Positions 1-64,000 of a DNA stretch of 64,000 nt are shown in pieces. The stretch's first letter is position 1, and the number at the start of each line of letters is the position of its first letter. The notes below the pieces were generated by a model that worked only from the letters and a program-made list of their open reading frames with translations, was not told where the DNA came from and made no database searches. Source of the DNA: Chitinophagales bacterium (lineage in GTDB: Bacteria; Bacteroidota; Bacteroidia; Chitinophagales; UBA2359); assembly GCA_020628375.1 (NCBI GenBank), contig JAHDFD010000017.1, positions 1-64,000 of the forward strand, given 5' to 3'. The translations under genes and the position numbers were made by a program.

Positions 1-515
1 AGTAAGAAGGCTTTAGAATTCCAAAGGGAGTTGTTTAGAGCTTTGTTGCCAACAAAAAAATACTTTGATTCAGTTTCTACAAAATTTTCAGCTCTAATAA
101 ATTCGTTTTGATCTACTTTATAGAAAAGTGCATCGATAAATTCACCATTATTATTCATCTCTAAAATAGATAGTTGTTCATTACTCGCAAATTCATTGGA
201 TACATAAAGAATTTGATTACCATTTTCTAACTTTTCCAATAAAAAAGCTGAACTAATTCTACTAGTATCAATATTACAAGTTTTGTTATACCATTGTAAT
301 TGCCCCTCCCAATTATAGTTAACCATCTTGTTACAGAATGCTTCATCTACTGAGAAACTATTAAGACATGCAATAATTCCAGAGTCTGAATCTTGTGCAA
401 CATTATAAAAATGCCTTAAAGAATCTCTAAGTATATAAATACCATAAGTATCTATTTGAGCCGAGGCACAAAAGAGACTTATGGTATTGCAAATAAATAT
501 AATTAAGTATTTCAT
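1..515 (-). CDS. T9SS-sorted secreted protein, array copy A (3' end beyond window)
   Basis: The start codon is at 515 and 171 codons are visible before the window edge. The first 20 residues form a signal peptide ending in ASAQ. The variable N-terminal block matches copy D (4969-6642), with FYNVAQDSDSG after the constant DSLRH. However, the first codons and the upstream DNA match copy B (for example FICN rather than FISN near residue 10). This copy is therefore a recombinant of B-like and D-like sequence. By analogy with the complete copies it should be about 557 aa, exported by Sec and then the type IX system. Its molecular role is unknown. Confidence 0.9.
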   Translation of the reverse strand, partial: MKYLIIFICNTISLFCASAQIDTYGIYILRDSLRHFYNVAQDSDSGIIACLNSFSVDEAFCNKMVNYNWEGQLQWYNKTCNIDTSRISSAFLLEKLENGNQILYVSNEFASNEQLSILEMNNNGEFIDALFYKVDQNEFIRAENFVETESKYFFVGNKALNNSLWNSKAFL

Positions 516-801
516 TAGTGAATGATAACTTTCTTATTGGCTAAGTTACTAAGTTTTTGCGCTTTACCATCTTTCAAACCCACTTCCCAACGCTCCTAGT
601 CATGCCCAACTCATCTCCTAGTCATGCTGAACCCGTTTCCCAACAATGCCGAACTCATCTCCTAGTCATGCTGAACTCGTTTCAGCATCTCCTCGAAATG
701 TGGTTTGAATACTACTGAATTCGTTTCAGCATCTCCCCGAAAAGCGGTTTGACTTTCACAATTTTATGTTTCCGAAGCCTAAGACAATATTGAACGGTTT
801 A
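516..801. repeat. Intergenic spacer between array copies A and B with REP-like hairpin
   Basis: The spacer contains degenerate direct repeats of the type CCTAGTCATGCTGAAC and CCCAACGCTCC. It also carries a perfect short hairpin, TGCTGAA-CTCGT-TTCAGCA, at 669-687. The part next to copy A resembles the equivalent region of copy B and differs from those of C and D. No run of T follows the hairpin, so an ordinary terminator is not supported. I infer an extragenic palindromic repeat. Confidence 0.7.
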
Positions 802-873
802 TTAGATTTCGGCATGCGCCAAAATGACCATCACACCAAAACAGCTCAAACACCTGAATAACTTTTTGCTCAT
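802..873 (-). CDS. 23-aa mini-ORF downstream of array copy B
   Basis: A 24-codon frame (ATG at 873, TAA at 802) starts 34 nt after the stop of copy B, preceded by a purine-rich AGAAGGAAA. The predicted peptide begins MSKKLFRCLSCFG and ends VILAHAEI, so it has a basic N-terminus, two cysteines and a hydrophobic stretch like a truncated signal or lipoprotein leader. The same frame follows copies C and D with no visible coding change, but the whole spacer is repeated, so conservation is not independent evidence of translation. It could be a tiny secreted or membrane peptide, or the remnant of a longer gene. Confidence 0.3.
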   Translation of the reverse strand: MSKKLFRCLSCFGVMVILAHAEI

Positions 874-907
874 AGTATTTCCTTCTAAAGGAATTAAATA
901 AACAAGA

Positions 908-2581
908 CTATTCCTTCACAAACTTTTTGGTGAAAGAACGCCCATTTTGCAGTACATTAACCAAATAAATACCACTTTCCCATTGCTGAATATCGATAAT
1001 GTTTTCATTGAGTAATTGCTTTTTAGAAAAGACCAATGTACCGCTGCTATTATAGATATTAATAGCTTGTATATTCCTTACTTGTTCTAGTTGAATATTC
1101 AATTGATCTTTCGCCGGATTAGGAAAGAGCTTAAAATCATAATAAGGCTGTAAGGGAATAACATTAGAAGTATAATACGCCTGCATTCCGGGATCATTGG
1201 GTTCTGGTGTATATAGCCACTGAAAAGGTTCAGCACAAATATCATTTTGAATACAACCCTCTTCATCTATCCACGCCCATAATACATCTTGTCCGGTTTC
1301 CCCTTCATTATTTTCAGTTCTGATAGAACCAAAAAGTAAATACCCACCTTGAGGATGTTGAAAGAAGTTGGCGGACTGTATAGAGAATACATCCCTTTCA
1401 TTGATGCCAGAATCTGGTAGAAAGGAATAAGAACGAGTCCAAAGTATTTCACCAGAAGAAGATATTTTTTTAAAGTACAGAGAGTAAGGAATTCCAGCTC
1501 CTAAAGGTGTTTCTTTATAATGGTTAGTGTATCCAATTCCAGCAAGAATTATATCGTTGTTATGTAAAATTAAAGGTCTTTCAAAGGCATATTGCATAGT
1601 ATCTTCAATATGAATTGCCCATTGATGCTCAAAATCTTGATTAACATGTGTGATTTGCCATGCACTATGATTTAATTTATTGTTAAAAGCAACAAAAACA
1701 TTATTGGTAATGACCCTTGTAAAAAATAAATATCCCTCTTTAAATTTAGAAAAATAATTTCCCGTCTCCATATAAAAGGTAGCTTCAGGAGCAAAAGCAT
1801 TACTTTCAGGTGAAATGGTAAGACTATCATTCGCAAAGGGATTTTGAATAGACCAAATAGTATCATTCTCAATCGGGCAATACTTATACAGCTTATGCCA
1901 AAAGGCAAAGTTGCTTTCTTCTTCTAATTGTGGATGTATTCTTTCTTCAGTTCCAGAAATCAAGAGCTTTCCATCATAATCAATGATAATATCATTAAAC
2001 AGGGCAGGACGTGGTAAGGTATTGACCTCAAAATACTGATCAAATTCCAGCTCTTTATTAGTAGCAAGTAAGAAGGCTTTAGAATTCCAAAGGGAGTTGT
2101 TTAGAGCTTTGTTGCCAACAACAAAAATATTTTGAGAGTTTTCTAAAGTTGATTGAACACTTAGATAATCATTTTCATTGAAATCATGTACCAATACTTT
2201 ATCAAACTGCCCATTATATTCTAGTTCTAATAAAGTAATTGCTCCAATAGATCCACCTCCATTCCCGACAAATAATAATTGATTTCCATTTAAAAGGTTT
2301 TTTTGAAGAAAAGCTGAACTAATTCTGTTAGAATCAATTTCACAAGTTTTATTATACCACAGTAATTGCCCCTGCCAATCATAAGCAATCATTTTATTAC
2401 AAAGTGTTTCCCCAGCCAGAAAGCCATTGTTAAAGGTAATAATACGGTCATCATTAACTTCAGCTACTCTGTGTATATGTCTTAAAGAATCTCTAACAAT
2501 ATAAATACCATAAGTATCTATTTGAGCCGAGACACAAAAGAGACTTATGGTATTGCAAATAAATATAATTAAATATTTCAT
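908..2581 (-). CDS. T9SS type A sorting domain protein, array copy B
   Basis: A 557-aa secreted protein of unknown function. It has a signal peptide at residues 1-20, a constant stretch to about 35, variable block V1 (about 36-156, shared with copy C), a constant block (about 157-259), variable block V2 (about 260-391, shared with copy D), and a constant C-terminus. The last 75 residues or so form a T9SS type A sorting domain (FKLFPNPAKDQLNI, then INIYNSSGTLV, then WESGIYLVNVL and a basic end). The body is rich in short beta-strand patterns and may be a beta-propeller (inference). It should be exported by Sec, carried across the outer membrane by T9SS, and its sorting domain removed. Confidence 0.93.
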   Translation of the reverse strand: MKYLIIFICNTISLFCVSAQIDTYGIYIVRDSLRHIHRVAEVNDDRIITFNNGFLAGETLCNKMIAYDWQGQLLWYNKTCEIDSNRISSAFLQKNLLNGNQLLFVGNGGGSIGAITLLELEYNGQFDKVLVHDFNENDYLSVQSTLENSQNIFVVGNKALNNSLWNSKAFLLATNKELEFDQYFEVNTLPRPALFNDIIIDYDGKLLISGTEERIHPQLEEESNFAFWHKLYKYCPIENDTIWSIQNPFANDSLTISPESNAFAPEATFYMETGNYFSKFKEGYLFFTRVITNNVFVAFNNKLNHSAWQITHVNQDFEHQWAIHIEDTMQYAFERPLILHNNDIILAGIGYTNHYKETPLGAGIPYSLYFKKISSSGEILWTRSYSFLPDSGINERDVFSIQSANFFQHPQGGYLLFGSIRTENNEGETGQDVLWAWIDEEGCIQNDICAEPFQWLYTPEPNDPGMQAYYTSNVIPLQPYYDFKLFPNPAKDQLNIQLEQVRNIQAINIYNSSGTLVFSKKQLLNENIIDIQQWESGIYLVNVLQNGRSFTKKFVKE

Positions 2582-2854
2582 TAGTGAATGATAACTTTCT
2601 TATTGGCTAAGTTACTAAGTTTTTGCGCTTTACCATCTTTCAAACCCACTTCCCAACGCTCCTAGTCATGCCCAACTCATCTCCTAGTCATGCTGAACTC
2701 GTTTCCCAACGCTCCTAGTCATGCTGAACTTGTTTCAGCATCTCCCCGCAAAGCGGTTTGAATATTACTGAACTCGTTTCAGCATCTCCTTGAAACGTGG
2801 TTTGACTTTCACAATTTTATGTTTCCGAAGCCTAAGGCAATATTGAACGGTTTA
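2582..2854. repeat. Intergenic spacer between array copies B and C with REP-like hairpin
   Basis: This is a repeat of the array spacer with the hairpin TGCTGAA-CTTGT-TTCAGCA at 2722-2740, plus further degenerate copies of the same word. The promoter-proximal part matches the spacer upstream of copy A, not those upstream of C and D. Confidence 0.7.
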
Positions 2855-2926
2855 TTAGATTTCGGCATGCGCCAAAATGACCATCACACCAAAACAGCTC
2901 AAACACCTGAATAACTTTTTGCTCAT
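2855..2926 (-). CDS. 23-aa mini-ORF downstream of array copy C
   Basis: The frame is the same 24 codons as the mini-ORF after copy B, with the same spacing from the gene stop and the same AGAAGGAAA preceding the ATG. No coding difference from the other two copies is visible. It is part of the duplicated unit, so its identity says nothing about selection. Translation is unproven. Confidence 0.3.
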   Translation of the reverse strand: MSKKLFRCLSCFGVMVILAHAEI

Positions 2927-2960
2927 AGTATTTCCTTCTAAAGGAATTAAATAAACAAGA

Positions 2961-4634
2961 CTATTCCTTCACAAACTTTTTGGTGAAAGAACGCCCATTT
3001 TGCAGTACATTAACCAAATAAATACCACTTTCCCATTGCTGAATATCGATAATGTTTTCATTGAGTAATTGCTTTTTAGAAAAGACCAATGTACCGCTGC
3101 TATTATAGATATTAATAGCTTGTATATTCCTTACTTGTTCTAGTTGAATATTCAATTGATCTTTCGCCGGATTAGGAAAGAGCTTAAAATCATAATAAGG
3201 CTGTAAGGGAATAACATTAGAAGTATAATACGCCTGCATTCCGGGATCATTGGGTTCTGGTGTATATAGCCACTGAAAAGGTTCAGCACAAATATCATTT
3301 TGAATACAACCCTCTTCATCTATCCACGCCCATAATACATCTTGTCCGGTTTCCCCTTCATTATTTTCAGTTCTGATAGAACCAAAAAGTAAATACCCAC
3401 CTTGAGGATGTTGAAAGAAGTTGGCGGACTGTATAGAAAATACATCCCGTTCGTTGATGCCAGAATCGTGTAAGAAAGCATAGGATCTGGTCCATAGTAC
3501 TTCGCCAGAAGAAGATATTTTTTTAAAGAATAAAATATCTGGCCAATCAGCACCAAAAGGAGTTTCCTTAGCCCAATTAGTATATCCATACCCTGCAAAA
3601 ACTATATCATTATTTTCTAAAATAATAGGTCTTTGAAAGTAATACTCCATAGTATCTTCAATATGAAGTGCCCATTGATGTTCAAAATCTTGATTTACAT
3701 AAGTCATTTGCCATGCACTATGGTTTAACCTATATCCAAAAACAACAGAAACATTATTGGTTAAGACTCTTGAAAAGAATAAATAACCATCTTGATATTT
3801 AGAAAGAAAATTACCCGTCTGCATATAAAAAGTAGCTTCAGGAGCATTAACGCTACTTTCAGGTGAAATGGTAAGACTATCATTCGCAAAGGGATTTTGA
3901 ATAGACCAAATAGTATCATTCTCAATCGGGCAATACTTATACAGCTTATGCCAAAAGGCAAAGTTGCTTTCTTCTTCTAATTGTGGATGTATTCTTTCTT
4001 CAGTTCCAGAAATCAAGAGCTTTCCATCATAATCAATGATAATATCATTAAACAGGGCAGGACGTGGTAAGGTATTGACCTCAAAATACTGATCAAATTC
4101 CAGCTCTTTATTAGTAGCAAGTAAGAAGGCTTTAGAATTCCAAAGGGAGTTGTTTAGAGCTTTGTTGCCAACAACAAAAATATTTTGAGAGTTTTCTAAA
4201 GTTGATTGAACACTTAGATAATCATTTTCATTGAAATCATGTACCAATACTTTATCAAACTGCCCATTATATTCTAGTTCTAATAAAGTAATTGCTCCAA
4301 TAGATCCACCTCCATTCCCGACAAATAATAATTGATTTCCATTTAAAAGGTTTTTTTGAAGAAAAGCTGAACTAATTCTGTTAGAATCAATTTCACAAGT
4401 TTTATTATACCACAGTAATTGCCCCTGCCAATCATAAGCAATCATTTTATTACAAAGTGTTTCCCCGGCCAGAAAGCCATTGTTAAAAGTAATAATACGG
4501 TTATCATTAACTTCAGCTACTCTGTGTATATGTCTTAAAGAATCTCTAAGTATATAAATACCATAAGTATCTATTTGAGCCGAGGCACAAAAGAGACTTA
4601 TGGTATTGGAAATAAATATGATTAAGTATTTCAT
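2961..4634 (-). CDS. T9SS type A sorting domain protein, array copy C
   Basis: A 557-aa paralogue with the same length and architecture as copy B. Block V1 (about residues 36-156) is essentially identical to copy B. Block V2 (about 260-391) differs from B and D at many positions: it reads SSVNAPEATFYMQTGNFLSK where they have SNAFAPEATFYMETGNYFSK. Outside the variable blocks it is almost invariant, including the C-terminal T9SS domain. The substitutions in V2 are spread over about 130 residues without any indel, so the fold is probably kept while the surface changes (inference). Confidence 0.93.
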   Translation of the reverse strand: MKYLIIFISNTISLFCASAQIDTYGIYILRDSLRHIHRVAEVNDNRIITFNNGFLAGETLCNKMIAYDWQGQLLWYNKTCEIDSNRISSAFLQKNLLNGNQLLFVGNGGGSIGAITLLELEYNGQFDKVLVHDFNENDYLSVQSTLENSQNIFVVGNKALNNSLWNSKAFLLATNKELEFDQYFEVNTLPRPALFNDIIIDYDGKLLISGTEERIHPQLEEESNFAFWHKLYKYCPIENDTIWSIQNPFANDSLTISPESSVNAPEATFYMQTGNFLSKYQDGYLFFSRVLTNNVSVVFGYRLNHSAWQMTYVNQDFEHQWALHIEDTMEYYFQRPIILENNDIVFAGYGYTNWAKETPFGADWPDILFFKKISSSGEVLWTRSYAFLHDSGINERDVFSIQSANFFQHPQGGYLLFGSIRTENNEGETGQDVLWAWIDEEGCIQNDICAEPFQWLYTPEPNDPGMQAYYTSNVIPLQPYYDFKLFPNPAKDQLNIQLEQVRNIQAINIYNSSGTLVFSKKQLLNENIIDIQQWESGIYLVNVLQNGRSFTKKFVKE

Positions 4635-4862
4635 TAGTGAATGATAACTTTTTTATTGGCTAAGTTAATATCTTTTTGCGCTTTATCATCTTTCAAACCA
4701 CTTCCCAACGCTCCTGGTCCTGCCGAACTCATCTCCTAGTCATGCTGAACTCGTTTCCCAACGCTCCTAGTCATGCTGAACTTGTTTCAGCATCTCCCCG
4801 CAAAGCGGTTTGGCTTTCACAATTTTATGTTTCCGAAGCCTAAGACAATATTGAACGGTTTA
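4635..4862. repeat. Intergenic spacer between array copies C and D with REP-like hairpin
   Basis: A shorter version of the array spacer, with the hairpin TGCTGAA-CTTGT-TTCAGCA at 4774-4792. It lacks the second block with the ACTGAACTCGTTTCAGCA word that is present in the other spacers. Its promoter-proximal part matches the spacer upstream of copy D (TTAATATCTTTTTGCGC rather than TTACTAAGTTTTTGCGC). Confidence 0.7.
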
Positions 4863-4934
4863 TTAGATTTCGGCATGCGCCAAAATGACCATCACACCAA
4901 AACAGCTCAAACACCTGAATAACTTTTTGCTCAT
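4863..4934 (-). CDS. 23-aa mini-ORF downstream of array copy D
   Basis: Third copy of the 24-codon frame, 34 nt beyond the stop of copy D. It encodes the same short peptide with a basic start and hydrophobic middle. A fourth, truncated copy lies at the array's right end: there the sequence stops matching after the codons near 6942, so the duplication breakpoint falls inside this frame. Confidence 0.3.
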   Translation of the reverse strand: MSKKLFRCLSCFGVMVILAHAEI

Positions 4935-4968
4935 AGTATTTCCTTCTAAAGGAATTAAATAAACAAGA

Positions 4969-6642
4969 CTATTCCTTCACAAACTTTTTGGTGAAAGAAC
5001 GCCCATTTTGCAGTACATTAACCAAATAAATACCACTTTCCCATTGCTGAATATCGATAATGTTTTCATTGAGTAATTGCTTTTTAGAAAAGACCAATGT
5101 ACCGCTGCTATTATAGATATTAATAGCTTGTATATTCCTTACTTGTTCTAGTTGAATATTCAATTGATCTTTCGCCGGATTAGGAAAGAGCTTAAAATCA
5201 TAATAAGGCTGTAAGGGAATAACATTAGAAGTATAATACGCCTGCATTCCGGGATCATTGGGTTCTGGTGTATATAGCCACTGAAAAGGTTCAGCACAAA
5301 TATCATTTTGAATACAACCCTCTTCATCTATCCACGCCCATAATACATCTTGTCCGGTTTCCCCTTCATTATTTTCAGTTCTGATAGAACCAAAAAGTAA
5401 ATACCCACCTTGAGGATGTTGAAAGAAGTTGGCGGACTGTATAGAGAATACATCCCTTTCATTGATGCCAGAATCTGGTAGAAAGGAATAAGAACGAGTC
5501 CAAAGTATTTCACCAGAAGAAGATATTTTTTTAAAGTACAGAGAGTAAGGAATTCCAGCTCCTAAAGGTGTTTCTTTATAATGGTTAGTGTATCCAATTC
5601 CAGCAAGAATTATATCGTTGTTATGTAAAATTAAAGGTCTTTCAAAGGCATATTGCATAGTATCTTCAATATGAATTGCCCATTGATGCTCAAAATCTTG
5701 ATTAACATGTGTGATTTGCCATGCACTATGATTTAATTTATTGTTAAAAGCAACAAAAACATTATTGGTAATGACCCTTGTAAAAAATAAATATCCCTCT
5801 TTAAATTTAGAAAAATAATTTCCCGTCTCCATATAAAAGGTAGCTTCAGGAGCAAAAGCATTACTTTCAGGTGAAATGGTAAGACTATCATTCGCAAAGG
5901 GATTTTGAATAGACCAAATAGTATCATTCTCAATCGGGCAATACTTATACAGCTTATGCCAAAAGGCAAAGTTGCTTTCTTCTTCTAATTGTGGATGTAT
6001 TCTTTCTTCAGTTCCAGAAATCAAGAGCTTTCCATCATAATCAATGATAATATCATTAAACAGGGCAGGACGTGGTAAGGTATTGACCTCAAAATACTGA
6101 TCAAATTCCAGCTCTTTATTAGTAGCAAGTAAGAAGGCTTTAGAATTCCAAAGGGAGTTGTTTAGAGCTTTGTTGCCAACAAAAAAATACTTTGATTCAG
6201 TTTCTACAAAATTTTCAGCTCTAATAAATTCGTTTTGATCTACTTTATAGAAAAGTGCATCGATAAATTCACCATTATTATTCATCTCTAAAATAGATAG
6301 TTGTTCATTACTCGCAAATTCATTGGATACATAAAGAATTTGATTACCATTTTCTAACTTTTCCAATAAAAAAGCTGAACTAATTCTACTAGTATCAATA
6401 TTACAAGTTTTGTTATACCATTGTAATTGCCCCTCCCAATTATAGTTAACCATCTTGTTACAGAATGCTTCATCTACTGAGAAACTATTAAGACATGCAA
6501 TAATTCCAGAGTCTGAATCTTGTGCAACATTATAAAAATGCCTTAAAGAATCTCTAAGTATATAAATACCATAAGTATCTATTTGAGCCGAGGCACAAAA
6601 GAGACTTATGGTATTGGAAATAAATATGATTAAGTATTTCAT
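4969..6642 (-). CDS. T9SS type A sorting domain protein, array copy D
   Basis: A 557-aa paralogue. Its V1 block (HFYNVAQDSDSG onward, to about residue 156) matches copy A and is clearly different from B and C. Its V2 block (about 260-391) matches copy B. The signal peptide, the central constant block and the C-terminal sorting domain are the same as in the other copies. It is therefore a third combination of the same cassettes. As the first gene in the direction of transcription, any array promoter should lie in 6643-6942. Confidence 0.93.
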   Translation of the reverse strand: MKYLIIFISNTISLFCASAQIDTYGIYILRDSLRHFYNVAQDSDSGIIACLNSFSVDEAFCNKMVNYNWEGQLQWYNKTCNIDTSRISSAFLLEKLENGNQILYVSNEFASNEQLSILEMNNNGEFIDALFYKVDQNEFIRAENFVETESKYFFVGNKALNNSLWNSKAFLLATNKELEFDQYFEVNTLPRPALFNDIIIDYDGKLLISGTEERIHPQLEEESNFAFWHKLYKYCPIENDTIWSIQNPFANDSLTISPESNAFAPEATFYMETGNYFSKFKEGYLFFTRVITNNVFVAFNNKLNHSAWQITHVNQDFEHQWAIHIEDTMQYAFERPLILHNNDIILAGIGYTNHYKETPLGAGIPYSLYFKKISSSGEILWTRSYSFLPDSGINERDVFSIQSANFFQHPQGGYLLFGSIRTENNEGETGQDVLWAWIDEEGCIQNDICAEPFQWLYTPEPNDPGMQAYYTSNVIPLQPYYDFKLFPNPAKDQLNIQLEQVRNIQAINIYNSSGTLVFSKKQLLNENIIDIQQWESGIYLVNVLQNGRSFTKKFVKE

Positions 6643-6942
6643 TAGTGAATGATAACTTTTTTATTGGCTAAGTTAATATCTTTTTGCGCTTTATCATCTT
6701 TCAAACCACTTCCCAACGCTCCTGGTCCTGCCGAACTCATCTCCTAGTCATGCTGAACTCGTTTCCCAACGCTCCTAGTCATGCTGAACTTGTTTCAGCA
6801 TCTCCCCGCAAAGCGGTTTGAATATTACTGAACTCGTTTCAGCATCTCCTTGAAACGTGGTTTGACTTTCACAATTTTATGTTTCCGAAGCCTAAGGCAA
6901 TATTGAACGGTTTATTAGATTTCGGCATGCGCCAAAATGACT
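6643..6942. repeat. Right-end spacer of the array, truncated in the mini-ORF
   Basis: This spacer has the hairpin TGCTGAA-CTTGT-TTCAGCA at 6782-6800 and a second degenerate copy. Identity to the other spacers ends at about 6942, within the mini-ORF sequence (after GCCAAAATGA), and unique DNA begins 11 nt before the -7 box of the mutase. It should also hold the divergent promoter for copy D, but I cannot identify a clear one. Confidence 0.65.
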
Positions 6943-6952
6943 AAGCAAACCC

Positions 6953-6960
6953 TATCTTTG
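6953..6960 (+). promoter_or_regulatory. Putative -7 box of the mutase gene (leaderless transcript)
   Basis: TATCTTTG fits the Bacteroidota -7 consensus TAnnTTTG and ends only 4 nt before the ATG at 6965. The transcript would therefore start at or next to the start codon. No TTG is visible at the -33 position, which falls in repeat-array DNA. Confidence 0.55.
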
Positions 6961-6964
6961 CAAG

Positions 6965-8527
6965 ATGGCTCACAAAGAAAGAAAAGAACAGTTTCAAACC
7001 GATTCAGGAATCAATATAGAGGCAAATTACGAAGCGGTTAATATGAATGAAAAGCCCGGTGCCTTTCCATTTACCAGAGGCGTACACGAAGGCATGTATC
7101 GCTCTCGTTTATGGACCATGCGTCAGTATGCGGGGTTTTCAACTGCTGAAGCCAGTAATGAACGGTATCATTACCTGTTGAAGAACGGTGTTAGCGGTTT
7201 GTCGGTCGCCTTCGATCTTCCAACGCAGATCGGTTACGATTCTGACCATGAACTTTCGGAAGGTGAAGTCGGAAAAGTTGGTGTTGCCATCGATTCTATT
7301 AAAGATATGGAAACACTTTTTAAAGGCATACAATTACAAAATGTTTCCACTTCAATGACCATTAATGCTACAGGTTTTATTCTACTTTCTTTTTATGTGG
7401 CACTGGCAAGAAGACAAGGAGCTGACCTTAGTAAAATTTCGGGTACAATTCAGAATGATATATTGAAAGAATACGCCGCGAGAGGAACGTATATTTATCC
7501 ACCGCAACCTTCTATGAAGATCATTACCGATATTTTCGAGTATTGTTCTAAAGAGTTGCCTAAATGGAATACCATTTCTATTTCCGGGTATCATATTCGG
7601 GAAGCAGGCTCAACCGCTGTTCAGGAGTTGGCGTTTACTTTGGCGAATGGAAAAGCTTATTTATTAGCAGCATTGGAAAAAGGCTTGGATATTAACGTTT
7701 TTGCTAAACGATTGTCTTTCTTCTTCAATGCACATAATAACTTTTTTGAAGAAGCGGCAAAGTTCAGAGCCGCAAGACGTATGTGGGCGAAAATGGTTAA
7801 AAGCTTAGGCGCAACAGAAGAGCGTGCCATGAAGCTCCGTTTTCATACACAAACGGGTGGTTCTACACTTACTGCTCAACAGCCTATGAATAATATAGTA
7901 AGGGTTTCCTTACAAGCCCTGTCAGCCGTTTTAGGTGGAACACAATCGCTTCATACAAATGGCTTCGATGAAGCTTTATCGCTGCCTACAGAATCAGCAG
8001 CTAAATTGGCATTGCGAACCCAGCAGATCATTGCACATGAGTCGGGCGTTACCGATACCGTTGATCCTTTGGCAGGTTCTTTCTTCGTAGAGAATTTAAC
8101 GAACGAAATTGAAGCTAAAGCCTGGGAATATATCGAAAAGATCGATGCTATGGGCGGAGCAGTAAAAGCAATAGAGGAAGGATATATTCAGGAGGAAATT
8201 GCCCGTTCGGCGTACGATTATCAGAAGAATATTGAATCGGCAGAAAAAATGATCGTTGGTGTAAACAGCTTTGAAGAGGAAGAGCAAAACGATACACCTA
8301 TTTTCAGGGTTGATGATTCGATAAGAAAAGTTCAGATCGAAAAACTTAAAGCACTTAAATCTGAAAGAGACAATGAAAAGGTGCAAGCATATTTGAAAAC
8401 ACTGGATCAGAAAGCGAAAGCAGGTGAGAACATCATGCCTACCGTTATAGAAGCAGTTGACAATTATGCAACTTTGGGGGAAATTTCAGATTGTCTAAGA
8501 GCCATTCATGGTGAATATATTGCTTAA
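6965..8527 (+). CDS. Methylmalonyl-CoA mutase, catalytic domain without B12-binding domain
   Basis: This 520-aa protein aligns along its length with the TIM-barrel acyl-CoA-binding domain of methylmalonyl-CoA mutase (R-methylmalonyl-CoA to and from succinyl-CoA). Motifs: [10 protein letters not shown] (residues 51-60), [10 protein letters not shown] (161-170), [10 protein letters not shown] (175-184), SISGYH (205-210). Tyr55, Arg173 and His210 keep the exact spacing of Tyr89, Arg207 and His244 of the Propionibacterium enzyme; the Tyr/Arg pair distinguishes methylmalonyl from isobutyryl specificity. The C-terminal cobalamin domain (DxHxxG) is absent, so a separate B12-binding subunit must act with it, and none is in the window. 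The next gene follows after 2 nt. Confidence 0.92.
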
Positions 8528-8529
8528 TT

Positions 8530-9048
8530 ATGCAGCGTGTCATGGTCATTGGTTGTTGTGGAGCAGGAAAGTCAACATTATCGAAACAATTGCACCAAAT
8601 ATTAGGGCTTGAACTCATACATTTAGATCAGCAGTATTTTTCACCGAATTGGGTGGAAATGGAAGCTTCAGCATGGGATGAAAAGGTTAAAGAATTAGTA
8701 CAAAAAGATACTTGGATCATTGACGGTAACTATAATAGAACAATGGACATTCGCTTAGAAAAAGCCGATACTGTAATATTCTTGGATCAACCTCGATGGA
8801 AATGTTTTTATCGTGTATTGAAAAGAGTTATCACGAATTATGGTCAGGTTCGACCAGATATGGCAGAAGATTGCCCCGAACGTTTCGATCTTGAGTTTTT
8901 GATTTATGTAGCTCGATTCCATAAAGACAAAAGACCAGCATTGTTAAAAAGAATTCAACATTTGGATACGAATAAAAAATTGTATTGGTTGAAGAATGAT
9001 AAAGCGGTGAATGATTTTTTGGAAAATGTAGAACAAGAAAAACTTTGA
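8530..9048 (+). CDS. P-loop kinase-like protein (adenylate kinase/FlaR-type)
   Basis: A 172-aa cytoplasmic protein with a Walker A loop (GCCGAGKST, residues 8-16), followed by the HLDQQYFSPNW pattern typical of proteins annotated as adenylate kinase-like or topology modulation (FlaR-like) ATPases. The TWIIDGNYNRTMD segment and the later VIFLDQPR strand fit this nucleoside-kinase fold. The substrate is unknown. It sits 2 nt after the mutase and 3 nt before mpl, so it is probably co-transcribed. Confidence 0.8.
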   Translation: MQRVMVIGCCGAGKSTLSKQLHQILGLELIHLDQQYFSPNWVEMEASAWDEKVKELVQKDTWIIDGNYNRTMDIRLEKADTVIFLDQPRWKCFYRVLKRVITNYGQVRPDMAEDCPERFDLEFLIYVARFHKDKRPALLKRIQHLDTNKKLYWLKNDKAVNDFLENVEQEKL

Positions 9049-9051
9049 AAA

Positions 9052-10428
9052 ATGCCTGAGAATAAACAGCAACAAATACATTTCATTTCTGTTGGCGGCG
9101 CAATTATGCACCAGTTAGCAATAGCATTACACCAAAAAGGCTATCAGGTAAGTGGTTCCGATGATGAAATTTATGATCCTTCCAGATCGGAGTTGGAGAA
9201 ATATGGTTTGTTACCAAAAGAATTTGGTTGGTTTGAAGAAAATATTCACGATCAGTTAGATGCCGTTATCTTGGGAATGCATGCTCGAAAGGGTAATCCT
9301 GAATTAGAAAAAGCGCAGACTTTAGGAATTCCCATTTATTCTTTTCCAGAATATATTTACGAACAATCTAAAGATAAGCTAAGAATTGTTATAGCCGGAA
9401 GTCATGGTAAAACCACAACCACTGCTATGGTAATGCACGTATTGAAAGCTTCAGGTCTCGATTTCGATTATCTGGTTGGCGCACGTTTGGAAGGCTTCTC
9501 TTATTCTGTTAAGATCACCGACGCTCCAATAATTGTTATCGAAGGAGATGAATATCTTTCTTCTGCTTTAGAAATGCGTTCAAAGTTCCACTTCTATCAC
9601 CCACAAATAGCTTTGATCACTGGAATTGCACACGATCATATCAATGTTTTTCCAACTTTTGAATCCTATCTGGAAACCTTTAAAGTTTTCGTCAAAAACC
9701 TGAGTGCTGATAGCCATGTGGTTTGGTGTGGTGAAGATGAATATTTATCGGATATAGTTTCAGTGAATCAACAAATCACAACCCACGAATATCATACGCC
9801 TGAATTCATCATTGAAAATTATCGTTTTCAAATACCTGATGAAGATGGGCAGTCTGTTCCGCTTTCCATAATCGGAAAACACAATATGCAAAATCTGGCA
9901 GGAGCTAAAAAAGTATGTGATTTGGCTGGTTTGAGCGATGAACAATTCTATAATGCAATAAAAAGCTTTAAGGGAGCGAGTAAACGATTACAATTACTTC
10001 GTTCTGAAAATAATAAAGCTGTATTCCTCGATTTTGCCCACGCACCTTCTAAAGTTAAAGCAACCGTAGAAAGTGTAGCGCAAACATTCAAGGATAAACG
10101 ATTGATCGCCATTTTTGAATTACATACTTACAGTAGCTTGAATAAAGAATTTTTACAGGAGTATGCAAAAAGTTTAAATCCTGCTAGTAGTGCTGCGGTC
10201 TTTTATTCAGAACATACACTTGAAATAAAAAAAATGCCTCCATTATCAAAACAATTCGTTCAAAATTCGTTTGAATATGACGAATTGCTTGTCTGTACCG
10301 ATAAAAATGAGCTGGAAACATTCTTAAAAAATCAAAAATTTGATGATAGTGTACTATTATTAATGAGTTCTGGTAAATTAGGTGGCTTGAAATTAGAAGA
10401 TATACTTAACTTCGTGTTCCCAATATAG
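9052..10428 (+). CDS. mpl: UDP-MurNAc:L-Ala-gamma-D-Glu-meso-DAP ligase
   Basis: A 458-aa Mur ligase of the Mpl type, which rejoins recovered murein tripeptide to UDP-MurNAc in peptidoglycan recycling. The N-terminal domain has FISVGGAIMHQLA, where the Mur family has a GxGGxGM-like loop. The ATP loop is GSHGKTTTT (116-124), followed by EGDEYLSS and HDHINVFPT, and the C-terminal domain includes FLDFAHAPSKVKATV. Length matches E. coli Mpl (457 aa). MurC is the alternative, but the DAHAPSK-type C-terminal motif and the acidic EGDEY stretch favour Mpl. Confidence 0.92.
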   Translation: MPENKQQQIHFISVGGAIMHQLAIALHQKGYQVSGSDDEIYDPSRSELEKYGLLPKEFGWFEENIHDQLDAVILGMHARKGNPELEKAQTLGIPIYSFPEYIYEQSKDKLRIVIAGSHGKTTTTAMVMHVLKASGLDFDYLVGARLEGFSYSVKITDAPIIVIEGDEYLSSALEMRSKFHFYHPQIALITGIAHDHINVFPTFESYLETFKVFVKNLSADSHVVWCGEDEYLSDIVSVNQQITTHEYHTPEFIIENYRFQIPDEDGQSVPLSIIGKHNMQNLAGAKKVCDLAGLSDEQFYNAIKSFKGASKRLQLLRSENNKAVFLDFAHAPSKVKATVESVAQTFKDKRLIAIFELHTYSSLNKEFLQEYAKSLNPASSAAVFYSEHTLEIKKMPPLSKQFVQNSFEYDELLVCTDKNELETFLKNQKFDDSVLLLMSSGKLGGLKLEDILNFVFPI

Positions 10429-10464
10429 TGATCGGAACGGTTGCTAATGACTAATAACTGAAAT

Positions 10465-11232
10465 ATGAATATCAAACTGGAAAAACCTATTGTTTTTTTT
10501 GATCTGGAAACAACCGGAATTAATCTGGCGAATGATCGCATTGTTGAGGTGTTTATGCTGAAAGTATTGCCTAACGGCGAAAAAGAAGAATACTACTCTT
10601 TAGTAAATCCCAAAATGCCTATTCCTGCACTTGTATCTGAAATTCACGGAATTACTGATGAAAAAGTAGCAGACGCCCCTAGTTTTTTTAATATAGCACA
10701 CGATGTTGAACGTTTTTTAGATGGTTGTGATCTGGCGGGTTTTAACTCCAACTATTTCGATATTCCTTTACTGAAAGAAGAGTTTTACCGAGTAGGTATT
10801 GTTTTCGATATTGAATCGAGAAGTAATGTAGATGTATTTAAGATATTTACACGTATGGAACCACGTAATCTGGCTTCAGCAGTTAAATTCTATTGTAATA
10901 AATCATTGGAAGATGCCCATTCTGCCAAAGCTGATGTATATGCTACTTATGATGTGTTCTGTGCTCAGTTAGAAAAGTATGAGGGCAAGATGGAGAATGA
11001 TATTCAAAAGTTGAGCGATTTTTCTAAAGATGGTAACTATATCGATAGTGGTAGAAGATTCGTGCGAAACGATAAAGGCATTGCTCTATTTAACTTCGGA
11101 AAACATAAAGGAAAGCCTGTTGAAGAGGTACTTAAAAAAGAACCTATGTATTACGATTGGATGATGCGTAGTGATTTCTTACGTGATACCAAACAAAAGT
11201 TAACTGAGATAAAAGAGAAAATGAAGCGTTAA
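10465..11232 (+). CDS. DnaQ-like 3'-5' exonuclease
   Basis: A 255-aa protein with the DEDDh exonuclease fold: DLETTG (Asp13, Glu15), HGITDEKV, NSNYFDIPLL (Asp99), and AHSAKADVYAT (His152, Asp157). All four metal ligands and the catalytic His are present. The segment after about residue 205 (FNFGKHKGKPVEEV, then YYDWMM) is a small extra domain seen in Bacteroidota exonucleases (DUF3820-like). It may act as a proofreading or repair nuclease. No polymerase domain is attached, so it is not itself DNA polymerase III. Confidence 0.87.
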   Translation: MNIKLEKPIVFFDLETTGINLANDRIVEVFMLKVLPNGEKEEYYSLVNPKMPIPALVSEIHGITDEKVADAPSFFNIAHDVERFLDGCDLAGFNSNYFDIPLLKEEFYRVGIVFDIESRSNVDVFKIFTRMEPRNLASAVKFYCNKSLEDAHSAKADVYATYDVFCAQLEKYEGKMENDIQKLSDFSKDGNYIDSGRRFVRNDKGIALFNFGKHKGKPVEEVLKKEPMYYDWMMRSDFLRDTKQKLTEIKEKMKR

Positions 11233-11246
11233 TTTGCTTCTTTTTA
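11222..11246 (+). terminator. Weak hairpin plus T-run after the exonuclease gene
   Basis: GAAGC (11223-11227) pairs with GCTTC (11236-11240), flanked by A4 and T5, with the stop codon in the loop. The stem is only 5 bp, so this is a weak terminator candidate. Confidence 0.35.
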
Positions 11247-11277
11247 ATTGTTCTTAAACACAATAAGCATTTAGATC

Positions 11278-12003
11278 TTGTCGGATAGCTTAGTAATCAT
11301 ACCAACATATAATGAATTAGGAAATATAGAACGCATGATCGAGACGGTAATGCGCCTGAACGATTCTTTTCATTTATTGATCGTTGATGATAATTCACCA
11401 GACGGAACCGCTGATGTGGTTAAGAAGCTTATGCTAAAATACCCGGACCAACTTAGTTTAATGGAACGTGCCGGGAAGCAAGGCTTAGGAACGGCTTATA
11501 TTGCCGGTTTTAAGTGGGCTTTGGAAAGAGATTATGAGTACATTTTTGAAATGGATGCAGACTTTTCTCATAATCCCAATGACTTGATTCGCCTGAAAAA
11601 TGCCTGTGCAATTGATGGAGCTGATATGTCGGTTGGTTCAAGGTATGTGAAAGGTGGAAATGTTGAGAATTGGGAAAAGAAGCGCATTTTACTTTCTACT
11701 TATGCTTCTTACTATGTGAAGTTTATTACCTGGTTACCAGTTAACGATACCACCGCTGGTTTCGTGTGTTATACGAGAAAGGTATTAAAGACAATGGTAT
11801 TGGATGATATCCGTTTTGTCGGATATGCCTTTCAGATAGAAATGAAATATACTGCCCACCGCTTAGGATTTAAAATTGCAGAAGTTCCTATTACTTTTAC
11901 CGACAGGGAAGTAGGAGAGTCGAAAATGAGTATGAAAATATTCAAAGAAGCACTCTGGGGAGTGTTTTATCTACGATTCAAAAAGTACAAATCGAACAAA
12001 TAG
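11278..12003 (+). CDS. Polyprenol monophosphomannose synthase-like family 2 glycosyltransferase
   Basis: A 241-aa GT-A glycosyltransferase of the dolichyl-phosphate mannose synthase type, transferring a sugar from a nucleotide donor to a polyprenyl phosphate at the membrane. Motifs: IIPTYNELGNIE at the N-terminus, VDDNSPDGT, GKQGLGTAY, and MDADFSHNP, which carries the metal-binding DxD-like acidic pair. There is no C-terminal membrane domain, as in the soluble Dpm1-like class. The start is a TTG at 11278: no ATG lies upstream in frame, and the first internal ATG would remove the IIPTYNE strand. Confidence 0.85.
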   Translation: MSDSLVIIPTYNELGNIERMIETVMRLNDSFHLLIVDDNSPDGTADVVKKLMLKYPDQLSLMERAGKQGLGTAYIAGFKWALERDYEYIFEMDADFSHNPNDLIRLKNACAIDGADMSVGSRYVKGGNVENWEKKRILLSTYASYYVKFITWLPVNDTTAGFVCYTRKVLKTMVLDDIRFVGYAFQIEMKYTAHRLGFKIAEVPITFTDREVGESKMSMKIFKEALWGVFYLRFKKYKSNK

Positions 12004-12496
12004 ATTTAGTTGCTTTCAAGGTGGCTGAGCGAAGTCCAAGTCATTAACAACAACCTAACAGATACGAATGACTGAATACTGGTCATTCAGAACGAAACGA
12101 AGCTTTGCGTAGTTGAAGTGAAGAATCTGGAAATTATACAATTTATGGTTTAATTTGTCGGTCATTCCGAAGTATGAGGAATCTGCTCACTTTAAAATGC
12201 TGGCTATCAAGATTCTTTCGAGTGTCGAATCACTCATAAAATCGTCAGAATGGTTCGTCATACGATGACAAGAATATAATAGCCACAAATTAACTAACAA
12301 ATTGTATTATAGGTTTGATAAGATGCTTGATTTCAAATTTCACTTTAATCATTTTCCAATCAGAATGGTTCGTCATAGGATGATTCGTTATACGATAACC
12401 AGAAATTTGAATAAGACAATGAATAAAATAGTGATGGATATACTATTTTACATTTGTCTAGCGAAGCTATTACAACAAATCTGTTTGAGAATAAAT
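12004..12496. repeat. Gene-free region with small palindromic repeats
   Basis: No convincing gene. The word CAGAATGGTTCGTCATA occurs at 12246-12262 and 12361-12377. Two related hairpins follow them: GTCAT-ACG-ATGAC (12257-12269) and GTTAT-ACG-ATAAC (12387-12399). Words like GTCATTC and GAAGAATCT, common in Bacteroidota extragenic repeats, occur in the first half. I infer a decayed patch of REP-like elements. Confidence 0.5.
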
Positions 12497-12937
12497 TTAT
12501 CTGAAGTTTGAAAATTCAGTATGTGGAACTTCCACTGAAGCGTGTTCTTCCAGTAGTTTTCTGAAATTGGTTTGGCTCACTGCTCCTTCCACTCTTTCCT
12601 GTAAATTTCCGTTCGCGTCAAAAAACATAAAGGTAGGAGCAACAGAAACATTGTGTTCGCTTCCTAATCTTTTACCACTGTAATGCGAAATATTTACACT
12701 GTAAGTTAAATATTTTTCATTCGCTATTTGTGATACTTGCTGATCAGAGAATACTTCTCTTTTCATACGCTCACAAGGAGGGCAAATGTCCATCGTAAAG
12801 TAAACGATAAATGGTTTCTTATATACTTCAGCTTGTTTCACCATAGCCTCATGGTCATCTACATAGCTAAAGTCAATTTGGGCAGAAACATTGTAACTTA
12901 CAAACAGGAAGCAGCATAGGAAAAGTGTTCGTAACAT
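12497..12937 (-). CDS. Secreted thioredoxin-like protein with CPPC motif
   Basis: A 146-aa periplasmic thioredoxin-fold protein. A signal peptide (1-20, ending SAQ) precedes a short domain with KPFIVYFTMDICPPCERMK. The active-site pair Cys52/Cys55 has the sequence CPPC, and the family cis-Pro region is seen as SVAPTFMFFD. It probably reduces or exchanges disulfides in the envelope; the partner is unknown. Its downstream neighbour on the right is insulated by the hairpin at 12994-13034. Confidence 0.82.
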   Translation of the reverse strand: MLRTLFLCCFLFVSYNVSAQIDFSYVDDHEAMVKQAEVYKKPFIVYFTMDICPPCERMKREVFSDQQVSQIANEKYLTYSVNISHYSGKRLGSEHNVSVAPTFMFFDANGNLQERVEGAVSQTNFRKLLEEHASVEVPHTEFSNFR

Positions 12938-12993
12938 AATTATTCAATTAATAAGTTCTGCTTTTTTCAAGCAAATACATATATGAAAAATGC

Positions 12994-13034
12994 AAAAATA
13001 AAAAAACTTGGTCTTATTTGCAAAGACCAAGTTT
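12994..13034 (-). terminator. Strong terminator of the peptidoglycan-binding repeat protein gene
   Basis: A perfect 12-bp stem, AAACTTGGTCTT (13004-13015) with AAGACCAAGTTT (13023-13034), is followed on the minus strand by a run of seven T and then more T. It lies about 55 nt beyond the stop at 13089. Confidence 0.85.
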
Positions 13035-13088
13035 CATTATGATAGAATATTAACTGTGAAGTTAAATTCTTAGTATGTAATTATTAGA

Positions 13089-14069
13089 TTATTTTAAACC
13101 TAATGCTTTTAATACTGCGTCAGGAACGCTTGTTCCACTCCATGAAGCAGAGATACCGTTATCAGCAGCGAATTTGTTGATAGCTGCACGAGTATCAGAA
13201 CCCATTACACCGTCAACACCCATTGGACCGATGTTGTATCCACGTGCTACTAAAGCAGACTGGATATCACGTACTGAAGCTCCGATGCTGTAAGTACGAG
13301 TTGAAGATCCAACTGAGTTACAGTTTACTTCAGTCCATCCACCTACTCTCTCTGGAGAAACTAAACGACGAGAAGTAATAGTTTTGTATTCAGCAGGGAT
13401 AGCGATTTCGTTAGCAGAAGCTGGACGATCTAAAACTTGCTTAGTAATTGAACGGAATTCAGCAGGTACAGAATTTTCTTGTACTTGAGCTGGGTTCTGA
13501 ACTACAGTTTTAGTAATAGTTTTGAATTCTGCAGGTATAGGAATTTCACGAGTTGAAGCAGGAGTTTTAAGTACTTGCTTAGTTACAGTACGGTACTCAG
13601 CTGGCTTTTCAACTAAACACCAGATCATACAATCGTCTGGGTTAGCTCCTTGACATCCTGAAGAACGACGTTGCTTTTTCCACTCTGTTGAAGCAGGAGA
13701 AACCATCATTTGCTCTGATACAGTTTCGTAAACTGGTGGAACGTACTCTAAACGTGAACCAGCTTCTTTAACCATGATTTCTTCAGTAACAGTAGTGTAA
13801 GAAGGAGGAGTTACAGTTAAAACAGTGTAGCTGTCTTTAACCATGATTTCTTCTGAAACAGTTTGGTAAGTTGCAGGAGCTACTTCGATACGAGATGAAG
13901 CTTCTTTTACCAATACTTCTTCTGAAGTAGTTTCCCACTGCTCAGGAATTACACACTTTGCGTAACATTTTCCTGGCTGAGCGTTTGGAGGGAAATCACC
14001 CTGCGCCATCGCGTTACCACAAAAGAAGACTGTTGCAGCAGTCAAAAGAATTTTGTTGAAATTTTTCAT
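13089..14069 (-). CDS. Secreted repeat protein with C-terminal peptidoglycan-binding domain
   Basis: A 326-aa exported protein with signal peptide 1-22 (ending AMAQ). From about residue 45 to 250 it has seven or eight copies of a degenerate repeat of about 23-30 aa, with the pattern (E/K)(E/Q)(I/V)(M/L)V..PA....(I/V)PAEY.T(V/I)T. The C-terminus (about 262-324) is a PG_binding_1 domain, with VRDIQSALVARGYNIGP and VDGVMGSDTRAAINKFA. It probably sits on the cell wall. Function is unknown; repeated PAEY/PATY strands suggest a filamentous or adhesive region (inference). A strong terminator follows. Confidence 0.85.
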   Translation of the reverse strand: MKNFNKILLTAATVFFCGNAMAQGDFPPNAQPGKCYAKCVIPEQWETTSEEVLVKEASSRIEVAPATYQTVSEEIMVKDSYTVLTVTPPSYTTVTEEIMVKEAGSRLEYVPPVYETVSEQMMVSPASTEWKKQRRSSGCQGANPDDCMIWCLVEKPAEYRTVTKQVLKTPASTREIPIPAEFKTITKTVVQNPAQVQENSVPAEFRSITKQVLDRPASANEIAIPAEYKTITSRRLVSPERVGGWTEVNCNSVGSSTRTYSIGASVRDIQSALVARGYNIGPMGVDGVMGSDTRAAINKFAADNGISASWSGTSVPDAVLKALGLK

Positions 14070-14287
14070 GTTGAAAAAAATTTTGTTGATAAATTATGAA
14101 ATTAAGAGTAGTTAGATTACAAATTCAAACTACAAAATTACTTACATTTTATTAAAATAAAGAAAAATTATATGTTAATCAAATTTTCTTTATTGTTCAG
14201 CCAAAATAGAATTAACAATTTTTGACTATTTCTTAGACTTAAACACGTGCAAAGGTCACTTGTTTAGAGCAAAAATACAAATCGAAT

Positions 14288-15925
14288 TTAAGTTTGCAAA
14301 ATTCCAAGCTTAAAAGCTTCTTTTATAGGGGCGTTATTTGCAGCTTTTATCGATGTCGATATGATATTTCGTGTTTCTGATGGATCAATTATTTCGTCGA
14401 TCCATAAACGGGATGCAGCGTAGGTAGCGGTAGTCTGCTTATCATATTTTTCTTTTATACCGTCCAGTATTTTCTGTTCATCTTCTTTCGATAATGTTTC
14501 TCCTTTTTTCTTTAATGATGCCACCTTTATCTGTGTCAGTGTTTTTGCAGCTTGTGAACCACCCATTACAGCAATTTTGGCTGTTGGCCATCCAAATATG
14601 AATCTTGGATCATAAGCCTTACCACACATGGCGTAATTTCCGGCTCCATAAGAATTACCAACCACTATGCTAATTTTAGGAACAATGGAATTGGAAACAG
14701 CATTGACCATTTTAGCCCCATCTTTAATAATGCCGCCATGCTCAGATCGTGAACCAACCATAAAGCCACTCACATCATGCAAAAATACCAATGGTATCTT
14801 CTTTTGATTACAATTCATGATGAACCGAGCTGCCTTGTCGGCACTATCAGAGTAAATCACTCCGCCGAATTGCATTTCTCCTTTCTTACTTTTTACCAGA
14901 CTACGCTGATTGGCAACAATACCTACCGACCAGCCATCTATTCGGGCATAAGCACAAATAATGGTTTTACCATAGCCTGCCTTGTATTGTCTGATACTGC
15001 CTTTGTCAACAATTCTTTTCATTAAGTCTATGGTATCGTAAGGTTTTAAACCACCTTCAGGATATATACCATAAATCGTTTTAGTCTCAAATTCAGGCTC
15101 AATTGCTTCAATACGATCGAAGCCCGCTTTTTCCTGTGCACCTACGCTAGCCATAATAGATCTGATTTCATCTAAACAAGCTTTATCATTCGGCATTTTA
15201 TAATCGGTAACACCTGAAATTTCACATTGAGTAGTTGCACCACCCAACGTTTCTTTATCTATATCTTCTCCAATTGCAGCCTTAACCAAGTATGGACCTG
15301 CCAGAAAAATAGAGCCTGTACCTTCAACGATTAGTGCTTCATCAGACATGATCGGTAAATAGGCTCCACCAGCTACACAACTTCCCATTACTGCCGCAAT
15401 TTGTTGAATGCCCATTGCAGACATTTTTGCATTGTTGCGGAATATTCTGCCGAAATGTTCCTTGTCAGGAAAAATTTCATCTTGCATAGGCAGGAATACC
15501 CCGGCACTATCTACCAGATAAATAATCGGCAAACGATTTTCCATAGCAATTTCCTGTGCCCTTAGGTTTTTCTTTCCAGCCATAGGAAACCATGCTCCTG
15601 CTTTTACAGTTGCATCGTTAGCAACGATTACGCAAAGGCGTTTATTTACATAACCCAAACCAGTTACTACACCTGCTGCCGGACAACCACCAACATCTTC
15701 GTACATCCCATGAGCTGCAAATAGTCCGAATTCTAAGAACTTAGACTTTTTATCAATCAGGTAATCAATACGTTCACGAGCGGTTAATTTACCTTTCGCA
15801 TGTTCTTTTTCGATTCGTTTAAGACCTCCTCCTTGTTTGATCTTATCGGCTAACTTACGAAGATTAGCAAGCTGTAGTCGCATGAAATCTTCATTTTTAT
15901 TGAATTCTAAATTTAATTTGGGCAT
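14288..15925 (-). CDS. Acyl-CoA carboxylase beta subunit (methylcrotonyl-CoA carboxylase type)
   Basis: A 545-aa carboxyltransferase that moves CO2 from carboxybiotin to an acyl-CoA. The motif series LRAQEIA, NRLPIIYLVDSAGVFLP, FPDKEHFGRIF, GSCVAGGAYLP and CGKAYDPRFIFGWP resembles methylcrotonyl-CoA carboxylase beta (leucine breakdown) more than propionyl-CoA carboxylase. An insertion of about 25 lysine/glutamate-rich residues lies before the final DEIIDPSETR motif. I chose the ATG at 15925 because MPKLNLEFNKNEDF fits the family start; an in-frame extension to 16069 would run into the SRP RNA. No biotin carboxylase alpha subunit lies nearby, so substrate specificity is not certain. Confidence 0.85.
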   Translation of the reverse strand: MPKLNLEFNKNEDFMRLQLANLRKLADKIKQGGGLKRIEKEHAKGKLTARERIDYLIDKKSKFLEFGLFAAHGMYEDVGGCPAAGVVTGLGYVNKRLCVIVANDATVKAGAWFPMAGKKNLRAQEIAMENRLPIIYLVDSAGVFLPMQDEIFPDKEHFGRIFRNNAKMSAMGIQQIAAVMGSCVAGGAYLPIMSDEALIVEGTGSIFLAGPYLVKAAIGEDIDKETLGGATTQCEISGVTDYKMPNDKACLDEIRSIMASVGAQEKAGFDRIEAIEPEFETKTIYGIYPEGGLKPYDTIDLMKRIVDKGSIRQYKAGYGKTIICAYARIDGWSVGIVANQRSLVKSKKGEMQFGGVIYSDSADKAARFIMNCNQKKIPLVFLHDVSGFMVGSRSEHGGIIKDGAKMVNAVSNSIVPKISIVVGNSYGAGNYAMCGKAYDPRFIFGWPTAKIAVMGGSQAAKTLTQIKVASLKKKGETLSKEDEQKILDGIKEKYDKQTTATYAASRLWIDEIIDPSETRNIISTSIKAANNAPIKEAFKLGILQT

Positions 15926-16005
15926 TGAAGAACTATTATTTTGGGGCTGCAAAAATAAAATGAAAAAAGTTATTACTTTTCTTGAATGTTTGAACAGAAT
16001 GATTC

Positions 16006-16013
16006 TAACTTTG
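16006..16013 (+). promoter_or_regulatory. -7 box of the SRP RNA gene
   Basis: TAACTTTG matches TAnnTTTG and lies 5-6 nt before the predicted 5' end of the RNA. A -33 TTG is not well placed. Confidence 0.5.
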
Positions 16014-16017
16014 CAGT

Positions 16018-16109
16018 GGGTCTCGACGATCAGCTCCTGCTGAACTCCCCCAGGGTCGGAAGGCAGCAAGGGTAGGTGGTTGAGCGATGTGTTTGAGGCC
16101 TATTTTTTT
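16018..16109 (+). ncRNA. ffs: Bacterial signal recognition particle RNA (4.5S type)
   Basis: The conserved SRP domain IV loop is present: CAGGGTCGGAAGGCAGCA followed by AGGGTA. The ends pair (GGGTCTC near 16018-16024 with GAGGCCT near 16095-16101, allowing G-U), giving a single long hairpin of about 85 nt. A T7 run follows immediately (about 16102-16109). It binds Ffh and directs nascent membrane and secreted proteins to FtsY/SecYEG. It lies between the divergently placed carboxylase gene and the GEVED protein gene. Confidence 0.93.
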
Positions 16110-16164
16110 CTTCTCTATTTACCATCCATTTCACCAATTTTCTTTTTGTTATAACTTTACGTTC

Positions 16165-16959
16165 ATGAAAAATGTATTCTTTTTTGTGTTGGCTTTTATT
16201 ACAATTGCTACAAATGCTCAAAACTATTGTGCTAATGAAGGAGTGATTACTACTTATGAATGGATTGCCAACGTTCAGGTATCAACTTTTCAAAACCCTA
16301 GTGATAATGATGGTGGTTATGCAGACTTTACAAATGAAGAGCCTATTGTTTTACCACAATTGGCTACTCCAACGATCAAGTTGACTCCGGGTATAGGAGC
16401 AAATAATGATACGCCTTATGAATACTGGCGAGTTTGGTTGGATTTCAATAATGACTACACTTTTTCTGATGACGAAATGATCTTTGACAGTAACGATACT
16501 TACGAAGGTCAGGTACAGGGAGAATTTTTCGTTCCACTTACACCTTTGGATACTACTTTTCTGATAACCCGAATGAGAGTGGCTATGAAATTTGTGAGTC
16601 CTGAAGCACCGGAATTACCTCAGGCATGTGGAGGCTTCACTTATGGAGAGGTAGAAGATTATGCGGTTAAAATATTAGAAACCAATATTCCTTTTCCTTC
16701 TACTTCCAATACTAACATTTTGATAGATGAAAACTGGAAGTTATTCCCTAATCCTGCCAATGAAGTTTTAAACTGGAAAGGTCTGGACAATAAGCTTACG
16801 AATATTCAATGTTTTGATGTTAATGGAAAATTAGTGCTTATACAAGAAGATGTTTTGAATAATAAAATAGATGTTGGTCATTTAGCATCTGGTAAATACA
16901 TAATTACAGCTAAATCAAAAGGGAGTGTTATAGCTCAACAGTTTGTTGTAGTGAGGTAA
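16165..16959 (+). CDS. Secreted GEVED-domain protein with T9SS sorting domain
   Basis: A 264-aa protein with signal peptide 1-18 (ending NAQ). The mid-region has WLDFNNDYTFSDDE and ends in TYGEVEDYAVKI, the signature of the GEVED beta-sandwich domain common in Bacteroidota exoproteins. The last 75 residues or so are a T9SS type A domain (WKLFPNPANEVLNW, then IQCFDVNGKLV, then LASGKYIITA). I chose the ATG at 16165, which starts the signal peptide; an earlier in-frame ATG lies within the SRP RNA. Binding partner unknown. Confidence 0.87.
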   Translation: MKNVFFFVLAFITIATNAQNYCANEGVITTYEWIANVQVSTFQNPSDNDGGYADFTNEEPIVLPQLATPTIKLTPGIGANNDTPYEYWRVWLDFNNDYTFSDDEMIFDSNDTYEGQVQGEFFVPLTPLDTTFLITRMRVAMKFVSPEAPELPQACGGFTYGEVEDYAVKILETNIPFPSTSNTNILIDENWKLFPNPANEVLNWKGLDNKLTNIQCFDVNGKLVLIQEDVLNNKIDVGHLASGKYIITAKSKGSVIAQQFVVVR

Positions 16960-16962
16960 GGT

Positions 16963-18231
16963 CTACGAGCAACAATTATCTACTTGCTTATCTGACTTCC
17001 AATTATTAAAAATGACTTTTCTTAACGGATCAAGTACTTTGAACTGATTTTTATAATTGATCATCACATTGATATGTTCTTTTTCAATTAGCTTAGGATT
17101 AATCGATTTTAGCTTCTTTGCAGCCCAGTTTGCCAAATGAACTTTGGTTATATCATCTTTGAATTGATTAAAAGTTGATAGACAAAAAATCTGATTCTTT
17201 TCCTTTAGAGAAAGCTTTCTTTGATAAACAAATAACTGTTCTAATTTATTGGCAGTAATTTCATTAGATCTTATTGTTGAATTGAATGTGAATTCATTAT
17301 TTAAACCAATTATTTTTTTTAAAAGATCTACGCGCTCATAATCATTAATGTTATTGTAACAGAATAAAGAATTATATCTGATATATTTCAATGCGAAAAC
17401 AGTCTCACTTTTTTTTGCAAATTGGTAAGCTGTGGCTAATTCTTTTTTGCTAAGTTCTATATTACCAAGAAATGACTGCCATTGACTCATCAATAAATGA
17501 TACATGTATATAATGCGTAAGTTTGAGTTAGTTTGTAGAAGATGACGGGTAAGTGCAAGTAGTTGCTCTATATGTTTTTCCTTACCTTCAAAAGTGCCAA
17601 ATCTAATTAGATTCATACATACCTTAAGTCTGATAAATATAATATTGGTCCTATATGCCTGTAATTGATTCCCATCTGCATAAGATGTTCCCCATTTTTC
17701 AATTTTTTCTAAAGTATCCCATTTTGAAAGATTTTGAATTGATACTTCCCTCAAAGAAGCAGCTAACTCGAATTCACCAATTTCTGCCAACATCTCCTGA
17801 AGGTTGACCAAGCTCATATTAAAAGAGTAATTTTCTCCGACATTATGAACCGTTTTACAGGCATCGAAACAATATGACATAGCCGAAGGATAATCTAACA
17901 ACTTTTTATAAATACCCGCCAATAAATTAAGTAGAGAACCATGATGTTTGGGATGTTTGACTATGCTGTCTAATGAATCTTCGATTAAGTTAAGCGCTTT
18001 TTCGGGTTGGTTTATACTATTATAAACTATGGAACATTGAATGATCAAAGATCTTAGATGATCGTATTTGTTATACTCTTTAGCAAGGTTTATTGCATCC
18101 TTAAGAATATACAATATAGCATTGGCATCTTCCTGAAGAAGATCTGCAGTCATACCGGCAGCCATTTTTAGTTTGCTGTCAATATCTTGAGTTTCCTCAT
18201 ATAAACTTTTATATGAAGATGATTTATTCAT
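16963..18231 (-). CDS. TPR-like protein, paralogue of the gene at 29114-30400
   Basis: A 422-aa helical protein without a signal peptide or membrane segment. It is made of degenerate tetratricopeptide-like repeats, for example KALNLIEDSLDSIVKHP followed by LLNLLAGIYKKLLDYPSAMS. Order and length parallel the 428-aa protein at 29114-30400: an early segment on elapsed activity, a central 'naxxxxg' stretch (EMLAEIGEFELAASL versus TCLAKFGNLRLSNSF) and a C-terminal WAxxKL segment. It probably mediates protein-protein contacts. No enzymatic domain is visible. Confidence 0.7.
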   Translation of the reverse strand: MNKSSSYKSLYEETQDIDSKLKMAAGMTADLLQEDANAILYILKDAINLAKEYNKYDHLRSLIIQCSIVYNSINQPEKALNLIEDSLDSIVKHPKHHGSLLNLLAGIYKKLLDYPSAMSYCFDACKTVHNVGENYSFNMSLVNLQEMLAEIGEFELAASLREVSIQNLSKWDTLEKIEKWGTSYADGNQLQAYRTNIIFIRLKVCMNLIRFGTFEGKEKHIEQLLALTRHLLQTNSNLRIIYMYHLLMSQWQSFLGNIELSKKELATAYQFAKKSETVFALKYIRYNSLFCYNNINDYERVDLLKKIIGLNNEFTFNSTIRSNEITANKLEQLFVYQRKLSLKEKNQIFCLSTFNQFKDDITKVHLANWAAKKLKSINPKLIEKEHINVMINYKNQFKVLDPLRKVIFNNWKSDKQVDNCCS

Positions 18232-18542
18232 TCATAAAGCTTTTTTCTGGTCAAAATACTTTATACGGCATTAGGAAGAATAATTATGCAAATTGAAATA
18301 TTTTTTTTGAAAAAGTTAAACTTACAGAGTAAAATGCACTTTTGGGGTTTGTTTTAAAGAAAAATTCTTAATTAGAATCGCCTATTATTACAGTACTTTG
18401 TGTTTACGACCTAAAAAACTAACAATCTTCATATACTAATACCCAATTATGCACGATATTTGTTCGATTTTTGCAGCCAAAGCAAAACATATTTTTAAAA
18501 TCAACTTATCTGCAAAACGCAGAATAAAAGAATGCCGTAAAA
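18232..18542. other. AT-rich intergenic region between TPR gene and sucA
   Basis: 311 bp between divergent genes. It must hold both promoters, but no confident -33/-7 pair, riboswitch or repeat was found. Confidence 0.5.
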
Positions 18543-21275
18543 ATGAGTGCTGAACATTATATTGCTAATGCCCACCCCACCTACATAGAAAATTTATACA
18601 ACCAGTTTCAGAACGGAGGAAAAGAACTGCTAGACGAAGGATGGGCACGTTTTTTTGAAGGATTTGAATTTGCCCTTAAGAATAGTGAAGATGGCAATGT
18701 TACTATCGATCAGGTAGGGAACTTTGCAAAGGAACTACGCGTATTCAATCTGATTTATACCTATAGAAAGAACGGGCACCTTATTGCCAAAACTAATCCG
18801 ATCAGAGAACGTGTCGATAGAAACCCTGGATTAGATCTTAATAATTTCAATTTAAGTAATGAAGATTTGGAAACCGAGTTTGCAGTTGGTGAACATTTAG
18901 GAATAGGAAAATCGAGCCTGAAAAATATTATTGCAAAGCTTGAAGATATTTACTGTGGCCCATTTGGTGTTGAGTACATTTATTTAAAAGATATTGAAGC
19001 AAGACATTGGTTGAGAGAAAAGTTTGAAAAAAGACCTAAAGATTACGGGTTTAATAATGATATACGTAAAAGAATTCTAAAAAAATTAAATGAAACCACT
19101 GTTTTTGAGCAGTTTTTAGGAACTAAATATTTAGGTGAAAAACGATTTTCGATAGAAGGTGGTGAAAATGCTATTACAGCTTTAGATTCAACAATAAATA
19201 CAGGTGCACGCCTTGGCGTAGAAGAATTTGTTATAGGTATGGCACACCGAGGAAGATTGAATGTGTTGTGTAATATTATGGGTAAAACATACGCACAAAT
19301 TTTCAGTGAGTTTGAAGGAAATACACCAAAGCATCATAATATGGGCGATGGCGATGTGAAATATCATTTAGGTTTTTCTTCTCAATATCCAACATTATCA
19401 GGTAAGTCGGTTCACATGAAACTGGCGCCGAACCCTTCTCACCTCGAAGCGGTTGATCCGGTAGTGTTAGGACTTTCAAGAGCACAGTCAGATTTAATAC
19501 ATGGCAGCGACAGAGATAAAATTTGTCCGATTTTGATTCATGGAGATGCCGCTGTTGCCGGACAAGGTATTGTTTATGAGATAGCTCAAATGAGTAAACT
19601 AAAAGGTTATGAAGTAGGTGGAACGATCCATGTTGTTATTAATAATCAAATTGGATTTACTACCGATTTTCACGATGCACGTTCTTCAGATTACTGTACA
19701 AGTGTAGCAAGTGTTGTTGAAGCACCGGTAATACACGTAAATGGTGATGATGCTGAAGCAGTTGCTTATGCGGCAGAAGTGGCAATGGAATTCCGCCAGA
19801 AATTCAATAAAGATGTTTATATAGATATGGTTTGCTATCGTAAGCACGGACACAACGAAGCCGATGATCCGAGTTTTACGCAACCTGAAATGTATAAGAT
19901 CATTAAAAAGCACAAGAATCCGCGTGCTACATACATCAATAAACTGGTTGAAGAAGGTGTGATCAATAATGATCGTGCAAAAGAAATGGAAAATGAATTC
20001 AAGGCTGAATTACAAGATCGTCTCGATGCAGTTCGTCAGAAGCCATTACAATATGCAATGCAGGAACCAGAGATTGCATGGAAAAAATTAAGAAAATCCA
20101 AGCCTACGGATTTTGATAAATCTCCTTCAACCAAAATAAGTAAAAGCCAGATCGCGCAGATCGTTAAAGGACTTATTAAAGTTCCAGAGGGTTTTAATCC
20201 TTTAAGGAAAGTAGATAAAATGTTGGCAAATCGTCGTCAGATGATGCGTGAAGACAAAACGGTTGACTGGGCTGCTGCGGAGTTAATTGCTTATGGTTCT
20301 ATATTATTAGAAGGTAAGAATGTAAGAATGACCGGACAAGATGTGAAACGTGGTACCTTTTCACATCGTCATGCTGTACTTTTCGATGAAAATACCGGAG
20401 ATGAATACAACCGATTGAACTTCCTGGATGAAAGAGGAGAGCAGGGGCAATTTGAAATTCACAACTCCTTGTTATCAGAGTTCGGTGTTTTAGGTTTTGA
20501 ATATGGATATTCTTTAGCTTCACCGGATCAGTTAATTTTATGGGAAGCACAATTCGGCGATTTTGCGAATGGTGCTCAAACAATGTTCGATCAGTTTATT
20601 TCTTCTGCTGAAAGTAAATGGAACAGACAAAGTGGTTTGGTAATGTTACTACCGCATGGTTACGAAGGTCAGGGACCTGAGCATTCATCGGCGAGATTAG
20701 AACGTTACTTACAATCTTGTGCAGAATATAATGTTACGATTGCGAATATTACAACACCTGCTAATTTCTTCCATGCTATTCGTCGCCAGTTGCATCGTCC
20801 GTTCAGGAAACCATTGGTCGTTATGTCGCCTAAATCGTTATTGAGACATAAACGTTGTGTTTCGAGTGTAGATGAATTGACTAAAGGAGGATTTCAGGAA
20901 ATAATTGATGATAACAATACTTTAGCAGCAGCAAAAGTGAAACGTGTATTGTTCTGTTCAGGTAAAATTTACTACGATCTGTTAGATAAGAAAGAAGCTG
21001 ATAACAGAAAGGATGTTGCAATCGTTCGTTTAGAACAATTATACCCGCTTCCGGCAAAACAATTAGATAAGATTGTAAATAAATACAAAAATGCAGAATT
21101 GTACTGGGTACAGGAAGAACCTTCAAACATGGGTGCATGGGCATACGTGCTTAGTCGTTATCATCAAATTAATTTGAATCGAATTTCAAGAAGACCTAGT
21201 GCATCACCGGCTACAGGTTATAAGAAAATTCATTTAAAAGAACAGGAAGAATTGGTGAATAAGGCTTTTTCTTAA
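18543..21275 (+). CDS. sucA: 2-oxoglutarate dehydrogenase E1 component
   Basis: A 910-aa thiamine-diphosphate enzyme that decarboxylates 2-oxoglutarate and passes the succinyl group to lipoyl-E2. It has the N-terminal E1 segment (YIENLYNQFQNG), GMAHRGRLNVLCNIMGK, HGDAAVAGQGIVYE and NNQIGFTT of the ThDP site, and the C-terminal transketolase-like domain (LLPHGYEGQGPEHSSARLER, KSLLRH). Length matches the family (about 900-930 aa). The usual neighbour sucB (E2) is absent: after a terminator, a DUF445 gene follows, so E2 must be encoded elsewhere. Confidence 0.96.
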   Translation: MSAEHYIANAHPTYIENLYNQFQNGGKELLDEGWARFFEGFEFALKNSEDGNVTIDQVGNFAKELRVFNLIYTYRKNGHLIAKTNPIRERVDRNPGLDLNNFNLSNEDLETEFAVGEHLGIGKSSLKNIIAKLEDIYCGPFGVEYIYLKDIEARHWLREKFEKRPKDYGFNNDIRKRILKKLNETTVFEQFLGTKYLGEKRFSIEGGENAITALDSTINTGARLGVEEFVIGMAHRGRLNVLCNIMGKTYAQIFSEFEGNTPKHHNMGDGDVKYHLGFSSQYPTLSGKSVHMKLAPNPSHLEAVDPVVLGLSRAQSDLIHGSDRDKICPILIHGDAAVAGQGIVYEIAQMSKLKGYEVGGTIHVVINNQIGFTTDFHDARSSDYCTSVASVVEAPVIHVNGDDAEAVAYAAEVAMEFRQKFNKDVYIDMVCYRKHGHNEADDPSFTQPEMYKIIKKHKNPRATYINKLVEEGVINNDRAKEMENEFKAELQDRLDAVRQKPLQYAMQEPEIAWKKLRKSKPTDFDKSPSTKISKSQIAQIVKGLIKVPEGFNPLRKVDKMLANRRQMMREDKTVDWAAAELIAYGSILLEGKNVRMTGQDVKRGTFSHRHAVLFDENTGDEYNRLNFLDERGEQGQFEIHNSLLSEFGVLGFEYGYSLASPDQLILWEAQFGDFANGAQTMFDQFISSAESKWNRQSGLVMLLPHGYEGQGPEHSSARLERYLQSCAEYNVTIANITTPANFFHAIRRQLHRPFRKPLVVMSPKSLLRHKRCVSSVDELTKGGFQEIIDDNNTLAAAKVKRVLFCSGKIYYDLLDKKEADNRKDVAIVRLEQLYPLPAKQLDKIVNKYKNAELYWVQEEPSNMGAWAYVLSRYHQINLNRISRRPSASPATGYKKIHLKEQEELVNKAFS

Positions 21276-21300
21276 ACATTGATTTATAATAGAATAATTC

Positions 21301-21322
21301 AAGTTGCGATTTATCGCAACTT
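21301..21322. other. Perfect palindrome downstream of sucA
   Basis: AAGTTGCGAT and ATCGCAACTT form a 10-bp inverted repeat around two T. No T-run follows, so it may protect the sucA mRNA 3' end or be a protein site. Confidence 0.5.
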
Positions 21323-21337
21323 AGGTTAGAATAGCTA

Positions 21338-21379
21338 ATGCCCTTCAGGAATTCTTTATTCTTGGAGGGCATATTTTTT
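21338..21379 (+). terminator. Rho-independent terminator downstream of sucA
   Basis: ATGCCCT (21338-21344) pairs with AGGGCAT (21366-21372), with further T-G and C-G pairs inside, followed by a run of T. It separates sucA from the DUF445 gene. Confidence 0.75.
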
Positions 21380-21411
21380 AAAACATACTATCTTAGCAAC
21401 AAAAACCTTCA

Positions 21412-22629
21412 TTGCTCGAATTTATAACAACACATCAGGAGATACTTAAAAATCTGGCAATTCCGGTAACAGCCGGAATTGTGGGGTATGTCACTAACTG
21501 GATTGCTATAAAGCTTACCTTTTATCCCTTGGAATTTATTGGTATAAAACCGATCTTGGGTTGGCAGGGAATCATTCCGGCAAATGCGGGTAAGGTTGCA
21601 GGTACTTCTGTTGATCTGATGGTGAATAAATTATTGAGTGTTGAAGATGAGTTCGCCAAAATAGATCCTGCGATCGTTGCAGAAGAAATGGGACCAATAC
21701 TCGAAAGGCATACACGAACTACAATAGGAGAGGCTTTGGATGACGAAGTACCATTACTTTGGAGAAACGCACCAGCTACCATTAAAGAAGAAATGTTCCA
21801 ACAGGCAGAGGCTGATACTGCGCCGCTTATTTCTGAAGTAATGGCAGATATGCAGACAAACATCAATCAGATATTCGATCTGAGACAAATGGTGATCGAT
21901 GAATTAACGAATCGTAAAGAAATATTGAATACTTTATTTCAGAAATGCGGAACCGAAGAATTCAAATTCATTGAAAAATCAGGTATTTATTTCGGGTTTT
22001 TATTCGGTCTGGTCCAGATGGGTATTTTTATGATCTGGGATTATTGGTGGTTATTGCCTTTAGGTGGATTGTTGGTAGGCTATGCGACTAACTGGCTAGC
22101 GCTTAAAATGATCTTTGAACCTCGTGAGCCTAAAAAGATAGGTCCATTCACTTTTCAGGGTTTATTCCTTACAAGACAGCAAGCGGTTTCGGAAGAGTAT
22201 GCAAAAATTGTTTCTTCAGAGATCCTTACTTCTGAAAAGATATTTTCAAGAATCGTTAATGGTCCCTCAGCCCGTCATTTATTCTGGATGATACAAAAAC
22301 ATATTGAAGCGTATATCGATAAGTCGGCAGTGATGATTCAGCCTTTTGTGAAGTTAGGAATAGGTGCTAGTGTTTATCAGCGTGTCAAAGATAATATTAC
22401 CGATAAGTTCGCTGATCTGTTACCGAAAGTTGTTTCCAATGTATTTCCTTATGCTGAAAAAGCATTGGATATGGAAACTACACTAAGAGAACAAATGCAG
22501 GCACTTTCACCCGAAGATTTTGAAGGGGTTTTGCGTCCAGCCTATCAGCAAGATGAATGGAAGCTTATATTAACCGGTGCCCTATTAGGACTTGCTGCCG
22601 GAATAGGGCAGGTCTATTTGTTGGTGTAA
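21412..22629 (+). CDS. DUF445 family membrane protein
   Basis: A 405-aa inner-membrane protein. Two related segments occur: YVTNWIAIKLTFYPLE near residue 25 and YATNWLALKMIFEPRE near residue 225, each next to a hydrophobic helix, as is typical of DUF445 (YheB/YjiN type). A final hydrophobic helix ends the protein. The large hydrophilic parts between are probably helical. The family's function is not established. The start is TTG at 21412, chosen because the first transmembrane segment begins soon after and no ATG precedes it. Confidence 0.85.
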   Translation: MLEFITTHQEILKNLAIPVTAGIVGYVTNWIAIKLTFYPLEFIGIKPILGWQGIIPANAGKVAGTSVDLMVNKLLSVEDEFAKIDPAIVAEEMGPILERHTRTTIGEALDDEVPLLWRNAPATIKEEMFQQAEADTAPLISEVMADMQTNINQIFDLRQMVIDELTNRKEILNTLFQKCGTEEFKFIEKSGIYFGFLFGLVQMGIFMIWDYWWLLPLGGLLVGYATNWLALKMIFEPREPKKIGPFTFQGLFLTRQQAVSEEYAKIVSSEILTSEKIFSRIVNGPSARHLFWMIQKHIEAYIDKSAVMIQPFVKLGIGASVYQRVKDNITDKFADLLPKVVSNVFPYAEKALDMETTLREQMQALSPEDFEGVLRPAYQQDEWKLILTGALLGLAAGIGQVYLLV

Positions 22630-22693
22630 ATAATGATGGATAGTTGATGAATGATAAATGATGAATTAATGCTTTTCTGATCTAAACATTATC

Positions 22694-22820
22694 TGTAATG
22701 GGCAATCAACTTATGGACATTTTATTGTTGGTCAGGAGACCAACAAAGGTCTGTACCTCAGTTGGTCTCCTGACCAACTGAATTTCTTTAAAGTATCCAA
22801 AAGTTAGTTGCCCCATTACA
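22694..22820. mobile_element. Miniature palindromic element M1 (127 bp) with 6-bp target duplication
   Basis: Ends TGTAATGGGCAA and TTGCCCCATTACA are inverted repeats. The core carries GTTGGTCAGGAGACCAAC and its reverse complement, each arm itself palindromic. Flanks are perfect 6-bp direct repeats ATTATC (22688-22693 and 22821-22826), a target site duplication. No coding capacity, so it is a non-autonomous MITE-like element. Relatives: 37153-37272 and 47686-47812. Confidence 0.85.
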
Positions 22821-22874
22821 ATTATCGTCTAATAGCTTACATCATCATTTACCAACTTTGTGTACCATCAAACT

Positions 22875-23585
22875 CTAGTTAACTTTAATAACAGGCTTTT
22901 GAGATTTAGCAGGAGCAAAATTTCCTCCGATCTTTGATTTGAACGATTTCTGGAATTTAGCTAAAGTTTTACTTTTATAGTGATCTTCTTTTATATAATG
23001 TAATAACGGATCGAATTGTTGAGGTTGTTTGAAACCCGGAAAAGAATTGATACGCTCTAAATTCTCATCTAAAAAAGCAATTGTGGGGTAACTCATTCGA
23101 CCACTTGCAAAATTGAATGCTAATTCATTATGTCCGCGTCTGCCTGGTTTTACATATTCATATTCTTTTCCTTTAAAACTTAATTTCTCTTTAAGTTCAG
23201 CATTGAATTTAACGGCATAAAAGTGTTCATTCAGGTATTCAGCAATTTCGGGATGTTGGAAAGTAGCTTGATCCATACGTTTACACCAACCACACCAATC
23301 GGTGTACAGATCAACCATGACTTTACGTTGTTCTTTTTTTGAAAGTTCTTCCAGCTCATCTATACCAACCCAGTTTACAGCAACGTTTTCAGTCTTTTTC
23401 TCAGCTACTTTATTATCTGAGGTTTCTGCCTTTGATGGTTCTTTATTAACGGTTGGTGTTTTTTGAGTTTGTGCTTCCTGAGCTTTTGGACTTGTGTTGG
23501 AAGTAGATTCACCGCCACAAGCCGTTAATAGTAACATAGTGGTAATAATGCTGAATAAAAAGCAATTTTTAATGCAGTTGCTCAT
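22875..23585 (-). CDS. Thioredoxin-family lipoprotein (CGWC)
   Basis: A 236-aa lipoprotein: lipobox LLTAC with Cys23, then a Lys/Thr/Ser/Glu-rich linker to about residue 70. The thioredoxin domain follows, with VDLYTDWCGWCKRMD (Cys98 and Cys101) and the cis-Pro segment MSYPTIAFLD. It probably sits on the periplasmic side of a membrane and handles disulfides or acts like the soluble part of DsbD. It has no transmembrane DsbD core. Confidence 0.85.
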   Translation of the reverse strand: MSNCIKNCFLFSIITTMLLLTACGGESTSNTSPKAQEAQTQKTPTVNKEPSKAETSDNKVAEKKTENVAVNWVGIDELEELSKKEQRKVMVDLYTDWCGWCKRMDQATFQHPEIAEYLNEHFYAVKFNAELKEKLSFKGKEYEYVKPGRRGHNELAFNFASGRMSYPTIAFLDENLERINSFPGFKQPQQFDPLLHYIKEDHYKSKTLAKFQKSFKSKIGGNFAPAKSQKPVIKVN

Positions 23586-23603
23586 GTTATATAAATTTAG
23601 GGC

Positions 23604-23811
23604 AATGGTTCATATTGAGTGATTTTATTATTTTACATCAATAATATTATTATCTAACTTTTTTAGAAAGAGAAATTAGACGATAGACATTAGACTTCCT
23701 AAATATGGTTTTTAGTAAGCTTTTGAAATATTCTAACATCTTTTGTCTAATTTCTAATGTCTTTTTTTAATTTTTAAAATCACTCGTAAAGTAACACTAC
23801 CGAATTAAGAT
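23604..23811. mobile_element. Repeat R1, about 208 bp, without nested insertion (empty site)
   Basis: This AT-rich repeat has imperfect terminal inverted repeats of about 30 bp (left GGCAATGGTTCAT, right GTAAAGTAACACTACC, clearer in copy R2, which starts GGTAGTGG). The same sequence occurs at 37071-37391 and in diverged form at 47651-48071, in both cases interrupted by an M element. At 23677-23696 the uninterrupted AGACGATAGACATTAGAC shows the empty site. No reading frame. The remainder of 23586-24037 shows no other feature besides the promoter area of the next gene. Confidence 0.75.
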
Positions 23812-24037
23812 ACACAAAGCTATTATAATTTTTTATAAGGCATTCAACATTAAGAATGCTTGGTAGTTAAAGTCAAGCTAAACATGTTAAAATAAGGATT
23901 CATAAAGAAAAGCTTCATACAATTTTTAAAAAATGGCACGGGAATTGACTAAGCTGTTTTGTAAGGGTATTTTTATAGTGTTTCAGAACATTCATGTCAA
24001 GTGTATTCTTACCTTATAAATAACTAAAGAAAAACAG

Positions 24038-25396
24038 ATGAAAAAACAATTCTCGATATATCTGTTAGGGTTTTTGCTTTCCCTTCCATTGCTAGCGCAG
24101 TGGGAAGACGCAGTATTAAGTGAAGTGCCCTCACAAACAGGAACAGCAACTCATGCAAAGGGTGTGCTGGATAATGGTAATACTACTTTCATAGCTTGGG
24201 AAACCAATGCTCAGGAATTATATTTTGCCAGTAGAGCTACTAGTGGTGAGTGGTCTTTACCTGAAAAGATAAGCAGTAATGTAATTACCGGAAGCACACA
24301 GATTGCTAGTCGTGGAGGAAATACATTTGTTGTATATGCTAAAAGTAATGGCGCTAATTCAGAAATTTGGTTAAGTCAGATCGCTGCACCTTTCAGTATA
24401 GAATCGAATACTTCGATCATTAGCGATAGTGAGCCTAAATCTTCTTTGAGCATTGATGTTGATCTTGAGGGATATGCACATGTCTCATGGGCAATGAATG
24501 ATAATTCAAGTAGTCTGAATAGGGTTTATTATTATAATAATTCAGAAACCGGAGAAATATTAGGCGCTAATAAAGTTCCGATTTCTAATATGGATACTCA
24601 GCTGAATCCGCTTAGTATTAACGCTACTGAGTCGGGAAGTGTAGAAATTCTTTATATCGGTTCTTATCAGAATGATCAGATTATTCAGAGAACTTTCAAT
24701 AATGAATTTAACAGCACTAGCTGGAATTATGATACTTATTTCGATTTTGGTCCTTCAAATTTCAAATCAGCAAAATCTACCATAAACGGTAATTTATTGT
24801 ATTATGCTGTTCAGGAATTGAATGGTCAGGTATATTTTTTCCAGGGATCGACCTCAACAACTAATTCATGGATTCCGGTAAATGGTAATGCAACAGTAGT
24901 TGCCAATGAAGGAATTTTAGAGTCGATTATGGTGATGAATGATCTGAGTCGTCATTGTTTGGTTGTAGGTGATGATAATGAGGTAATTCATGTTTATACC
25001 GATAGTAATGGTCAGTGGCAGAACGATTTTCTGTTAACCGATGGAAATTATGTTTCTGGAAATTTTGAGCAAAGCTCGATAAACGAGTTGTATTGGATGG
25101 GGGTAAAAGATGGAAAAGCCGCCGTGTTTGGGCCTGAAGTTACTACATCGATCCATAACTTTATTGATGAAGGTTTAAAACTATATCCAAATCCAAGTAG
25201 TGATTGGGTAAATATCGAAGCAGCCAAGGGAAGTAAGTATTCAATTTCAATATATAATGTAGAAGGAAGAATGGTTGCACATGATAACTTCAGCAATCGT
25301 TGGAATATTAATGTAAGTAACTGGCAGAAAGGTGTTTACTTCGTTAAGATCGGTTTAGATGGGCAAATATTTACACAAAAACTATTGGTACAATAA
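24038..25396 (+). CDS. Secreted protein with T9SS sorting domain
   Basis: A 452-aa exported protein with signal peptide 1-21 (ending LLAQ). The body has repeated short strands such as TTFIAWETNAQELYFASR and GYAHVSWAMND, which look like sialidase/BNR-type propeller blades. The last 75 residues or so are a T9SS type A domain (LKLYPNPSSDWVNI, then ISIYNVEGRMV, then WQKGVYFVKIGL). Substrate or ligand unknown. A strong terminator follows. Confidence 0.85.
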   Translation: MKKQFSIYLLGFLLSLPLLAQWEDAVLSEVPSQTGTATHAKGVLDNGNTTFIAWETNAQELYFASRATSGEWSLPEKISSNVITGSTQIASRGGNTFVVYAKSNGANSEIWLSQIAAPFSIESNTSIISDSEPKSSLSIDVDLEGYAHVSWAMNDNSSSLNRVYYYNNSETGEILGANKVPISNMDTQLNPLSINATESGSVEILYIGSYQNDQIIQRTFNNEFNSTSWNYDTYFDFGPSNFKSAKSTINGNLLYYAVQELNGQVYFFQGSTSTTNSWIPVNGNATVVANEGILESIMVMNDLSRHCLVVGDDNEVIHVYTDSNGQWQNDFLLTDGNYVSGNFEQSSINELYWMGVKDGKAAVFGPEVTTSIHNFIDEGLKLYPNPSSDWVNIEAAKGSKYSISIYNVEGRMVAHDNFSNRWNINVSNWQKGVYFVKIGLDGQIFTQKLLVQ

Positions 25397-25478
25397 AAAC
25401 TTTATCGTGTCAGGGTGAAAAGCTTTGATGAATTTTATAAAAAGAAGCATTTTGAACTAGCTATGAAATGCTACTCTC

Positions 25479-25514
25479 AAAAACGCACTTATCCCTTAAG
25501 AGTGCGTTTTTTTT
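25479..25514 (+). terminator. Strong Rho-independent terminator
   Basis: AAAAACGCACT (25479-25489) pairs with AGTGCGTTTTT (25501-25511), followed by more T. It lies between convergent genes and is suited to end the plus-strand T9SS gene. Confidence 0.88.
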
Positions 25515-25521
25515 ATTTTTC

Positions 25522-25740
25522 CTAAATAGCTATAATATTAATCCACATTAAGAATACTACAAGAAAAACAGTTATTAATGTAGTTATATACAGAATAGCT
25601 TGCCAATAGTAAAGCCTTGTGCTCCATTGTCGCCACATTCTTGTACCATATTCTTCTTCAAAGCGCTCATTAGAAAATTTCCAAAGAAGAAAAGCTATTG
25701 ATAAAAACAATGGCGTTGACATTATTAATACTTTTTCCAT
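25522..25740 (-). CDS. Small two-helix membrane protein
   Basis: A 72-aa protein starting MEKVLIMS, with two hydrophobic helices (about residues 4-20 and 47-70) around a charged, aromatic loop (RMWRQWSTRLYYW). I chose the ATG at 25740; an in-frame Met at 25791 would add 17 residues that look unlike a membrane protein start. No family recognised. It lies 68 nt beyond dnaB in the minus direction (dnaB stops to the right at 25809), so it could be in the same transcript. Confidence 0.6.
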   Translation of the reverse strand: MEKVLIMSTPLFLSIAFLLWKFSNERFEEEYGTRMWRQWSTRLYYWQAILYITTLITVFLVVFLMWINIIAI

Positions 25741-25808
25741 TCTTAGCACTTTTAATCTGATGTAGAAATTTGTAGATCTAAAATACAACAAATTCTTATC
25801 TGTTGTAT

Positions 25809-28679
25809 TTAGAATGGTATATCCTCATCATCATAAGAACCCGGAGGTGGGGGAGGAGGAGGATTATTCATTTTTGAACCTAAAGAAATGAAACCGGTAT
25901 TCGGTTCACTGGTGCCAGACATACCAAAGTCGGTATTAGCAGCCGAAGGATAGGTGTCAAAATTATTCATTCCTCCAAAAGTATCAAGATCGACAAATTT
26001 GGTGTATTTACCTATGAATCTTGTTTTAATAGTTTCCAGAGAACCATTTCTGTGCTTAGCAATTATAACTTCTGCAAGTCCCTGAGTCGGATTACCATCT
26101 TCATCCTGATCAAAACCATAATATTCTGGTCTGTATAAGAAGACTACCATGTCAGCATCTTGTTCGATGGCTCCTGAGTTATGAATGATAAAATCATTTG
26201 CTACAAAGTTATGTAAGCCCTCTATGTGTAAATCATAGGTTGGGGCAGAGCCTAACTTTTTGATCGATTTAATTTTCTCCCATTTTAAATCACTGTTAGC
26301 CAGATTTTCCAGATATTCATTTTCAAGTACATCGGCTACCTTTTGTAAACGGCTTCTTGAAATATTCGGTTTGTAGAACGAACTTCCACAATAATTACTT
26401 TCTAAAGCAGTCTGGAATGATCTTTCTGTAAAGCCTTCTGATTTCTTTAATGCTTTTATTTCCTGCCATAATGCTCTTGGAATAATATCAGAATTTGGAA
26501 TACTATCGATATTATTGATAAGATTCACTAATTCGGATAAAAGCTGTCTCTTGCTTCCAAAAATGCCAATATGATCGGCAAACTTTAAAAGATTTTCTTT
26601 CCCTGTAATATTGAGACTGAACTGTGGCAAATAACCTTCTTTCTGCGATTTTTGAATAGACGCCTGAATGGAAAACCTTAGTAGCAATGATTTTAACTGC
26701 TTAATTAGTTTTTCAGAATTAGAACTATAATGAATTTTATGAGAACCTTTTCCTTTTCTAATGAAAATGCCACCATCGGTTGCCCAAAGATGATTAAGGA
26801 ATAATGACAATTGCTCATTATCACATTTCATTATCTCATCAGCAAGTATTTTCTGAAAAGAACGCGCTTTATTTAATCCTATACTTTTTAGTAAATTGAT
26901 GAACGGATGGTGTTTCCCTTTTGCTAAGGGATACGGACTAGGAAGATAAACGTGATAACAGTTGTTTGATTGTTTATCTTTTACAAATCGAGCATCAATA
27001 TCCCATAACTTTTTTGCACAAGCTGCAACAATGTCCCTACTTTCAGCATCTTGACTGGTATAATGAATTGCTTGTCCTTCGACATAACATCCATCACCGA
27101 TCATGTGAGCCAATAAAATTAGCTCTTCATTTTTTAACGAACTAAAAGTATTATTAACTGTTTCGCGAGCACAAGCTATATGGCTTCCTTCTTTTAAGTT
27201 CTCTAAAGCAGACCAACCATTTATGGTATAAAACGGGTGATTTGCACTTGTTTTAATTTTATAACCAGATTGAGTTTCTAATTCATAAATTTCTTTTTCA
27301 CCCGTTTCCCAAATATCCAGACATAGGGCTGGTTCAAGACGATGATCAGGATTCATAGAAAGTACTTTGAAGCCAGCACCTTCTTTAAGCAATTCTCCTA
27401 CGGACTTGTAAATGCCTTGTTCTGGAAGGTATATCTCAGTATCGGCAGTAATACACTCCCTCAAATCCGATAGTTGTGGTTTCTTTAAGCCACCACGTTG
27501 TTCTACTGCACGACTTAACTGCGACAGGGCAATTACAGGAATATTGAGTTCTTTGGCAATACCTTTTAAGGAACGCGAAATATTACTGATCTCTTGTTCA
27601 CGATTCCCTCCTTTACCATCGCTAGAGCCGGTCATTAACTGTAAATAATCGATTACGATCATTTGAATATCGTGGTTCATTTTTAAACGACGACATTTAG
27701 CACGTAATTCAAAAATATTGATACCCGGTGTATCGTCTATATAAATAGGCGCTTCTGAAAGGTTATTCATTTTACTGGTAAGCTGTGCCCACTCATGTCC
27801 GGCAAGCGTACCCTTCCTTAACTTTTCAGATGGAATTTCCGCTTCAGAAGAAATCAAACGCTGTACCAATTGAACCGATGACATTTCCAGTGAGAAAACG
27901 GCGATTGGTTTTTTAAATTCTACGGCAGCATTTCTGGCAAGTGCCAAAACGAAACTCGTTTTTCCCATACCCGGACGAGCGGCCATAATTATCAGGTCGG
28001 AGCGTTGCCAACCAGCAGTAACAGCATCTAACTGAATAAATCCTGATGGAACTCCGGTAACACCTTCTGTGTTTTTACTTACTTCTTCTATTTGTGCCAA
28101 TGCCTTGGTCAGTAGATTACCCATCGAATCGTAGTTCCTACGAATATTTCCTTGTGCAATACCAAAAAGATCACGTTGTGCTTTTTCTAATAATTCGAGC
28201 GCATCGTTGGTTTCTTCGAAAGCATCTTTTATAATTTCGTTTGAAGTACGAATAAGTTCACGCTTTATATACTTTTCAGCAATGATACGTGCATGGGCTT
28301 CGATATTGGCAGTTGAAGCAACAGTATTGGTTAATTTCGACAAATAGAATGCACCACCTATTTGTTCCATTTTTCCCATTTTGCGAAGCTTGTCCGAAAC
28401 GGTAAGTAAATCTATAGGTTTGCTATCGGCAAACAGGTCTTTCATTGCCTTGTAAATGATCTGGTGAGCATCTACATAAAAACTATTGGGTTCAAGTATA
28501 TCAATAACCTCTGAAACGGCTTCTTTGTCCATCATCATGGAACCCAGAACAGCTTCCTCCATAAGGCGTGCCTGAGGTTGTACTTTGTTGAAAACATAGC
28601 CAGCTAAATCACCTTTTGGTTTCTTGCCAACTCCGTAAGATTTCTTAATTTTATCGAAAGGGTCTTTTTGTTCTGCCAT
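25809..28679 (-). CDS. dnaB: Replicative DNA helicase DnaB, with intein
   Basis: A 956-codon gene encoding the hexameric replication-fork helicase interrupted by an intein. DnaB N-terminal domain about 30-175. RecA-like domain from about 210 with Walker A ARPGMGKTS (234-242), Walker B MIVIDYLQLM, and NISRSLKGIAKELNIPV. Extein is 1-408 and 835-956; removal gives about 530 aa, normal for DnaB plus a C-terminal tail with polyproline and DDEDIPF. The intein lies after LSDLRE and before SGAIEQDADMV, a conserved nucleotide-binding motif, so splicing should be essential for activity. Confidence 0.96.
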   Translation of the reverse strand: MAEQKDPFDKIKKSYGVGKKPKGDLAGYVFNKVQPQARLMEEAVLGSMMMDKEAVSEVIDILEPNSFYVDAHQIIYKAMKDLFADSKPIDLLTVSDKLRKMGKMEQIGGAFYLSKLTNTVASTANIEAHARIIAEKYIKRELIRTSNEIIKDAFEETNDALELLEKAQRDLFGIAQGNIRRNYDSMGNLLTKALAQIEEVSKNTEGVTGVPSGFIQLDAVTAGWQRSDLIIMAARPGMGKTSFVLALARNAAVEFKKPIAVFSLEMSSVQLVQRLISSEAEIPSEKLRKGTLAGHEWAQLTSKMNNLSEAPIYIDDTPGINIFELRAKCRRLKMNHDIQMIVIDYLQLMTGSSDGKGGNREQEISNISRSLKGIAKELNIPVIALSQLSRAVEQRGGLKKPQLSDLRECITADTEIYLPEQGIYKSVGELLKEGAGFKVLSMNPDHRLEPALCLDIWETGEKEIYELETQSGYKIKTSANHPFYTINGWSALENLKEGSHIACARETVNNTFSSLKNEELILLAHMIGDGCYVEGQAIHYTSQDAESRDIVAACAKKLWDIDARFVKDKQSNNCYHVYLPSPYPLAKGKHHPFINLLKSIGLNKARSFQKILADEIMKCDNEQLSLFLNHLWATDGGIFIRKGKGSHKIHYSSNSEKLIKQLKSLLLRFSIQASIQKSQKEGYLPQFSLNITGKENLLKFADHIGIFGSKRQLLSELVNLINNIDSIPNSDIIPRALWQEIKALKKSEGFTERSFQTALESNYCGSSFYKPNISRSRLQKVADVLENEYLENLANSDLKWEKIKSIKKLGSAPTYDLHIEGLHNFVANDFIIHNSGAIEQDADMVVFLYRPEYYGFDQDEDGNPTQGLAEVIIAKHRNGSLETIKTRFIGKYTKFVDLDTFGGMNNFDTYPSAANTDFGMSGTSEPNTGFISLGSKMNNPPPPPPPGSYDDEDIPF
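26178..27455 (-). other. DnaB intein (426 aa) with LAGLIDADG homing endonuclease
   Basis: Residues 409-834 of the dnaB product. It begins with Cys409 (CITADTEIYLPE, block A), has block B SANHPFYTINGW, and ends FVANDFIIHN (blocks F and G, His-Asn), with Ser835 as the +1 residue. Two LAGLIDADG-type helices, AHMIGDG (about 524-530) and NHLWATDGG (about 629-637), suggest an intact dodecapeptide endonuclease. All canonical splicing residues are present, so it should self-splice and may still home. Confidence 0.94.
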
Positions 28680-28853
28680 AGTATGAAGTCAATTCAAAGA
28701 GGTTATTAAAATGGGAAGAACAAATTTAAGTTAAAAGCTTGGCTTATAGTTTAACTGTTAGTGGTTTGGGGGAATATTTTTCAGAATTATTTTTTACCCC
28801 AACCCTGAAGAACTTTAGGTCCTTCGAGGTATGCAAAGAAAATATGCGTTTGG

Positions 28854-29006
28854 TTATTCCATACAAAGCGAATCATTTTCCTGCTGAACTTCCGTGAACT
28901 CAGGACAACGATCACACTTTTGAGGTTTGAATACTTTACATGAAGTTGAACTTGTAAGTATGACTAAAAAAAGTCCCGATAATAATAGACGTTTGTTTTT
29001 ATTCAT
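28854..29006 (-). CDS. Small lipoprotein, 50 aa
   Basis: An ATG at 29006 opens a 50-codon frame with a Lys-rich start and hydrophobic stretch (LLLSGLFLVILTS), then a lipobox-like STSC at residues 20-23. The mature part, CKVFKPQKCDRCPEF, has three cysteines, typical of tiny Bacteroidota lipoproteins of unknown function. It fills an otherwise empty 434-bp gap between dnaB and the TPR gene. Confidence 0.65.
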   Translation of the reverse strand: MNKNKRLLLSGLFLVILTSSTSCKVFKPQKCDRCPEFTEVQQENDSLCME

Positions 29007-29113
29007 GTTTCAATTTTATAGTGCGAATTTAAGGCATGTATAGAATTGATCGCCTTAAGTGATAACTTTTTCTATTTTTTGTATTCGATTATAGAATTTT
29101 CAATGTTTAAACG

Positions 29114-30400
29114 CTAAAAGTGATTTTTAATTTTCTTTCGATAGCGCTCGAGCTTTTGGATGTTGAAATTCAGAATTGGTTCGTAGAATTTTTCATATCT
29201 TTCTATGCAATTTATAAACTTATTCTGATCAACTAAAGATTCATCTACAGCGGCAAGCTTGTGGTACGCCCAGTGTTCAATATAAGTGCGATGTTCGTTG
29301 TTTTCACCAGATTGAATGAGTTTCTGAAGTATAAAAATTAGTTCCTCTTTAAGATTTGCAGCACTGTATATTTTATAAAGATCGGAAAAAATATTTACGT
29401 TATTGACTAGGTTATAGTTAAGATGTTGAGAGTTGTTATTGATCTGAAAATATTTATTCAAATGCTGAATTGCCAGATCATAGTTACTATTTATCAGTTC
29501 AATTTGTGAATTCAAGTTAATCAGAAAATGACTATCATTTCCTAATTTTTCAGTGGCTTTAGATAAGAAGATCTTAGCTGTTTCAATGTTCTTTTTGTAA
29601 ATTTCAAATTCACATTTGGTAACATAATACAAACCATCTAAAAAGTCATTTTTAAGGTGTTTATTGAAGTTTTTGGTTTCTTCTAATAAATATTCAATCT
29701 GGTTATTTGTGATGTTCTTAGATGTTAAGCTCAGCGCAGTTGTAATAACATTATGATTGTTAATGCTTTTGTTATAGAGAACTTTACCATGTTCCTTTAA
29801 TTTTTTCTCATTGAGTTTGAATAACTGATGTTTTAAGGAATAATTTTCATATATGATATTTGCTAAATGAAAAAAACTATTAGAAAGTCTTAAGTTTCCA
29901 AACTTTGCTAAACAAGTTCCCATATTAATTATAGAAACACTTGCATTGAAGAATGCGGCATTTTCTAAAGAAATTTCAAGTGCTTCTGAATAGGTATTAA
30001 ACGAAGATAATATTTGTCCATTAGCACTGTAAGTTCTGGCTAAGCCATCTAAAATTAGATATGCTTTTATATCTAATTTCCCATTGTAATAATCCATAAT
30101 AGTATCTTCCATACAGTTAATGGCTTTAATACTATCATTGTTAAGTGTATATATCTCAACTAATTTTAAGATGAACTTTGTAGTTTTATTCGCTTTTTTT
30201 TCCTTCTTGGATATATCTATTGCATCATAGCAAAATTCAAGGGCTAGTAAATAATTAGATTGTATTAACTTATTTGAGTATTCAAATGCTAGCAGTAGTT
30301 TCTTATCAATATTCTTTTCTTTAAAATACAGTGTACAAAGCTCGATCTCTTCTTTATTCAAGTTCAAATGTGCTACCAAATTCAGATTATCAAAAGCCAT
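29114..30400 (-). CDS. TPR-like protein, paralogue of the gene at 16963-18231
   Basis: A 428-aa alpha-helical protein with repeats of TPR type (LALEFCYDAIDISKKEKK, IKAINCMEDTIMDYYNG, SSFNTYSEALEISLENAAFF). No signal peptide, membrane segment or catalytic domain. Its segment order matches the 422-aa protein at 16963-18231, but they are far apart in the window, so they are dispersed paralogues. A scaffold or regulatory role is possible; nothing is shown by the neighbours. Confidence 0.7.
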   Translation of the reverse strand: MAFDNLNLVAHLNLNKEEIELCTLYFKEKNIDKKLLLAFEYSNKLIQSNYLLALEFCYDAIDISKKEKKANKTTKFILKLVEIYTLNNDSIKAINCMEDTIMDYYNGKLDIKAYLILDGLARTYSANGQILSSFNTYSEALEISLENAAFFNASVSIINMGTCLAKFGNLRLSNSFFHLANIIYENYSLKHQLFKLNEKKLKEHGKVLYNKSINNHNVITTALSLTSKNITNNQIEYLLEETKNFNKHLKNDFLDGLYYVTKCEFEIYKKNIETAKIFLSKATEKLGNDSHFLINLNSQIELINSNYDLAIQHLNKYFQINNNSQHLNYNLVNNVNIFSDLYKIYSAANLKEELIFILQKLIQSGENNEHRTYIEHWAYHKLAAVDESLVDQNKFINCIERYEKFYEPILNFNIQKLERYRKKIKNHF

Positions 30401-30465
30401 TGATTTTTCATTTTAAAGAATAATAAGCTAACAGCTTCTTAAGGAACTTTGTTTTTTAAACTGTA

Positions 30466-31308
30466 TTATTTCATCTTTATTTCAAAATCAGTATTTGCTT
30501 TGCCTGTCATCATATCCATCAAGTCGTATTCAAAAATAACCGTTTTTCCATCTTTAGATACCATGTGATCGCCTTTTATTTTCTTAGCTTTTTTAGGAAG
30601 GTGAACAATTGTTCTTGATTTAGCATTCGGAAACATCATTTTCATAAATGCCATATCTTCTTCGTTCATTTCTTTGGCAATATTCATTGTTGTTTTTCTT
30701 GAAAATACTTTTTTCCCAAACTTGTAATCAGTTTCCGGGTTCATTCCATCCAAACCAGACATTGCCATTGGATTCATACCCATCGCCCCCTGAGAGCTTT
30801 TATTCTGTTCCATAGCATCGAACATATCATCTATTTCATTCAGATTTTTGAAGTTGAATAACATGCCGGTATTCAATATGTCTTTATCTCTGCTACCCCA
30901 GACGTGAATATTCATGTTCTCAAACAATGCCAATTTAGCAGGATCATTCTTAATAGAGTCAGGTAGTGTTCCATTATTTTCGTTTTTCATCATTTGAAGG
31001 AAATTCATTAGTGAATCAACAGGTTCGTCCCCAAAATCTTTCCAGAATTTATCTTCTAGCTCTTTCTTGAAATCAACGGCAGCCTCATCACCAGCAAAGG
31101 TTGAATCTGCTTCCTGCATCGCACTTCCCATCATACTCATTAAAGCCGAAGAGCTTTTGAGGCCTGCAACCATATCAGTATAAACTTCATAAGTACCTGA
31201 GCCATCTTCGTTCAGGGTAATTTCTTCTGTCATATTATCGCAGGCATTCAGAATAAATGCTACTAATACAACAATCACGATTTTAATATAAGCTGTTAAC
31301 TTTTCCAT
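30466..31308 (-). CDS. Lipoprotein of unknown function
   Basis: A 280-aa lipoprotein: hydrophobic N-terminus with lipobox ILNAC (Cys23), then TEEITLNEDGSGTYEVYTDM. The acidic/Met-rich middle (DAMEQNKSSQGAMGMNPMAMSGLDGMNPE) is low-complexity. The GSGTYE motif followed by a membrane-proximal beta domain is reminiscent of LppM-like lipoproteins, but the match is weak. Localisation is the membrane or periplasm. No function is assigned. Confidence 0.75.
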   Translation of the reverse strand: MEKLTAYIKIVIVVLVAFILNACDNMTEEITLNEDGSGTYEVYTDMVAGLKSSSALMSMMGSAMQEADSTFAGDEAAVDFKKELEDKFWKDFGDEPVDSLMNFLQMMKNENNGTLPDSIKNDPAKLALFENMNIHVWGSRDKDILNTGMLFNFKNLNEIDDMFDAMEQNKSSQGAMGMNPMAMSGLDGMNPETDYKFGKKVFSRKTTMNIAKEMNEEDMAFMKMMFPNAKSRTIVHLPKKAKKIKGDHMVSKDGKTVIFEYDLMDMMTGKANTDFEIKMK

Positions 31309-31374
31309 TGTAAATACTTTAAATACCTACATAATAAAGTAGAAGATCTATTTTCAATTTATTGAATTAAATGA

Positions 31375-31767
31375 TCAAACATGAAGTAATGAGTAAATCT
31401 TGTTTCCAAAAATAATAAAAGCAATTATTACTGAGCCAATAGCTGCCAATAAAACACCTGCTGCTGCTGTGTCTTTCGCTATTTTTATCAAAGATCGGTA
31501 TTCTTCGGTAATCAGATCACATACTTTTTCTAAAGCTGAATTCATTGCCTCACCAAGCAGAACGATCATGAAACAAAGAGTAATAACACACCATTCCATA
31601 GGTGAAAGTTGAAAATATATTCCAGCAATACTGACAACCATTACCGCTAAAGCATGAATTTGGAAGTTTTTTTCATGCTTTATCAGATAATAGATTCCTT
31701 CAAAAGCATAACTAAAACTGCTGATTAATCTTTTAAGCGATAGTGTATGTTTTTCTTTGTTTTTCAA
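31375..31767 (-). CDS. dgkA: Diacylglycerol/undecaprenol kinase family protein
   Basis: A 130-aa integral membrane kinase: a cytoplasmic start RLISSFSYAFEGIYYLIKHE, three hydrophobic helices, and the family signature GEAMNSALEKVCDL containing the catalytic Glu-Asn pair. It phosphorylates a lipid alcohol (diacylglycerol or undecaprenol) with ATP. The start is a TTG at 31767: the family start motif begins only a few residues later and no ATG is available upstream. A miniature element starts 25 bp upstream (31792). Confidence 0.88.
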   Translation of the reverse strand: MKNKEKHTLSLKRLISSFSYAFEGIYYLIKHEKNFQIHALAVMVVSIAGIYFQLSPMEWCVITLCFMIVLLGEAMNSALEKVCDLITEEYRSLIKIAKDTAAAGVLLAAIGSVIIAFIIFGNKIYSLLHV

Positions 31768-31791
31768 AAGGCTAATTTTGTCTAAGAGTAT

Positions 31792-31947
31792 AGAGTATGT
31801 TTAAAAATTATTTTAAATAGCAAATCAATAGTTTATGGTTCTGAATAAGAAAAATTGTATGCGTTCATCGAGCTAAATAAATGCGATTTTTCAACATCAA
31901 GTTCATGAAATATTGGTTTTCAGTTGATAGAAATTTAAACATACTCT
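31792..31947. mobile_element. Miniature element E1, 156 bp, with 14-bp terminal inverted repeats
   Basis: Perfect ends AGAGTATGTTTAAA (31792-31805) and TTTAAACATACTCT (31934-31947). Interior has no reading frame. The same ends and the adjacent TTTTCAGTTGATAGAAA occur in E2 at 38851-39060. It fills the gap between dgkA and the YCF48-like gene and may carry their promoters. No clear target duplication longer than TA is visible. Confidence 0.78.
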
Positions 31948-31983
31948 AAATATAATTGAATCTTCATAATACGAAAACATTTT

Positions 31984-32964
31984 GTGAAAAGGGAAAAATT
32001 AAAGTTTGGTTTTCATTATTGTCTATGGTTGTTATTTATAGCCATTCTTTTTCTTTCGTGTAGTAAAGAGAAAGTTTCCTTAAATTTTGAACACATCGAG
32101 TTGGGAACCGATCATAACTTGAGATCGGTTCATTTAACGAATGACGCTGAAATTTATATTGGAGGCGGAAGTAAGTGGGAAACAGGTTATATCTGGTTTT
32201 CCTTTGATAATGGACAAACCTGGGAAATAGATACTTTAGAGGCACAAGCAGTACACGATATTGGTGATTTTGAAGGGAGAGTAATTGCAGGTACGACTAC
32301 CGGGCGATTTTTTTGGCAGGAGGATGGATGGGAATATGCCCAGACGAATATTCCGGAATTTGGATGGCATCCACTTTTTGGCGTTCAGCAAACAAATGAT
32401 ACTACTTTATTTGCCATTTCAGGAGAAGGTTATTATTGGGGAAGTATAGCTAGATCAAAAGATGGAGGGAACTCATGGACTTATTTCATAACTGAACACC
32501 AGTTTTTTGATATTCAAATGCTTGACAGTGATTTTGGTTATGCTTGTGGATTCGGAGCTGTTTTTAAAACGGAAGACGGTGGAGATAATTGGACACAATT
32601 GGATTTTAAAGGTGATATTTTTAAGGCAATACACTTCTTAAATAGAACTACTGGATATATGGTTGGTGATGAAGGAGGAATCTGGAAAATAGAAGACGGC
32701 GGAAATTCATTTTCGCAAATAAGGCACCCAAATAGGGTTTGGAATAAGCGTTTACATTGGAATGATGTATCTTTTTTAAATGAATCTCAGGGCTGGCTTG
32801 TAGGAGAAGATGCTGTTTGGCGTACCAATAATGGTGGGAATGATTGGGAGATCATAGAAAATCTGCCCGATTGTAATTATCGTTCTATTTATTTATTAGA
32901 CTATGATAATGCTTTTCTCGTTGGAAATAATGGTTGTGTTGTTCGGGTTTTAGGAGACGACTAA
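31984..32964 (+). CDS. YCF48/BNR-type beta-propeller lipoprotein
   Basis: A 326-aa lipoprotein: lipobox LFLSC (Cys26), then repeated blades of the form WxxxDGGxxW (ISRSKDGGNSWTY, KTEDGGDNWTQL, WKIEDGGNSFSQI, RTNNGGNDWEII). These are BNR/YCF48-like propeller repeats as in the photosystem II assembly factor HCF136 fold. It should act in the periplasm or at the outer surface; no ligand is inferred. Start is GTG at 31984. The stop overlaps the ferredoxin stop by 4 nt on the opposite strand. Confidence 0.82.
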   Translation: MKREKLKFGFHYCLWLLFIAILFLSCSKEKVSLNFEHIELGTDHNLRSVHLTNDAEIYIGGGSKWETGYIWFSFDNGQTWEIDTLEAQAVHDIGDFEGRVIAGTTTGRFFWQEDGWEYAQTNIPEFGWHPLFGVQQTNDTTLFAISGEGYYWGSIARSKDGGNSWTYFITEHQFFDIQMLDSDFGYACGFGAVFKTEDGGDNWTQLDFKGDIFKAIHFLNRTTGYMVGDEGGIWKIEDGGNSFSQIRHPNRVWNKRLHWNDVSFLNESQGWLVGEDAVWRTNNGGNDWEIIENLPDCNYRSIYLLDYDNAFLVGNNGCVVRVLGDD

Positions 32965-33284
32965 TCTCCTACTTCTGCCAATTGTACTTTCAGACCTTCC
33001 AAACCTTCATGTAAGTGAATTTGACAGCCCAATCTGCTGTTATCTTCAACAAAGAAAGCCTGATCTAACATATCTTCTTCATCTTCAGATTGTTCCGGTA
33101 AATCATGATCGCTCAAAACATACATGTGGCAAGAAGCACATAGCGCCATTCCTCCGCATGTTCCTTCAACTGGCAACTCATACGATTTACACAGTTCCAT
33201 CATGTTCATATTCATATCGGTTGGAGCGTCTAACTCGTGGCTTACTCCTTCACGATCAATAACCGTTACTTTTATATCTTTCAT
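32961..33284 (-). CDS. [2Fe-2S] ferredoxin
   Basis: A 107-aa electron-transfer protein of the adrenodoxin type: beta-grasp N-terminus, cluster loop with Cys43, Cys49, Cys52 (GTCGGMALCASC) and distal Cys87 (RLGCQI). I chose the ATG at 33284 because MKDIKVTVIDREG begins the fold; a longer frame to 33332 reads through an AT-rich intergenic sequence. It may serve Fe-S assembly or a P450/hydroxylase. It ends convergent with the propeller gene, overlapping by 4 nt. Confidence 0.9.
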   Translation of the reverse strand: MKDIKVTVIDREGVSHELDAPTDMNMNMMELCKSYELPVEGTCGGMALCASCHMYVLSDHDLPEQSEDEEDMLDQAFFVEDNSRLGCQIHLHEGLEGLKVQLAEVGD

Positions 33285-33351
33285 TATTAAGAATAATTGA
33301 TGAGTGATAATTGATGATTGATATACCATCAATTATCGCTCATAAAAAAAT

Positions 33352-34410
33352 CTACTTTTCAGATGTTGTTTCTTCGTCTGGGTTTATTTCTGCTTCATCT
33401 GCTCCAGGTGTCCCTAATATTTCAGCTTTAATTTCAGCTTCAAGTTGTTCTGCTAAAATTGGATTATCGAGTAAAAATTGTTTTGCATTATTTCTACCCT
33501 GACCGATTTTTTCACCATTATAAGCAAACCAAGAACCGCTTTTATCAACGATATTCAGTTCAACACCAAAGTCAAGTATTTCTCCGATTTTGGAAACACC
33601 TTCTCCGTACATAATATCGAATTCTACCACCTTGAAAGGAGGAGCAACTTTGTTCTTTACTACTTTAACACGCGTACGATTTCCAATTACATTCGTGCCA
33701 TCTTTAATGGCAGTAGAACGACGGATATCCAAGCGTACAGAAGCGTAATACTTAAGGGCATTACCACCGGTAGTCGTTTCAGGATTTCCGAACATAACAC
33801 CGATCTTTTCACGAAGTTGGTTAATGAAAATACAAGTACAACCAGTTTTGTTGATCGTTCCGGCTAACTTACGCATTGCCTGTGACATTAAGCGGGCTTG
33901 TAATCCCATTCTTGAATCTCCCATATCACCTTCTAATTCACCACGAGGTACTAAGGCAGCAACCGAGTCGATCACTACAATATCCAAAGCCCCCGAACGA
34001 ATTAAATGATCGGCAACCTCAAGTGCCTGCTCACCAAAATCTGGCTGAGAGATCAGTAGATTGTCAACATCTACGCCTAATGCTGCAGCATAAGACTTAT
34101 CAAAAGCGTGTTCAGCATCAATAAAGGCAGCAATACCACCGGCTTTTTGAGCTTCGGCAATGGCGTGAATGGCAAGTGTTGTTTTACCCGATGATTCAGG
34201 TCCGTAAATTTCGATTACTCTACCGCGAGGGTAGCCGTTGATTCCTAAGGCAATATCCAGGCCTAAAGAACCGGAAGGAATAACATCAACATCTATAGCC
34301 TGGCGTTCTCCTAGTTTCATAACTGTACCCTTTCCGTGGGTTTTGTTCAGTTTGTCAACTACCAGATTTAAGGCTTTTAGTTTCTGTTCTTTTTGTTTGT
34401 TGTCTGACAT
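33352..34410 (-). CDS. recA: Recombinase RecA
   Basis: A 352-aa protein that forms filaments on ssDNA, exchanges strands and triggers LexA-type cleavage. Walker A GPESSGKT (70-77), the L1/L2 DNA-binding loops around [14 protein letters not shown] and [20 protein letters not shown], and the C-terminal acidic tail ([17 protein letters not shown]) are present. Length matches the family. The next gene on the same strand is the ferredoxin, 67 nt downstream. Confidence 0.98.
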
Positions 34411-34621
34411 GAATTTCTAGATTTAATAGAAGCAAAAAAATAGTACAATATGGTTAAGTGATAAGTACTAAAATAAGTTCAAATTTAAGCCTTTAATATG
34501 GCATATTGGCTGACTGTTCAAAATTATTTACACAAAAGTAAAGTGACGGGAACTATTATTTGCGTCTCAGAGTTCTACTTGTTCATTATGTGAATTTATT
34601 AGTTCATCAAAGATTTTAATT

Positions 34622-34777
34622 ATGATTACATTGAAGAGAATTTTTGAAAAACTGAACCAGGCTGATCAGTTAAATCAAAACCTAGAAATGACAGAGAAAG
34701 ATTATATTCAGTCTAACCTTGAGTGTGAAAAAGCAAAGGCTTTAGGGCAAAATAATTATCATTCGCTTATTCAATAA
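34622..34777 (+). CDS. Small protein of unknown function, 51 aa
   Basis: An ATG at 34622 opens a 51-codon frame, ending TAA at 34775. The peptide (MITLKRIFEKLNQADQ and so on) is charged and predicted helical, with one Cys, and lacks a signal peptide. A clear terminator follows 32 nt later and the frame is uninterrupted in a gap of 569 bp, which supports a real transcript. No family recognised. The rest of this gap (34411-34979) is AT-rich and holds the promoter of psd. Confidence 0.5.
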   Translation: MITLKRIFEKLNQADQLNQNLEMTEKDYIQSNLECEKAKALGQNNYHSLIQ

Positions 34778-34808
34778 TTCACTCAAAATTATTTTTTAAC
34801 CTTAAAAA

Positions 34809-34850
34809 GAAAGCATTGTTTTCCTTCTTTGGAAAGCAATGCTTTTTGTT
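34809..34850 (+). terminator. Rho-independent terminator after the 51-aa gene
   Basis: AAGCATTG (34811-34818) pairs with CAATGCTT (34837-34844), with an inner TTCC/GGAA pairing, followed by T5. Confidence 0.8.
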
Positions 34851-34867
34851 TTAAGACATTTTTAAGT

Positions 34868-34897
34868 TTGCGTTAAAAACCTTTTGTACTAATTTTG
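34868..34897 (+). promoter_or_regulatory. Bacteroidota-type promoter of psd
   Basis: TTG at 34868-34870 and TAATTTTG at 34890-34897 (TAnnTTTG) are separated by 19 nt, as expected for the -33/-7 pair. The predicted start of transcription is near 34903, giving a 5' leader of about 77 nt. Confidence 0.6.
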
Positions 34898-34979
34898 TGT
34901 TCCCAAACGAAAAGTTAGGAGTAAGCTTAATAAAACAGAAATGCTTTAGAAGCGTTCAATAATAAAACCAATAAAATTA

Positions 34980-35654
34980 ATGTTTTATAAAATTCATAAA
35001 GAAGGATATGGCATATTGCTTAGTTCATTTGTCGTACTCGCAATTATTAACTTTCTTATTTATTATTTACTTCCGGGTTATACCACGTTACTAACTGTTT
35101 CCTTGGTTGTAAGTTTTGTACTGTTTGCCTTTGCTTTATCTTTTTTCAGAATTCCCTTATGGAGAATAATTGCCAATAACGAAAAAGGAAAGATCATTGC
35201 ACCTGCTGATGGAAGAATTGTTGTGATCGAAGAGGTAGAGGAACCAGAATACTTCAAAGATAAAAGACTTCAAGTATCTATTTTTATGTCGCCGGCAAAT
35301 GTGCACGTTAATAGAAATCCGGTAAGTGGAAAAGTAGCTTATACACAATACCACCCTGGTAATTACTTAGTTGCATGGCATCCTAAATCATCAGAGTTGA
35401 ATGAGCGTTTCACAACAGTAATTAAAGATGAATTCAATGATATGGAAATCATGGTTCGTCAGATTGCTGGTAAGCTAGCTCGTAAGATCTCTAACTATCT
35501 TGATGAAGGTCAGGAAGTTATACAAGGTAATGAATTGGGCTTTATTAAATTTGGATCAAGAGTTGATTTATTTTTACCTTTGGATGCAAAGGTCTGTGTT
35601 AATCTTCAGGAAAAAGTTAAAGGTGGTACAACTATTATCGCCGAAATAGGATAA
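34980..35654 (+). CDS. psd: Phosphatidylserine decarboxylase-family protein
   Basis: A 224-aa membrane-associated pyruvoyl-dependent enzyme that makes phosphatidylethanolamine from phosphatidylserine. Two hydrophobic segments at the N-terminus (about 10-55), then APADGRIVVI, SPANVHVNRNPV, WHPKSSELNERF and the cleavage motif KFGSRVDLF, where the Gly-Ser bond is cut and the Ser becomes pyruvate. The short length fits the PssD/archaetidylserine-type class. A promoter is visible 80 nt upstream. Confidence 0.92.
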   Translation: MFYKIHKEGYGILLSSFVVLAIINFLIYYLLPGYTTLLTVSLVVSFVLFAFALSFFRIPLWRIIANNEKGKIIAPADGRIVVIEEVEEPEYFKDKRLQVSIFMSPANVHVNRNPVSGKVAYTQYHPGNYLVAWHPKSSELNERFTTVIKDEFNDMEIMVRQIAGKLARKISNYLDEGQEVIQGNELGFIKFGSRVDLFLPLDAKVCVNLQEKVKGGTTIIAEIG

Positions 35655-35732
35655 ATTTTTTAATTTTCTTCTTAGAAAAGCAACTATTTACTGGGTTTTT
35701 ACATCTAATAATACAACAAAGAATTCCTGAAA

Positions 35733-36176
35733 TTGAAAAAAATATTCTTATCCTTATTATGCTTAGTTGTATTTGCTTCTTGTAGCAAAAACGATTCCCT
35801 TGTCAACTTCGAAAATGTTGAAAAAACAGATGTTGACTGTTTAATTACAACACAAGATACTTATGTAATTAACGATGTTGAAACACTCACCGATCACTAT
35901 TTGACAGATGGAGTCCAAAATACTTGTGTTATTTTTCCTTTGGATTATGGCTGGAATACTTATACTTTAATTGGACAGAAAATATTGTTAGAAAATAGTT
36001 GTACAGCCAACACTCGCCATAAACTGAGTTCAGATGAGGATAGTAAAAGTTATACCTTCACTATTTTTTATTCTGTTATTGAAGAATGTAATGAGGAATG
36101 GGAAGAAATGTATTGGATTCTTGCGCCGAAATTACCTGATGGCTATACTGTTAATTTTGAAATAATAGAGGAATAA
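35733..36176 (+). CDS. Small lipoprotein of unknown function
   Basis: A 147-aa lipoprotein (TTG start at 35733; lipobox FASC with Cys17). Mature part starts SKNDSLVNFENVEKTDVDCLI and includes two further Cys pairs. No known domain. It faces the periplasm. It ends at a GC-poor hairpin (36168-36197). Confidence 0.68.
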   Translation: MKKIFLSLLCLVVFASCSKNDSLVNFENVEKTDVDCLITTQDTYVINDVETLTDHYLTDGVQNTCVIFPLDYGWNTYTLIGQKILLENSCTANTRHKLSSDEDSKSYTFTIFYSVIEECNEEWEEMYWILAPKLPDGYTVNFEIIEE

Positions 36177-36197
36177 GTAATAATACTTATTCCCCTC
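36168..36197. terminator. Palindrome between convergent lipoprotein and redoxin genes
   Basis: GAGGAATAAGTA (36168-36179) pairs with TACTTATTCC plus a bulged CTC (36184-36197). It overlaps the stop codon at 36174-36176. No T-run on the plus strand, so function as a terminator is only possible. Confidence 0.45.
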
Positions 36198-36224
36198 ACT
36201 AGTCCCTGACCAGCATTATCTGTC

Positions 36225-36911
36225 TTAAGATTTTTTCTTTTTGATCGAACAACCAATTGCTTTGGTCTTCGCAGGCTCGGGTTTTTTACCAGCAATAAGT
36301 GCATCAATTGCATTTGCCAGATAATGTTCTTCTACTTTATCAGCATTTGAATAATTATCATCAATTGCGCCAATATATGCCACTTCATTTCCTTTATTGG
36401 TTTTTTGCAGTAGGTAAACATGCGGTGTTTTCCTTGCTCCGAATTTTGGATAAACCTTTTGACCTTCATCCATTAAATAAGGAAAAGTAAATCCTTTTTC
36501 CTTTGCTCTCTCCTGCATTTTTACAAAGCTGTCTTCTGGCACTACATCCGGATCGTTTGGATTTATCGCGATTACCGGATAGCCTAATTGCTTATATTTT
36601 TTATCTAATTCAACAATTCTGTCTTCATAAGCAATGGCATAAGGACAATGGTTACAAGTAAAAATTATCGCAAAACCTTTAGCGTCTGTATAATCTGATA
36701 AAGAAACAGTATTACCTACGATATTTTTCAGCGTAAAATCTTCAACTGTATCTCCAATATCATAACCAACAGTCTTTTTTTCATCTTTTTTTACAAGAGA
36801 ATAATTTTTATCCTTCTTGTCTGTGTTATTGGCTGTTTGCTTTTGTTCAACATTCATACATGAAAGAAGAAAAATAGAAATACAGCTTAATGTTAAAAAT
36901 AAGTTTCTCAT
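36225..36911 (-). CDS. Redoxin-family lipoprotein (peroxiredoxin-like)
   Basis: A 228-aa protein with a lipobox LLSC (Cys18). The mature part has a linker to about 45, then a thioredoxin-fold AhpC/TSA-like domain: FTLKNIVGNTVSLSDY, IIFTCNHCPYAIAYEDR (Cys86, Cys89) and a TPHVYLL cis-Pro segment. The CNHCP motif is typical of the PRX_like1 group. It may reduce periplasmic substrates. Role in the cell is not known. Confidence 0.82.
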   Translation of the reverse strand: MRNLFLTLSCISIFLLSCMNVEQKQTANNTDKKDKNYSLVKKDEKKTVGYDIGDTVEDFTLKNIVGNTVSLSDYTDAKGFAIIFTCNHCPYAIAYEDRIVELDKKYKQLGYPVIAINPNDPDVVPEDSFVKMQERAKEKGFTFPYLMDEGQKVYPKFGARKTPHVYLLQKTNKGNEVAYIGAIDDNYSNADKVEEHYLANAIDALIAGKKPEPAKTKAIGCSIKKKKS

Positions 36912-37070
36912 AATTTATAAATTGAATAACAAAATTAAATGAACACATTTTATTGATAGTGTTCAATTTAAATATACTTCCAGAGCATAACTACAAAATA
37001 CGTTTTTTGTTTTAAAGTTGAAAGAACTTTCTACCACTATAGAAAAATATAACCTTTAATCTTTTTATAG

Positions 37071-37391
37071 GTAGTGGTTCATTGAGTAATTTTTTTATTT
37101 TACATCAATATTATTATCTAACTTTTTTCAGAAAGAGATATTAGACGATAGATGTAATGGGCAACAAACTTGAGGATACGAAATTCAGTTGGTCAAGAGA
37201 CCAACTTAGGTACAGACCTTTGTTGGTCTCTTGACCAACAATATAATGCCCATAAATTGCTTACCCACTACAGATAGACATTAGACTTCCTAAATATGGT
37301 TTTTAGTAAACTTTTGAAATATTCTAATATCTTTTGTCTAATTTCTAATGTCTTTTTTAATTTTTAAAATCACTCGTAAAGTAACACTACC
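37071..37391. mobile_element. Repeat R2 interrupted by element M2
   Basis: The sequence matches R1 (23604-23811) from GGTAGTGGTTCATTGAG to AAGTAACACTACC except that M2 (37153-37272) is inserted after GACGATAGA. Ends GGTAGTG and CACTACC are inverted, so R is itself probably a terminal-inverted-repeat miniature element. The R1/R2 pair is an empty/occupied site comparison. Confidence 0.83.
37153..37272. mobile_element. Miniature palindromic element M2 (120 bp) nested in R2
   Basis: Ends TGTAATGGGCAA and TTACCCACTACA, core GTTGGTCAAGAGACCAAC with its inverted copy. Flanked by perfect 6-bp repeats GATAGA (37147-37152, 37273-37278). R1 holds a single GATAGA at the same place, so the insertion and its duplication are directly visible. 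Confidence 0.92.
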
Positions 37392-37422
37392 CTTCTTTTT
37401 TAAATCAGTAAGCGCGAACAAC

Positions 37423-37430
37423 TACCTTTG
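37423..37430 (+). promoter_or_regulatory. Putative -7 box of fumC
   Basis: TACCTTTG matches TAnnTTTG 18 nt upstream of the chosen ATG at 37449. No good -33 TTG is visible. Confidence 0.5.
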
Positions 37431-37448
37431 CACCTCAAAAAATATATC

Positions 37449-38852
37449 ATGTCTGAATTTAGAACTGAAAAAGATAGTATCGGCTATATAGATGTTCCAG
37501 CCGATAAATATTGGGCAGCACAAACCCAACGATCTACACAAAATTTTAAAATTGGTGGTTCATCTACCCAAATGCCTTCCGAAATTATTCGGGCTTTTGC
37601 TATTTTAAAGAAAGCAGCAGCACAAACGAATGCGGCTTTAACAGATTTTCCTGATGAAAAAGCTGAGCTTATTGGAAAGGTATGTGACGAAATTCTTATA
37701 GGAAAATTAGATGACCAATTCCCTTTAGTTGTCTGGCAAACAGGATCAGGAACACAATCGAATATGAACGTGAACGAAGTGGTGGCCAACAGAGGACATG
37801 TTTTGAATGGAGGCACTTTAGCAGATGAACATAAATTTTTGCATCCTAATGATGATGTGAATAAATCTCAATCATCTAACGATACTTTCCCAACAGCAAT
37901 GCACATAGCTGCCTATACTATATTAATTGAAAATACGATTCCTAATGTAAAGGCGCTACACGATACGTTAAAGGCAAAATCAGAAGCTTTTATGAAGGTA
38001 GTTAAAATCGGGCGTACCCATTTTATGGATGCAACTCCGGTTACTCTAGGGCAGGAATTTTCGGGTTATGTTTCTCAGTTAGATCATGCTTTACGAGCAA
38101 TTAAAAACAGTTTAGCGCATCTTTCTGAGTTAGCTTTAGGTGGAACCGCTGTAGGTACAGGCATAAATACGCCAGAGGGCTATGCGCCAATGGTTGCGGA
38201 GAAAATTGCCAATTTAACTGGCTATCCATTTGTTACTGCTGAAAATAAATTTGAAGCATTAGCAGCACATGATGCTATAGTAGAAGCACACGGAGCGTTA
38301 AAAACATTGGCGGTCAGCTTAATGAAAATTGGCAACGACATTCGTATGCTTGCTTCCGGGCCTCGTTGTGGTATAGGAGAAATAATAATTCCTGCAAATG
38401 AACCAGGTTCTTCTATAATGCCGGGCAAAGTAAATCCAACACAAGCCGAAGCTCTGACTATGGTTTGTGCTCAGGTATTGGGTAACGATGTAGCAATTAA
38501 TGTTGGTGGAGCAACTGGGCATTTCGAGCTGAATGTTTTCAAACCAATGATGATCTTCAACTTCCTTATGTCAGCACGTATTTTAGGAGATGCTTGTGCT
38601 TCTTTCAATGAAAATTGTGCTAAAGGAATAGAGCCAAATCATGATATTATTCAAAAGAATTTACACAACTCTTTAATGTTGGTAACAGCATTGAATACAC
38701 ATATTGGATACGATAAAGCTTCAGAAATTGCCAAGAAAGCTTACAAAGAAAATTCAAGTTTAAAAGAAGCTGCTATTGCTTTGGGATACCTTTCAGCAGA
38801 AGATTTTGATGCTAAAGTACGACCAGAGAAAATGGTAGGAATGGAACTTTAG
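37449..38852 (+). CDS. fumC: Class II fumarate hydratase
   Basis: A 467-aa iron-independent fumarase (fumarate + H2O to and from L-malate). Motifs: [41 protein letters not shown] and the signature [11 protein letters not shown] around residue 320. Length is standard (about 465). Start chosen at 37449 because [12 protein letters not shown] is the conserved start; an in-frame ATG at 37428 is inside the promoter spacer. Its stop codon (TAG) overlaps the first bases of element E2, so the last codon context was set by that insertion. Confidence 0.96.
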
Positions 38853-39060
38853 AGTATGTTTAAAAATTAAAAAACGTACAAGTTTTCGTGTCATATTGAG
38901 CGCAATGTAATGAAGCCGAAATATAGACACCTCCCTATTTTTCGGTGGATGACTCGTATGTTGGGCTTAATTTGATAGTGGTTCACGCTCTCATAAATAT
39001 ACGATATATTAAAGTTGAAATTGTATTAGTTTTCAGTTGATAGAAATTTAAACATACTCT
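38851..39060. mobile_element. Miniature element E2, 210 bp, with 14-bp terminal inverted repeats
   Basis: Ends AGAGTATGTTTAAA (38851-38864) and TTTAAACATACTCT (39047-39060) are perfect inverted repeats, the same as in E1. The left end overlaps the fumC stop by 2 nt. An internal stretch matches a truncated copy (E3) at 47424-47590 in the other orientation. It has no reading frame. Confidence 0.8.
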
Positions 39061-39083
39061 TAATTCTACTTGAAATTCAAACT

Positions 39084-39122
39084 AAAAAAGCCCGATAAGT
39101 TATCATAACTCATCGGGCTTTT
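39084..39122. terminator. Bidirectional terminator between fumC and the cytochrome gene
   Basis: AAAAAGCCCGAT and ATCGGGCTTTT form a strong stem extended by AGTTAT/ATAACT, with A and T runs on both sides. It can serve both the plus-strand fumC transcript and the minus-strand gene that ends at 39145. Confidence 0.88.
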
Positions 39123-39144
39123 ACTTTATTCATCAGTAAATTAT

Positions 39145-42100
39145 TTATTTACCTTTTTCAATCAAGTACAATAAATGTACTAAGTAGGCAAACACTGGTC
39201 CTGAAATTGCAACACCAATGATATCACTAAAGAAGATAGCGCCGAATAAAACAATAGACATCGTATATCCAACAGCCGCTAAAACTACAGTTAAGACGAA
39301 TGCTTTTCTTAAAATCGCAGCATTGAAAGGTAATTGGAAACCACCAATAGGTAATTGTAAATTATTCGTACCCGCCAAACGACCTGCACCCACCATTACA
39401 ACCGAACCGTAGCTCATTAGCATTAAAGCTAATGTAATTAGTCCCCATTGTGAAAGTGTTGGGATATCGGCAGATGAACATGGAGAACAACCACCACCAC
39501 TAACTGTTAATGCATTGGCACCTGTTAAACCAGAGGCAGGACTATCGGCAACTGCGCTGTAGTTCTCGCCACTATCTAAATAGAAAAATACAGTGTATGT
39601 GCCATCACCATTATCTACAATTTCACCAGGTGTTCCTGTTCCTGGAGCAGCTACAACATTCGTTAAAGGTAAAGCCAGATCGGTACCCGTAGCATCCGCT
39701 GGTGTACCACTTGTAAAGCTTATTGACCAATCTGTTAAACCTGCACCTGCTGAAGCACTAAAAGTAACTTCTTCAAAGAATAGATCAAATACACCATCAG
39801 TTGGGGCTAAATCAATATTATTTGCACCATCGCAAGTACATGGATCGGTAATGTCACCGGTTCCTGTTGGGAGAATACATCCTCCATCATCGCAGTTTGC
39901 AGCAGGATCAAAGTTATCTGCTGAAGGATCGGTACAACCCAATACTGGTGCTGTTTCGTTAATACAAGCACAAGTTGCTGCATCCCATGTACCTCCGAAT
40001 GGCCCAGCTGTACAATCTTGGTTACAAGTATTGTCATAGGCTTCACAAGAACCGTCATCTGTGGTAGCCGTTGCATCGAAATTAGGCGCACAAGGATCGG
40101 TACAACCTGGGTTTGAGAAAATACATCCTCCATCATCGCAGTTTGCAGCAGGATCAAAATTATCTGCTGAAGGATCAGTACAACCTAATACTGGTGCTGT
40201 TTCGTTAATACAAGCACAAGTTGCTGCATCCCATGTACCTCCGAATGGCCCAGCTGTACAATCTTGGTTACAAGTATTGTCATAGGCTTCACAAGAACCG
40301 TCATCTGTGGTAGCTGTTGCATCGAAATTAGGCGCACAAGGATCGGTACAGCCAGGGTTTGAGAACATACATCCTCCATCATCACAATTTGCAGCAGGAT
40401 CAAAGTTATCTGCCGCAGGATCGATACAACCCAATACTGGTGCTGTTTCGTTAATGCAAGCACAAGTTGCTGCATCCCATGTACCTCCGAATGGCCCAGC
40501 TGTACAATCTTGGTTACAAGTATTGTCATAGGCTTCACAAGAACCGTCATCTGTGGTAGCTGTTGCATCGAAATTAGGCGCACAAGGATCGGTACAGCCA
40601 GAAGCTGCTGCACCGAAGGCACATATATTAAATTCTCCAAAGGCATTATTGCCGAATTCCCAAGCTCTTACCAATAATACATCTCCGGGTGTTTGTCCTG
40701 TTAAAGTAATTGAAGAGAATAAACCATCAGGGCTATCATCATCATCACATTCAACTTCAGTTAAAGCACCACAAGTACCTGAATAAATAGACATACCACT
40801 ATCGGTAAATCCACCTGCACTTGACATTTCTACAGTTACTTCTCCATTTGCTGGAACAGTAACTGAGAACCATGTGTCTCCGCCTGAATAAGAAGCACAT
40901 GATGGAGCAGGTAATTCACCAGAATCCGTAGCACTATTATTCGCGCCAACTGTATTAGAACAATCTGTACCTATACCTACCGGAAGTGGAATTGCATCTG
41001 CACAAAGATCGTTTGCTGGAGGTGGAGGAGGTGAACCTACACAAACCGTGAATTCTGTATCTGTATCAGCTACTGAAGACCACGTATATACTCTGAAAAA
41101 ATAAGTAACACCTACCGTTAATCCAGTCAAATTAATTGGACTATTAGGTGTATCCTGACATTCTAAACTTGTACCACCACAAGCATCAAAGACTTCAGTA
41201 ACAATATCGGTGGTTGCCCCACCTGTATTTGTAATTTCTATATCATGATCTGTGCCTGTTGCTACAAAGCTGAACCATACATCATCGTTTGCAGTTCCTA
41301 AACAACCAGGTAAACTTTCTGTAGATGAAGTAGTTGTTCCTGCTGTTGTTCCTGTGCACAATCCTATTTCAGCTGTTAAAGCAATTGCATCGGCACATTC
41401 GTCATTTGCAGGCGGTGGCGGTGGCGGAGCTGGTTCATAAGCACAAATATTGAATGCTCCAAAAGCATTGTTGCCAAATTCCCAAACCTGAACCAATAAA
41501 ATATCACCCGGTGTTTGCCCGGTTAATGCAATAAGTGGAAATAAACCAGGCCCATCATCATCATCACATTCTATTTGTGTTAATGCACCACATGTTCCTG
41601 AATATATAGACATACCACCATCTGTAAAACCACCATTATCATCAACTTCAACTGTTACATCTCCACTTGCAGGTACCGTAATCGAAAACCAGGTATCACC
41701 ACCTGCATAACTTGCGCAAGTAGGCGCTCCATCTGTTGAATCGGTAGCATTGGTATTATCACCTGAAACTGGAACACAAGCTTCATTAGCTTCTACAGTT
41801 AAAGTAATAGCATCTGCACATAAATCATTTGCCGGAGGTGCAGGGCAAGCTTCCTGTGCTCCTTCTGTTATCCATGTTTCAATTAATTGAAACTCTGCAG
41901 CTGTTAGTGGCGTCCCACCGGTAGGCATATTGTTTAAACAATTTGCATTTGGCCCTCCATTTACCCACTGTGTTTTATCGATAAGGGAACTAGATGCTGC
42001 AGTTGCATCACCAGGAGTTACAGCAGGTCCACAATTATTTCCACCAGCAAGTGTACTAGCATAATTGGCTACACTGTATCCTCCTTGTGTACCATGACAA

Positions 42101-42240
42101 CTTCCACATTTTGCAGCCAATATTGGTGCAATATCATCATCATAACTGACACTACCATCTGCACAGGATTGTGCATGTAGATGATTGCTTAGTGATAAGC
42201 CCAAGAGCATCATACAAATTAATAAGTAATTTTTTTTCAT
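39145..42240 (-). CDS. Cytochrome c domain surface protein with repeats and IPTL-CTERM segment
   Basis: A 1031-aa exported protein (signal peptide 1-24). Heme-binding Cys45-x-x-Cys48-His49 (KCGSCHG), followed by a PSCyt1-type segment ending near 133. Then three beta-sandwich domains of the pre-peptidase C type (each beginning ANDxCADAI and containing GDTWFS and FNICAY motifs). Then three 82-aa Cys-rich repeats (about 548-793; GCTDPCAPNFDATATTDDGS). The C-terminus has an IPTL-CTERM motif (IPTLSQWGLITLALML, from about 926) and two more membrane helices. Probably membrane-anchored. Redox partner unknown. Confidence 0.85.
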   Translation of the reverse strand: MKKNYLLICMMLLGLSLSNHLHAQSCADGSVSYDDDIAPILAAKCGSCHGTQGGYSVANYASTLAGGNNCGPAVTPGDATAASSSLIDKTQWVNGGPNANCLNNMPTGGTPLTAAEFQLIETWITEGAQEACPAPPANDLCADAITLTVEANEACVPVSGDNTNATDSTDGAPTCASYAGGDTWFSITVPASGDVTVEVDDNGGFTDGGMSIYSGTCGALTQIECDDDDGPGLFPLIALTGQTPGDILLVQVWEFGNNAFGAFNICAYEPAPPPPPPANDECADAIALTAEIGLCTGTTAGTTTSSTESLPGCLGTANDDVWFSFVATGTDHDIEITNTGGATTDIVTEVFDACGGTSLECQDTPNSPINLTGLTVGVTYFFRVYTWSSVADTDTEFTVCVGSPPPPPANDLCADAIPLPVGIGTDCSNTVGANNSATDSGELPAPSCASYSGGDTWFSVTVPANGEVTVEMSSAGGFTDSGMSIYSGTCGALTEVECDDDDSPDGLFSSITLTGQTPGDVLLVRAWEFGNNAFGEFNICAFGAAASGCTDPCAPNFDATATTDDGSCEAYDNTCNQDCTAGPFGGTWDAATCACINETAPVLGCIDPAADNFDPAANCDDGGCMFSNPGCTDPCAPNFDATATTDDGSCEAYDNTCNQDCTAGPFGGTWDAATCACINETAPVLGCTDPSADNFDPAANCDDGGCIFSNPGCTDPCAPNFDATATTDDGSCEAYDNTCNQDCTAGPFGGTWDAATCACINETAPVLGCTDPSADNFDPAANCDDGGCILPTGTGDITDPCTCDGANNIDLAPTDGVFDLFFEEVTFSASAGAGLTDWSISFTSGTPADATGTDLALPLTNVVAAPGTGTPGEIVDNGDGTYTVFFYLDSGENYSAVADSPASGLTGANALTVSGGGCSPCSSADIPTLSQWGLITLALMLMSYGSVVMVGAGRLAGTNNLQLPIGGFQLPFNAAILRKAFVLTVVLAAVGYTMSIVLFGAIFFSDIIGVAISGPVFAYLVHLLYLIEKGK
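39862..40599 (-). repeat. Three in-frame 246-bp direct repeats in the cytochrome gene
   Basis: Units 40354-40599, 40108-40353 and 39862-40107 encode 82 residues each and differ by only a few bases. Each has eight or nine Cys. Near-identity indicates recent expansion or gene conversion within this domain. Confidence 0.9.
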
Positions 42241-42419
42241 AGGGATTTTTTTATTGTGAAATAGAATATTGTCTTAAGAAAAATTCTAGATTAAAAGAAA
42301 GAAAACACTGTAAGATAATAAGTGTTTTTCTATAATAAAAATATATAAATGCAAATTTTCTTAAACTGATAATAAAAGATATCTTTTAGCTAGGATTCTC
42401 AGTTCAATATAAGTTGGAA

Positions 42420-42854
42420 CTAAAAAAACTTTGTATTTATTTGCTCAAAAGCTATTGAATATCTGATTGCCTTTTGGTATTTTTCAAGTATCTCAAATCC
42501 TAACTTTTCATGGAATAGAATAGATTTTTTATTGGCAATCTGAACTACAGATTCAATAGTTTTAATTTTGTTTTTATGTAAGCTGATCAGTATCTTTCTA
42601 AGAAATCTTAGTGGTATTGTTTCAGTATCTAAGATCAAACTCAATACAAAAGCAGTATCACTATTAATTTTGTATCTGAATATATTTACGAGTTGTTTGT
42701 TTGAATTGTATTGCAGAATTATTTCCTGATCTTCTGCCAATTTTTTACGTTTGTTTTCATTCTGTGGAACTATGCCCGATGCAAGAAGTATTGGAAGGTA
42801 AATCTTATTTTCCAATTCAATTATATCTTCGATTTGTTGTTCAGATAATTTCAT
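42420..42854 (-). CDS. GNAT-like N-acetyltransferase
   Basis: A 144-aa cytoplasmic protein. It has the strand-helix order of GNAT enzymes with a short LLRFLRKILISLHKNKI segment where the acetyl-CoA loop lies and the C-terminal HEKLGFEILEKY motif seen in many family members. The RxxGxG/A loop is degenerate, so catalytic activity is uncertain. Substrate unknown. It lies divergent from the transpeptidase gene. Confidence 0.58.
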   Translation of the reverse strand: MKLSEQQIEDIIELENKIYLPILLASGIVPQNENKRKKLAEDQEIILQYNSNKQLVNIFRYKINSDTAFVLSLILDTETIPLRFLRKILISLHKNKIKTIESVVQIANKKSILFHEKLGFEILEKYQKAIRYSIAFEQINTKFF

Positions 42855-42949
42855 TTTAGCATTGAAGTATTTTATGTAAGCCGAATTTCATTCGCTTATT
42901 TGACATATAATAAATAATTTTACAGTTTCTTGTTTGAATTTCCTTTACT

Positions 42950-44692
42950 ATGTGTTACGAAAATAAATCTCATTTATTCACTTCTTTACTTATTGTACTT
43001 ATCATTTTACTTTTTGCAAGCCTGAACGCCTGTACTTCCTTTACACCTAAAAATGAATTGGAAGCTTATACCCCAAATTATTTCGACAGCGTACTTACTC
43101 AGTATATTCCTTCTGAGAAAGTACAATTGATAAGTGAAAAATTCTTTCAGAAAGATAAAGTAAAGGAAGGATTGAATATCGTGTATAATAATGATTCTGG
43201 AAAGAAGCTTCGATGGCAAACAGCAGATCGTTCAGGGCATTCGCCGTTTATTAAACAGGTAATTAATGCTTGCAAAGGGGCAGATATGCACGGCTTCTCT
43301 GCAAAAGAATATCCCGTTGCAAGAATGCAGGAATTGTTCGATCAACTTTATGTTATTCCTAAAGAGAATGAAAGTGAGCAAAATAAAGAAAAGGAAAAAG
43401 TACCTATAGAAAAGGTAATAGAGCAAAAAATCGAATTAGATGTGTTAACAAGCCAGTCTGCCTTAGCCTTGATGAATGATGTTTATTTCGGGAGAATGCC
43501 GAAACCTAAAAGGTGGGATTATCCTGTAAAAGAAAAGGATATTAATGTTTTATTACAAGATACTAATGTTGTCGACTTTCAGAAGCTATTGGGTAAATTA
43601 GCTCCACAGCATCCTGGTTACTATGAACTAGCAGGACAATTACAGAAGTTCCTCGATATACAATCAGGTGAAGGTTTACCACTTATTTCTCCTTCAGGTT
43701 ATAGTAAAGGTAAAAAAGGAAAAAATATAGATATTCTTGCAGATAGATTGGCGGTTTCAGACGATTTGGAAGAGCCCTATGATGGTGAAGCCATTTTTGA
43801 TGATAAAATGGTCGAAGCAATTAAAAACTATCAGCAACGAAATGGAATAAAGGAAAGTGGAACAATAGATCAGAAAACACTCGCTTCTATGAATACACCT
43901 GTTGAAAAGGTTATAGACTTAATACGACTTAATCTCGAAAGATACCGATGGTTGCCGGAAGAAATGACCAATGGGAAAACAGAGAATTATATATTCGTTA
44001 ATATTCCGGAATATCATGTACGGTGTTACAAAAACGGAGAAATTGAATTTGAATCGATAACCGTTGTTGGCGAAACTATAACCCCAACACCTGTATTTCA
44101 GGATGAAATGGAATTCATGGTTTTCAGCCCTGTTTGGAATATTCCTGCCAGTATTGCCCGTGAAGAAATTTTCCAATATGCCCTAATTAATCCCGGAGTA
44201 TTAATTGCCGGAGATACAGAAGTTTATTACAAAGGAAAAAAAGTGAACCCTTATTCTGTTGATTGGAAACAAGCTATGAATGATAAAAGGAGTTATTCTT
44301 TCAGACAAAAACCAACGAACCAAAATAGTATGGGCGATGTGAAGTTCAAGTTCCCGAACGATCATGGTGTTTACCTGCATGATACACCTGCTAAGAAGGA
44401 TTTTAAATTACATTACAGAGCCAAAAGTTCGGGTTGTGTAAGAGTTGGAAAACCAGCAGAGTTGGCAGAATATTTACTGAAACCTAAGAAAGAGGATTGG
44501 ACCCTGGACAGAATAAAAAGAAATATGTCAGGTTCAAAAGAACGCCGGGTGAATATGCAAGAAGATGTAAAGATCCATATTTATTACCTGACCGCCTGGG
44601 TTGATGAAAATGGACAATTCAGAACAGCACAGGATATTTATAAACACGATAAACGCCAGCTACCGGAATTGAAAAAGGTATATGGGACTTAG
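42950..44692 (+). CDS. YcbB-type L,D-transpeptidase lipoprotein
   Basis: A 580-aa protein with lipobox LNAC (about Cys28). Domains: scaffold (about 60-260), PG_binding_1-like (about 270-310; DGEAIFDDKMVEAIKNYQQR), then an YkuD catalytic domain with HGVYLHDTP and SSGCVRV (catalytic Cys496). Makes 3-3 cross-links or attaches lipoproteins to peptidoglycan in the periplasm. Length and domain order match YcbB/LdtD. Divergent from the GNAT-like gene. Confidence 0.9.
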   Translation: MCYENKSHLFTSLLIVLIILLFASLNACTSFTPKNELEAYTPNYFDSVLTQYIPSEKVQLISEKFFQKDKVKEGLNIVYNNDSGKKLRWQTADRSGHSPFIKQVINACKGADMHGFSAKEYPVARMQELFDQLYVIPKENESEQNKEKEKVPIEKVIEQKIELDVLTSQSALALMNDVYFGRMPKPKRWDYPVKEKDINVLLQDTNVVDFQKLLGKLAPQHPGYYELAGQLQKFLDIQSGEGLPLISPSGYSKGKKGKNIDILADRLAVSDDLEEPYDGEAIFDDKMVEAIKNYQQRNGIKESGTIDQKTLASMNTPVEKVIDLIRLNLERYRWLPEEMTNGKTENYIFVNIPEYHVRCYKNGEIEFESITVVGETITPTPVFQDEMEFMVFSPVWNIPASIAREEIFQYALINPGVLIAGDTEVYYKGKKVNPYSVDWKQAMNDKRSYSFRQKPTNQNSMGDVKFKFPNDHGVYLHDTPAKKDFKLHYRAKSSGCVRVGKPAELAEYLLKPKKEDWTLDRIKRNMSGSKERRVNMQEDVKIHIYYLTAWVDENGQFRTAQDIYKHDKRQLPELKKVYGT

Positions 44693-44749
44693 TAAATCAT
44701 AAACTAAATCACTCAATTTTTGCTGCACTTAGAATTATCTTAAATCTGA

Positions 44750-45898
44750 ATGATGAATAAAAACGACCTGATCAATAATACTTTTACGATCATGGCTGAA
44801 TTGCTCGATGAGCATAGAGCCGAACTGATAAATACAAATAAAGCCGATCTAGCCGAATGCGACCAAAATGATCGTTCTATCTATGATCGATTGGCAATTA
44901 ATGATGCAAAGGTCGATGGTATGATCGATTCACTTAAAAAATTGATAAGTATTCCAAGTCCTTTAGATAAAGAATTGTATTCGTTTGAACACGAAAATGG
45001 TCTGAATATTTCCAATATTACCGTTCCTTTTGGAACTATTCTCATCATATATGAATCGAGACCAGATGTTACGGTTGAGGCAACAGCAACAGCACTGAAA
45101 TCGGGAAATAAAATTCTATTGAAAGGAGGTAAGGAAGCTAAAAGGAGTAACTTGTATTTATGTGATCTATGGGAAAAGGCATTGGAAAGAAGTCAGCTCG
45201 ATACTGCTATGATCCGTTATTTGAATTATGACCGTAAAAAGCTTCAGGAATATTTAAAAACTCCAGATACCGAAATCGATTTGATCATTCCAAGAGGAGG
45301 AGAACGCTTAATTGCTTATGTAAAAGAAGTGGCAAAATGTCCGGTCTTAATTAGTGGGAGAGGGAATAATTTTATGTACATAGCTGAATCTGCTGATCTG
45401 GATATGGCGTTATCGTTGGTGGTTCAGTCGAAAGTCTCTAAAATATCGGCATGTAATTCACTCGATAAGGTGCTTATAAACGAAAAGCTTGCTGAAAGTT
45501 TCTATCAACAGTTAAAAACAACATTGACAGAAAAAGAGGTTGAAGTTCTGGAAGATGTTGATGATACTGTCTGGATGGAGGAGTTTCTTGATATGAAAAT
45601 CGTTCTTGGAAAAGTCAAAGATTTACAAGAAGCCATTAACAAGATCAATCGATTTTCGGGAAAACACTCGGCAACCATTGTCTGTAAAAATGATAGCGAA
45701 GCAAATACTTTTTTAGCAGAAGTTGACTGTGCAGCGGTATATCACAATGCTTCTACTCGTTTTACCGATGGTTTTCAATTTGGTTTGGGTGCAGAAATGG
45801 CAATAAGCACTGAAAAGTTACATCACAGAGGACCACTCGGTATAGAACAATTGGTAACCAATAAATGGATCGTAAGAGGAAATGGGCAAATCAGATAA
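44750..45898 (+). CDS. proA: Gamma-glutamyl phosphate reductase
   Basis: A 382-aa NADPH-dependent enzyme that reduces gamma-glutamyl phosphate to glutamate semialdehyde in proline synthesis. Motifs: PFGTILIIYESRPDVTVEA, RGGERLIAYVKE, and KISACNSLDKVL with catalytic Cys235. Slightly shorter than usual (about 415). The stop overlaps the proB start by 17 nt (45882-45898), implying translational coupling. A second ATG 3 nt downstream could also be used. Confidence 0.95.
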   Translation: MMNKNDLINNTFTIMAELLDEHRAELINTNKADLAECDQNDRSIYDRLAINDAKVDGMIDSLKKLISIPSPLDKELYSFEHENGLNISNITVPFGTILIIYESRPDVTVEATATALKSGNKILLKGGKEAKRSNLYLCDLWEKALERSQLDTAMIRYLNYDRKKLQEYLKTPDTEIDLIIPRGGERLIAYVKEVAKCPVLISGRGNNFMYIAESADLDMALSLVVQSKVSKISACNSLDKVLINEKLAESFYQQLKTTLTEKEVEVLEDVDDTVWMEEFLDMKIVLGKVKDLQEAINKINRFSGKHSATIVCKNDSEANTFLAEVDCAAVYHNASTRFTDGFQFGLGAEMAISTEKLHHRGPLGIEQLVTNKWIVRGNGQIR

Positions 45899-46640
45899 AC
45901 CAAAGTTATTAATAAAAGTAGGAACAGCAACGCTCACTCGCGGAAAAGATATTATCTCAAGAGGGAAACTCGAAGATATTGCCATACAGATTGTAGCGTT
46001 AAAAGCAAAGTATGATGTTATACTGGTTTGTTCCGGTGCAATTGCCGCAGCAAAACAATTTATTCATCTCGAAAAATTAGGGAAAGACCTGAAAGAAAAG
46101 CAAGCTTTGGCATCTATCGGGCAACCATTTTTGATGAATTTATTACACGATTCTTTCAGAGATCATGGTATTCCAATTGGACAATGTTTGCTCTCTTATC
46201 ACGATTTTGAACATGAAAAGTCGAGAAACAATATTATTAATACGATCAATGTTCTGCTCGAAAACGATATTTTACCGATCATAAACGAAAATGATACAAC
46301 AGCTACGGAAGAAATCAGATTTGGAGATAATGATAATTTATCAGCGCAGGTGGCAGCATTGTTAAAGGTCGATCTATTGGTGTTGGCAACCAATACTTTT
46401 GGCGTTTACGATGATAAAATGAATACGATCTCGGTGGTTGAAAATATCAGCGATATTGAACAATACATCAAAACTAGTCGCTCTGATCAGGGAACCGGAG
46501 GCATGGGGTCAAAGTTACAAGCAGCAAAATTGGCGCAGGATAATCAAATTGAATGTTGGATCATTAACGGACATGAAGATAACTTTCTGTTGAATGTTTT
46601 TAGTGGAGAAGCCAGATTCAGTAAAATAATACCTGCTTAA
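45882..46640 (+). CDS. proB: Glutamate 5-kinase
   Basis: A 252-aa amino-acid kinase catalysing the first step of proline synthesis (ATP + glutamate). Motifs: LLIKVGTATLTRG, CSGAIAAAK, NENDTTATEEIRFGDNDNLSA and GTGGMGSKLQAAKLA. The C-terminal PUA domain (about 100 aa) found in E. coli ProB is absent, as in many Bacteroidota. Order is proA then proB; no proC in the window. Confidence 0.95.
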   Translation: MGKSDKPKLLIKVGTATLTRGKDIISRGKLEDIAIQIVALKAKYDVILVCSGAIAAAKQFIHLEKLGKDLKEKQALASIGQPFLMNLLHDSFRDHGIPIGQCLLSYHDFEHEKSRNNIINTINVLLENDILPIINENDTTATEEIRFGDNDNLSAQVAALLKVDLLVLATNTFGVYDDKMNTISVVENISDIEQYIKTSRSDQGTGGMGSKLQAAKLAQDNQIECWIINGHEDNFLLNVFSGEARFSKIIPA

Positions 46641-46643
46641 AAA

Positions 46644-47228
46644 ATGAATGATAAACATAAGCAACTCATTGGTATTGACTACGGAAGCAATTTAGCAGGA
46701 ACAACAGTAATCGCATGTTACGACAATAATACACTTAGTTTCTATTCAAGTGAAAAGAAAAAGTCAGCAGATACTTTTTTGAAAGAAAAGCTACATGAGT
46801 TAAAGGCTAAAAAAGTGTTCATTGATGCACCGCTTTCATTACCATTGGCTTATTTTGACAAAGGCAACGATTATTTTTTCCGTAGCTGTGATAAAGAGCT
46901 AAAATGTATGTCTCCAATGTTTTTAGGTGGCTTGACAGCAAGAGCTATGCGACTGAAAAATGAATTAGCTGATATTGAATTCATTGAAACCTATCCTTCT
47001 TTTCATGCTAAAAGACTAAGCTTAAAACAATTGAATTATAAAAAACAGAAAGAGCATATTCCTGAAGTATTAACTGTTATTAAAAAGGAATTTCCATTCG
47101 ATATTCCTGAAAAGTTAGCAAGCTGGCATTATGTCGATGCGCTTTTATGTTTGTTAACAGCGGTTCGTTATACTAAAAACGAACACCAAAGCTTTGGAAC
47201 AAAAGAGGAAGGAATAATAATTGTATGA
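46644..47228 (+). CDS. DUF429 family predicted nuclease
   Basis: A 194-aa protein with the RNase H-like arrangement: IGIDYGSNLAG (Asp), VFIDAPLSLP (Asp), a downstream TYPSFHAKR stretch and a final YVDALLCLL (Asp). These are the conserved acidic positions of DUF429, a predicted but uncharacterised nuclease. Start is 3 nt after the proB stop, so it is likely translated with proBA. Its link to proline metabolism is unclear. Confidence 0.72.
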   Translation: MNDKHKQLIGIDYGSNLAGTTVIACYDNNTLSFYSSEKKKSADTFLKEKLHELKAKKVFIDAPLSLPLAYFDKGNDYFFRSCDKELKCMSPMFLGGLTARAMRLKNELADIEFIETYPSFHAKRLSLKQLNYKKQKEHIPEVLTVIKKEFPFDIPEKLASWHYVDALLCLLTAVRYTKNEHQSFGTKEEGIIIV

Positions 47229-47317
47229 TTTGAACTTCTAAACGATCTGGCAGTGAAGCAGAAGTATGGTTGAAAATTATCCAATACAAATATCATATTT
47301 TGACTGCATATATCTGC

Positions 47318-47379
47318 TGGTCAGGAGACACAGCAGAGGTTCAACCTGTTTTGGTCTGGGAGGTGCTGTCGCCTGACCA
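47318..47379. repeat. Imperfect hairpin resembling the core of M elements
   Basis: TGGTCAGGAGACACAGCA (47318-47335) pairs with TGCTGTCGCCTGACCA (47364-47379) with one mismatch region. It shares the TGGTCAGGAGAC word with M1 but lacks the TGTAATGGG ends, so it may be a remnant. Confidence 0.45.
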
Positions 47380-47423
47380 AAATCAAAGTCAGTCTTACAC
47401 TGAAGTTATTGTCAATAATCTAA

Positions 47424-47590
47424 TACAATTTTAACTTTAATATATCGTACATTTATAAGAGCGTGAACCACTATCAAATTAAGCCCAATATACGAATCAT
47501 CCCCAGAAAAATAGGGAGGTGTCTATATTTCGACTTCATTACATTGCGCTCAATATGACACGAAAATTTGTACGTTTTTTAATTTTTAAA
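47424..47590. mobile_element. Truncated copy E3 of element E, reverse orientation
   Basis: The stretch is the reverse complement of the interior of E2 (38865-39020), including GTGAACCACTATCAAATTAA and GGGAGGTGTCTATATTTC. Both terminal TTTAAACATACTCT-type ends are missing. Confidence 0.75.
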
Positions 47591-47685
47591 TTTGTATAAG
47601 TTGCAATTTATCACAATGGTCAACGATTTGATGGTCAACTGTCCACAGAATAAACTTTTTTAAAGAAAAGAAATTAGACAATAGA

Positions 47686-47812
47686 TGTAGTGGGTAAGCA
47701 ATTTATGGACATTATATTGTTGGTCAAGACACCAACAAAGGTCTGTACCTAAGTTGGTCTCTTGACCAACTGAATTTCTTTAAAGTATCCACAAGTTTGT
47801 TGCCCCACTACA
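47686..47812. mobile_element. Miniature palindromic element M3 (127 bp) nested in R3
   Basis: Ends TGTAGTGGGTAA and TTGCCCCACTACA. Flanks AATAGA (47680-47685) and GATAGA (47813-47818), one mismatch. It sits at the same site of R as M2 but in opposite orientation: the reverse complement of M2 matches it along its length. Confidence 0.9.
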
Positions 47813-47871
47813 GATAGACTTTAGACGCCTGAATGTGGCTTTTAACAAGCTTTTGAAATATTCTATAGACC

Positions 47872-48001
47872 TTATTACGAAAACTGATTATGGCATTTTG
47901 ATAAGAAGCTTCGACCGTGCTCGATTGCGAGTCCAATCAGCTACCGAATTTATGTGGTTAGTGAGCTTGTCGAACTGACTTTACAATAATTTTCGTAATA
48001 A
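47872..48001. mobile_element. Small element with 12-bp inverted repeats TTATTACGAAAA
   Basis: TTATTACGAAAA (47872-47883) and TTTTCGTAATAA (47990-48001) are perfect inverted repeats bounding 130 bp that is absent from R1 and R2. It has no ORF. No target duplication can be identified with confidence. Confidence 0.6.
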
Positions 48002-48239
48002 ACTCTTATATCTATCACCTAATTTATAATGTCCTTTTAAATTTTTAAATCACTCATAAAGTAACACTAACAAATTTCAATATACATAGCAAATTGAAAT
48101 AATTAGTGTATTTAAGTGCTTAAAGAAGATAGATACAGCTTTGAAAAGCTAAAAAATCTAAAACTTCAGCCAAAATAATTCATTCAAATAGTAAACTCCA
48201 TTATCTTTCGTTTTGGAAAAAGAAAATTCTTACAGTTAA

Positions 48240-49871
48240 ATGAAAAAAGTACTGGTAACTTTTGGGATTGTTGCATCAAGTTTACTGCTTTTCAGCTTTG
48301 GTGGCAATCAGTTCGAGATTCAAAAGAATCTTCAAATATTCACAGATATATACAAATTACTCAATGCCAACTACGTTGATGAGCTCGATTCAGACAAGCT
48401 TGTTAAAGATGGTATAAAAGGGATGTTAAGTTCATTAGATCCTTACAATACTTATTATCCTGAAGAAAATGTTGATGCCTACAGAATGCAAATTTCTGGT
48501 GAGTATGGTGGTGTTGGTTCTACCATTCGTAAGCGCGATGATTATGTAATTATTGCTGAACCTTATGAAGATTCACCTGCACAAAGAGCAGGTTTGAAAG
48601 CAGGTGATAAGATCAGCAAGATCGACGGTGTTTCTTTTAAAGGAAAGACAACCGATGATGTGAGTAATACTTTAAGAGGGAAACCCAATACGAGTATTGA
48701 TGTAGAGTTGATCGATCCGATCACGAATTCAAGCAGAAAGGTAACGATTACCCGCGAGCAGATAAAGCTGAAAAGTGTTCCACATTTTGGTATGATGGAA
48801 AATAAGACGGGATACATTTATCTGATGGGATTCCGTACCAATTGTGGTAAGGAAGTTCAGGAGGCAATGCTAAGCTTGAAAGAGCAGGGAGCCGAGCGTG
48901 TTATTCTCGATCTTAGAGATAACCCCGGAGGTTTGCTGAATGAAGCAGTAAACGTTGCTAATGTGTTTTTACCTAAAGGAACAGAAATTGTTTCTACCAA
49001 AGGAAGAAAAGATGATTTCCGTTCAAGCGAGAAAACGCGCTATCAGGCAGTTGATACCGAAATACCTTTAGTTGTGCTGGTAAGTCCGAATTCAGCTTCA
49101 GCTTCTGAAATCGTTTCGGGTGCTATTCAGGATTATGATCGAGGTGTGGTAATTGGTAGCACTACCTTCGGAAAAGGTTTGGTACAAACAACCAAAGAAT
49201 TACCTTATAATTCCCGTTTGAAAATGACAACAGCTAAATACTATTTGCCTTCGGGAAGATGTGTGCAAGCAAGAGATTATTCTGGTAAGTATAAAGATGG
49301 TGGAGCCGATAAGATCGCCGATTCTTTAAGAACTGTTTTCTATACTAAGAATAAAAGAAAAGTATATGATGCAGGCGGTGTGAATCCCGATGTGGAAGTA
49401 AATCCTGAAGAATTCAATAATATTCTGGCTTCACTAATTCGCCAAGATCATATATTCGATTTTGTAACAGAATTTGTGAGTAAAAATCCAAGTATTCCAC
49501 CAATTGAAAATTTTAAAATTAATGATGCCATTTATAACGATTTTGTTCAGTTCTTAGGAAAGCGTGAACACGATTACGCAACCATTAGTGAGAAAATAGC
49601 GGTTAAATTGGCTGAAAATGCTGAAAAAGATGAGTTCTCAGAAAATGTGAGTACACAAATTGCAGCATTGAAAGACAAGATCGCCAATGATAAGAATGAC
49701 GATATTCAGGTTTTTAAAAAGGATATTTCTTTTTATTTACGACAAGAAATAGCAACCCGTTACTACTACCAGTCGGGGTCGATAAAAGCAGCATTGACCG
49801 ATGATCCGGCAATTGAGAAGGCGTTGGCATTACTTGGCAATCCTAGTGAATATCAAACTGTTTTGAAATAG
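48240..49871 (+). CDS. S41 C-terminal processing peptidase (CtpA/Prc type), first copy
   Basis: A 543-aa exported serine protease (N-terminal membrane/signal segment). PDZ domain about 85-165 (GVGSTIRKRDDYVIIAEP, then AGLKAGDKI). Catalytic Ser in SASASEIVSG (about 280-285) and Lys in TFGKGLVQT (about 305-313), the Ser-Lys dyad. It trims or degrades periplasmic proteins, often those with exposed nonpolar C-termini. A paralogue lies 460 bp downstream. Confidence 0.92.
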   Translation: MKKVLVTFGIVASSLLLFSFGGNQFEIQKNLQIFTDIYKLLNANYVDELDSDKLVKDGIKGMLSSLDPYNTYYPEENVDAYRMQISGEYGGVGSTIRKRDDYVIIAEPYEDSPAQRAGLKAGDKISKIDGVSFKGKTTDDVSNTLRGKPNTSIDVELIDPITNSSRKVTITREQIKLKSVPHFGMMENKTGYIYLMGFRTNCGKEVQEAMLSLKEQGAERVILDLRDNPGGLLNEAVNVANVFLPKGTEIVSTKGRKDDFRSSEKTRYQAVDTEIPLVVLVSPNSASASEIVSGAIQDYDRGVVIGSTTFGKGLVQTTKELPYNSRLKMTTAKYYLPSGRCVQARDYSGKYKDGGADKIADSLRTVFYTKNKRKVYDAGGVNPDVEVNPEEFNNILASLIRQDHIFDFVTEFVSKNPSIPPIENFKINDAIYNDFVQFLGKREHDYATISEKIAVKLAENAEKDEFSENVSTQIAALKDKIANDKNDDIQVFKKDISFYLRQEIATRYYYQSGSIKAALTDDPAIEKALALLGNPSEYQTVLK

Positions 49872-49913
49872 TATTATTATAAAACTAAGTTCACTTGGAA
49901 TAAATCGACTAAA

Positions 49914-50288
49914 ATGAAAAACCTATTTGTAATTTTAACTTTCTTATTAACCTTATCGAGTTGTGCTGTCGAAAAAAATACCAGTTATAGTATTTCAGCT
50001 GATAAAGCATATTTACTTCTTGCTTATAATACAACCGAGTTAGAACTTGAAGCTATTACAAAAGAATTTAGTACATTGAAAAATATAGATATTGATTACT
50101 CAAATTCTACATTTGATGAACATGGATTGATAAATTATCTAGAAATTCATGTAGATTTTAATGATGGTTATAGTGGTGGAAGTTGTAGTTCTACAAGATG
50201 GGGTTTATGGTTTAAAAACGTTGGTTTTATAAGAAATTATAATGATAGTGAAAAGAAAAAATTTAGCATAGGAAGCATCACCATATAG
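49914..50288 (+). CDS. Small lipoprotein between two S41 peptidases
   Basis: A 124-aa lipoprotein: lipobox LSSC (Cys17), mature part AVEKNTSYSISADKAYLL and later SGGSCSSTRWGLW, with two Cys. No known domain. It is placed 42 nt after one peptidase gene and 40 nt before the next, so co-transcription is likely. A role as an adaptor or substrate is inference only. Confidence 0.68.
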   Translation: MKNLFVILTFLLTLSSCAVEKNTSYSISADKAYLLLAYNTTELELEAITKEFSTLKNIDIDYSNSTFDEHGLINYLEIHVDFNDGYSGGSCSSTRWGLWFKNVGFIRNYNDSEKKKFSIGSITI

Positions 50289-50328
50289 TATTTCCTTTAA
50301 TAAAATTTTAAAGAAAGCAATTAAAAGA

Positions 50329-51966
50329 ATGAAAAAGAAATATATAATTTTTCCAATATTAGCCCTAATTTTAGGTACAGCATTTACCAACAGCGACGAG
50401 CTGTTCCGATTGTCGAAAAATATAGGATTATTTGCCGATTTATATAAAGAACTGAATAAATCTTATGTCGATGAAGTAGAACCCGATCAGCTAATGAAAG
50501 ACGGTTTGACCTCTATGCTTAAAGGGCTCGATCCCTACACGAATTATATTTCTGATGCGGTTGTAGAAAATGCGAAATTAGAACGTTTTGCGAGTGGAGG
50601 AGATGTAGGAATGGAATTGATGGAGCGCGATAATAAAGTGCTGATCAAAACGATTCTTGAAGATAATCCTGCTGACGAATTTGGTTTGAAACCAGGTGAT
50701 CAAATCTTAAAGATCGATAGGAAGTCAATAAAAGACAAGCAATTAGTAGAAATTCAGGATGCCTTACGTGGTGCGCCTGATTCTCCGATCCAGATAACTT
50801 ATATGCCTTATGGTTCTAAAGAAGAAGAAGTGAAAATTCTTTACAGAAAGGCGATCAAACCAAAAGATGTAACCTTTCATCAAATGTTGAATGATACGGT
50901 TGGCTATGTGCGTTTAGCGACTTTTATGGCGCGTGGTTGTGGTAAATTCGTGGAAGATGCAATTAAGGAATTGAAAGACGATGGTGCTAAGTATTTAGTG
51001 TATGATCTGAGAGATAATGGTGGTGGTTTATTAAATGAGGCGATCAATATTTGTAATTTGTTTGTTGAGAAAGACAAGGAGGTCGTTACTTCTAAAGGTC
51101 GTTTCGATATGTATAATAAATCTTATATCACACAGAAAGATCCATTTGTGCCGGATATGCCTTTAATTGTATTGATAAATGGTAAGTCGGCTTCGGCATC
51201 TGAGATCGTTTCGGGTACGATGCAGGATTTAGACAGAGGCGTTTTAGTAGGTGAGCTCAGTTATGGAAAAGGTTTGGTTCAGCAAACAAAAGACCTGAGC
51301 TTTGGTGGTAAACTTAAGCTGACTATCGCCAAGTATTTCTTGCCAACAGGTCGTTGTATCCAAGCGGTTGATTACTATGGTGATTATACCGATGGTGCTA
51401 AGTCAATTCCAGATTCATTAAAAAATGCCTTTACTACACCAAATGGAAGAACCGTATATGATAATAGTGGAGTTATGCCCGATGTTGAGGTAGTAAAAGA
51501 AAAACCGGGGACTTTTGCACAGGCATTGATTAATGAGCATGTTGTGTATGATTTTGTAAATGATTTTCAATCGAAAAATGATAGCATTGCCGATCCGGTA
51601 GCGTTTAAGTTTACAGAAAAAGACTATCAGTCATTTATCAATTTTGTGAAAAGTAATGAATTTAAGTTTGAATCAGAAACAGAGAAAACGCTTAGTGATT
51701 TAAAAGAAAGTTTAACAGAAGAAAAAGCTAATCCGGCTTTATTGAATGATCTGGCAGCAATTGAGCAATTAGTTCAACAAGAAAAATTACAATTGTTAGA
51801 AGCGAATAAAGCAGAGATCAGTGATTTAATAAAGTACGAGATCATTTCGCGTTATCACTACGATAAAGGAAAAATTACAGCATCATTGAACGATGATCCG
51901 GTAATTTTAAAGTCTTTTGATTTATTCAATGATATGGATAAATTTTATGGAATCTTAGGGATATAA
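50329..51966 (+). CDS. S41 C-terminal processing peptidase, second copy
   Basis: A 545-aa paralogue of the peptidase at 48240-49871. PDZ segment GDVGMELMERDNKVLI and EFGLKPGDQIL; Ser in SASASEIVSG and Lys in SYGKGLVQQT are conserved. The two have alignable C-terminal helical regions, including a YHYDKGKITASLNDDPVI motif mirrored in copy one (YYYQSGSIKAALTDDPAI). Exported. Terminator follows at 51998. Confidence 0.92.
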   Translation: MKKKYIIFPILALILGTAFTNSDELFRLSKNIGLFADLYKELNKSYVDEVEPDQLMKDGLTSMLKGLDPYTNYISDAVVENAKLERFASGGDVGMELMERDNKVLIKTILEDNPADEFGLKPGDQILKIDRKSIKDKQLVEIQDALRGAPDSPIQITYMPYGSKEEEVKILYRKAIKPKDVTFHQMLNDTVGYVRLATFMARGCGKFVEDAIKELKDDGAKYLVYDLRDNGGGLLNEAINICNLFVEKDKEVVTSKGRFDMYNKSYITQKDPFVPDMPLIVLINGKSASASEIVSGTMQDLDRGVLVGELSYGKGLVQQTKDLSFGGKLKLTIAKYFLPTGRCIQAVDYYGDYTDGAKSIPDSLKNAFTTPNGRTVYDNSGVMPDVEVVKEKPGTFAQALINEHVVYDFVNDFQSKNDSIADPVAFKFTEKDYQSFINFVKSNEFKFESETEKTLSDLKESLTEEKANPALLNDLAAIEQLVQQEKLQLLEANKAEISDLIKYEIISRYHYDKGKITASLNDDPVILKSFDLFNDMDKFYGILGI

Positions 51967-51997
51967 TAAACAGGATTCAGGATTCAGGATTCAAATT

Positions 51998-52041
51998 GCC
52001 CTATCAGCAAGAAAATACTCGCTGATAGGGCATTTTTATTT
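51998..52041. terminator. Terminator between the peptidase genes and the glycan operon
   Basis: GCCCTATCAGC (51998-52008) and GCTGATAGGGC (52021-52031) form a perfect 11-bp stem followed by ATTTTTATTTATT. It ends the plus-strand unit and, being palindromic, may also limit the minus-strand operon, whose stop codon (52036) overlaps it. A 7-bp tandem repeat CAGGATT (three copies) lies just upstream at 51971-51992. Confidence 0.88.
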
Positions 52042-53343
52042 ATTAGAAATTTCGTCTAAATATCCTGCAATTTTTTTAGTCAAATTATAACTCGTATATT
52101 CATTCAGGTTCGAAGTATTATCAACCTCAAAGGTTTCACTTTGCTTCCAGTGCTGGTACATTTTTAGCAAAGTTTGCTTGATGCCCTCAAAATCTTCGTA
52201 GTTTTTAGTGTAACCACTTTTAGTTTTCTCCAATATTTTTCCAACATCACTTTGTGGAGGACCTAAACACAAAATGTATTTTTTTACGGCAAGATATTCA
52301 AATAATTTACCCGGAATACGCCCCATAACATTATCTTGTTTGTTTAGTGGTAGGAATAAAACGGAGCTTTGTGCAATCGTATTCAAGGCTTCTTTACGTG
52401 GAACATAGCCTACCACATTTACCACCTCATTTAAGTTCAGGTCTTCATAAGATTCTTTTACAGAAAAATCGACCTGACCAACTAATTTAATTTCTAGATC
52501 GTTTTTGAATTCGTCATTTTCTTCACAAAGCTTTTTTATTACTTTAAAGAATGTTTCAGGTTTTCTGTCGTAGCCCAAAATACCAATATGGGAAATGGTG
52601 AATTTATCTTTCTTATAGTTTGGTAGATTTCCGTAATCATCGGTGTCGAAACCCCAATAGATAACCGAAACATTTTTTGCTCCTATGTCCTCGAGTTCTT
52701 TCTTCCACGTAGGGCTTACTATGGTTACTTTATCGGCATATTTAAAAGCTTCTTGTTCTAAACGGCGGTGTTTTTTGTCGGCCCATTTGGTTAGACGTAA
52801 AAGTTGGTAGTAATCTACTTGTGTCCAGGGATCCTGATAATCAGACAACCAGGGTGTACCAGTATTTTTCTTAAGCAAGGTGGCAATACGGGTATTGGTG
52901 TGCGGTGGTCCATCTGTTAAAATGGCATCTATCTGGTTATTCTTAATATAATCAGTTAAAAACTTTACAGAAGGTTTTATCCACATAGCTCTCGCGTCGG
53001 GGATGAAAAAATTACTTCTGATCCATACGGAAAGTTTATGAAGGAAGCCGGACTTTTCGTCTTGGGTATAAAAAACATTATTGACATTGGCATCTTTTTT
53101 CTGCCCGGTTACCATTTTGTAAATGGTGTATGGCTCCCATATTTTCTGCTTCAGAACCGTAATGTTTTCAGGAATATCTTTATTGTTGCTCTCGTCTATG
53201 GTTGGATAGTGAGGATTTTCGGCAGTAAAAATAATGGGTTCCCAACCAAAGTTTCGTAGATATTTTGCCATTTTAAGGCAACGTAAAACACCTATCCCAC
53301 CTGAAGGTGGCCAGTAATATGTGATAATCAAAACTTTTTTCAT
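52036..53343 (-). CDS. GT4-type glycosyltransferase
   Basis: A 435-aa GT-B glycosyltransferase. N-terminal ITYYWPPSGGIGVLRCL is the family loop; C-terminal SHIGILGYDRKPETF, VVNVVGYVPRKEALN and GRIPGKLFEYLAVKK are the donor-binding elements. It transfers a sugar from a nucleotide donor to a surface glycan or lipid-linked acceptor. It is the last gene of the eight-gene operon and starts directly at the stop of the preceding gene (0-nt gap). Confidence 0.85.
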   Translation of the reverse strand: MKKVLIITYYWPPSGGIGVLRCLKMAKYLRNFGWEPIIFTAENPHYPTIDESNNKDIPENITVLKQKIWEPYTIYKMVTGQKKDANVNNVFYTQDEKSGFLHKLSVWIRSNFFIPDARAMWIKPSVKFLTDYIKNNQIDAILTDGPPHTNTRIATLLKKNTGTPWLSDYQDPWTQVDYYQLLRLTKWADKKHRRLEQEAFKYADKVTIVSPTWKKELEDIGAKNVSVIYWGFDTDDYGNLPNYKKDKFTISHIGILGYDRKPETFFKVIKKLCEENDEFKNDLEIKLVGQVDFSVKESYEDLNLNEVVNVVGYVPRKEALNTIAQSSVLFLPLNKQDNVMGRIPGKLFEYLAVKKYILCLGPPQSDVGKILEKTKSGYTKNYEDFEGIKQTLLKMYQHWKQSETFEVDNTSNLNEYTSYNLTKKIAGYLDEISNK

Positions 53344-54825
53344 CTATTTCAATCTAAACAGGTCTTTCAACCCCATTTTATTATTATCGATAAGTTTATG
53401 TAGCCTGAACCATTGTTTGATTTTATGGCTATACTTAAAAATATTGAAGATAGTTGACGGATAAAATCGTCTTATCTTTTCAGATTTGTAAAAGGCATTA
53501 AATTTATCTTTATATTCAAACCTTTCAGGTACGAAGCCAAAATTACTAACATATAAACTGTATTTAAAAGTATTTTCCTGTGGCATTGGTGCTAAATTCT
53601 TTAGCTCTATTAGCTTTACTAATTCTTGAAATGATTTAGGAACATAAGCAAGGTCTTGATTCATATAAAATGATTTACCATACAAAATAGAAGGCGTACC
53701 CCAATAAGTGGCTTCAACTCCTGTGGTTGAACCAAAACTTACAGCTTTATCGCATTTTTCCATCAGATAATATGTGTCAACTTCAGAATTTGGTGGTATA
53801 ACGGTCAAATTCGGAAAAGACATTTTCTCAATCTCTCTTATTTGAATATTATCTACTTTCCCCAAATTTGGATGTACCCTTAAGTAAAAATGAATATTGG
53901 TATTGTTTACAAAATATCCCACCATTTTTTCAATAGCTTCATTTTGTGAATCGTACAGCTCGGTTTGCCATTCAACTATTGCTTTCATTTCATCTTCCGA
54001 AGAATTAAAAATGGCAATATTGATCTTCGATTCATCAAAATTTTGAGGAAGGGTTTGCTTTGTTTGTTTTCCTATGTATGATTTGTCATTTTTTTGTCTG
54101 CCATATTTTTTATCGTTGAACCATTGGTTCGCCAGTTTTATTCTTTCCGTTGTTTCAAAATTATCCCACAACTTATTCGCTTCTCTTTCCCAGGCTTTTA
54201 TACTGTGAGGCAGACTGTTTTCGTAGATGTTATATTTCCCCGCTCGGCTTCCGGCTTCAACGGTAGCATAGGGTATATTGTATTTTTTTACTAATTCTAT
54301 GACCGGATAAAACTCAGCAAAACGTCCGTTGAAAAGGTATATCTTATCGGGCTTGAATTCAGTAATCTGATGTTCAATATTACACATCACATTTACCGAT
54401 TTGCGTAGTTCAGTTTCAATTAATCCGCCATATTTTTCAGTATTTATTTCATAATCTCTTTTTAAAGAAATAATGGTTGAAGCTGTTCCTCGACCAATAT
54501 TTATACCTTTATAATTAAAGGTCATTAGTTCTTGAAGATGTGAGAAATTGGGTATTGTTAATTGGTTCGCTTTTTCGTGTTTTTTTAAATTAACAATGTT
54601 CTTTTTTTCTATGCCAACCAAATTAAAAAGCTTTTGTGTACGTGCCTGACAAATAGCGCAACCTATTACATGCCCTTTGGGGTTTAAATAACAATTAGCT
54701 AGCACTGCATCACAATTTAAAACGCGAATTTGATGTTTTTCGTTTTTGAGATTTTCTATTACTTCTGCTCCTAAACCAGCATGAAGCGGACTCATTCCTT
54801 CAGCAAAATAGTATAATATTTTCAT
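53344..54825 (-). CDS. GT-B-fold polysaccharide biosynthesis protein, candidate glycosyltransferase
   Basis: A 493-aa soluble protein. N-terminal HAGLGAEVIENLKNEKH and a Cys-rich stretch (NCDAVLANCYLNPKGHVIGCAIC), then YLFNGRFAEFYPVIELVKK. C-terminal FYLRVHPNLGKVDN, CDKAVSFGSTTGVEATYWG and PSILYGKSFYMN resemble capsule-type transferases (Kps/CDP-glycerol-like). It follows the sulfotransferase gene by 9 nt. Because no other candidate transferase for pseudaminic acid is in the operon except this and the next gene, it is a candidate CMP-pseudaminic acid transferase (inference). Confidence 0.55.
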   Translation of the reverse strand: MKILYYFAEGMSPLHAGLGAEVIENLKNEKHQIRVLNCDAVLANCYLNPKGHVIGCAICQARTQKLFNLVGIEKKNIVNLKKHEKANQLTIPNFSHLQELMTFNYKGINIGRGTASTIISLKRDYEINTEKYGGLIETELRKSVNVMCNIEHQITEFKPDKIYLFNGRFAEFYPVIELVKKYNIPYATVEAGSRAGKYNIYENSLPHSIKAWEREANKLWDNFETTERIKLANQWFNDKKYGRQKNDKSYIGKQTKQTLPQNFDESKINIAIFNSSEDEMKAIVEWQTELYDSQNEAIEKMVGYFVNNTNIHFYLRVHPNLGKVDNIQIREIEKMSFPNLTVIPPNSEVDTYYLMEKCDKAVSFGSTTGVEATYWGTPSILYGKSFYMNQDLAYVPKSFQELVKLIELKNLAPMPQENTFKYSLYVSNFGFVPERFEYKDKFNAFYKSEKIRRFYPSTIFNIFKYSHKIKQWFRLHKLIDNNKMGLKDLFRLK

Positions 54826-54834
54826 TGAAATTGG

Positions 54835-55605
54835 TTAAGGAAGTTTATTGTACAAGTCGCCCAATATGATTTCAAACGATTTCTTATACTCACTAGGCCA
54901 GCTATCGTAATCTTCGATTTTTTTAGTAGGTGTTTTTATTTCATCTTTTGTGTTTACTGCTTTTATTTTCTTGATCTTTAATTCAATTCCAATAAACTTT
55001 TCAAGTTCATCTATTTCACCTTTTATCAGATCTTCAAATTTCAGGTACATAAAATCGGTATTTTTAATACCTTCTAAAATGGTTTCGTGGTAATTTTTCA
55101 AATAATAACACATTCTATCAAAAGCGGGAAGATCTTTAGCACCTGATAGTTCAGAATTATATCTAATTCTATTACTATCTATAAAAATTTGAGGAAATAC
55201 TGTCTTATTGACATTTGAAGCAACAATACTTTTTAAATCACGATATAAAAATATAAATTTTGCATTTGGAAATACTTCTTTAATTAAGGGAGCTAAGGAA
55301 AACAATCTATTGCTAGATTCTAAAAAGACAGATTTTCGAGTTAATAGTAATATATTTTTTATCAATTGCTTATTTGAGCCATCCAAGAAATATCTTACCG
55401 CCAAAATATCAAGATCGGGTTCTTTTTCGTGGTAAACTTTGCTTATGTTGTTTGCTTTTAGCAATTCAACTAAATATTTTGAACCACAGCTGCCAGGATT
55501 CAGGCAAAAATATTTAACTTCTTCAGTGTTATTTAAAAGATTAATAATATCTCGAGGAAATATCTTTGCATAATTATATATTCTGTAAATACTTCTTGGA
55601 ATCAT
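54835..55605 (-). CDS. Sulfotransferase family protein
   Basis: A 256-aa enzyme: FCLNPGSCGSKYLVEL is the 5'-phosphosulfate loop that binds PAPS, and FIFLYRDLKSIVAS is the 3'-phosphate binding motif. It transfers sulfate to a hydroxyl or amine, here presumably on the glycan made by the operon. Cytoplasmic; no signal or membrane segment. It lies 7 nt after pseI. Confidence 0.78.
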   Translation of the reverse strand: MIPRSIYRIYNYAKIFPRDIINLLNNTEEVKYFCLNPGSCGSKYLVELLKANNISKVYHEKEPDLDILAVRYFLDGSNKQLIKNILLLTRKSVFLESSNRLFSLAPLIKEVFPNAKFIFLYRDLKSIVASNVNKTVFPQIFIDSNRIRYNSELSGAKDLPAFDRMCYYLKNYHETILEGIKNTDFMYLKFEDLIKGEIDELEKFIGIELKIKKIKAVNTKDEIKTPTKKIEDYDSWPSEYKKSFEIILGDLYNKLP

Positions 55606-55612
55606 ACTTCTC

Positions 55613-56656
55613 TTACAACTTCAATGGTGTTCCAAAATTTAAATCCATAGGTGCTTTCTTCCCTAATATGTTTTCGTAATACTTAGGGGGCATTCCATCG
55701 CCAGGGCGAATAATTTTTATATTTTCTGAGGTGAATTTTTCTCCTTTTTTTATGTCTTTTACAACATAGATAGAACGCTTGAACTGTCGGCTTACTTCTT
55801 CGGATTTTTGTGTATCAAGCTGTATGTTACCTAAAGCTAAAAAGGCTCTTTCGCTTTCTTCAACCAGTAGTTTTAGTTCGTGCGGTTCTAGCGAGAAGGC
55901 ACTATCTACACCACCATCTGCTCTTTTTAGGGTAAAGTGTTTTTCTATTACCCTTGCCCCCAATGCAACTGCTGCCACAGATGCGCCTATGCCCATTGTA
56001 TGATCTGATAAGCCAATGGTACAATTGGGGAATATTTGTTGTAAAACAGGAATAGTGTTTACATTGGTGTTTTCGGCACTTGCGGGGTAGGTACTAGTGC
56101 ACTTGAAAATAACAATATCTTTTGCTCCATTGGACTTTAAGTATTGAATCGACTCGTATAGTTCGGAGATTTTACTTGTTCCAGAAGAAATTAAAATTGG
56201 TTTGCCTGTTTGTGCTACTTTTTTAAGTAATGGGAAATGATTGCTTTCAAAGGAAGCTATTTTATACGCTGGAACATCTAGTGTTTCTAGGAAGTCAACG
56301 GCTGTTTCGTCGAAGGGTGAAGAAAAAGCTAAGATGCCTAATTCATTTGCATAATCAAAAACCTGTTTATGCCATTCCCAAGGGGTGTAGGCTTCTTGGT
56401 AAAGCTCATATAAGTTTTTACCATACCAAAGTGAATTTTTATCAGTAATATCAAATAAGCCCCCTCTATGATTAATTGTAATTGTATCGGCAGTATAAGT
56501 TTGTAATTTTAAGGCACTTGCTCCAGCTTGGGCGGCAGCCTTTACCAATGCGAATGCTCTATCAATTGATTGATTATGATTGCCTGACATTTCGGCAATA
56601 ATAAATGGTTTGTGGTTTTTGCCTATATCTATGTTTCCTATTTTAAATTCATTCAT
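55613..56656 (-). CDS. pseI: Pseudaminic acid synthase
   Basis: A 347-aa NeuB-family enzyme condensing phosphoenolpyruvate with 2,4-diacetamido-trideoxy-L-altrose to pseudaminic acid. It has IAEMSGNHNQSIDRAFALV, KLQTYTADT, SSGTSKISEL and LSDHTMGIGAS; the C-terminal SAF (antifreeze-like) domain includes RSIYVVKDIKKGE. The GNHN motif and TYTADT favour PseI over NeuB. Overlaps pseG-pseH by 4 nt. Confidence 0.93.
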   Translation of the reverse strand: MNEFKIGNIDIGKNHKPFIIAEMSGNHNQSIDRAFALVKAAAQAGASALKLQTYTADTITINHRGGLFDITDKNSLWYGKNLYELYQEAYTPWEWHKQVFDYANELGILAFSSPFDETAVDFLETLDVPAYKIASFESNHFPLLKKVAQTGKPILISSGTSKISELYESIQYLKSNGAKDIVIFKCTSTYPASAENTNVNTIPVLQQIFPNCTIGLSDHTMGIGASVAAVALGARVIEKHFTLKRADGGVDSAFSLEPHELKLLVEESERAFLALGNIQLDTQKSEEVSRQFKRSIYVVKDIKKGEKFTSENIKIIRPGDGMPPKYYENILGKKAPMDLNFGTPLKL

Positions 56657-58083
56657 TTTAAAACATATTTGAAAGCATTTTCATATAATTCTGCTTCTGT
56701 TTCGCTAAATCCAAGGTTTCTAAAAATTTTAGTTGAAGGTATATTTTGTTTTTTTACATATCCGATAATCGGTGTTTTCATGCCAAAATAGTCTTTAGCT
56801 TTTTTAATTCCTTCTTTTAAAATTATTTCACCTAATCCTTTTCCTCTATAATTTTTATCTATTGAATAGCCTATATATATTTTTTTATCTTTTAAGTCGA
56901 AACGAACTTGTCCTACCATATTACTGGCTACTTGTGCCAATAACATCAGTGTATTTTTATCTTCTATTTTTTGTTGAAACCAATTTTTGTGCGAGGCTAA
57001 GGGTATTGTAGTTGAATTAAAAGATTGTTTTCTTGTTTCGGTTTCATTTGTCCACTGGTAGTAAAGCATTATATCATTTGTAGTAGCTTTTCTTAGAGTA
57101 ACTAATAAATGATAAAACATTTTTATAAATCGTTTTTTTTGTTTTCCGTCTATTATTTTTATTTTTTCTTCATCAAATGGTTTTTCGATTAGTGTTGTTT
57201 GCTCATCAAATTTTAAGGCTAAGTTGTTTGCGATTAAATAATTGAAAATTCCTTTCTGATTATCAGCAATGGTTTTTAAATACAATTCACCACCTATACT
57301 TAAGTATTCGAAGGAAATAGTACTTGGCGGAGTAATGGCTTTCCCACATTTTTGCATACATTCGACCATTTGTACTGCACTTAAATTACTTAATATTTCA
57401 ATATTAGTTGAGGAGTGTACCACAAATTTTTCCAATTCACTGCGATACAAATAAGCACTACCTACAATAATATAATAATTATAATTTGGTTTTTGTGTTA
57501 TACAATGCTGAATTACTTTTAAGGTATCATTTTTTGGATCAGCACCACCTAAGCATATTAATACATTTTTATTATAGGTTTTATTTATACCATTTTTTAT
57601 GGCTTCTCTGAATGGCTTTCTTAAAAGTAAATAGGATAGTCCTAAATAAATTTGTGTATAGCTTTCTACAGAGTAATCTTCTTTTTTAACACCACCAGCA
57701 TGATTTATAATGGCATCTGCAACAAAATGATAGGCATAAATATCATCAATGCAAACTAATTTACGGGCTTTCGATTTTATTAATCTTTGATATTCAGTTA
57801 CGAAATGGTAGCCATCTAAAACTACTATTTCTTTATTGGTTAAATATTGTTTTGCTATATATTCAGCTTCTTCAATATCATTTTTAGTTTCGGGAAGTTC
57901 AATAATGGTTTCACAAATTTCTAATATTTGCTTTTTTAGTGTTGAGAGAGGATTTCTAACTATAAAATGACATTCAAAATCTTCACACAACATTTCTGCT
58001 AAGGCTAAAGAACGGATAATATGTCCTAAGCCCATTTTGGAATTGCCATCGGCTCTGAAGTATATTTTTTGTTTATTTTTCAA
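56653..58083 (-). CDS. pseG: PseG-PseH fusion: nucleotide sugar hydrolase plus N-acetyltransferase
   Basis: A 476-aa protein in two parts. Residues 1 to about 320 are PseG (UDP removal from 2,4-diacetamido sugar): RADGNSKMGLGHIIRSLALAEML with catalytic-type His21, CLGGADPKND. Residues about 325-476 are a GNAT acetyltransferase (VTLRKATTNDIMLYYQWTNE, then GYSIDKNYRGKGLGEIIL) as in PseH, which acetylates the 4-amino group before PseG. Fusing two successive enzymes fits the missing separate pseH gene. Start overlaps pseF stop by 11 nt. Confidence 0.9.
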   Translation of the reverse strand: MKNKQKIYFRADGNSKMGLGHIIRSLALAEMLCEDFECHFIVRNPLSTLKKQILEICETIIELPETKNDIEEAEYIAKQYLTNKEIVVLDGYHFVTEYQRLIKSKARKLVCIDDIYAYHFVADAIINHAGGVKKEDYSVESYTQIYLGLSYLLLRKPFREAIKNGINKTYNKNVLICLGGADPKNDTLKVIQHCITQKPNYNYYIIVGSAYLYRSELEKFVVHSSTNIEILSNLSAVQMVECMQKCGKAITPPSTISFEYLSIGGELYLKTIADNQKGIFNYLIANNLALKFDEQTTLIEKPFDEEKIKIIDGKQKKRFIKMFYHLLVTLRKATTNDIMLYYQWTNETETRKQSFNSTTIPLASHKNWFQQKIEDKNTLMLLAQVASNMVGQVRFDLKDKKIYIGYSIDKNYRGKGLGEIILKEGIKKAKDYFGMKTPIIGYVKKQNIPSTKIFRNLGFSETEAELYENAFKYVLK

Positions 58084-58768
58084 GCAGTAATTTATATTTT
58101 ATCTCAGCTAGATGCCAATCTTCCAAGGTGTCAATATCCTGAGCTTCTGTTTCTGAAATAACTACTACGCCTGTATTCTCTGTCCAGAGTTTTTTCTGTT
58201 CTAAAAGTCTTTTGCTTTTAAACCAATAAAATTGTCCAACATCGTGGTAAGCTGTTTCTAAATCTTGTGAACGGGAATTTATGTATTGTGGTTGAAACAT
58301 TGCCATCTTTTTTGTTTCTGTATTAACCTGTATAGCTCTTTGAATAGGAAAGCCAAATTTAACCACAGGAAAAACAGTATCAAAATTATTTTTTTCTAGC
58401 AAGTCGAAACCTTTTATTAAAATTTGAGATGTAAGAAAAGGGGCGGTTGGATATATACAACAAGCATATTCAGGTTTTATATTTAATTGCTCGTAATAAT
58501 TAAGTACTTCTAATAATACATCTACGGTTGATGCAAAGTCATCAGCATTTTTTTTACTGCGAAAAAAAGGAACTTTTGCTCCATAAGTTTTGGCAATCTT
58601 GGCAATTTCTTCACTATCGGTAGAAACCATTACTTCATCAAATAAATTTGATTTTAAAGCTGTTTCTATGCTGTAAGCAATAATGGGTTTTCCTAAGAAA
58701 TTCTTAATGTTTTTTTTAGGAATACGTTTACTACCTCCTCGGGCTGGTATAATTGCAATTTTAGACAT
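58073..58768 (-). CDS. pseF: Pseudaminic acid cytidylyltransferase
   Basis: A 231-aa nucleotidyltransferase that makes CMP-pseudaminic acid. N-terminal IIPARGGSKRIPKKNIK is the CTP-binding signature of CMP-sialic acid synthetase-like enzymes, followed by SIETALKSNLFDEVMVSTDSEE split here as two motifs: AYSIETALKSN and VMVSTDSEEIA. Length is normal for PseF. It overlaps pseC by 8 nt. Confidence 0.92.
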   Translation of the reverse strand: MSKIAIIPARGGSKRIPKKNIKNFLGKPIIAYSIETALKSNLFDEVMVSTDSEEIAKIAKTYGAKVPFFRSKKNADDFASTVDVLLEVLNYYEQLNIKPEYACCIYPTAPFLTSQILIKGFDLLEKNNFDTVFPVVKFGFPIQRAIQVNTETKKMAMFQPQYINSRSQDLETAYHDVGQFYWFKSKRLLEQKKLWTENTGVVVISETEAQDIDTLEDWHLAEIKYKLLLEK

Positions 58769-59918
58769 CGCTTATTTTTAACACTTGCTCAATCACAAAT
58801 TCTTGCTCTTCTTCAGTCAAAGTGGGATACATGGGTAAACTAATACATTTTTCATAATAGGCTTCTGCCGTAGGGAAATCGCCTTTTTTATAACCAAATT
58901 GTTTGTAATAAGGCATTAAATGCGTAGGAATGTAGTGAATTTGAGCATAAATCTTTTGAGTTCTCAAATAATCATATAACTCTTTACGGTTTTCTATCTG
59001 AATGACATACAAATGGTAAGCGTGCCCAACCTCATTTGGAGGAATAATGGTTTTTATTTTTGTTCCTTCAAAGGCTTTATCGTACTTTTTAGCAATTTTT
59101 CTTCTTATTTCTAATTTTTTTACTGCTCTATCTAACTGCGAACTTCCTAACGCACAAAGTATATCGGGAATACGATAATTATAACCTAGTATTTGCATTT
59201 CCATATACCAACCACCATGATTTTCTTGCAATTTTTTAGGGTCTTTAGTTATTCCGTGTGTTCTTAACGTTAATAGTTCATCATATAAATCTTTTCTATT
59301 GGTGGTAATCATACCTCCTTCACCACAAGCTATATGTTTTACTGGATGAAACGAAAAAATAGCTAAGTCAGCAAATTGACCATTTCCACAGTTTTGTTTT
59401 ACCCCTTTACTATCTGTAAAAAAACCTCCTGGTGCATGACAAGCATCTTCAATTATCCATAGTCCATATTCATCGGCTAATTGTCTGAATGCTTCTAAGT
59501 TAACGGGGTAGCCTGCAAAATCAACCGGAATTATTCCTTGATACGTTTCTTTTGGTGCGTTTTCTAAAAGCATTCGTACTTTTTCAATATCTAAAGTAAT
59601 AGTATTGGCAGCAATATCTGAAAAAACGACTTCACCACCACAGTAACGCACACAATTTGAAGAAGCTGCAAAGGTTATTGGTGGCGTTATTACTTTACTT
59701 GTTTCATTAACTCCCAAAGCCAAAGTGCATAAATGTAGTGCCGCAGTACCATTGGCTACAGCTACGGCATATTTAGCACCTATATATTTGGCAAATTTAT
59801 TTTCAAACTCTTTTACTTTTGGTCCTTGAGTTAAGTAATCTGCTTTTAAAATTTCAACCACAGCATCAATATCTGCTTGAGAAATATCTTGTCGTCCGTA
59901 TGGAATGGCTTTTGGCAT
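58761..59918 (-). CDS. pseC: UDP-4-amino-4,6-dideoxy-N-acetyl-beta-L-altrosamine transaminase
   Basis: A 385-aa PLP aminotransferase (DegT/DnrJ/EryC1 family), second step of the pathway using glutamate as donor. N-terminal PYGRQDISQADID, VANGTAALHL, PITFAASSN, and WIIEDACHAPGG; the PLP lysine is in FSFHPVKHIACGEGG. Length is normal. Only 2 nt separate it from pseB. Confidence 0.94.
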   Translation of the reverse strand: MPKAIPYGRQDISQADIDAVVEILKADYLTQGPKVKEFENKFAKYIGAKYAVAVANGTAALHLCTLALGVNETSKVITPPITFAASSNCVRYCGGEVVFSDIAANTITLDIEKVRMLLENAPKETYQGIIPVDFAGYPVNLEAFRQLADEYGLWIIEDACHAPGGFFTDSKGVKQNCGNGQFADLAIFSFHPVKHIACGEGGMITTNRKDLYDELLTLRTHGITKDPKKLQENHGGWYMEMQILGYNYRIPDILCALGSSQLDRAVKKLEIRRKIAKKYDKAFEGTKIKTIIPPNEVGHAYHLYVIQIENRKELYDYLRTQKIYAQIHYIPTHLMPYYKQFGYKKGDFPTAEAYYEKCISLPMYPTLTEEEQEFVIEQVLKISDV

Positions 59919-59920
59919 TT

Positions 59921-60946
59921 TTAATAATTTTCAGTAGAAAAAGAAGTATTTACATGTTCTTTTATATAACTTCTGAGTTCTTCGATACTTACCCATTCTG
60001 TATTTGTTCCCGAGTTGTAACTAAAGCCTTCGGGCACTTTTTTAGCATCAAATTCTTTTATGAATTTGTCTAAATTCCAGTTTGTAACGGTTGGTAAAAT
60101 AGTGTAATATTTCCCCAAATCGTAGGTGTTAAAAGAATCTGAAACCGTTATCATTTCTTCATGAACCTTTTCACCTGGTCTTATGCCTACTACTCTTTGC
60201 TCAGTATTTGGCGCAATGGCTTTGGCAACATCTGTTATTTTATAAGAAGGAATTTTAGGAACAAATAATTCGCCTCCCCAAGCTGTAAACAAAGCATGAA
60301 AAACCATATCAACACCGCTGTCTAATGTAATGTTGAATCGGGTCATGTCAGGGCTGGTAATAGGTAAAAAACCTTCTTTTCTTTTTTTTATAAAAAATGG
60401 AATAACCGAGCCATTCGATCCCATTACATTACCATAGCGAACCACCGAAAATCTGATTGGATTTGCACCTTTAATATTGTTGGCAGCAATAAAAAGTTTG
60501 TCGGAAGTGAGTTTTGTAGCTCCGTACAAATTAATGGGTGCACATGCTTTATCGGTAGATAGCGCCACTACTCTTTTTACCCCTGTTTGTAGGCAGGCAT
60601 GAATAACATTTTCAGCACCTCCTATATTTGTTTTTATACATTCAGAAGGGTTGTATTCAGCTAAATGTACGTGTTTCATTGCGGCGGCATGAATAACATA
60701 GTCTATGCCTTGCATTGCTCTGATAAGGCGCTCTTTGTCTCGTACATCACCAATAAAAAAACGAATAGCTGGGTATTTGTCAGATGCGTATTCTTGAGCC
60801 ATCTGAAATTGCTTTTGTTCATCACGTGAAAAGATTACTAACCGTTTTACATTTGGGAATTCAGTGAAAACCCTTTTTGTTAATGCTTTTCCTAATGAGC
60901 CAGTTCCTCCAGTAATTAATATTGCTTTATTATTTAAGTCGTTCAT
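59921..60946 (-). CDS. pseB: UDP-N-acetylglucosamine 4,6-dehydratase (inverting)
   Basis: A 341-aa NADP-binding SDR that starts pseudaminic acid synthesis. N-terminal ITGGTGSLGK (NAD(P) loop), DEQKQFQM, and the catalytic set Asp132, Lys133, Tyr141 (TDKACAPINLYGATK), at the same numbers as in the Helicobacter enzyme FlaA1/PseB. First gene of the operon (60946 to 52036, eight genes); a -7-like TAAATTTG lies at 60980-60987 on the minus strand. Confidence 0.95.
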   Translation of the reverse strand: MNDLNNKAILITGGTGSLGKALTKRVFTEFPNVKRLVIFSRDEQKQFQMAQEYASDKYPAIRFFIGDVRDKERLIRAMQGIDYVIHAAAMKHVHLAEYNPSECIKTNIGGAENVIHACLQTGVKRVVALSTDKACAPINLYGATKLTSDKLFIAANNIKGANPIRFSVVRYGNVMGSNGSVIPFFIKKRKEGFLPITSPDMTRFNITLDSGVDMVFHALFTAWGGELFVPKIPSYKITDVAKAIAPNTEQRVVGIRPGEKVHEEMITVSDSFNTYDLGKYYTILPTVTNWNLDKFIKEFDAKKVPEGFSYNSGTNTEWVSIEELRSYIKEHVNTSFSTENY

Positions 60947-61262
60947 TTAAGTTGTAAGTTATAGGGAGTTTCTTTTGTACAAATTTACTTCTTGTTAATC
61001 AAATAAATTTAATTTAAACCAAATTCTTATGACCATAAATTGTATTAACTATTGAATTAAGAAAACTGAAATATTAAGTACACCATGGAAAAGTTTTTGA
61101 ATTCATTTACTTATCCTTTATCTCAAAATAAGGTTGCAATACAACGAAATTAAGTACCAATAACTTTTCATTTAATTCTAATACAGGCTGTATTAAGTTA
61201 TCTGTTTTTCTTAATTTTATATCGCCTATCTTTGCTAAGGTCATTTTCAATTTGCTTTCATT
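60947..61262. promoter_or_regulatory. Divergent promoter region between pseB and a secreted-protein gene
   Basis: 316 bp without a gene. On the minus strand TAAATTTG (60980-60987) is a -7 candidate for the pse operon; on the plus strand TATCTTTG (61227-61234) is one for the next gene. No good -33 TTG at the expected distance was found for either. No repeat or riboswitch seen. Confidence 0.5.
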
Positions 61263-62354
61263 ATGAAATACTTATTTTCTTTAATTTTTGTGCTTATTGT
61301 TTCACATTTGAATGCCCAGGATGTCGCTCTTATGACTATTAAAGATGACGCTTTGTTTGGTGTTTCTAAAAATGATGCGACTTTAACATTACATTCGCCT
61401 ATAAATTATTATCAGGAATTAGAATTTGCTGGGCTCACTTATTCACCAGATGATAATGTCTTTTATACTAAGAAAAGAGGCTTTTATCCTCAACTTTATA
61501 CCATTGACTCTAATGGAACTATTGAATTGGTTGGTGATATAAGTTATGAAAATGAAACAGTTGTTCACTGCGAAGGTATTGCTTTGAATAGAAGTAATAA
61601 TAAATTGTACGGTGCTATTAATATTGGTACTGTTAATCAATATCAAACTAATTACCTTGCTGAAATAGATAAACAAACAGGTATTTGTACTATTGTTTCG
61701 CAATTAACAGGAACAAATGGTTCACCTGATATGGATGTAATGGTTTTTGGCGATAACAATATGCTATATTTTGTAGATGGTTTACCAAGTAGTTATGCTA
61801 ATGCAAGTAATTTTTATAGTTATGATACAGGAAATATATCCGATACATTTACTCCAGAGTTGATTTTTTCAACTGATTACTATCCTTTCAGAGATTTAGC
61901 TTTTTCTGATGGAAACTTATATATACCAAGTAATTATCCTGAATATGGAGGCGCTAAAGAATTATATAAGTTAAGTTTGAATTCACTTGAATTTGAATTG
62001 GTTGGGGATATTGAGGAATCCCAAAATACCTTAGGCTTCGAAGGGTTAACTGCTTATAATATACCAAATCCTGTTATAGGGGTTATTAGTGATCTGCCAA
62101 CGACTATTTCAATAACAGACGCTTTTGTATTCGATAACATAAGGTTTGTTCCAGTTAAAGGGATTAGAGAGATAAGAAGCTTAAATATATTTGATTTTTA
62201 TGGAAATAAGATTATAGAAACAGAAGAGCAACATCTGAATTGCATAGAAACTTCGATACTACAAAATCTTAGGAGAGGTATCTATATTTATAATTTAAAA
62301 GTAATAAATATGGAAGGTGAAGTTGACTTCTACAGAGGGAAGTTTATAAAATAG
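61263..62354 (+). CDS. Secreted protein with propeller-like body and shared C-terminal module
   Basis: A 363-aa protein with signal peptide 1-18 (ending LNAQ). The body (about 20-255) has WD-like strands such as GLTYSPDDNVFYTK, CEGIALNRSNNKLYGAI, and SDGNLYIPSNYPE, resembling a beta-propeller. The C-terminal 90-95 residues (VISDLPTTISITDAF, then GIREIRSLNIFDFYGNK, then LRRGIYIYNLKV) are nearly the same as in the next gene and look like a T9SS-type sorting domain without the YPNP motif. It is divergent from the pse operon. Confidence 0.75.
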   Translation: MKYLFSLIFVLIVSHLNAQDVALMTIKDDALFGVSKNDATLTLHSPINYYQELEFAGLTYSPDDNVFYTKKRGFYPQLYTIDSNGTIELVGDISYENETVVHCEGIALNRSNNKLYGAINIGTVNQYQTNYLAEIDKQTGICTIVSQLTGTNGSPDMDVMVFGDNNMLYFVDGLPSSYANASNFYSYDTGNISDTFTPELIFSTDYYPFRDLAFSDGNLYIPSNYPEYGGAKELYKLSLNSLEFELVGDIEESQNTLGFEGLTAYNIPNPVIGVISDLPTTISITDAFVFDNIRFVPVKGIREIRSLNIFDFYGNKIIETEEQHLNCIETSILQNLRRGIYIYNLKVINMEGEVDFYRGKFIK

Positions 62355-62459
62355 ACCGATAACAAATTCAAACTTACTTATAAACTTATATTAACTTTTT
62401 TGTTTCATATTTTACTTGATAAGATTACGACCACCATTATACAACCTAAATGCAAAACC

Positions 62460-63572
62460 ATGAAGAAAACAATCATTATATTCACATTATTTGCCCTAAG
62501 TTTTTTTAGTAATATAATTCAAGCTCAAATTAACAACACTTTATTACTGAATGGCTCTAATGATTACTTAGAAGTACCCAATAATAGTACACTCGACTTT
62601 ATTGATGAGATAACTGTTGAAGCTTGGGTGTATATTTCTTGTGAATCAGAAGATGGGTATAGTGCCATAGTTAATAAACAGTGGTGTCAGGGACAAAATT
62701 TTGCTTTTAGTTTAGAGACCAAAGATGGGGACTTAAAATGGGCTTGGCTTGGAGGTGAGGTGATTAGCTGTGCAATGCCTAATGTTTTTATCAAAGAGAA
62801 TGCAATACAGGATAATGAGTGGACACATATTGCTGTAACACATACACCTAACAGTGTTCAGTTTTATATAAATGGAGAAGCAGTGTCGGGATACTTATCA
62901 GAAGGTCAATATTCTTCAATTCATGTAAGTGATGAGCCTATAAAAATTGGTGCATATCGCTTACTGAATGGTAATTTAACTCGTTATTTAAGAGGTGCTT
63001 TAGATGAGGTCAGGTTATGGGATTATGCAAGAAGTGATTCCGAAATTTCAAGTGCTTTTAATTCAGCACTTACTGGTAATGAATCAGGACTAAGTCTTTA
63101 TTTTAATATGGAAGAACAGGTTGTTGGTTCAGAAAGTATTGTAGAAAATCTGGCACAAAATACAGGTGCTATCAATAATGCAGAGGTAAAAGGCGGAAGT
63201 GCTGATACGCCAATTACTTTGCTTTTTGAAGATGTCGATGTCGATAACTGTATAAACGATCCTGAGCCTGAAGTTGAACCTGATCCTGTTATAGGCGTTA
63301 TCAGCGATCTGCCAACGACTATTTCTATAACAGATGCTTTTGTGTTCGATAATATAAAGTTTGTTCCAGTTAAAGGAATCAGAGAGATAAAAAGCTTAAA
63401 TATCTTTGATTTTTATGGAAATAAGATTATAGAAACAGAAAAACAATATCTGAATTGTATAGAAATTTCGATACTTCAAAATCTTAGAGGAGGTATCTAC
63501 ATTTATCACTTGGAGTTTATTGATGAAGATGGAAATCAGAAAGTCAGGCGAGGGAAATACTTGACAAAATAA
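62460..63572 (+). CDS. Secreted LamG-domain protein with shared C-terminal module
   Basis: A 370-aa protein with signal peptide 1-23 (ending IQAQ). Residues about 30-225 are a concanavalin A-like LamG_3 domain (LLLNGSNDYLEVPNNST, ITVEAWVYISC, LDEVRLWDYARSDSEI), used in binding glycans or other proteins. A short acidic linker (DPEPEVEPDP) leads to the C-terminal module seen in the previous gene. Start chosen at 62460, where the signal peptide begins, rather than an in-frame ATG at 62400. Likely T9SS cargo (inference). Confidence 0.82.
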   Translation: MKKTIIIFTLFALSFFSNIIQAQINNTLLLNGSNDYLEVPNNSTLDFIDEITVEAWVYISCESEDGYSAIVNKQWCQGQNFAFSLETKDGDLKWAWLGGEVISCAMPNVFIKENAIQDNEWTHIAVTHTPNSVQFYINGEAVSGYLSEGQYSSIHVSDEPIKIGAYRLLNGNLTRYLRGALDEVRLWDYARSDSEISSAFNSALTGNESGLSLYFNMEEQVVGSESIVENLAQNTGAINNAEVKGGSADTPITLLFEDVDVDNCINDPEPEVEPDPVIGVISDLPTTISITDAFVFDNIKFVPVKGIREIKSLNIFDFYGNKIIETEKQYLNCIEISILQNLRGGIYIYHLEFIDEDGNQKVRRGKYLTK

Positions 63573-63703
63573 TTTATTTCCCCAACACAAAAACGCTAGG
63601 TTTTTTATGTATGTCCGATTTCATTTTTTTCCATTCTTTTATATCGATTAAGTAGTACAAAAGCTTCCTTGCTATAAATTTACAGTCCATTAAATAATTT
63701 AAA
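63573..63703. other. Short intergenic region before the partial right-end gene
   Basis: 131 bp, AT-rich; no terminator or promoter that I can support. Confidence 0.4.
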
Positions 63704-64000
63704 GTGGATTGGCTAGCAGGTTTTAAACAAAAGAAATTACAAAATACTTCCTTTCATAACATTTCTAAACAAGTATTTAATATACTGATAGCCCAAGATA
63801 ATTATGGCTATTACATTGAGTTAGTTGATTATAAGTTTAATCCGGTTATTATCAGTTCTAATAGTGTAAAACTATCATTAAGAACCTTTACCGAACAATT
63901 TAATAACGCATTTAATATCATTTCTAAAACGATTAATTGGGATTTTGATGATGCTGAAGAAAAAGATAACAAGGTGTATTTAAGTGATTTTCCACAACTT
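63704..64000 (+). CDS. Unidentified gene, 5' part only
   Basis: A frame of 99 codons stays open from a GTG at 63704 to the window edge, with an in-frame stop just upstream at 63695. Translation begins (M)DWLAGFKQKKLQNTSFHN and continues VFNILIAQDNYGYYIELVDY. It has no signal peptide. The N-terminal segment is not recognised with confidence; proteins of the helicase/ATPase kind can begin with such a domain, but this is not shown. The amino acid composition is normal coding sequence. Confidence 0.6.
   Translation, partial: MDWLAGFKQKKLQNTSFHNISKQVFNILIAQDNYGYYIELVDYKFNPVIISSNSVKLSLRTFTEQFNNAFNIISKTINWDFDDAEEKDNKVYLSDFPQL

Follow-up and report, generated by a model that had tools for sequence, protein, structure and literature searches.

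The omp-1/p28/map1 genes of Ehrlichia form tandem clusters of intact outer-membrane protein paralogues that bear signs of frequent homologous recombination in the past, and their diversity may stem from the differential expression of intact copies rather than from one expression site (PMC4534519). The surface antigens encoded by msp2 in Anaplasma, vlsE in Borrelia and mgpB/C in Mycoplasma genitalium vary through segmental gene conversion, in an arrangement that combines an expression site with silent donors (PMC4534519). Surface genes of Porphyromonas gingivalis, including those for cargo of the type IX secretion system (T9SS), undergo allelic exchange between strains at single loci (PMC5266723). 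Moreover, the consecutive LRR protein genes of Flavobacterium psychrophilum vary in copy number among strains and have been resolved only by long reads (PMC8400371), and the DUF1703 family of Cardinium cCpun consists of expanded paralogues with intragenic recombination (PMC6387759).

The array described here reaches the very first base of contig C41 (74145 bases), whose bases 1-64000 constitute the window, that is, the whole stretch of DNA analysed. The source genome is a 3.30 Mb draft in 41 contigs with an estimated completeness of 69%. As the initial annotation had stated, positions 1-6642 contain three full copies and one partial copy. They appear as three ORFs of 557 aa and a partial ORF of 171 codons, which follow one another head to tail along the minus strand with gaps of 334-392 bases (V1 and V2 denote the two variable blocks delimited below, their types being indicated by lower-case letters):

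4969-6642, minus strand: copy A, 557 aa, V1a-V2a; first array copy, adjoining the methylmalonyl-CoA mutase gene
2961-4634, minus strand: copy B, 557 aa, V1b-V2b
908-2581, minus strand: copy C, 557 aa, V1b (three SNPs relative to B)-V2a; the reassorted copy
3-515, minus strand: copy D, 5' 171 codons only, V1a; truncated where the contig ends, at window base 1
6643-6964, minus strand: region upstream of A, in which array-type spacer passes into unique sequence; outer array boundary

A fifth copy, E, occupies the end of C21, another contig from this assembly (positions 128145-129943 of 129990). Its orientation matches an arrangement in which C21 and C41 lie next to each other and the array spans their junction, as is presumably the case. 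The array would then extend beyond the window, with E closing its other side. Downstream of E, an array-type spacer passes into unique sequence beside murF, and the spacer upstream of A passes into unique sequence beside the mutase gene; since both flanks run into unique sequence, the array is bounded on either side and comprises at least five copies. Right where V1 begins, a 128-bp MITE of the TA-targeting type interrupts copy E; the element is flanked by TA and bears imperfect terminal inverted repeats. Owing to this insertion, E is probably not expressed as a full protein. The element occurs in three copies that are 99% identical:

C21:129708-129838: MITE within copy E
C36:88426-88556: second MITE copy
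C10:12059-12188: third MITE copy

A synteny comparison limited to the mutase locus revealed no array at that position in a draft genome of the same genus (G005), where an SDR gene flanks the mutase and the gene order is otherwise rearranged. The nearest named match of an Mpl-like ligase encoded near the array belongs to a Chitinophagales MAG (73% identity), which makes an uncultured, Chitinophagales-like member of the Bacteroidota the probable host. Elsewhere in the window, a DnaB replicative helicase gene (25809-28679) carries an intein with a LAGLIDADG endonuclease domain, and a minus-strand cluster (52036-60946) encoding a NeuB-family synthase, a GNAT acetyltransferase and a glycosyltransferase probably comprises genes for a nonulosonic acid (sialic-like) surface glycan.

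The nucleotide alignment of the copies divides the coding sequence (CDS) beyond the leader into four blocks:

CDS nt 102-460, minus strand: variable block V1 (A 6183-6541; B 4175-4533; C 2122-2480; D 56-414), delimited from difference positions
CDS nt 461-781, minus strand: constant block K1 (A 5862-6182), identical in A, B, C and E
CDS nt 782-1197, minus strand: variable block V2 (A 5446-5861; B 3438-3853; C 1385-1800)
CDS nt 1198-1674, minus strand: constant block K2 (A 4969-5445), identical in A, B, C and E; holds the T9SS type A sorting tail

Copies A and B differ at 234 of 1674 bases, every one of them inside V1 or V2. The differences between A and C are confined to V1 and six leader sites, and those between B and C to V2 together with six positions in the leader and three in V1, with no differences in K1 (nt 461-781) or K2 (nt 1198-1674) and no indels among the full copies. 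One V1 type is shared by 3-515 and 4969-6642 and the other by 908-2581 and 2961-4634, whereas V2 is alike in 908-2581 and 4969-6642 and different in 2961-4634. Thus, the sharing patterns that had been proposed for V1 and for V2 both held, as did the uniform length of 557 aa without indels in all three full ORFs, and the blocks proved to have sharp limits (102-460 and 782-1197) rather than an evenly spread divergence. In copy E, V2b and the rear part of V1b are combined with a V1 front end of a third type, distinct from both a and b (nt ~111-222); there, E differs from B at 43 positions, and from that point through the stop codon at none. The five copies contain two V2 types and two to three V1 types. 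The term cassette, used in the initial annotation, overstates the case for these swappable blocks: V1 did not move solely as one unit, since copy E joins the third front end to V1b at nt ~222.

Protein variability sits in V1 and V2, as would be expected if simple duplication had been followed by uneven purifying selection, with V1 and V2 evolving fast, K1 and K2 persisting as slow cores, and no exchange taking place. The silent sites speak against such a history. While dS reaches 1.39 in V1 and 0.70 in V2, it is zero in K1 and K2, where none of the 64 and 94 synonymous sites, respectively, shows a difference; given a divergence like that of V2, the chance of zero silent change is about 1e-17 for K1 and 1e-25 for K2. 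Consequently, the identity of K1 and K2 goes beyond what purifying selection alone would produce, and uneven purifying selection is ruled out as the source of the blocks, unless K1 and K2 were strongly constrained at the nucleotide level. Furthermore, copy C equals B at 140/140 informative V1 sites (up to nt 460) and then A at 91/91 V2 sites (from nt 782), a single-switch order with a log10 P of about -66. Immediately before the start codon, the upstream sequence sets A and B apart from C, D and E; the rear part of V1 groups A and D against B, C and E; and V2 groups A and C against B and E, the V2 of D lying beyond the contig end. All four combinations thus occur between upstream type and V1 rear, and likewise between upstream type and V2 (four-gamete pattern). 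Recombination is required to account for these combinations, as a tree without exchange would need many recurrent changes; together with the single switch, they render simple duplication hardly credible.

On the evidence of their sequences, the copies have exchanged pieces. The recombination or gene conversion among copies suggested by the initial annotation is borne out by the silent-site identity, the single switch in C, the four-gamete combinations and the V1c/V1b joint in E. The locus also displays the hallmark of concerted evolution, with some blocks identical at silent sites and others divergent; a search for orthologues with which to compare the paralogues found none among 20 genomes of the family, 398 of the order and 395 of the class, and a scan of species genomes likewise found none. 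The copies share exact repeats of 0.6-1.6 kb (1369 bp between A and C, 1575 bp between B and E), and the window encodes a normal recA (33352-34410), so that the means for recombination are present.

Exact repeats of 0.3-1.6 kb, which could mislead a short-read assembler, invite another explanation, namely that two strains or fewer copies were joined over the identical K1 and K2 blocks into a chimera with false V1-V2 pairs and a false copy number. Both contigs end within array repeats, and the genome is a draft of 69% estimated completeness, as would suit such an artefact. Nevertheless, each copy carries private markers: leaders differ between A/B, C and D/E, the four upstream spacers are distinguished by SNPs and by their lengths (322, 334, 379 and 392), and V1b of B and that of C are separated by three SNPs. 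Moreover, both array ends pass into unique sequence, and A-C are free of frame breaks. Given the spacer lengths and SNPs private to each copy, a wholesale artefact is unlikely, and we regard the chimeric explanation as having a small but appreciable chance of being correct. The mosaic evidence comes from five copies of one genome, in an array that crosses an assembly break, and both the exact copy order and the V1-V2 linkage across the 321 exact bases of K1 are provisional. Arrays of this kind break assemblies and conceal copy-number variation.

The proteins end in a T9SS type A sorting domain (residues 485-557; window positions 4972-5190 in A) that scores above the curated cut-offs of TIGR04183 (52.6 bits; cut-off 23) and PF18962 (56.7-58.3 bits; cut-off 27), and the T9SS translocon protein SprA is encoded in the same genome on C21 (2389.7 bits; cut-off 200). 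The N-terminus, MKYLIIFISNTISLFCASA-Q, resembles a Sec signal peptide, as judged by eye only. Type IX secretion, as previously predicted for these products, is thus well supported by the two tail models and the presence of SprA, and the products are probably anchored at the cell surface. Another T9SS-associated protein of the window, with a galactose-binding domain (PF23759; 39145-42240), contains three 246-bp tandem repeats that are 96% alike.

For residues 1-470, searches of genomes from the family (20), the order (398) and the class (395) returned no convincing relative, nor did a species-genome collection, viral contigs and plasmids, and Pfam and PDB gave no match. A lone match to the N-terminal region (3.4e-4 among 395 genomes) was dismissed, being about what chance would produce. 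HHalign and phmmer detected no distant kin among the T9SS proteins of the same genome or the window proteins. The family appears to be undescribed. An AlphaFold model built from three sequences was unusable (pLDDT 32). G-x-hydrophobic(3-4)-G motifs recur near residues 46, 99, 151, 204, 284, 342 and 414, and the self-similarity of the protein is statistically weak, with one pair at z 5.6-6.8; from these spaced motifs and this self-similarity only, one might guess at a seven-bladed beta-propeller in which V1 would correspond to blades 1-2 and V2 to blades 5-6.

Besides the four blocks, the leader and the spacers contain palindromic features:

CDS nt 28-78, minus strand (A 6565-6615; B 4557-4607; C 2504-2554; D 438-488): 51-nt coding hairpin in the signal-peptide region, with a 12-bp perfect outer stem
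4635-4968, minus strand: A-B intergenic spacer with a palindromic TGCTGAAACAAGTTCAGCA element
2582-2960 and 516-907, minus strand: homologous spacers, differing by indels and SNPs

The leader hairpin has a z of -7.7 against shuffles in B; its strength was matched by 2-6 of 2000 synonymous recodings, and no window among 2992 taken from six other genes reached it. The palindrome is also present in copy E, and no further occurrence was found in the genome at the search threshold. One may speculate that it serves translation control or acts as a recombination-prone palindrome just before V1. Palindromic TGCTGAAACRAGTTCAGCA elements lie in spacers 516-907, 2582-2960, 4635-4968 and 6643-6964, within the window in array spacers only, and are scattered elsewhere in the genome (e.g. 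C30:76048-76358). In addition, an intergenic tandem repeat at C39:159232-160670, with a 232-bp unit (98% matches), includes 54 bp with 85% similarity to the array spacer.

The reassorted V1 and V2 blocks, the surface export signal, a third V1 front end in the interrupted copy E that could serve as a donor, and a hairpin beside the V1 boundary whose strength exceeds that of at least 99.7% of its synonymous recodings would all suit a dedicated diversification locus, at which V1 and V2 are regularly shuffled for antigenic or ligand variation, perhaps with help from the hairpin; the array would then be the reservoir that the initial annotation had thought possible. However, dN/dS is 0.33 in V1 and 0.25 in V2, far under 1, and the five copies offer only two types of V2 and two to three of V1. 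Block-average dN/dS gave no sign of diversifying selection, averages being able to mask a few sites, and values of 0.25-0.33 leave positive selection unsupported; they indicate instead that the V1 and V2 versions are old, functional and on average under purifying selection. Together with the intact ORFs of equal length, they speak for functional genes in all three full copies, A, B and C, and the equal length of all copies fits a constrained fold. The architecture also departs from a single expression site with silent donors, since A, B and C are intact, each with its own leader and upstream region, and only E is interrupted. Likewise, all copies lie in direct orientation, as opposed to those of a shufflon or invertible locus; no inverted sites were detected at the block borders, the sole strong inverted repeat being the hairpin inside the leader. 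Site-specific shuffling was rejected on the absence of inverted sites and of any recombinase domain among the 30 window proteins scanned. As the host is, moreover, uncultured and without known immune pressure, we consider a dedicated diversification locus improbable. A related and quite doubtful proposal is that the hairpin promotes combinatorial exchange of V1 front, V1 rear and V2 among intact tandem copies, yielding surface variation without a known immune host, for instance as protection from phages or predators, or as a way to change partners.

The reading that we prefer, with a probability of roughly 0.78, is that the array represents a lineage-specific tandem family of at least five copies, one of them interrupted, whose T9SS-exported products evolve by homologous exchange among copies. 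Across copies, synonymous sites are identical or nearly so in the leader, in both constant blocks and in some spacer segments, and unequal crossover and gene conversion would start in such long identical stretches (up to 1.3-1.6 kb exact). Exchange would homogenise these stretches, enlarge the array and drag V1 or V2 along, and new V1-V2 pairs such as that of copy C would arise from the dragged blocks, while old functional V1 and V2 variants would persist and reassort. The product would be anchored at the surface and have a binding or structural role, possibly with a beta-propeller fold, and its variable blocks may change the ligand- or partner-facing part; several variants would be kept side by side instead of being switched at one expression site. 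Both the process, gene conversion plus unequal crossover, and the coexistence of variants are what we infer from the pattern.

If the array truly reassorts, it would offer a clear natural example of intact tandem surface genes that exchange blocks, and this in an uncultured Bacteroidota rather than in one of the pathogens from which such systems are mostly known. It would also raise the question of which pressure drives surface variation there. Like the P. gingivalis genes, it encodes Bacteroidota T9SS cargo with domain variants combined by recombination, but the exchange in that species takes place between strains and here among tandem paralogues of one genome. The F. psychrophilum genes are likewise near-identical tandem genes in a Bacteroidota; they encode LRR proteins, however, and the variation described concerns copy number, not a block mosaic. 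The DUF1703 proteins of Cardinium also form an expanded Bacteroidota paralogue family with intragenic recombination, yet constitute a diverse, non-homogenised nuclease family. With msp2, vlsE and mgpB/C the array shares constant blocks flanking variable segments and mosaics generated by segmental exchange, whereas those systems have an expression site with silent donors and the array retains at least three intact complete copies. Like omp-1 of Ehrlichia, it groups intact genes for surface proteins that bear the marks of recombination, although the protein family and the export route (T9SS) are different, no immune pressure is known, and the borders between constant and variable blocks are sharp. 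By analogy, the array would thus resemble tandem clusters of intact paralogues of the Ehrlichia omp-1 type more than systems built around a single expression site.
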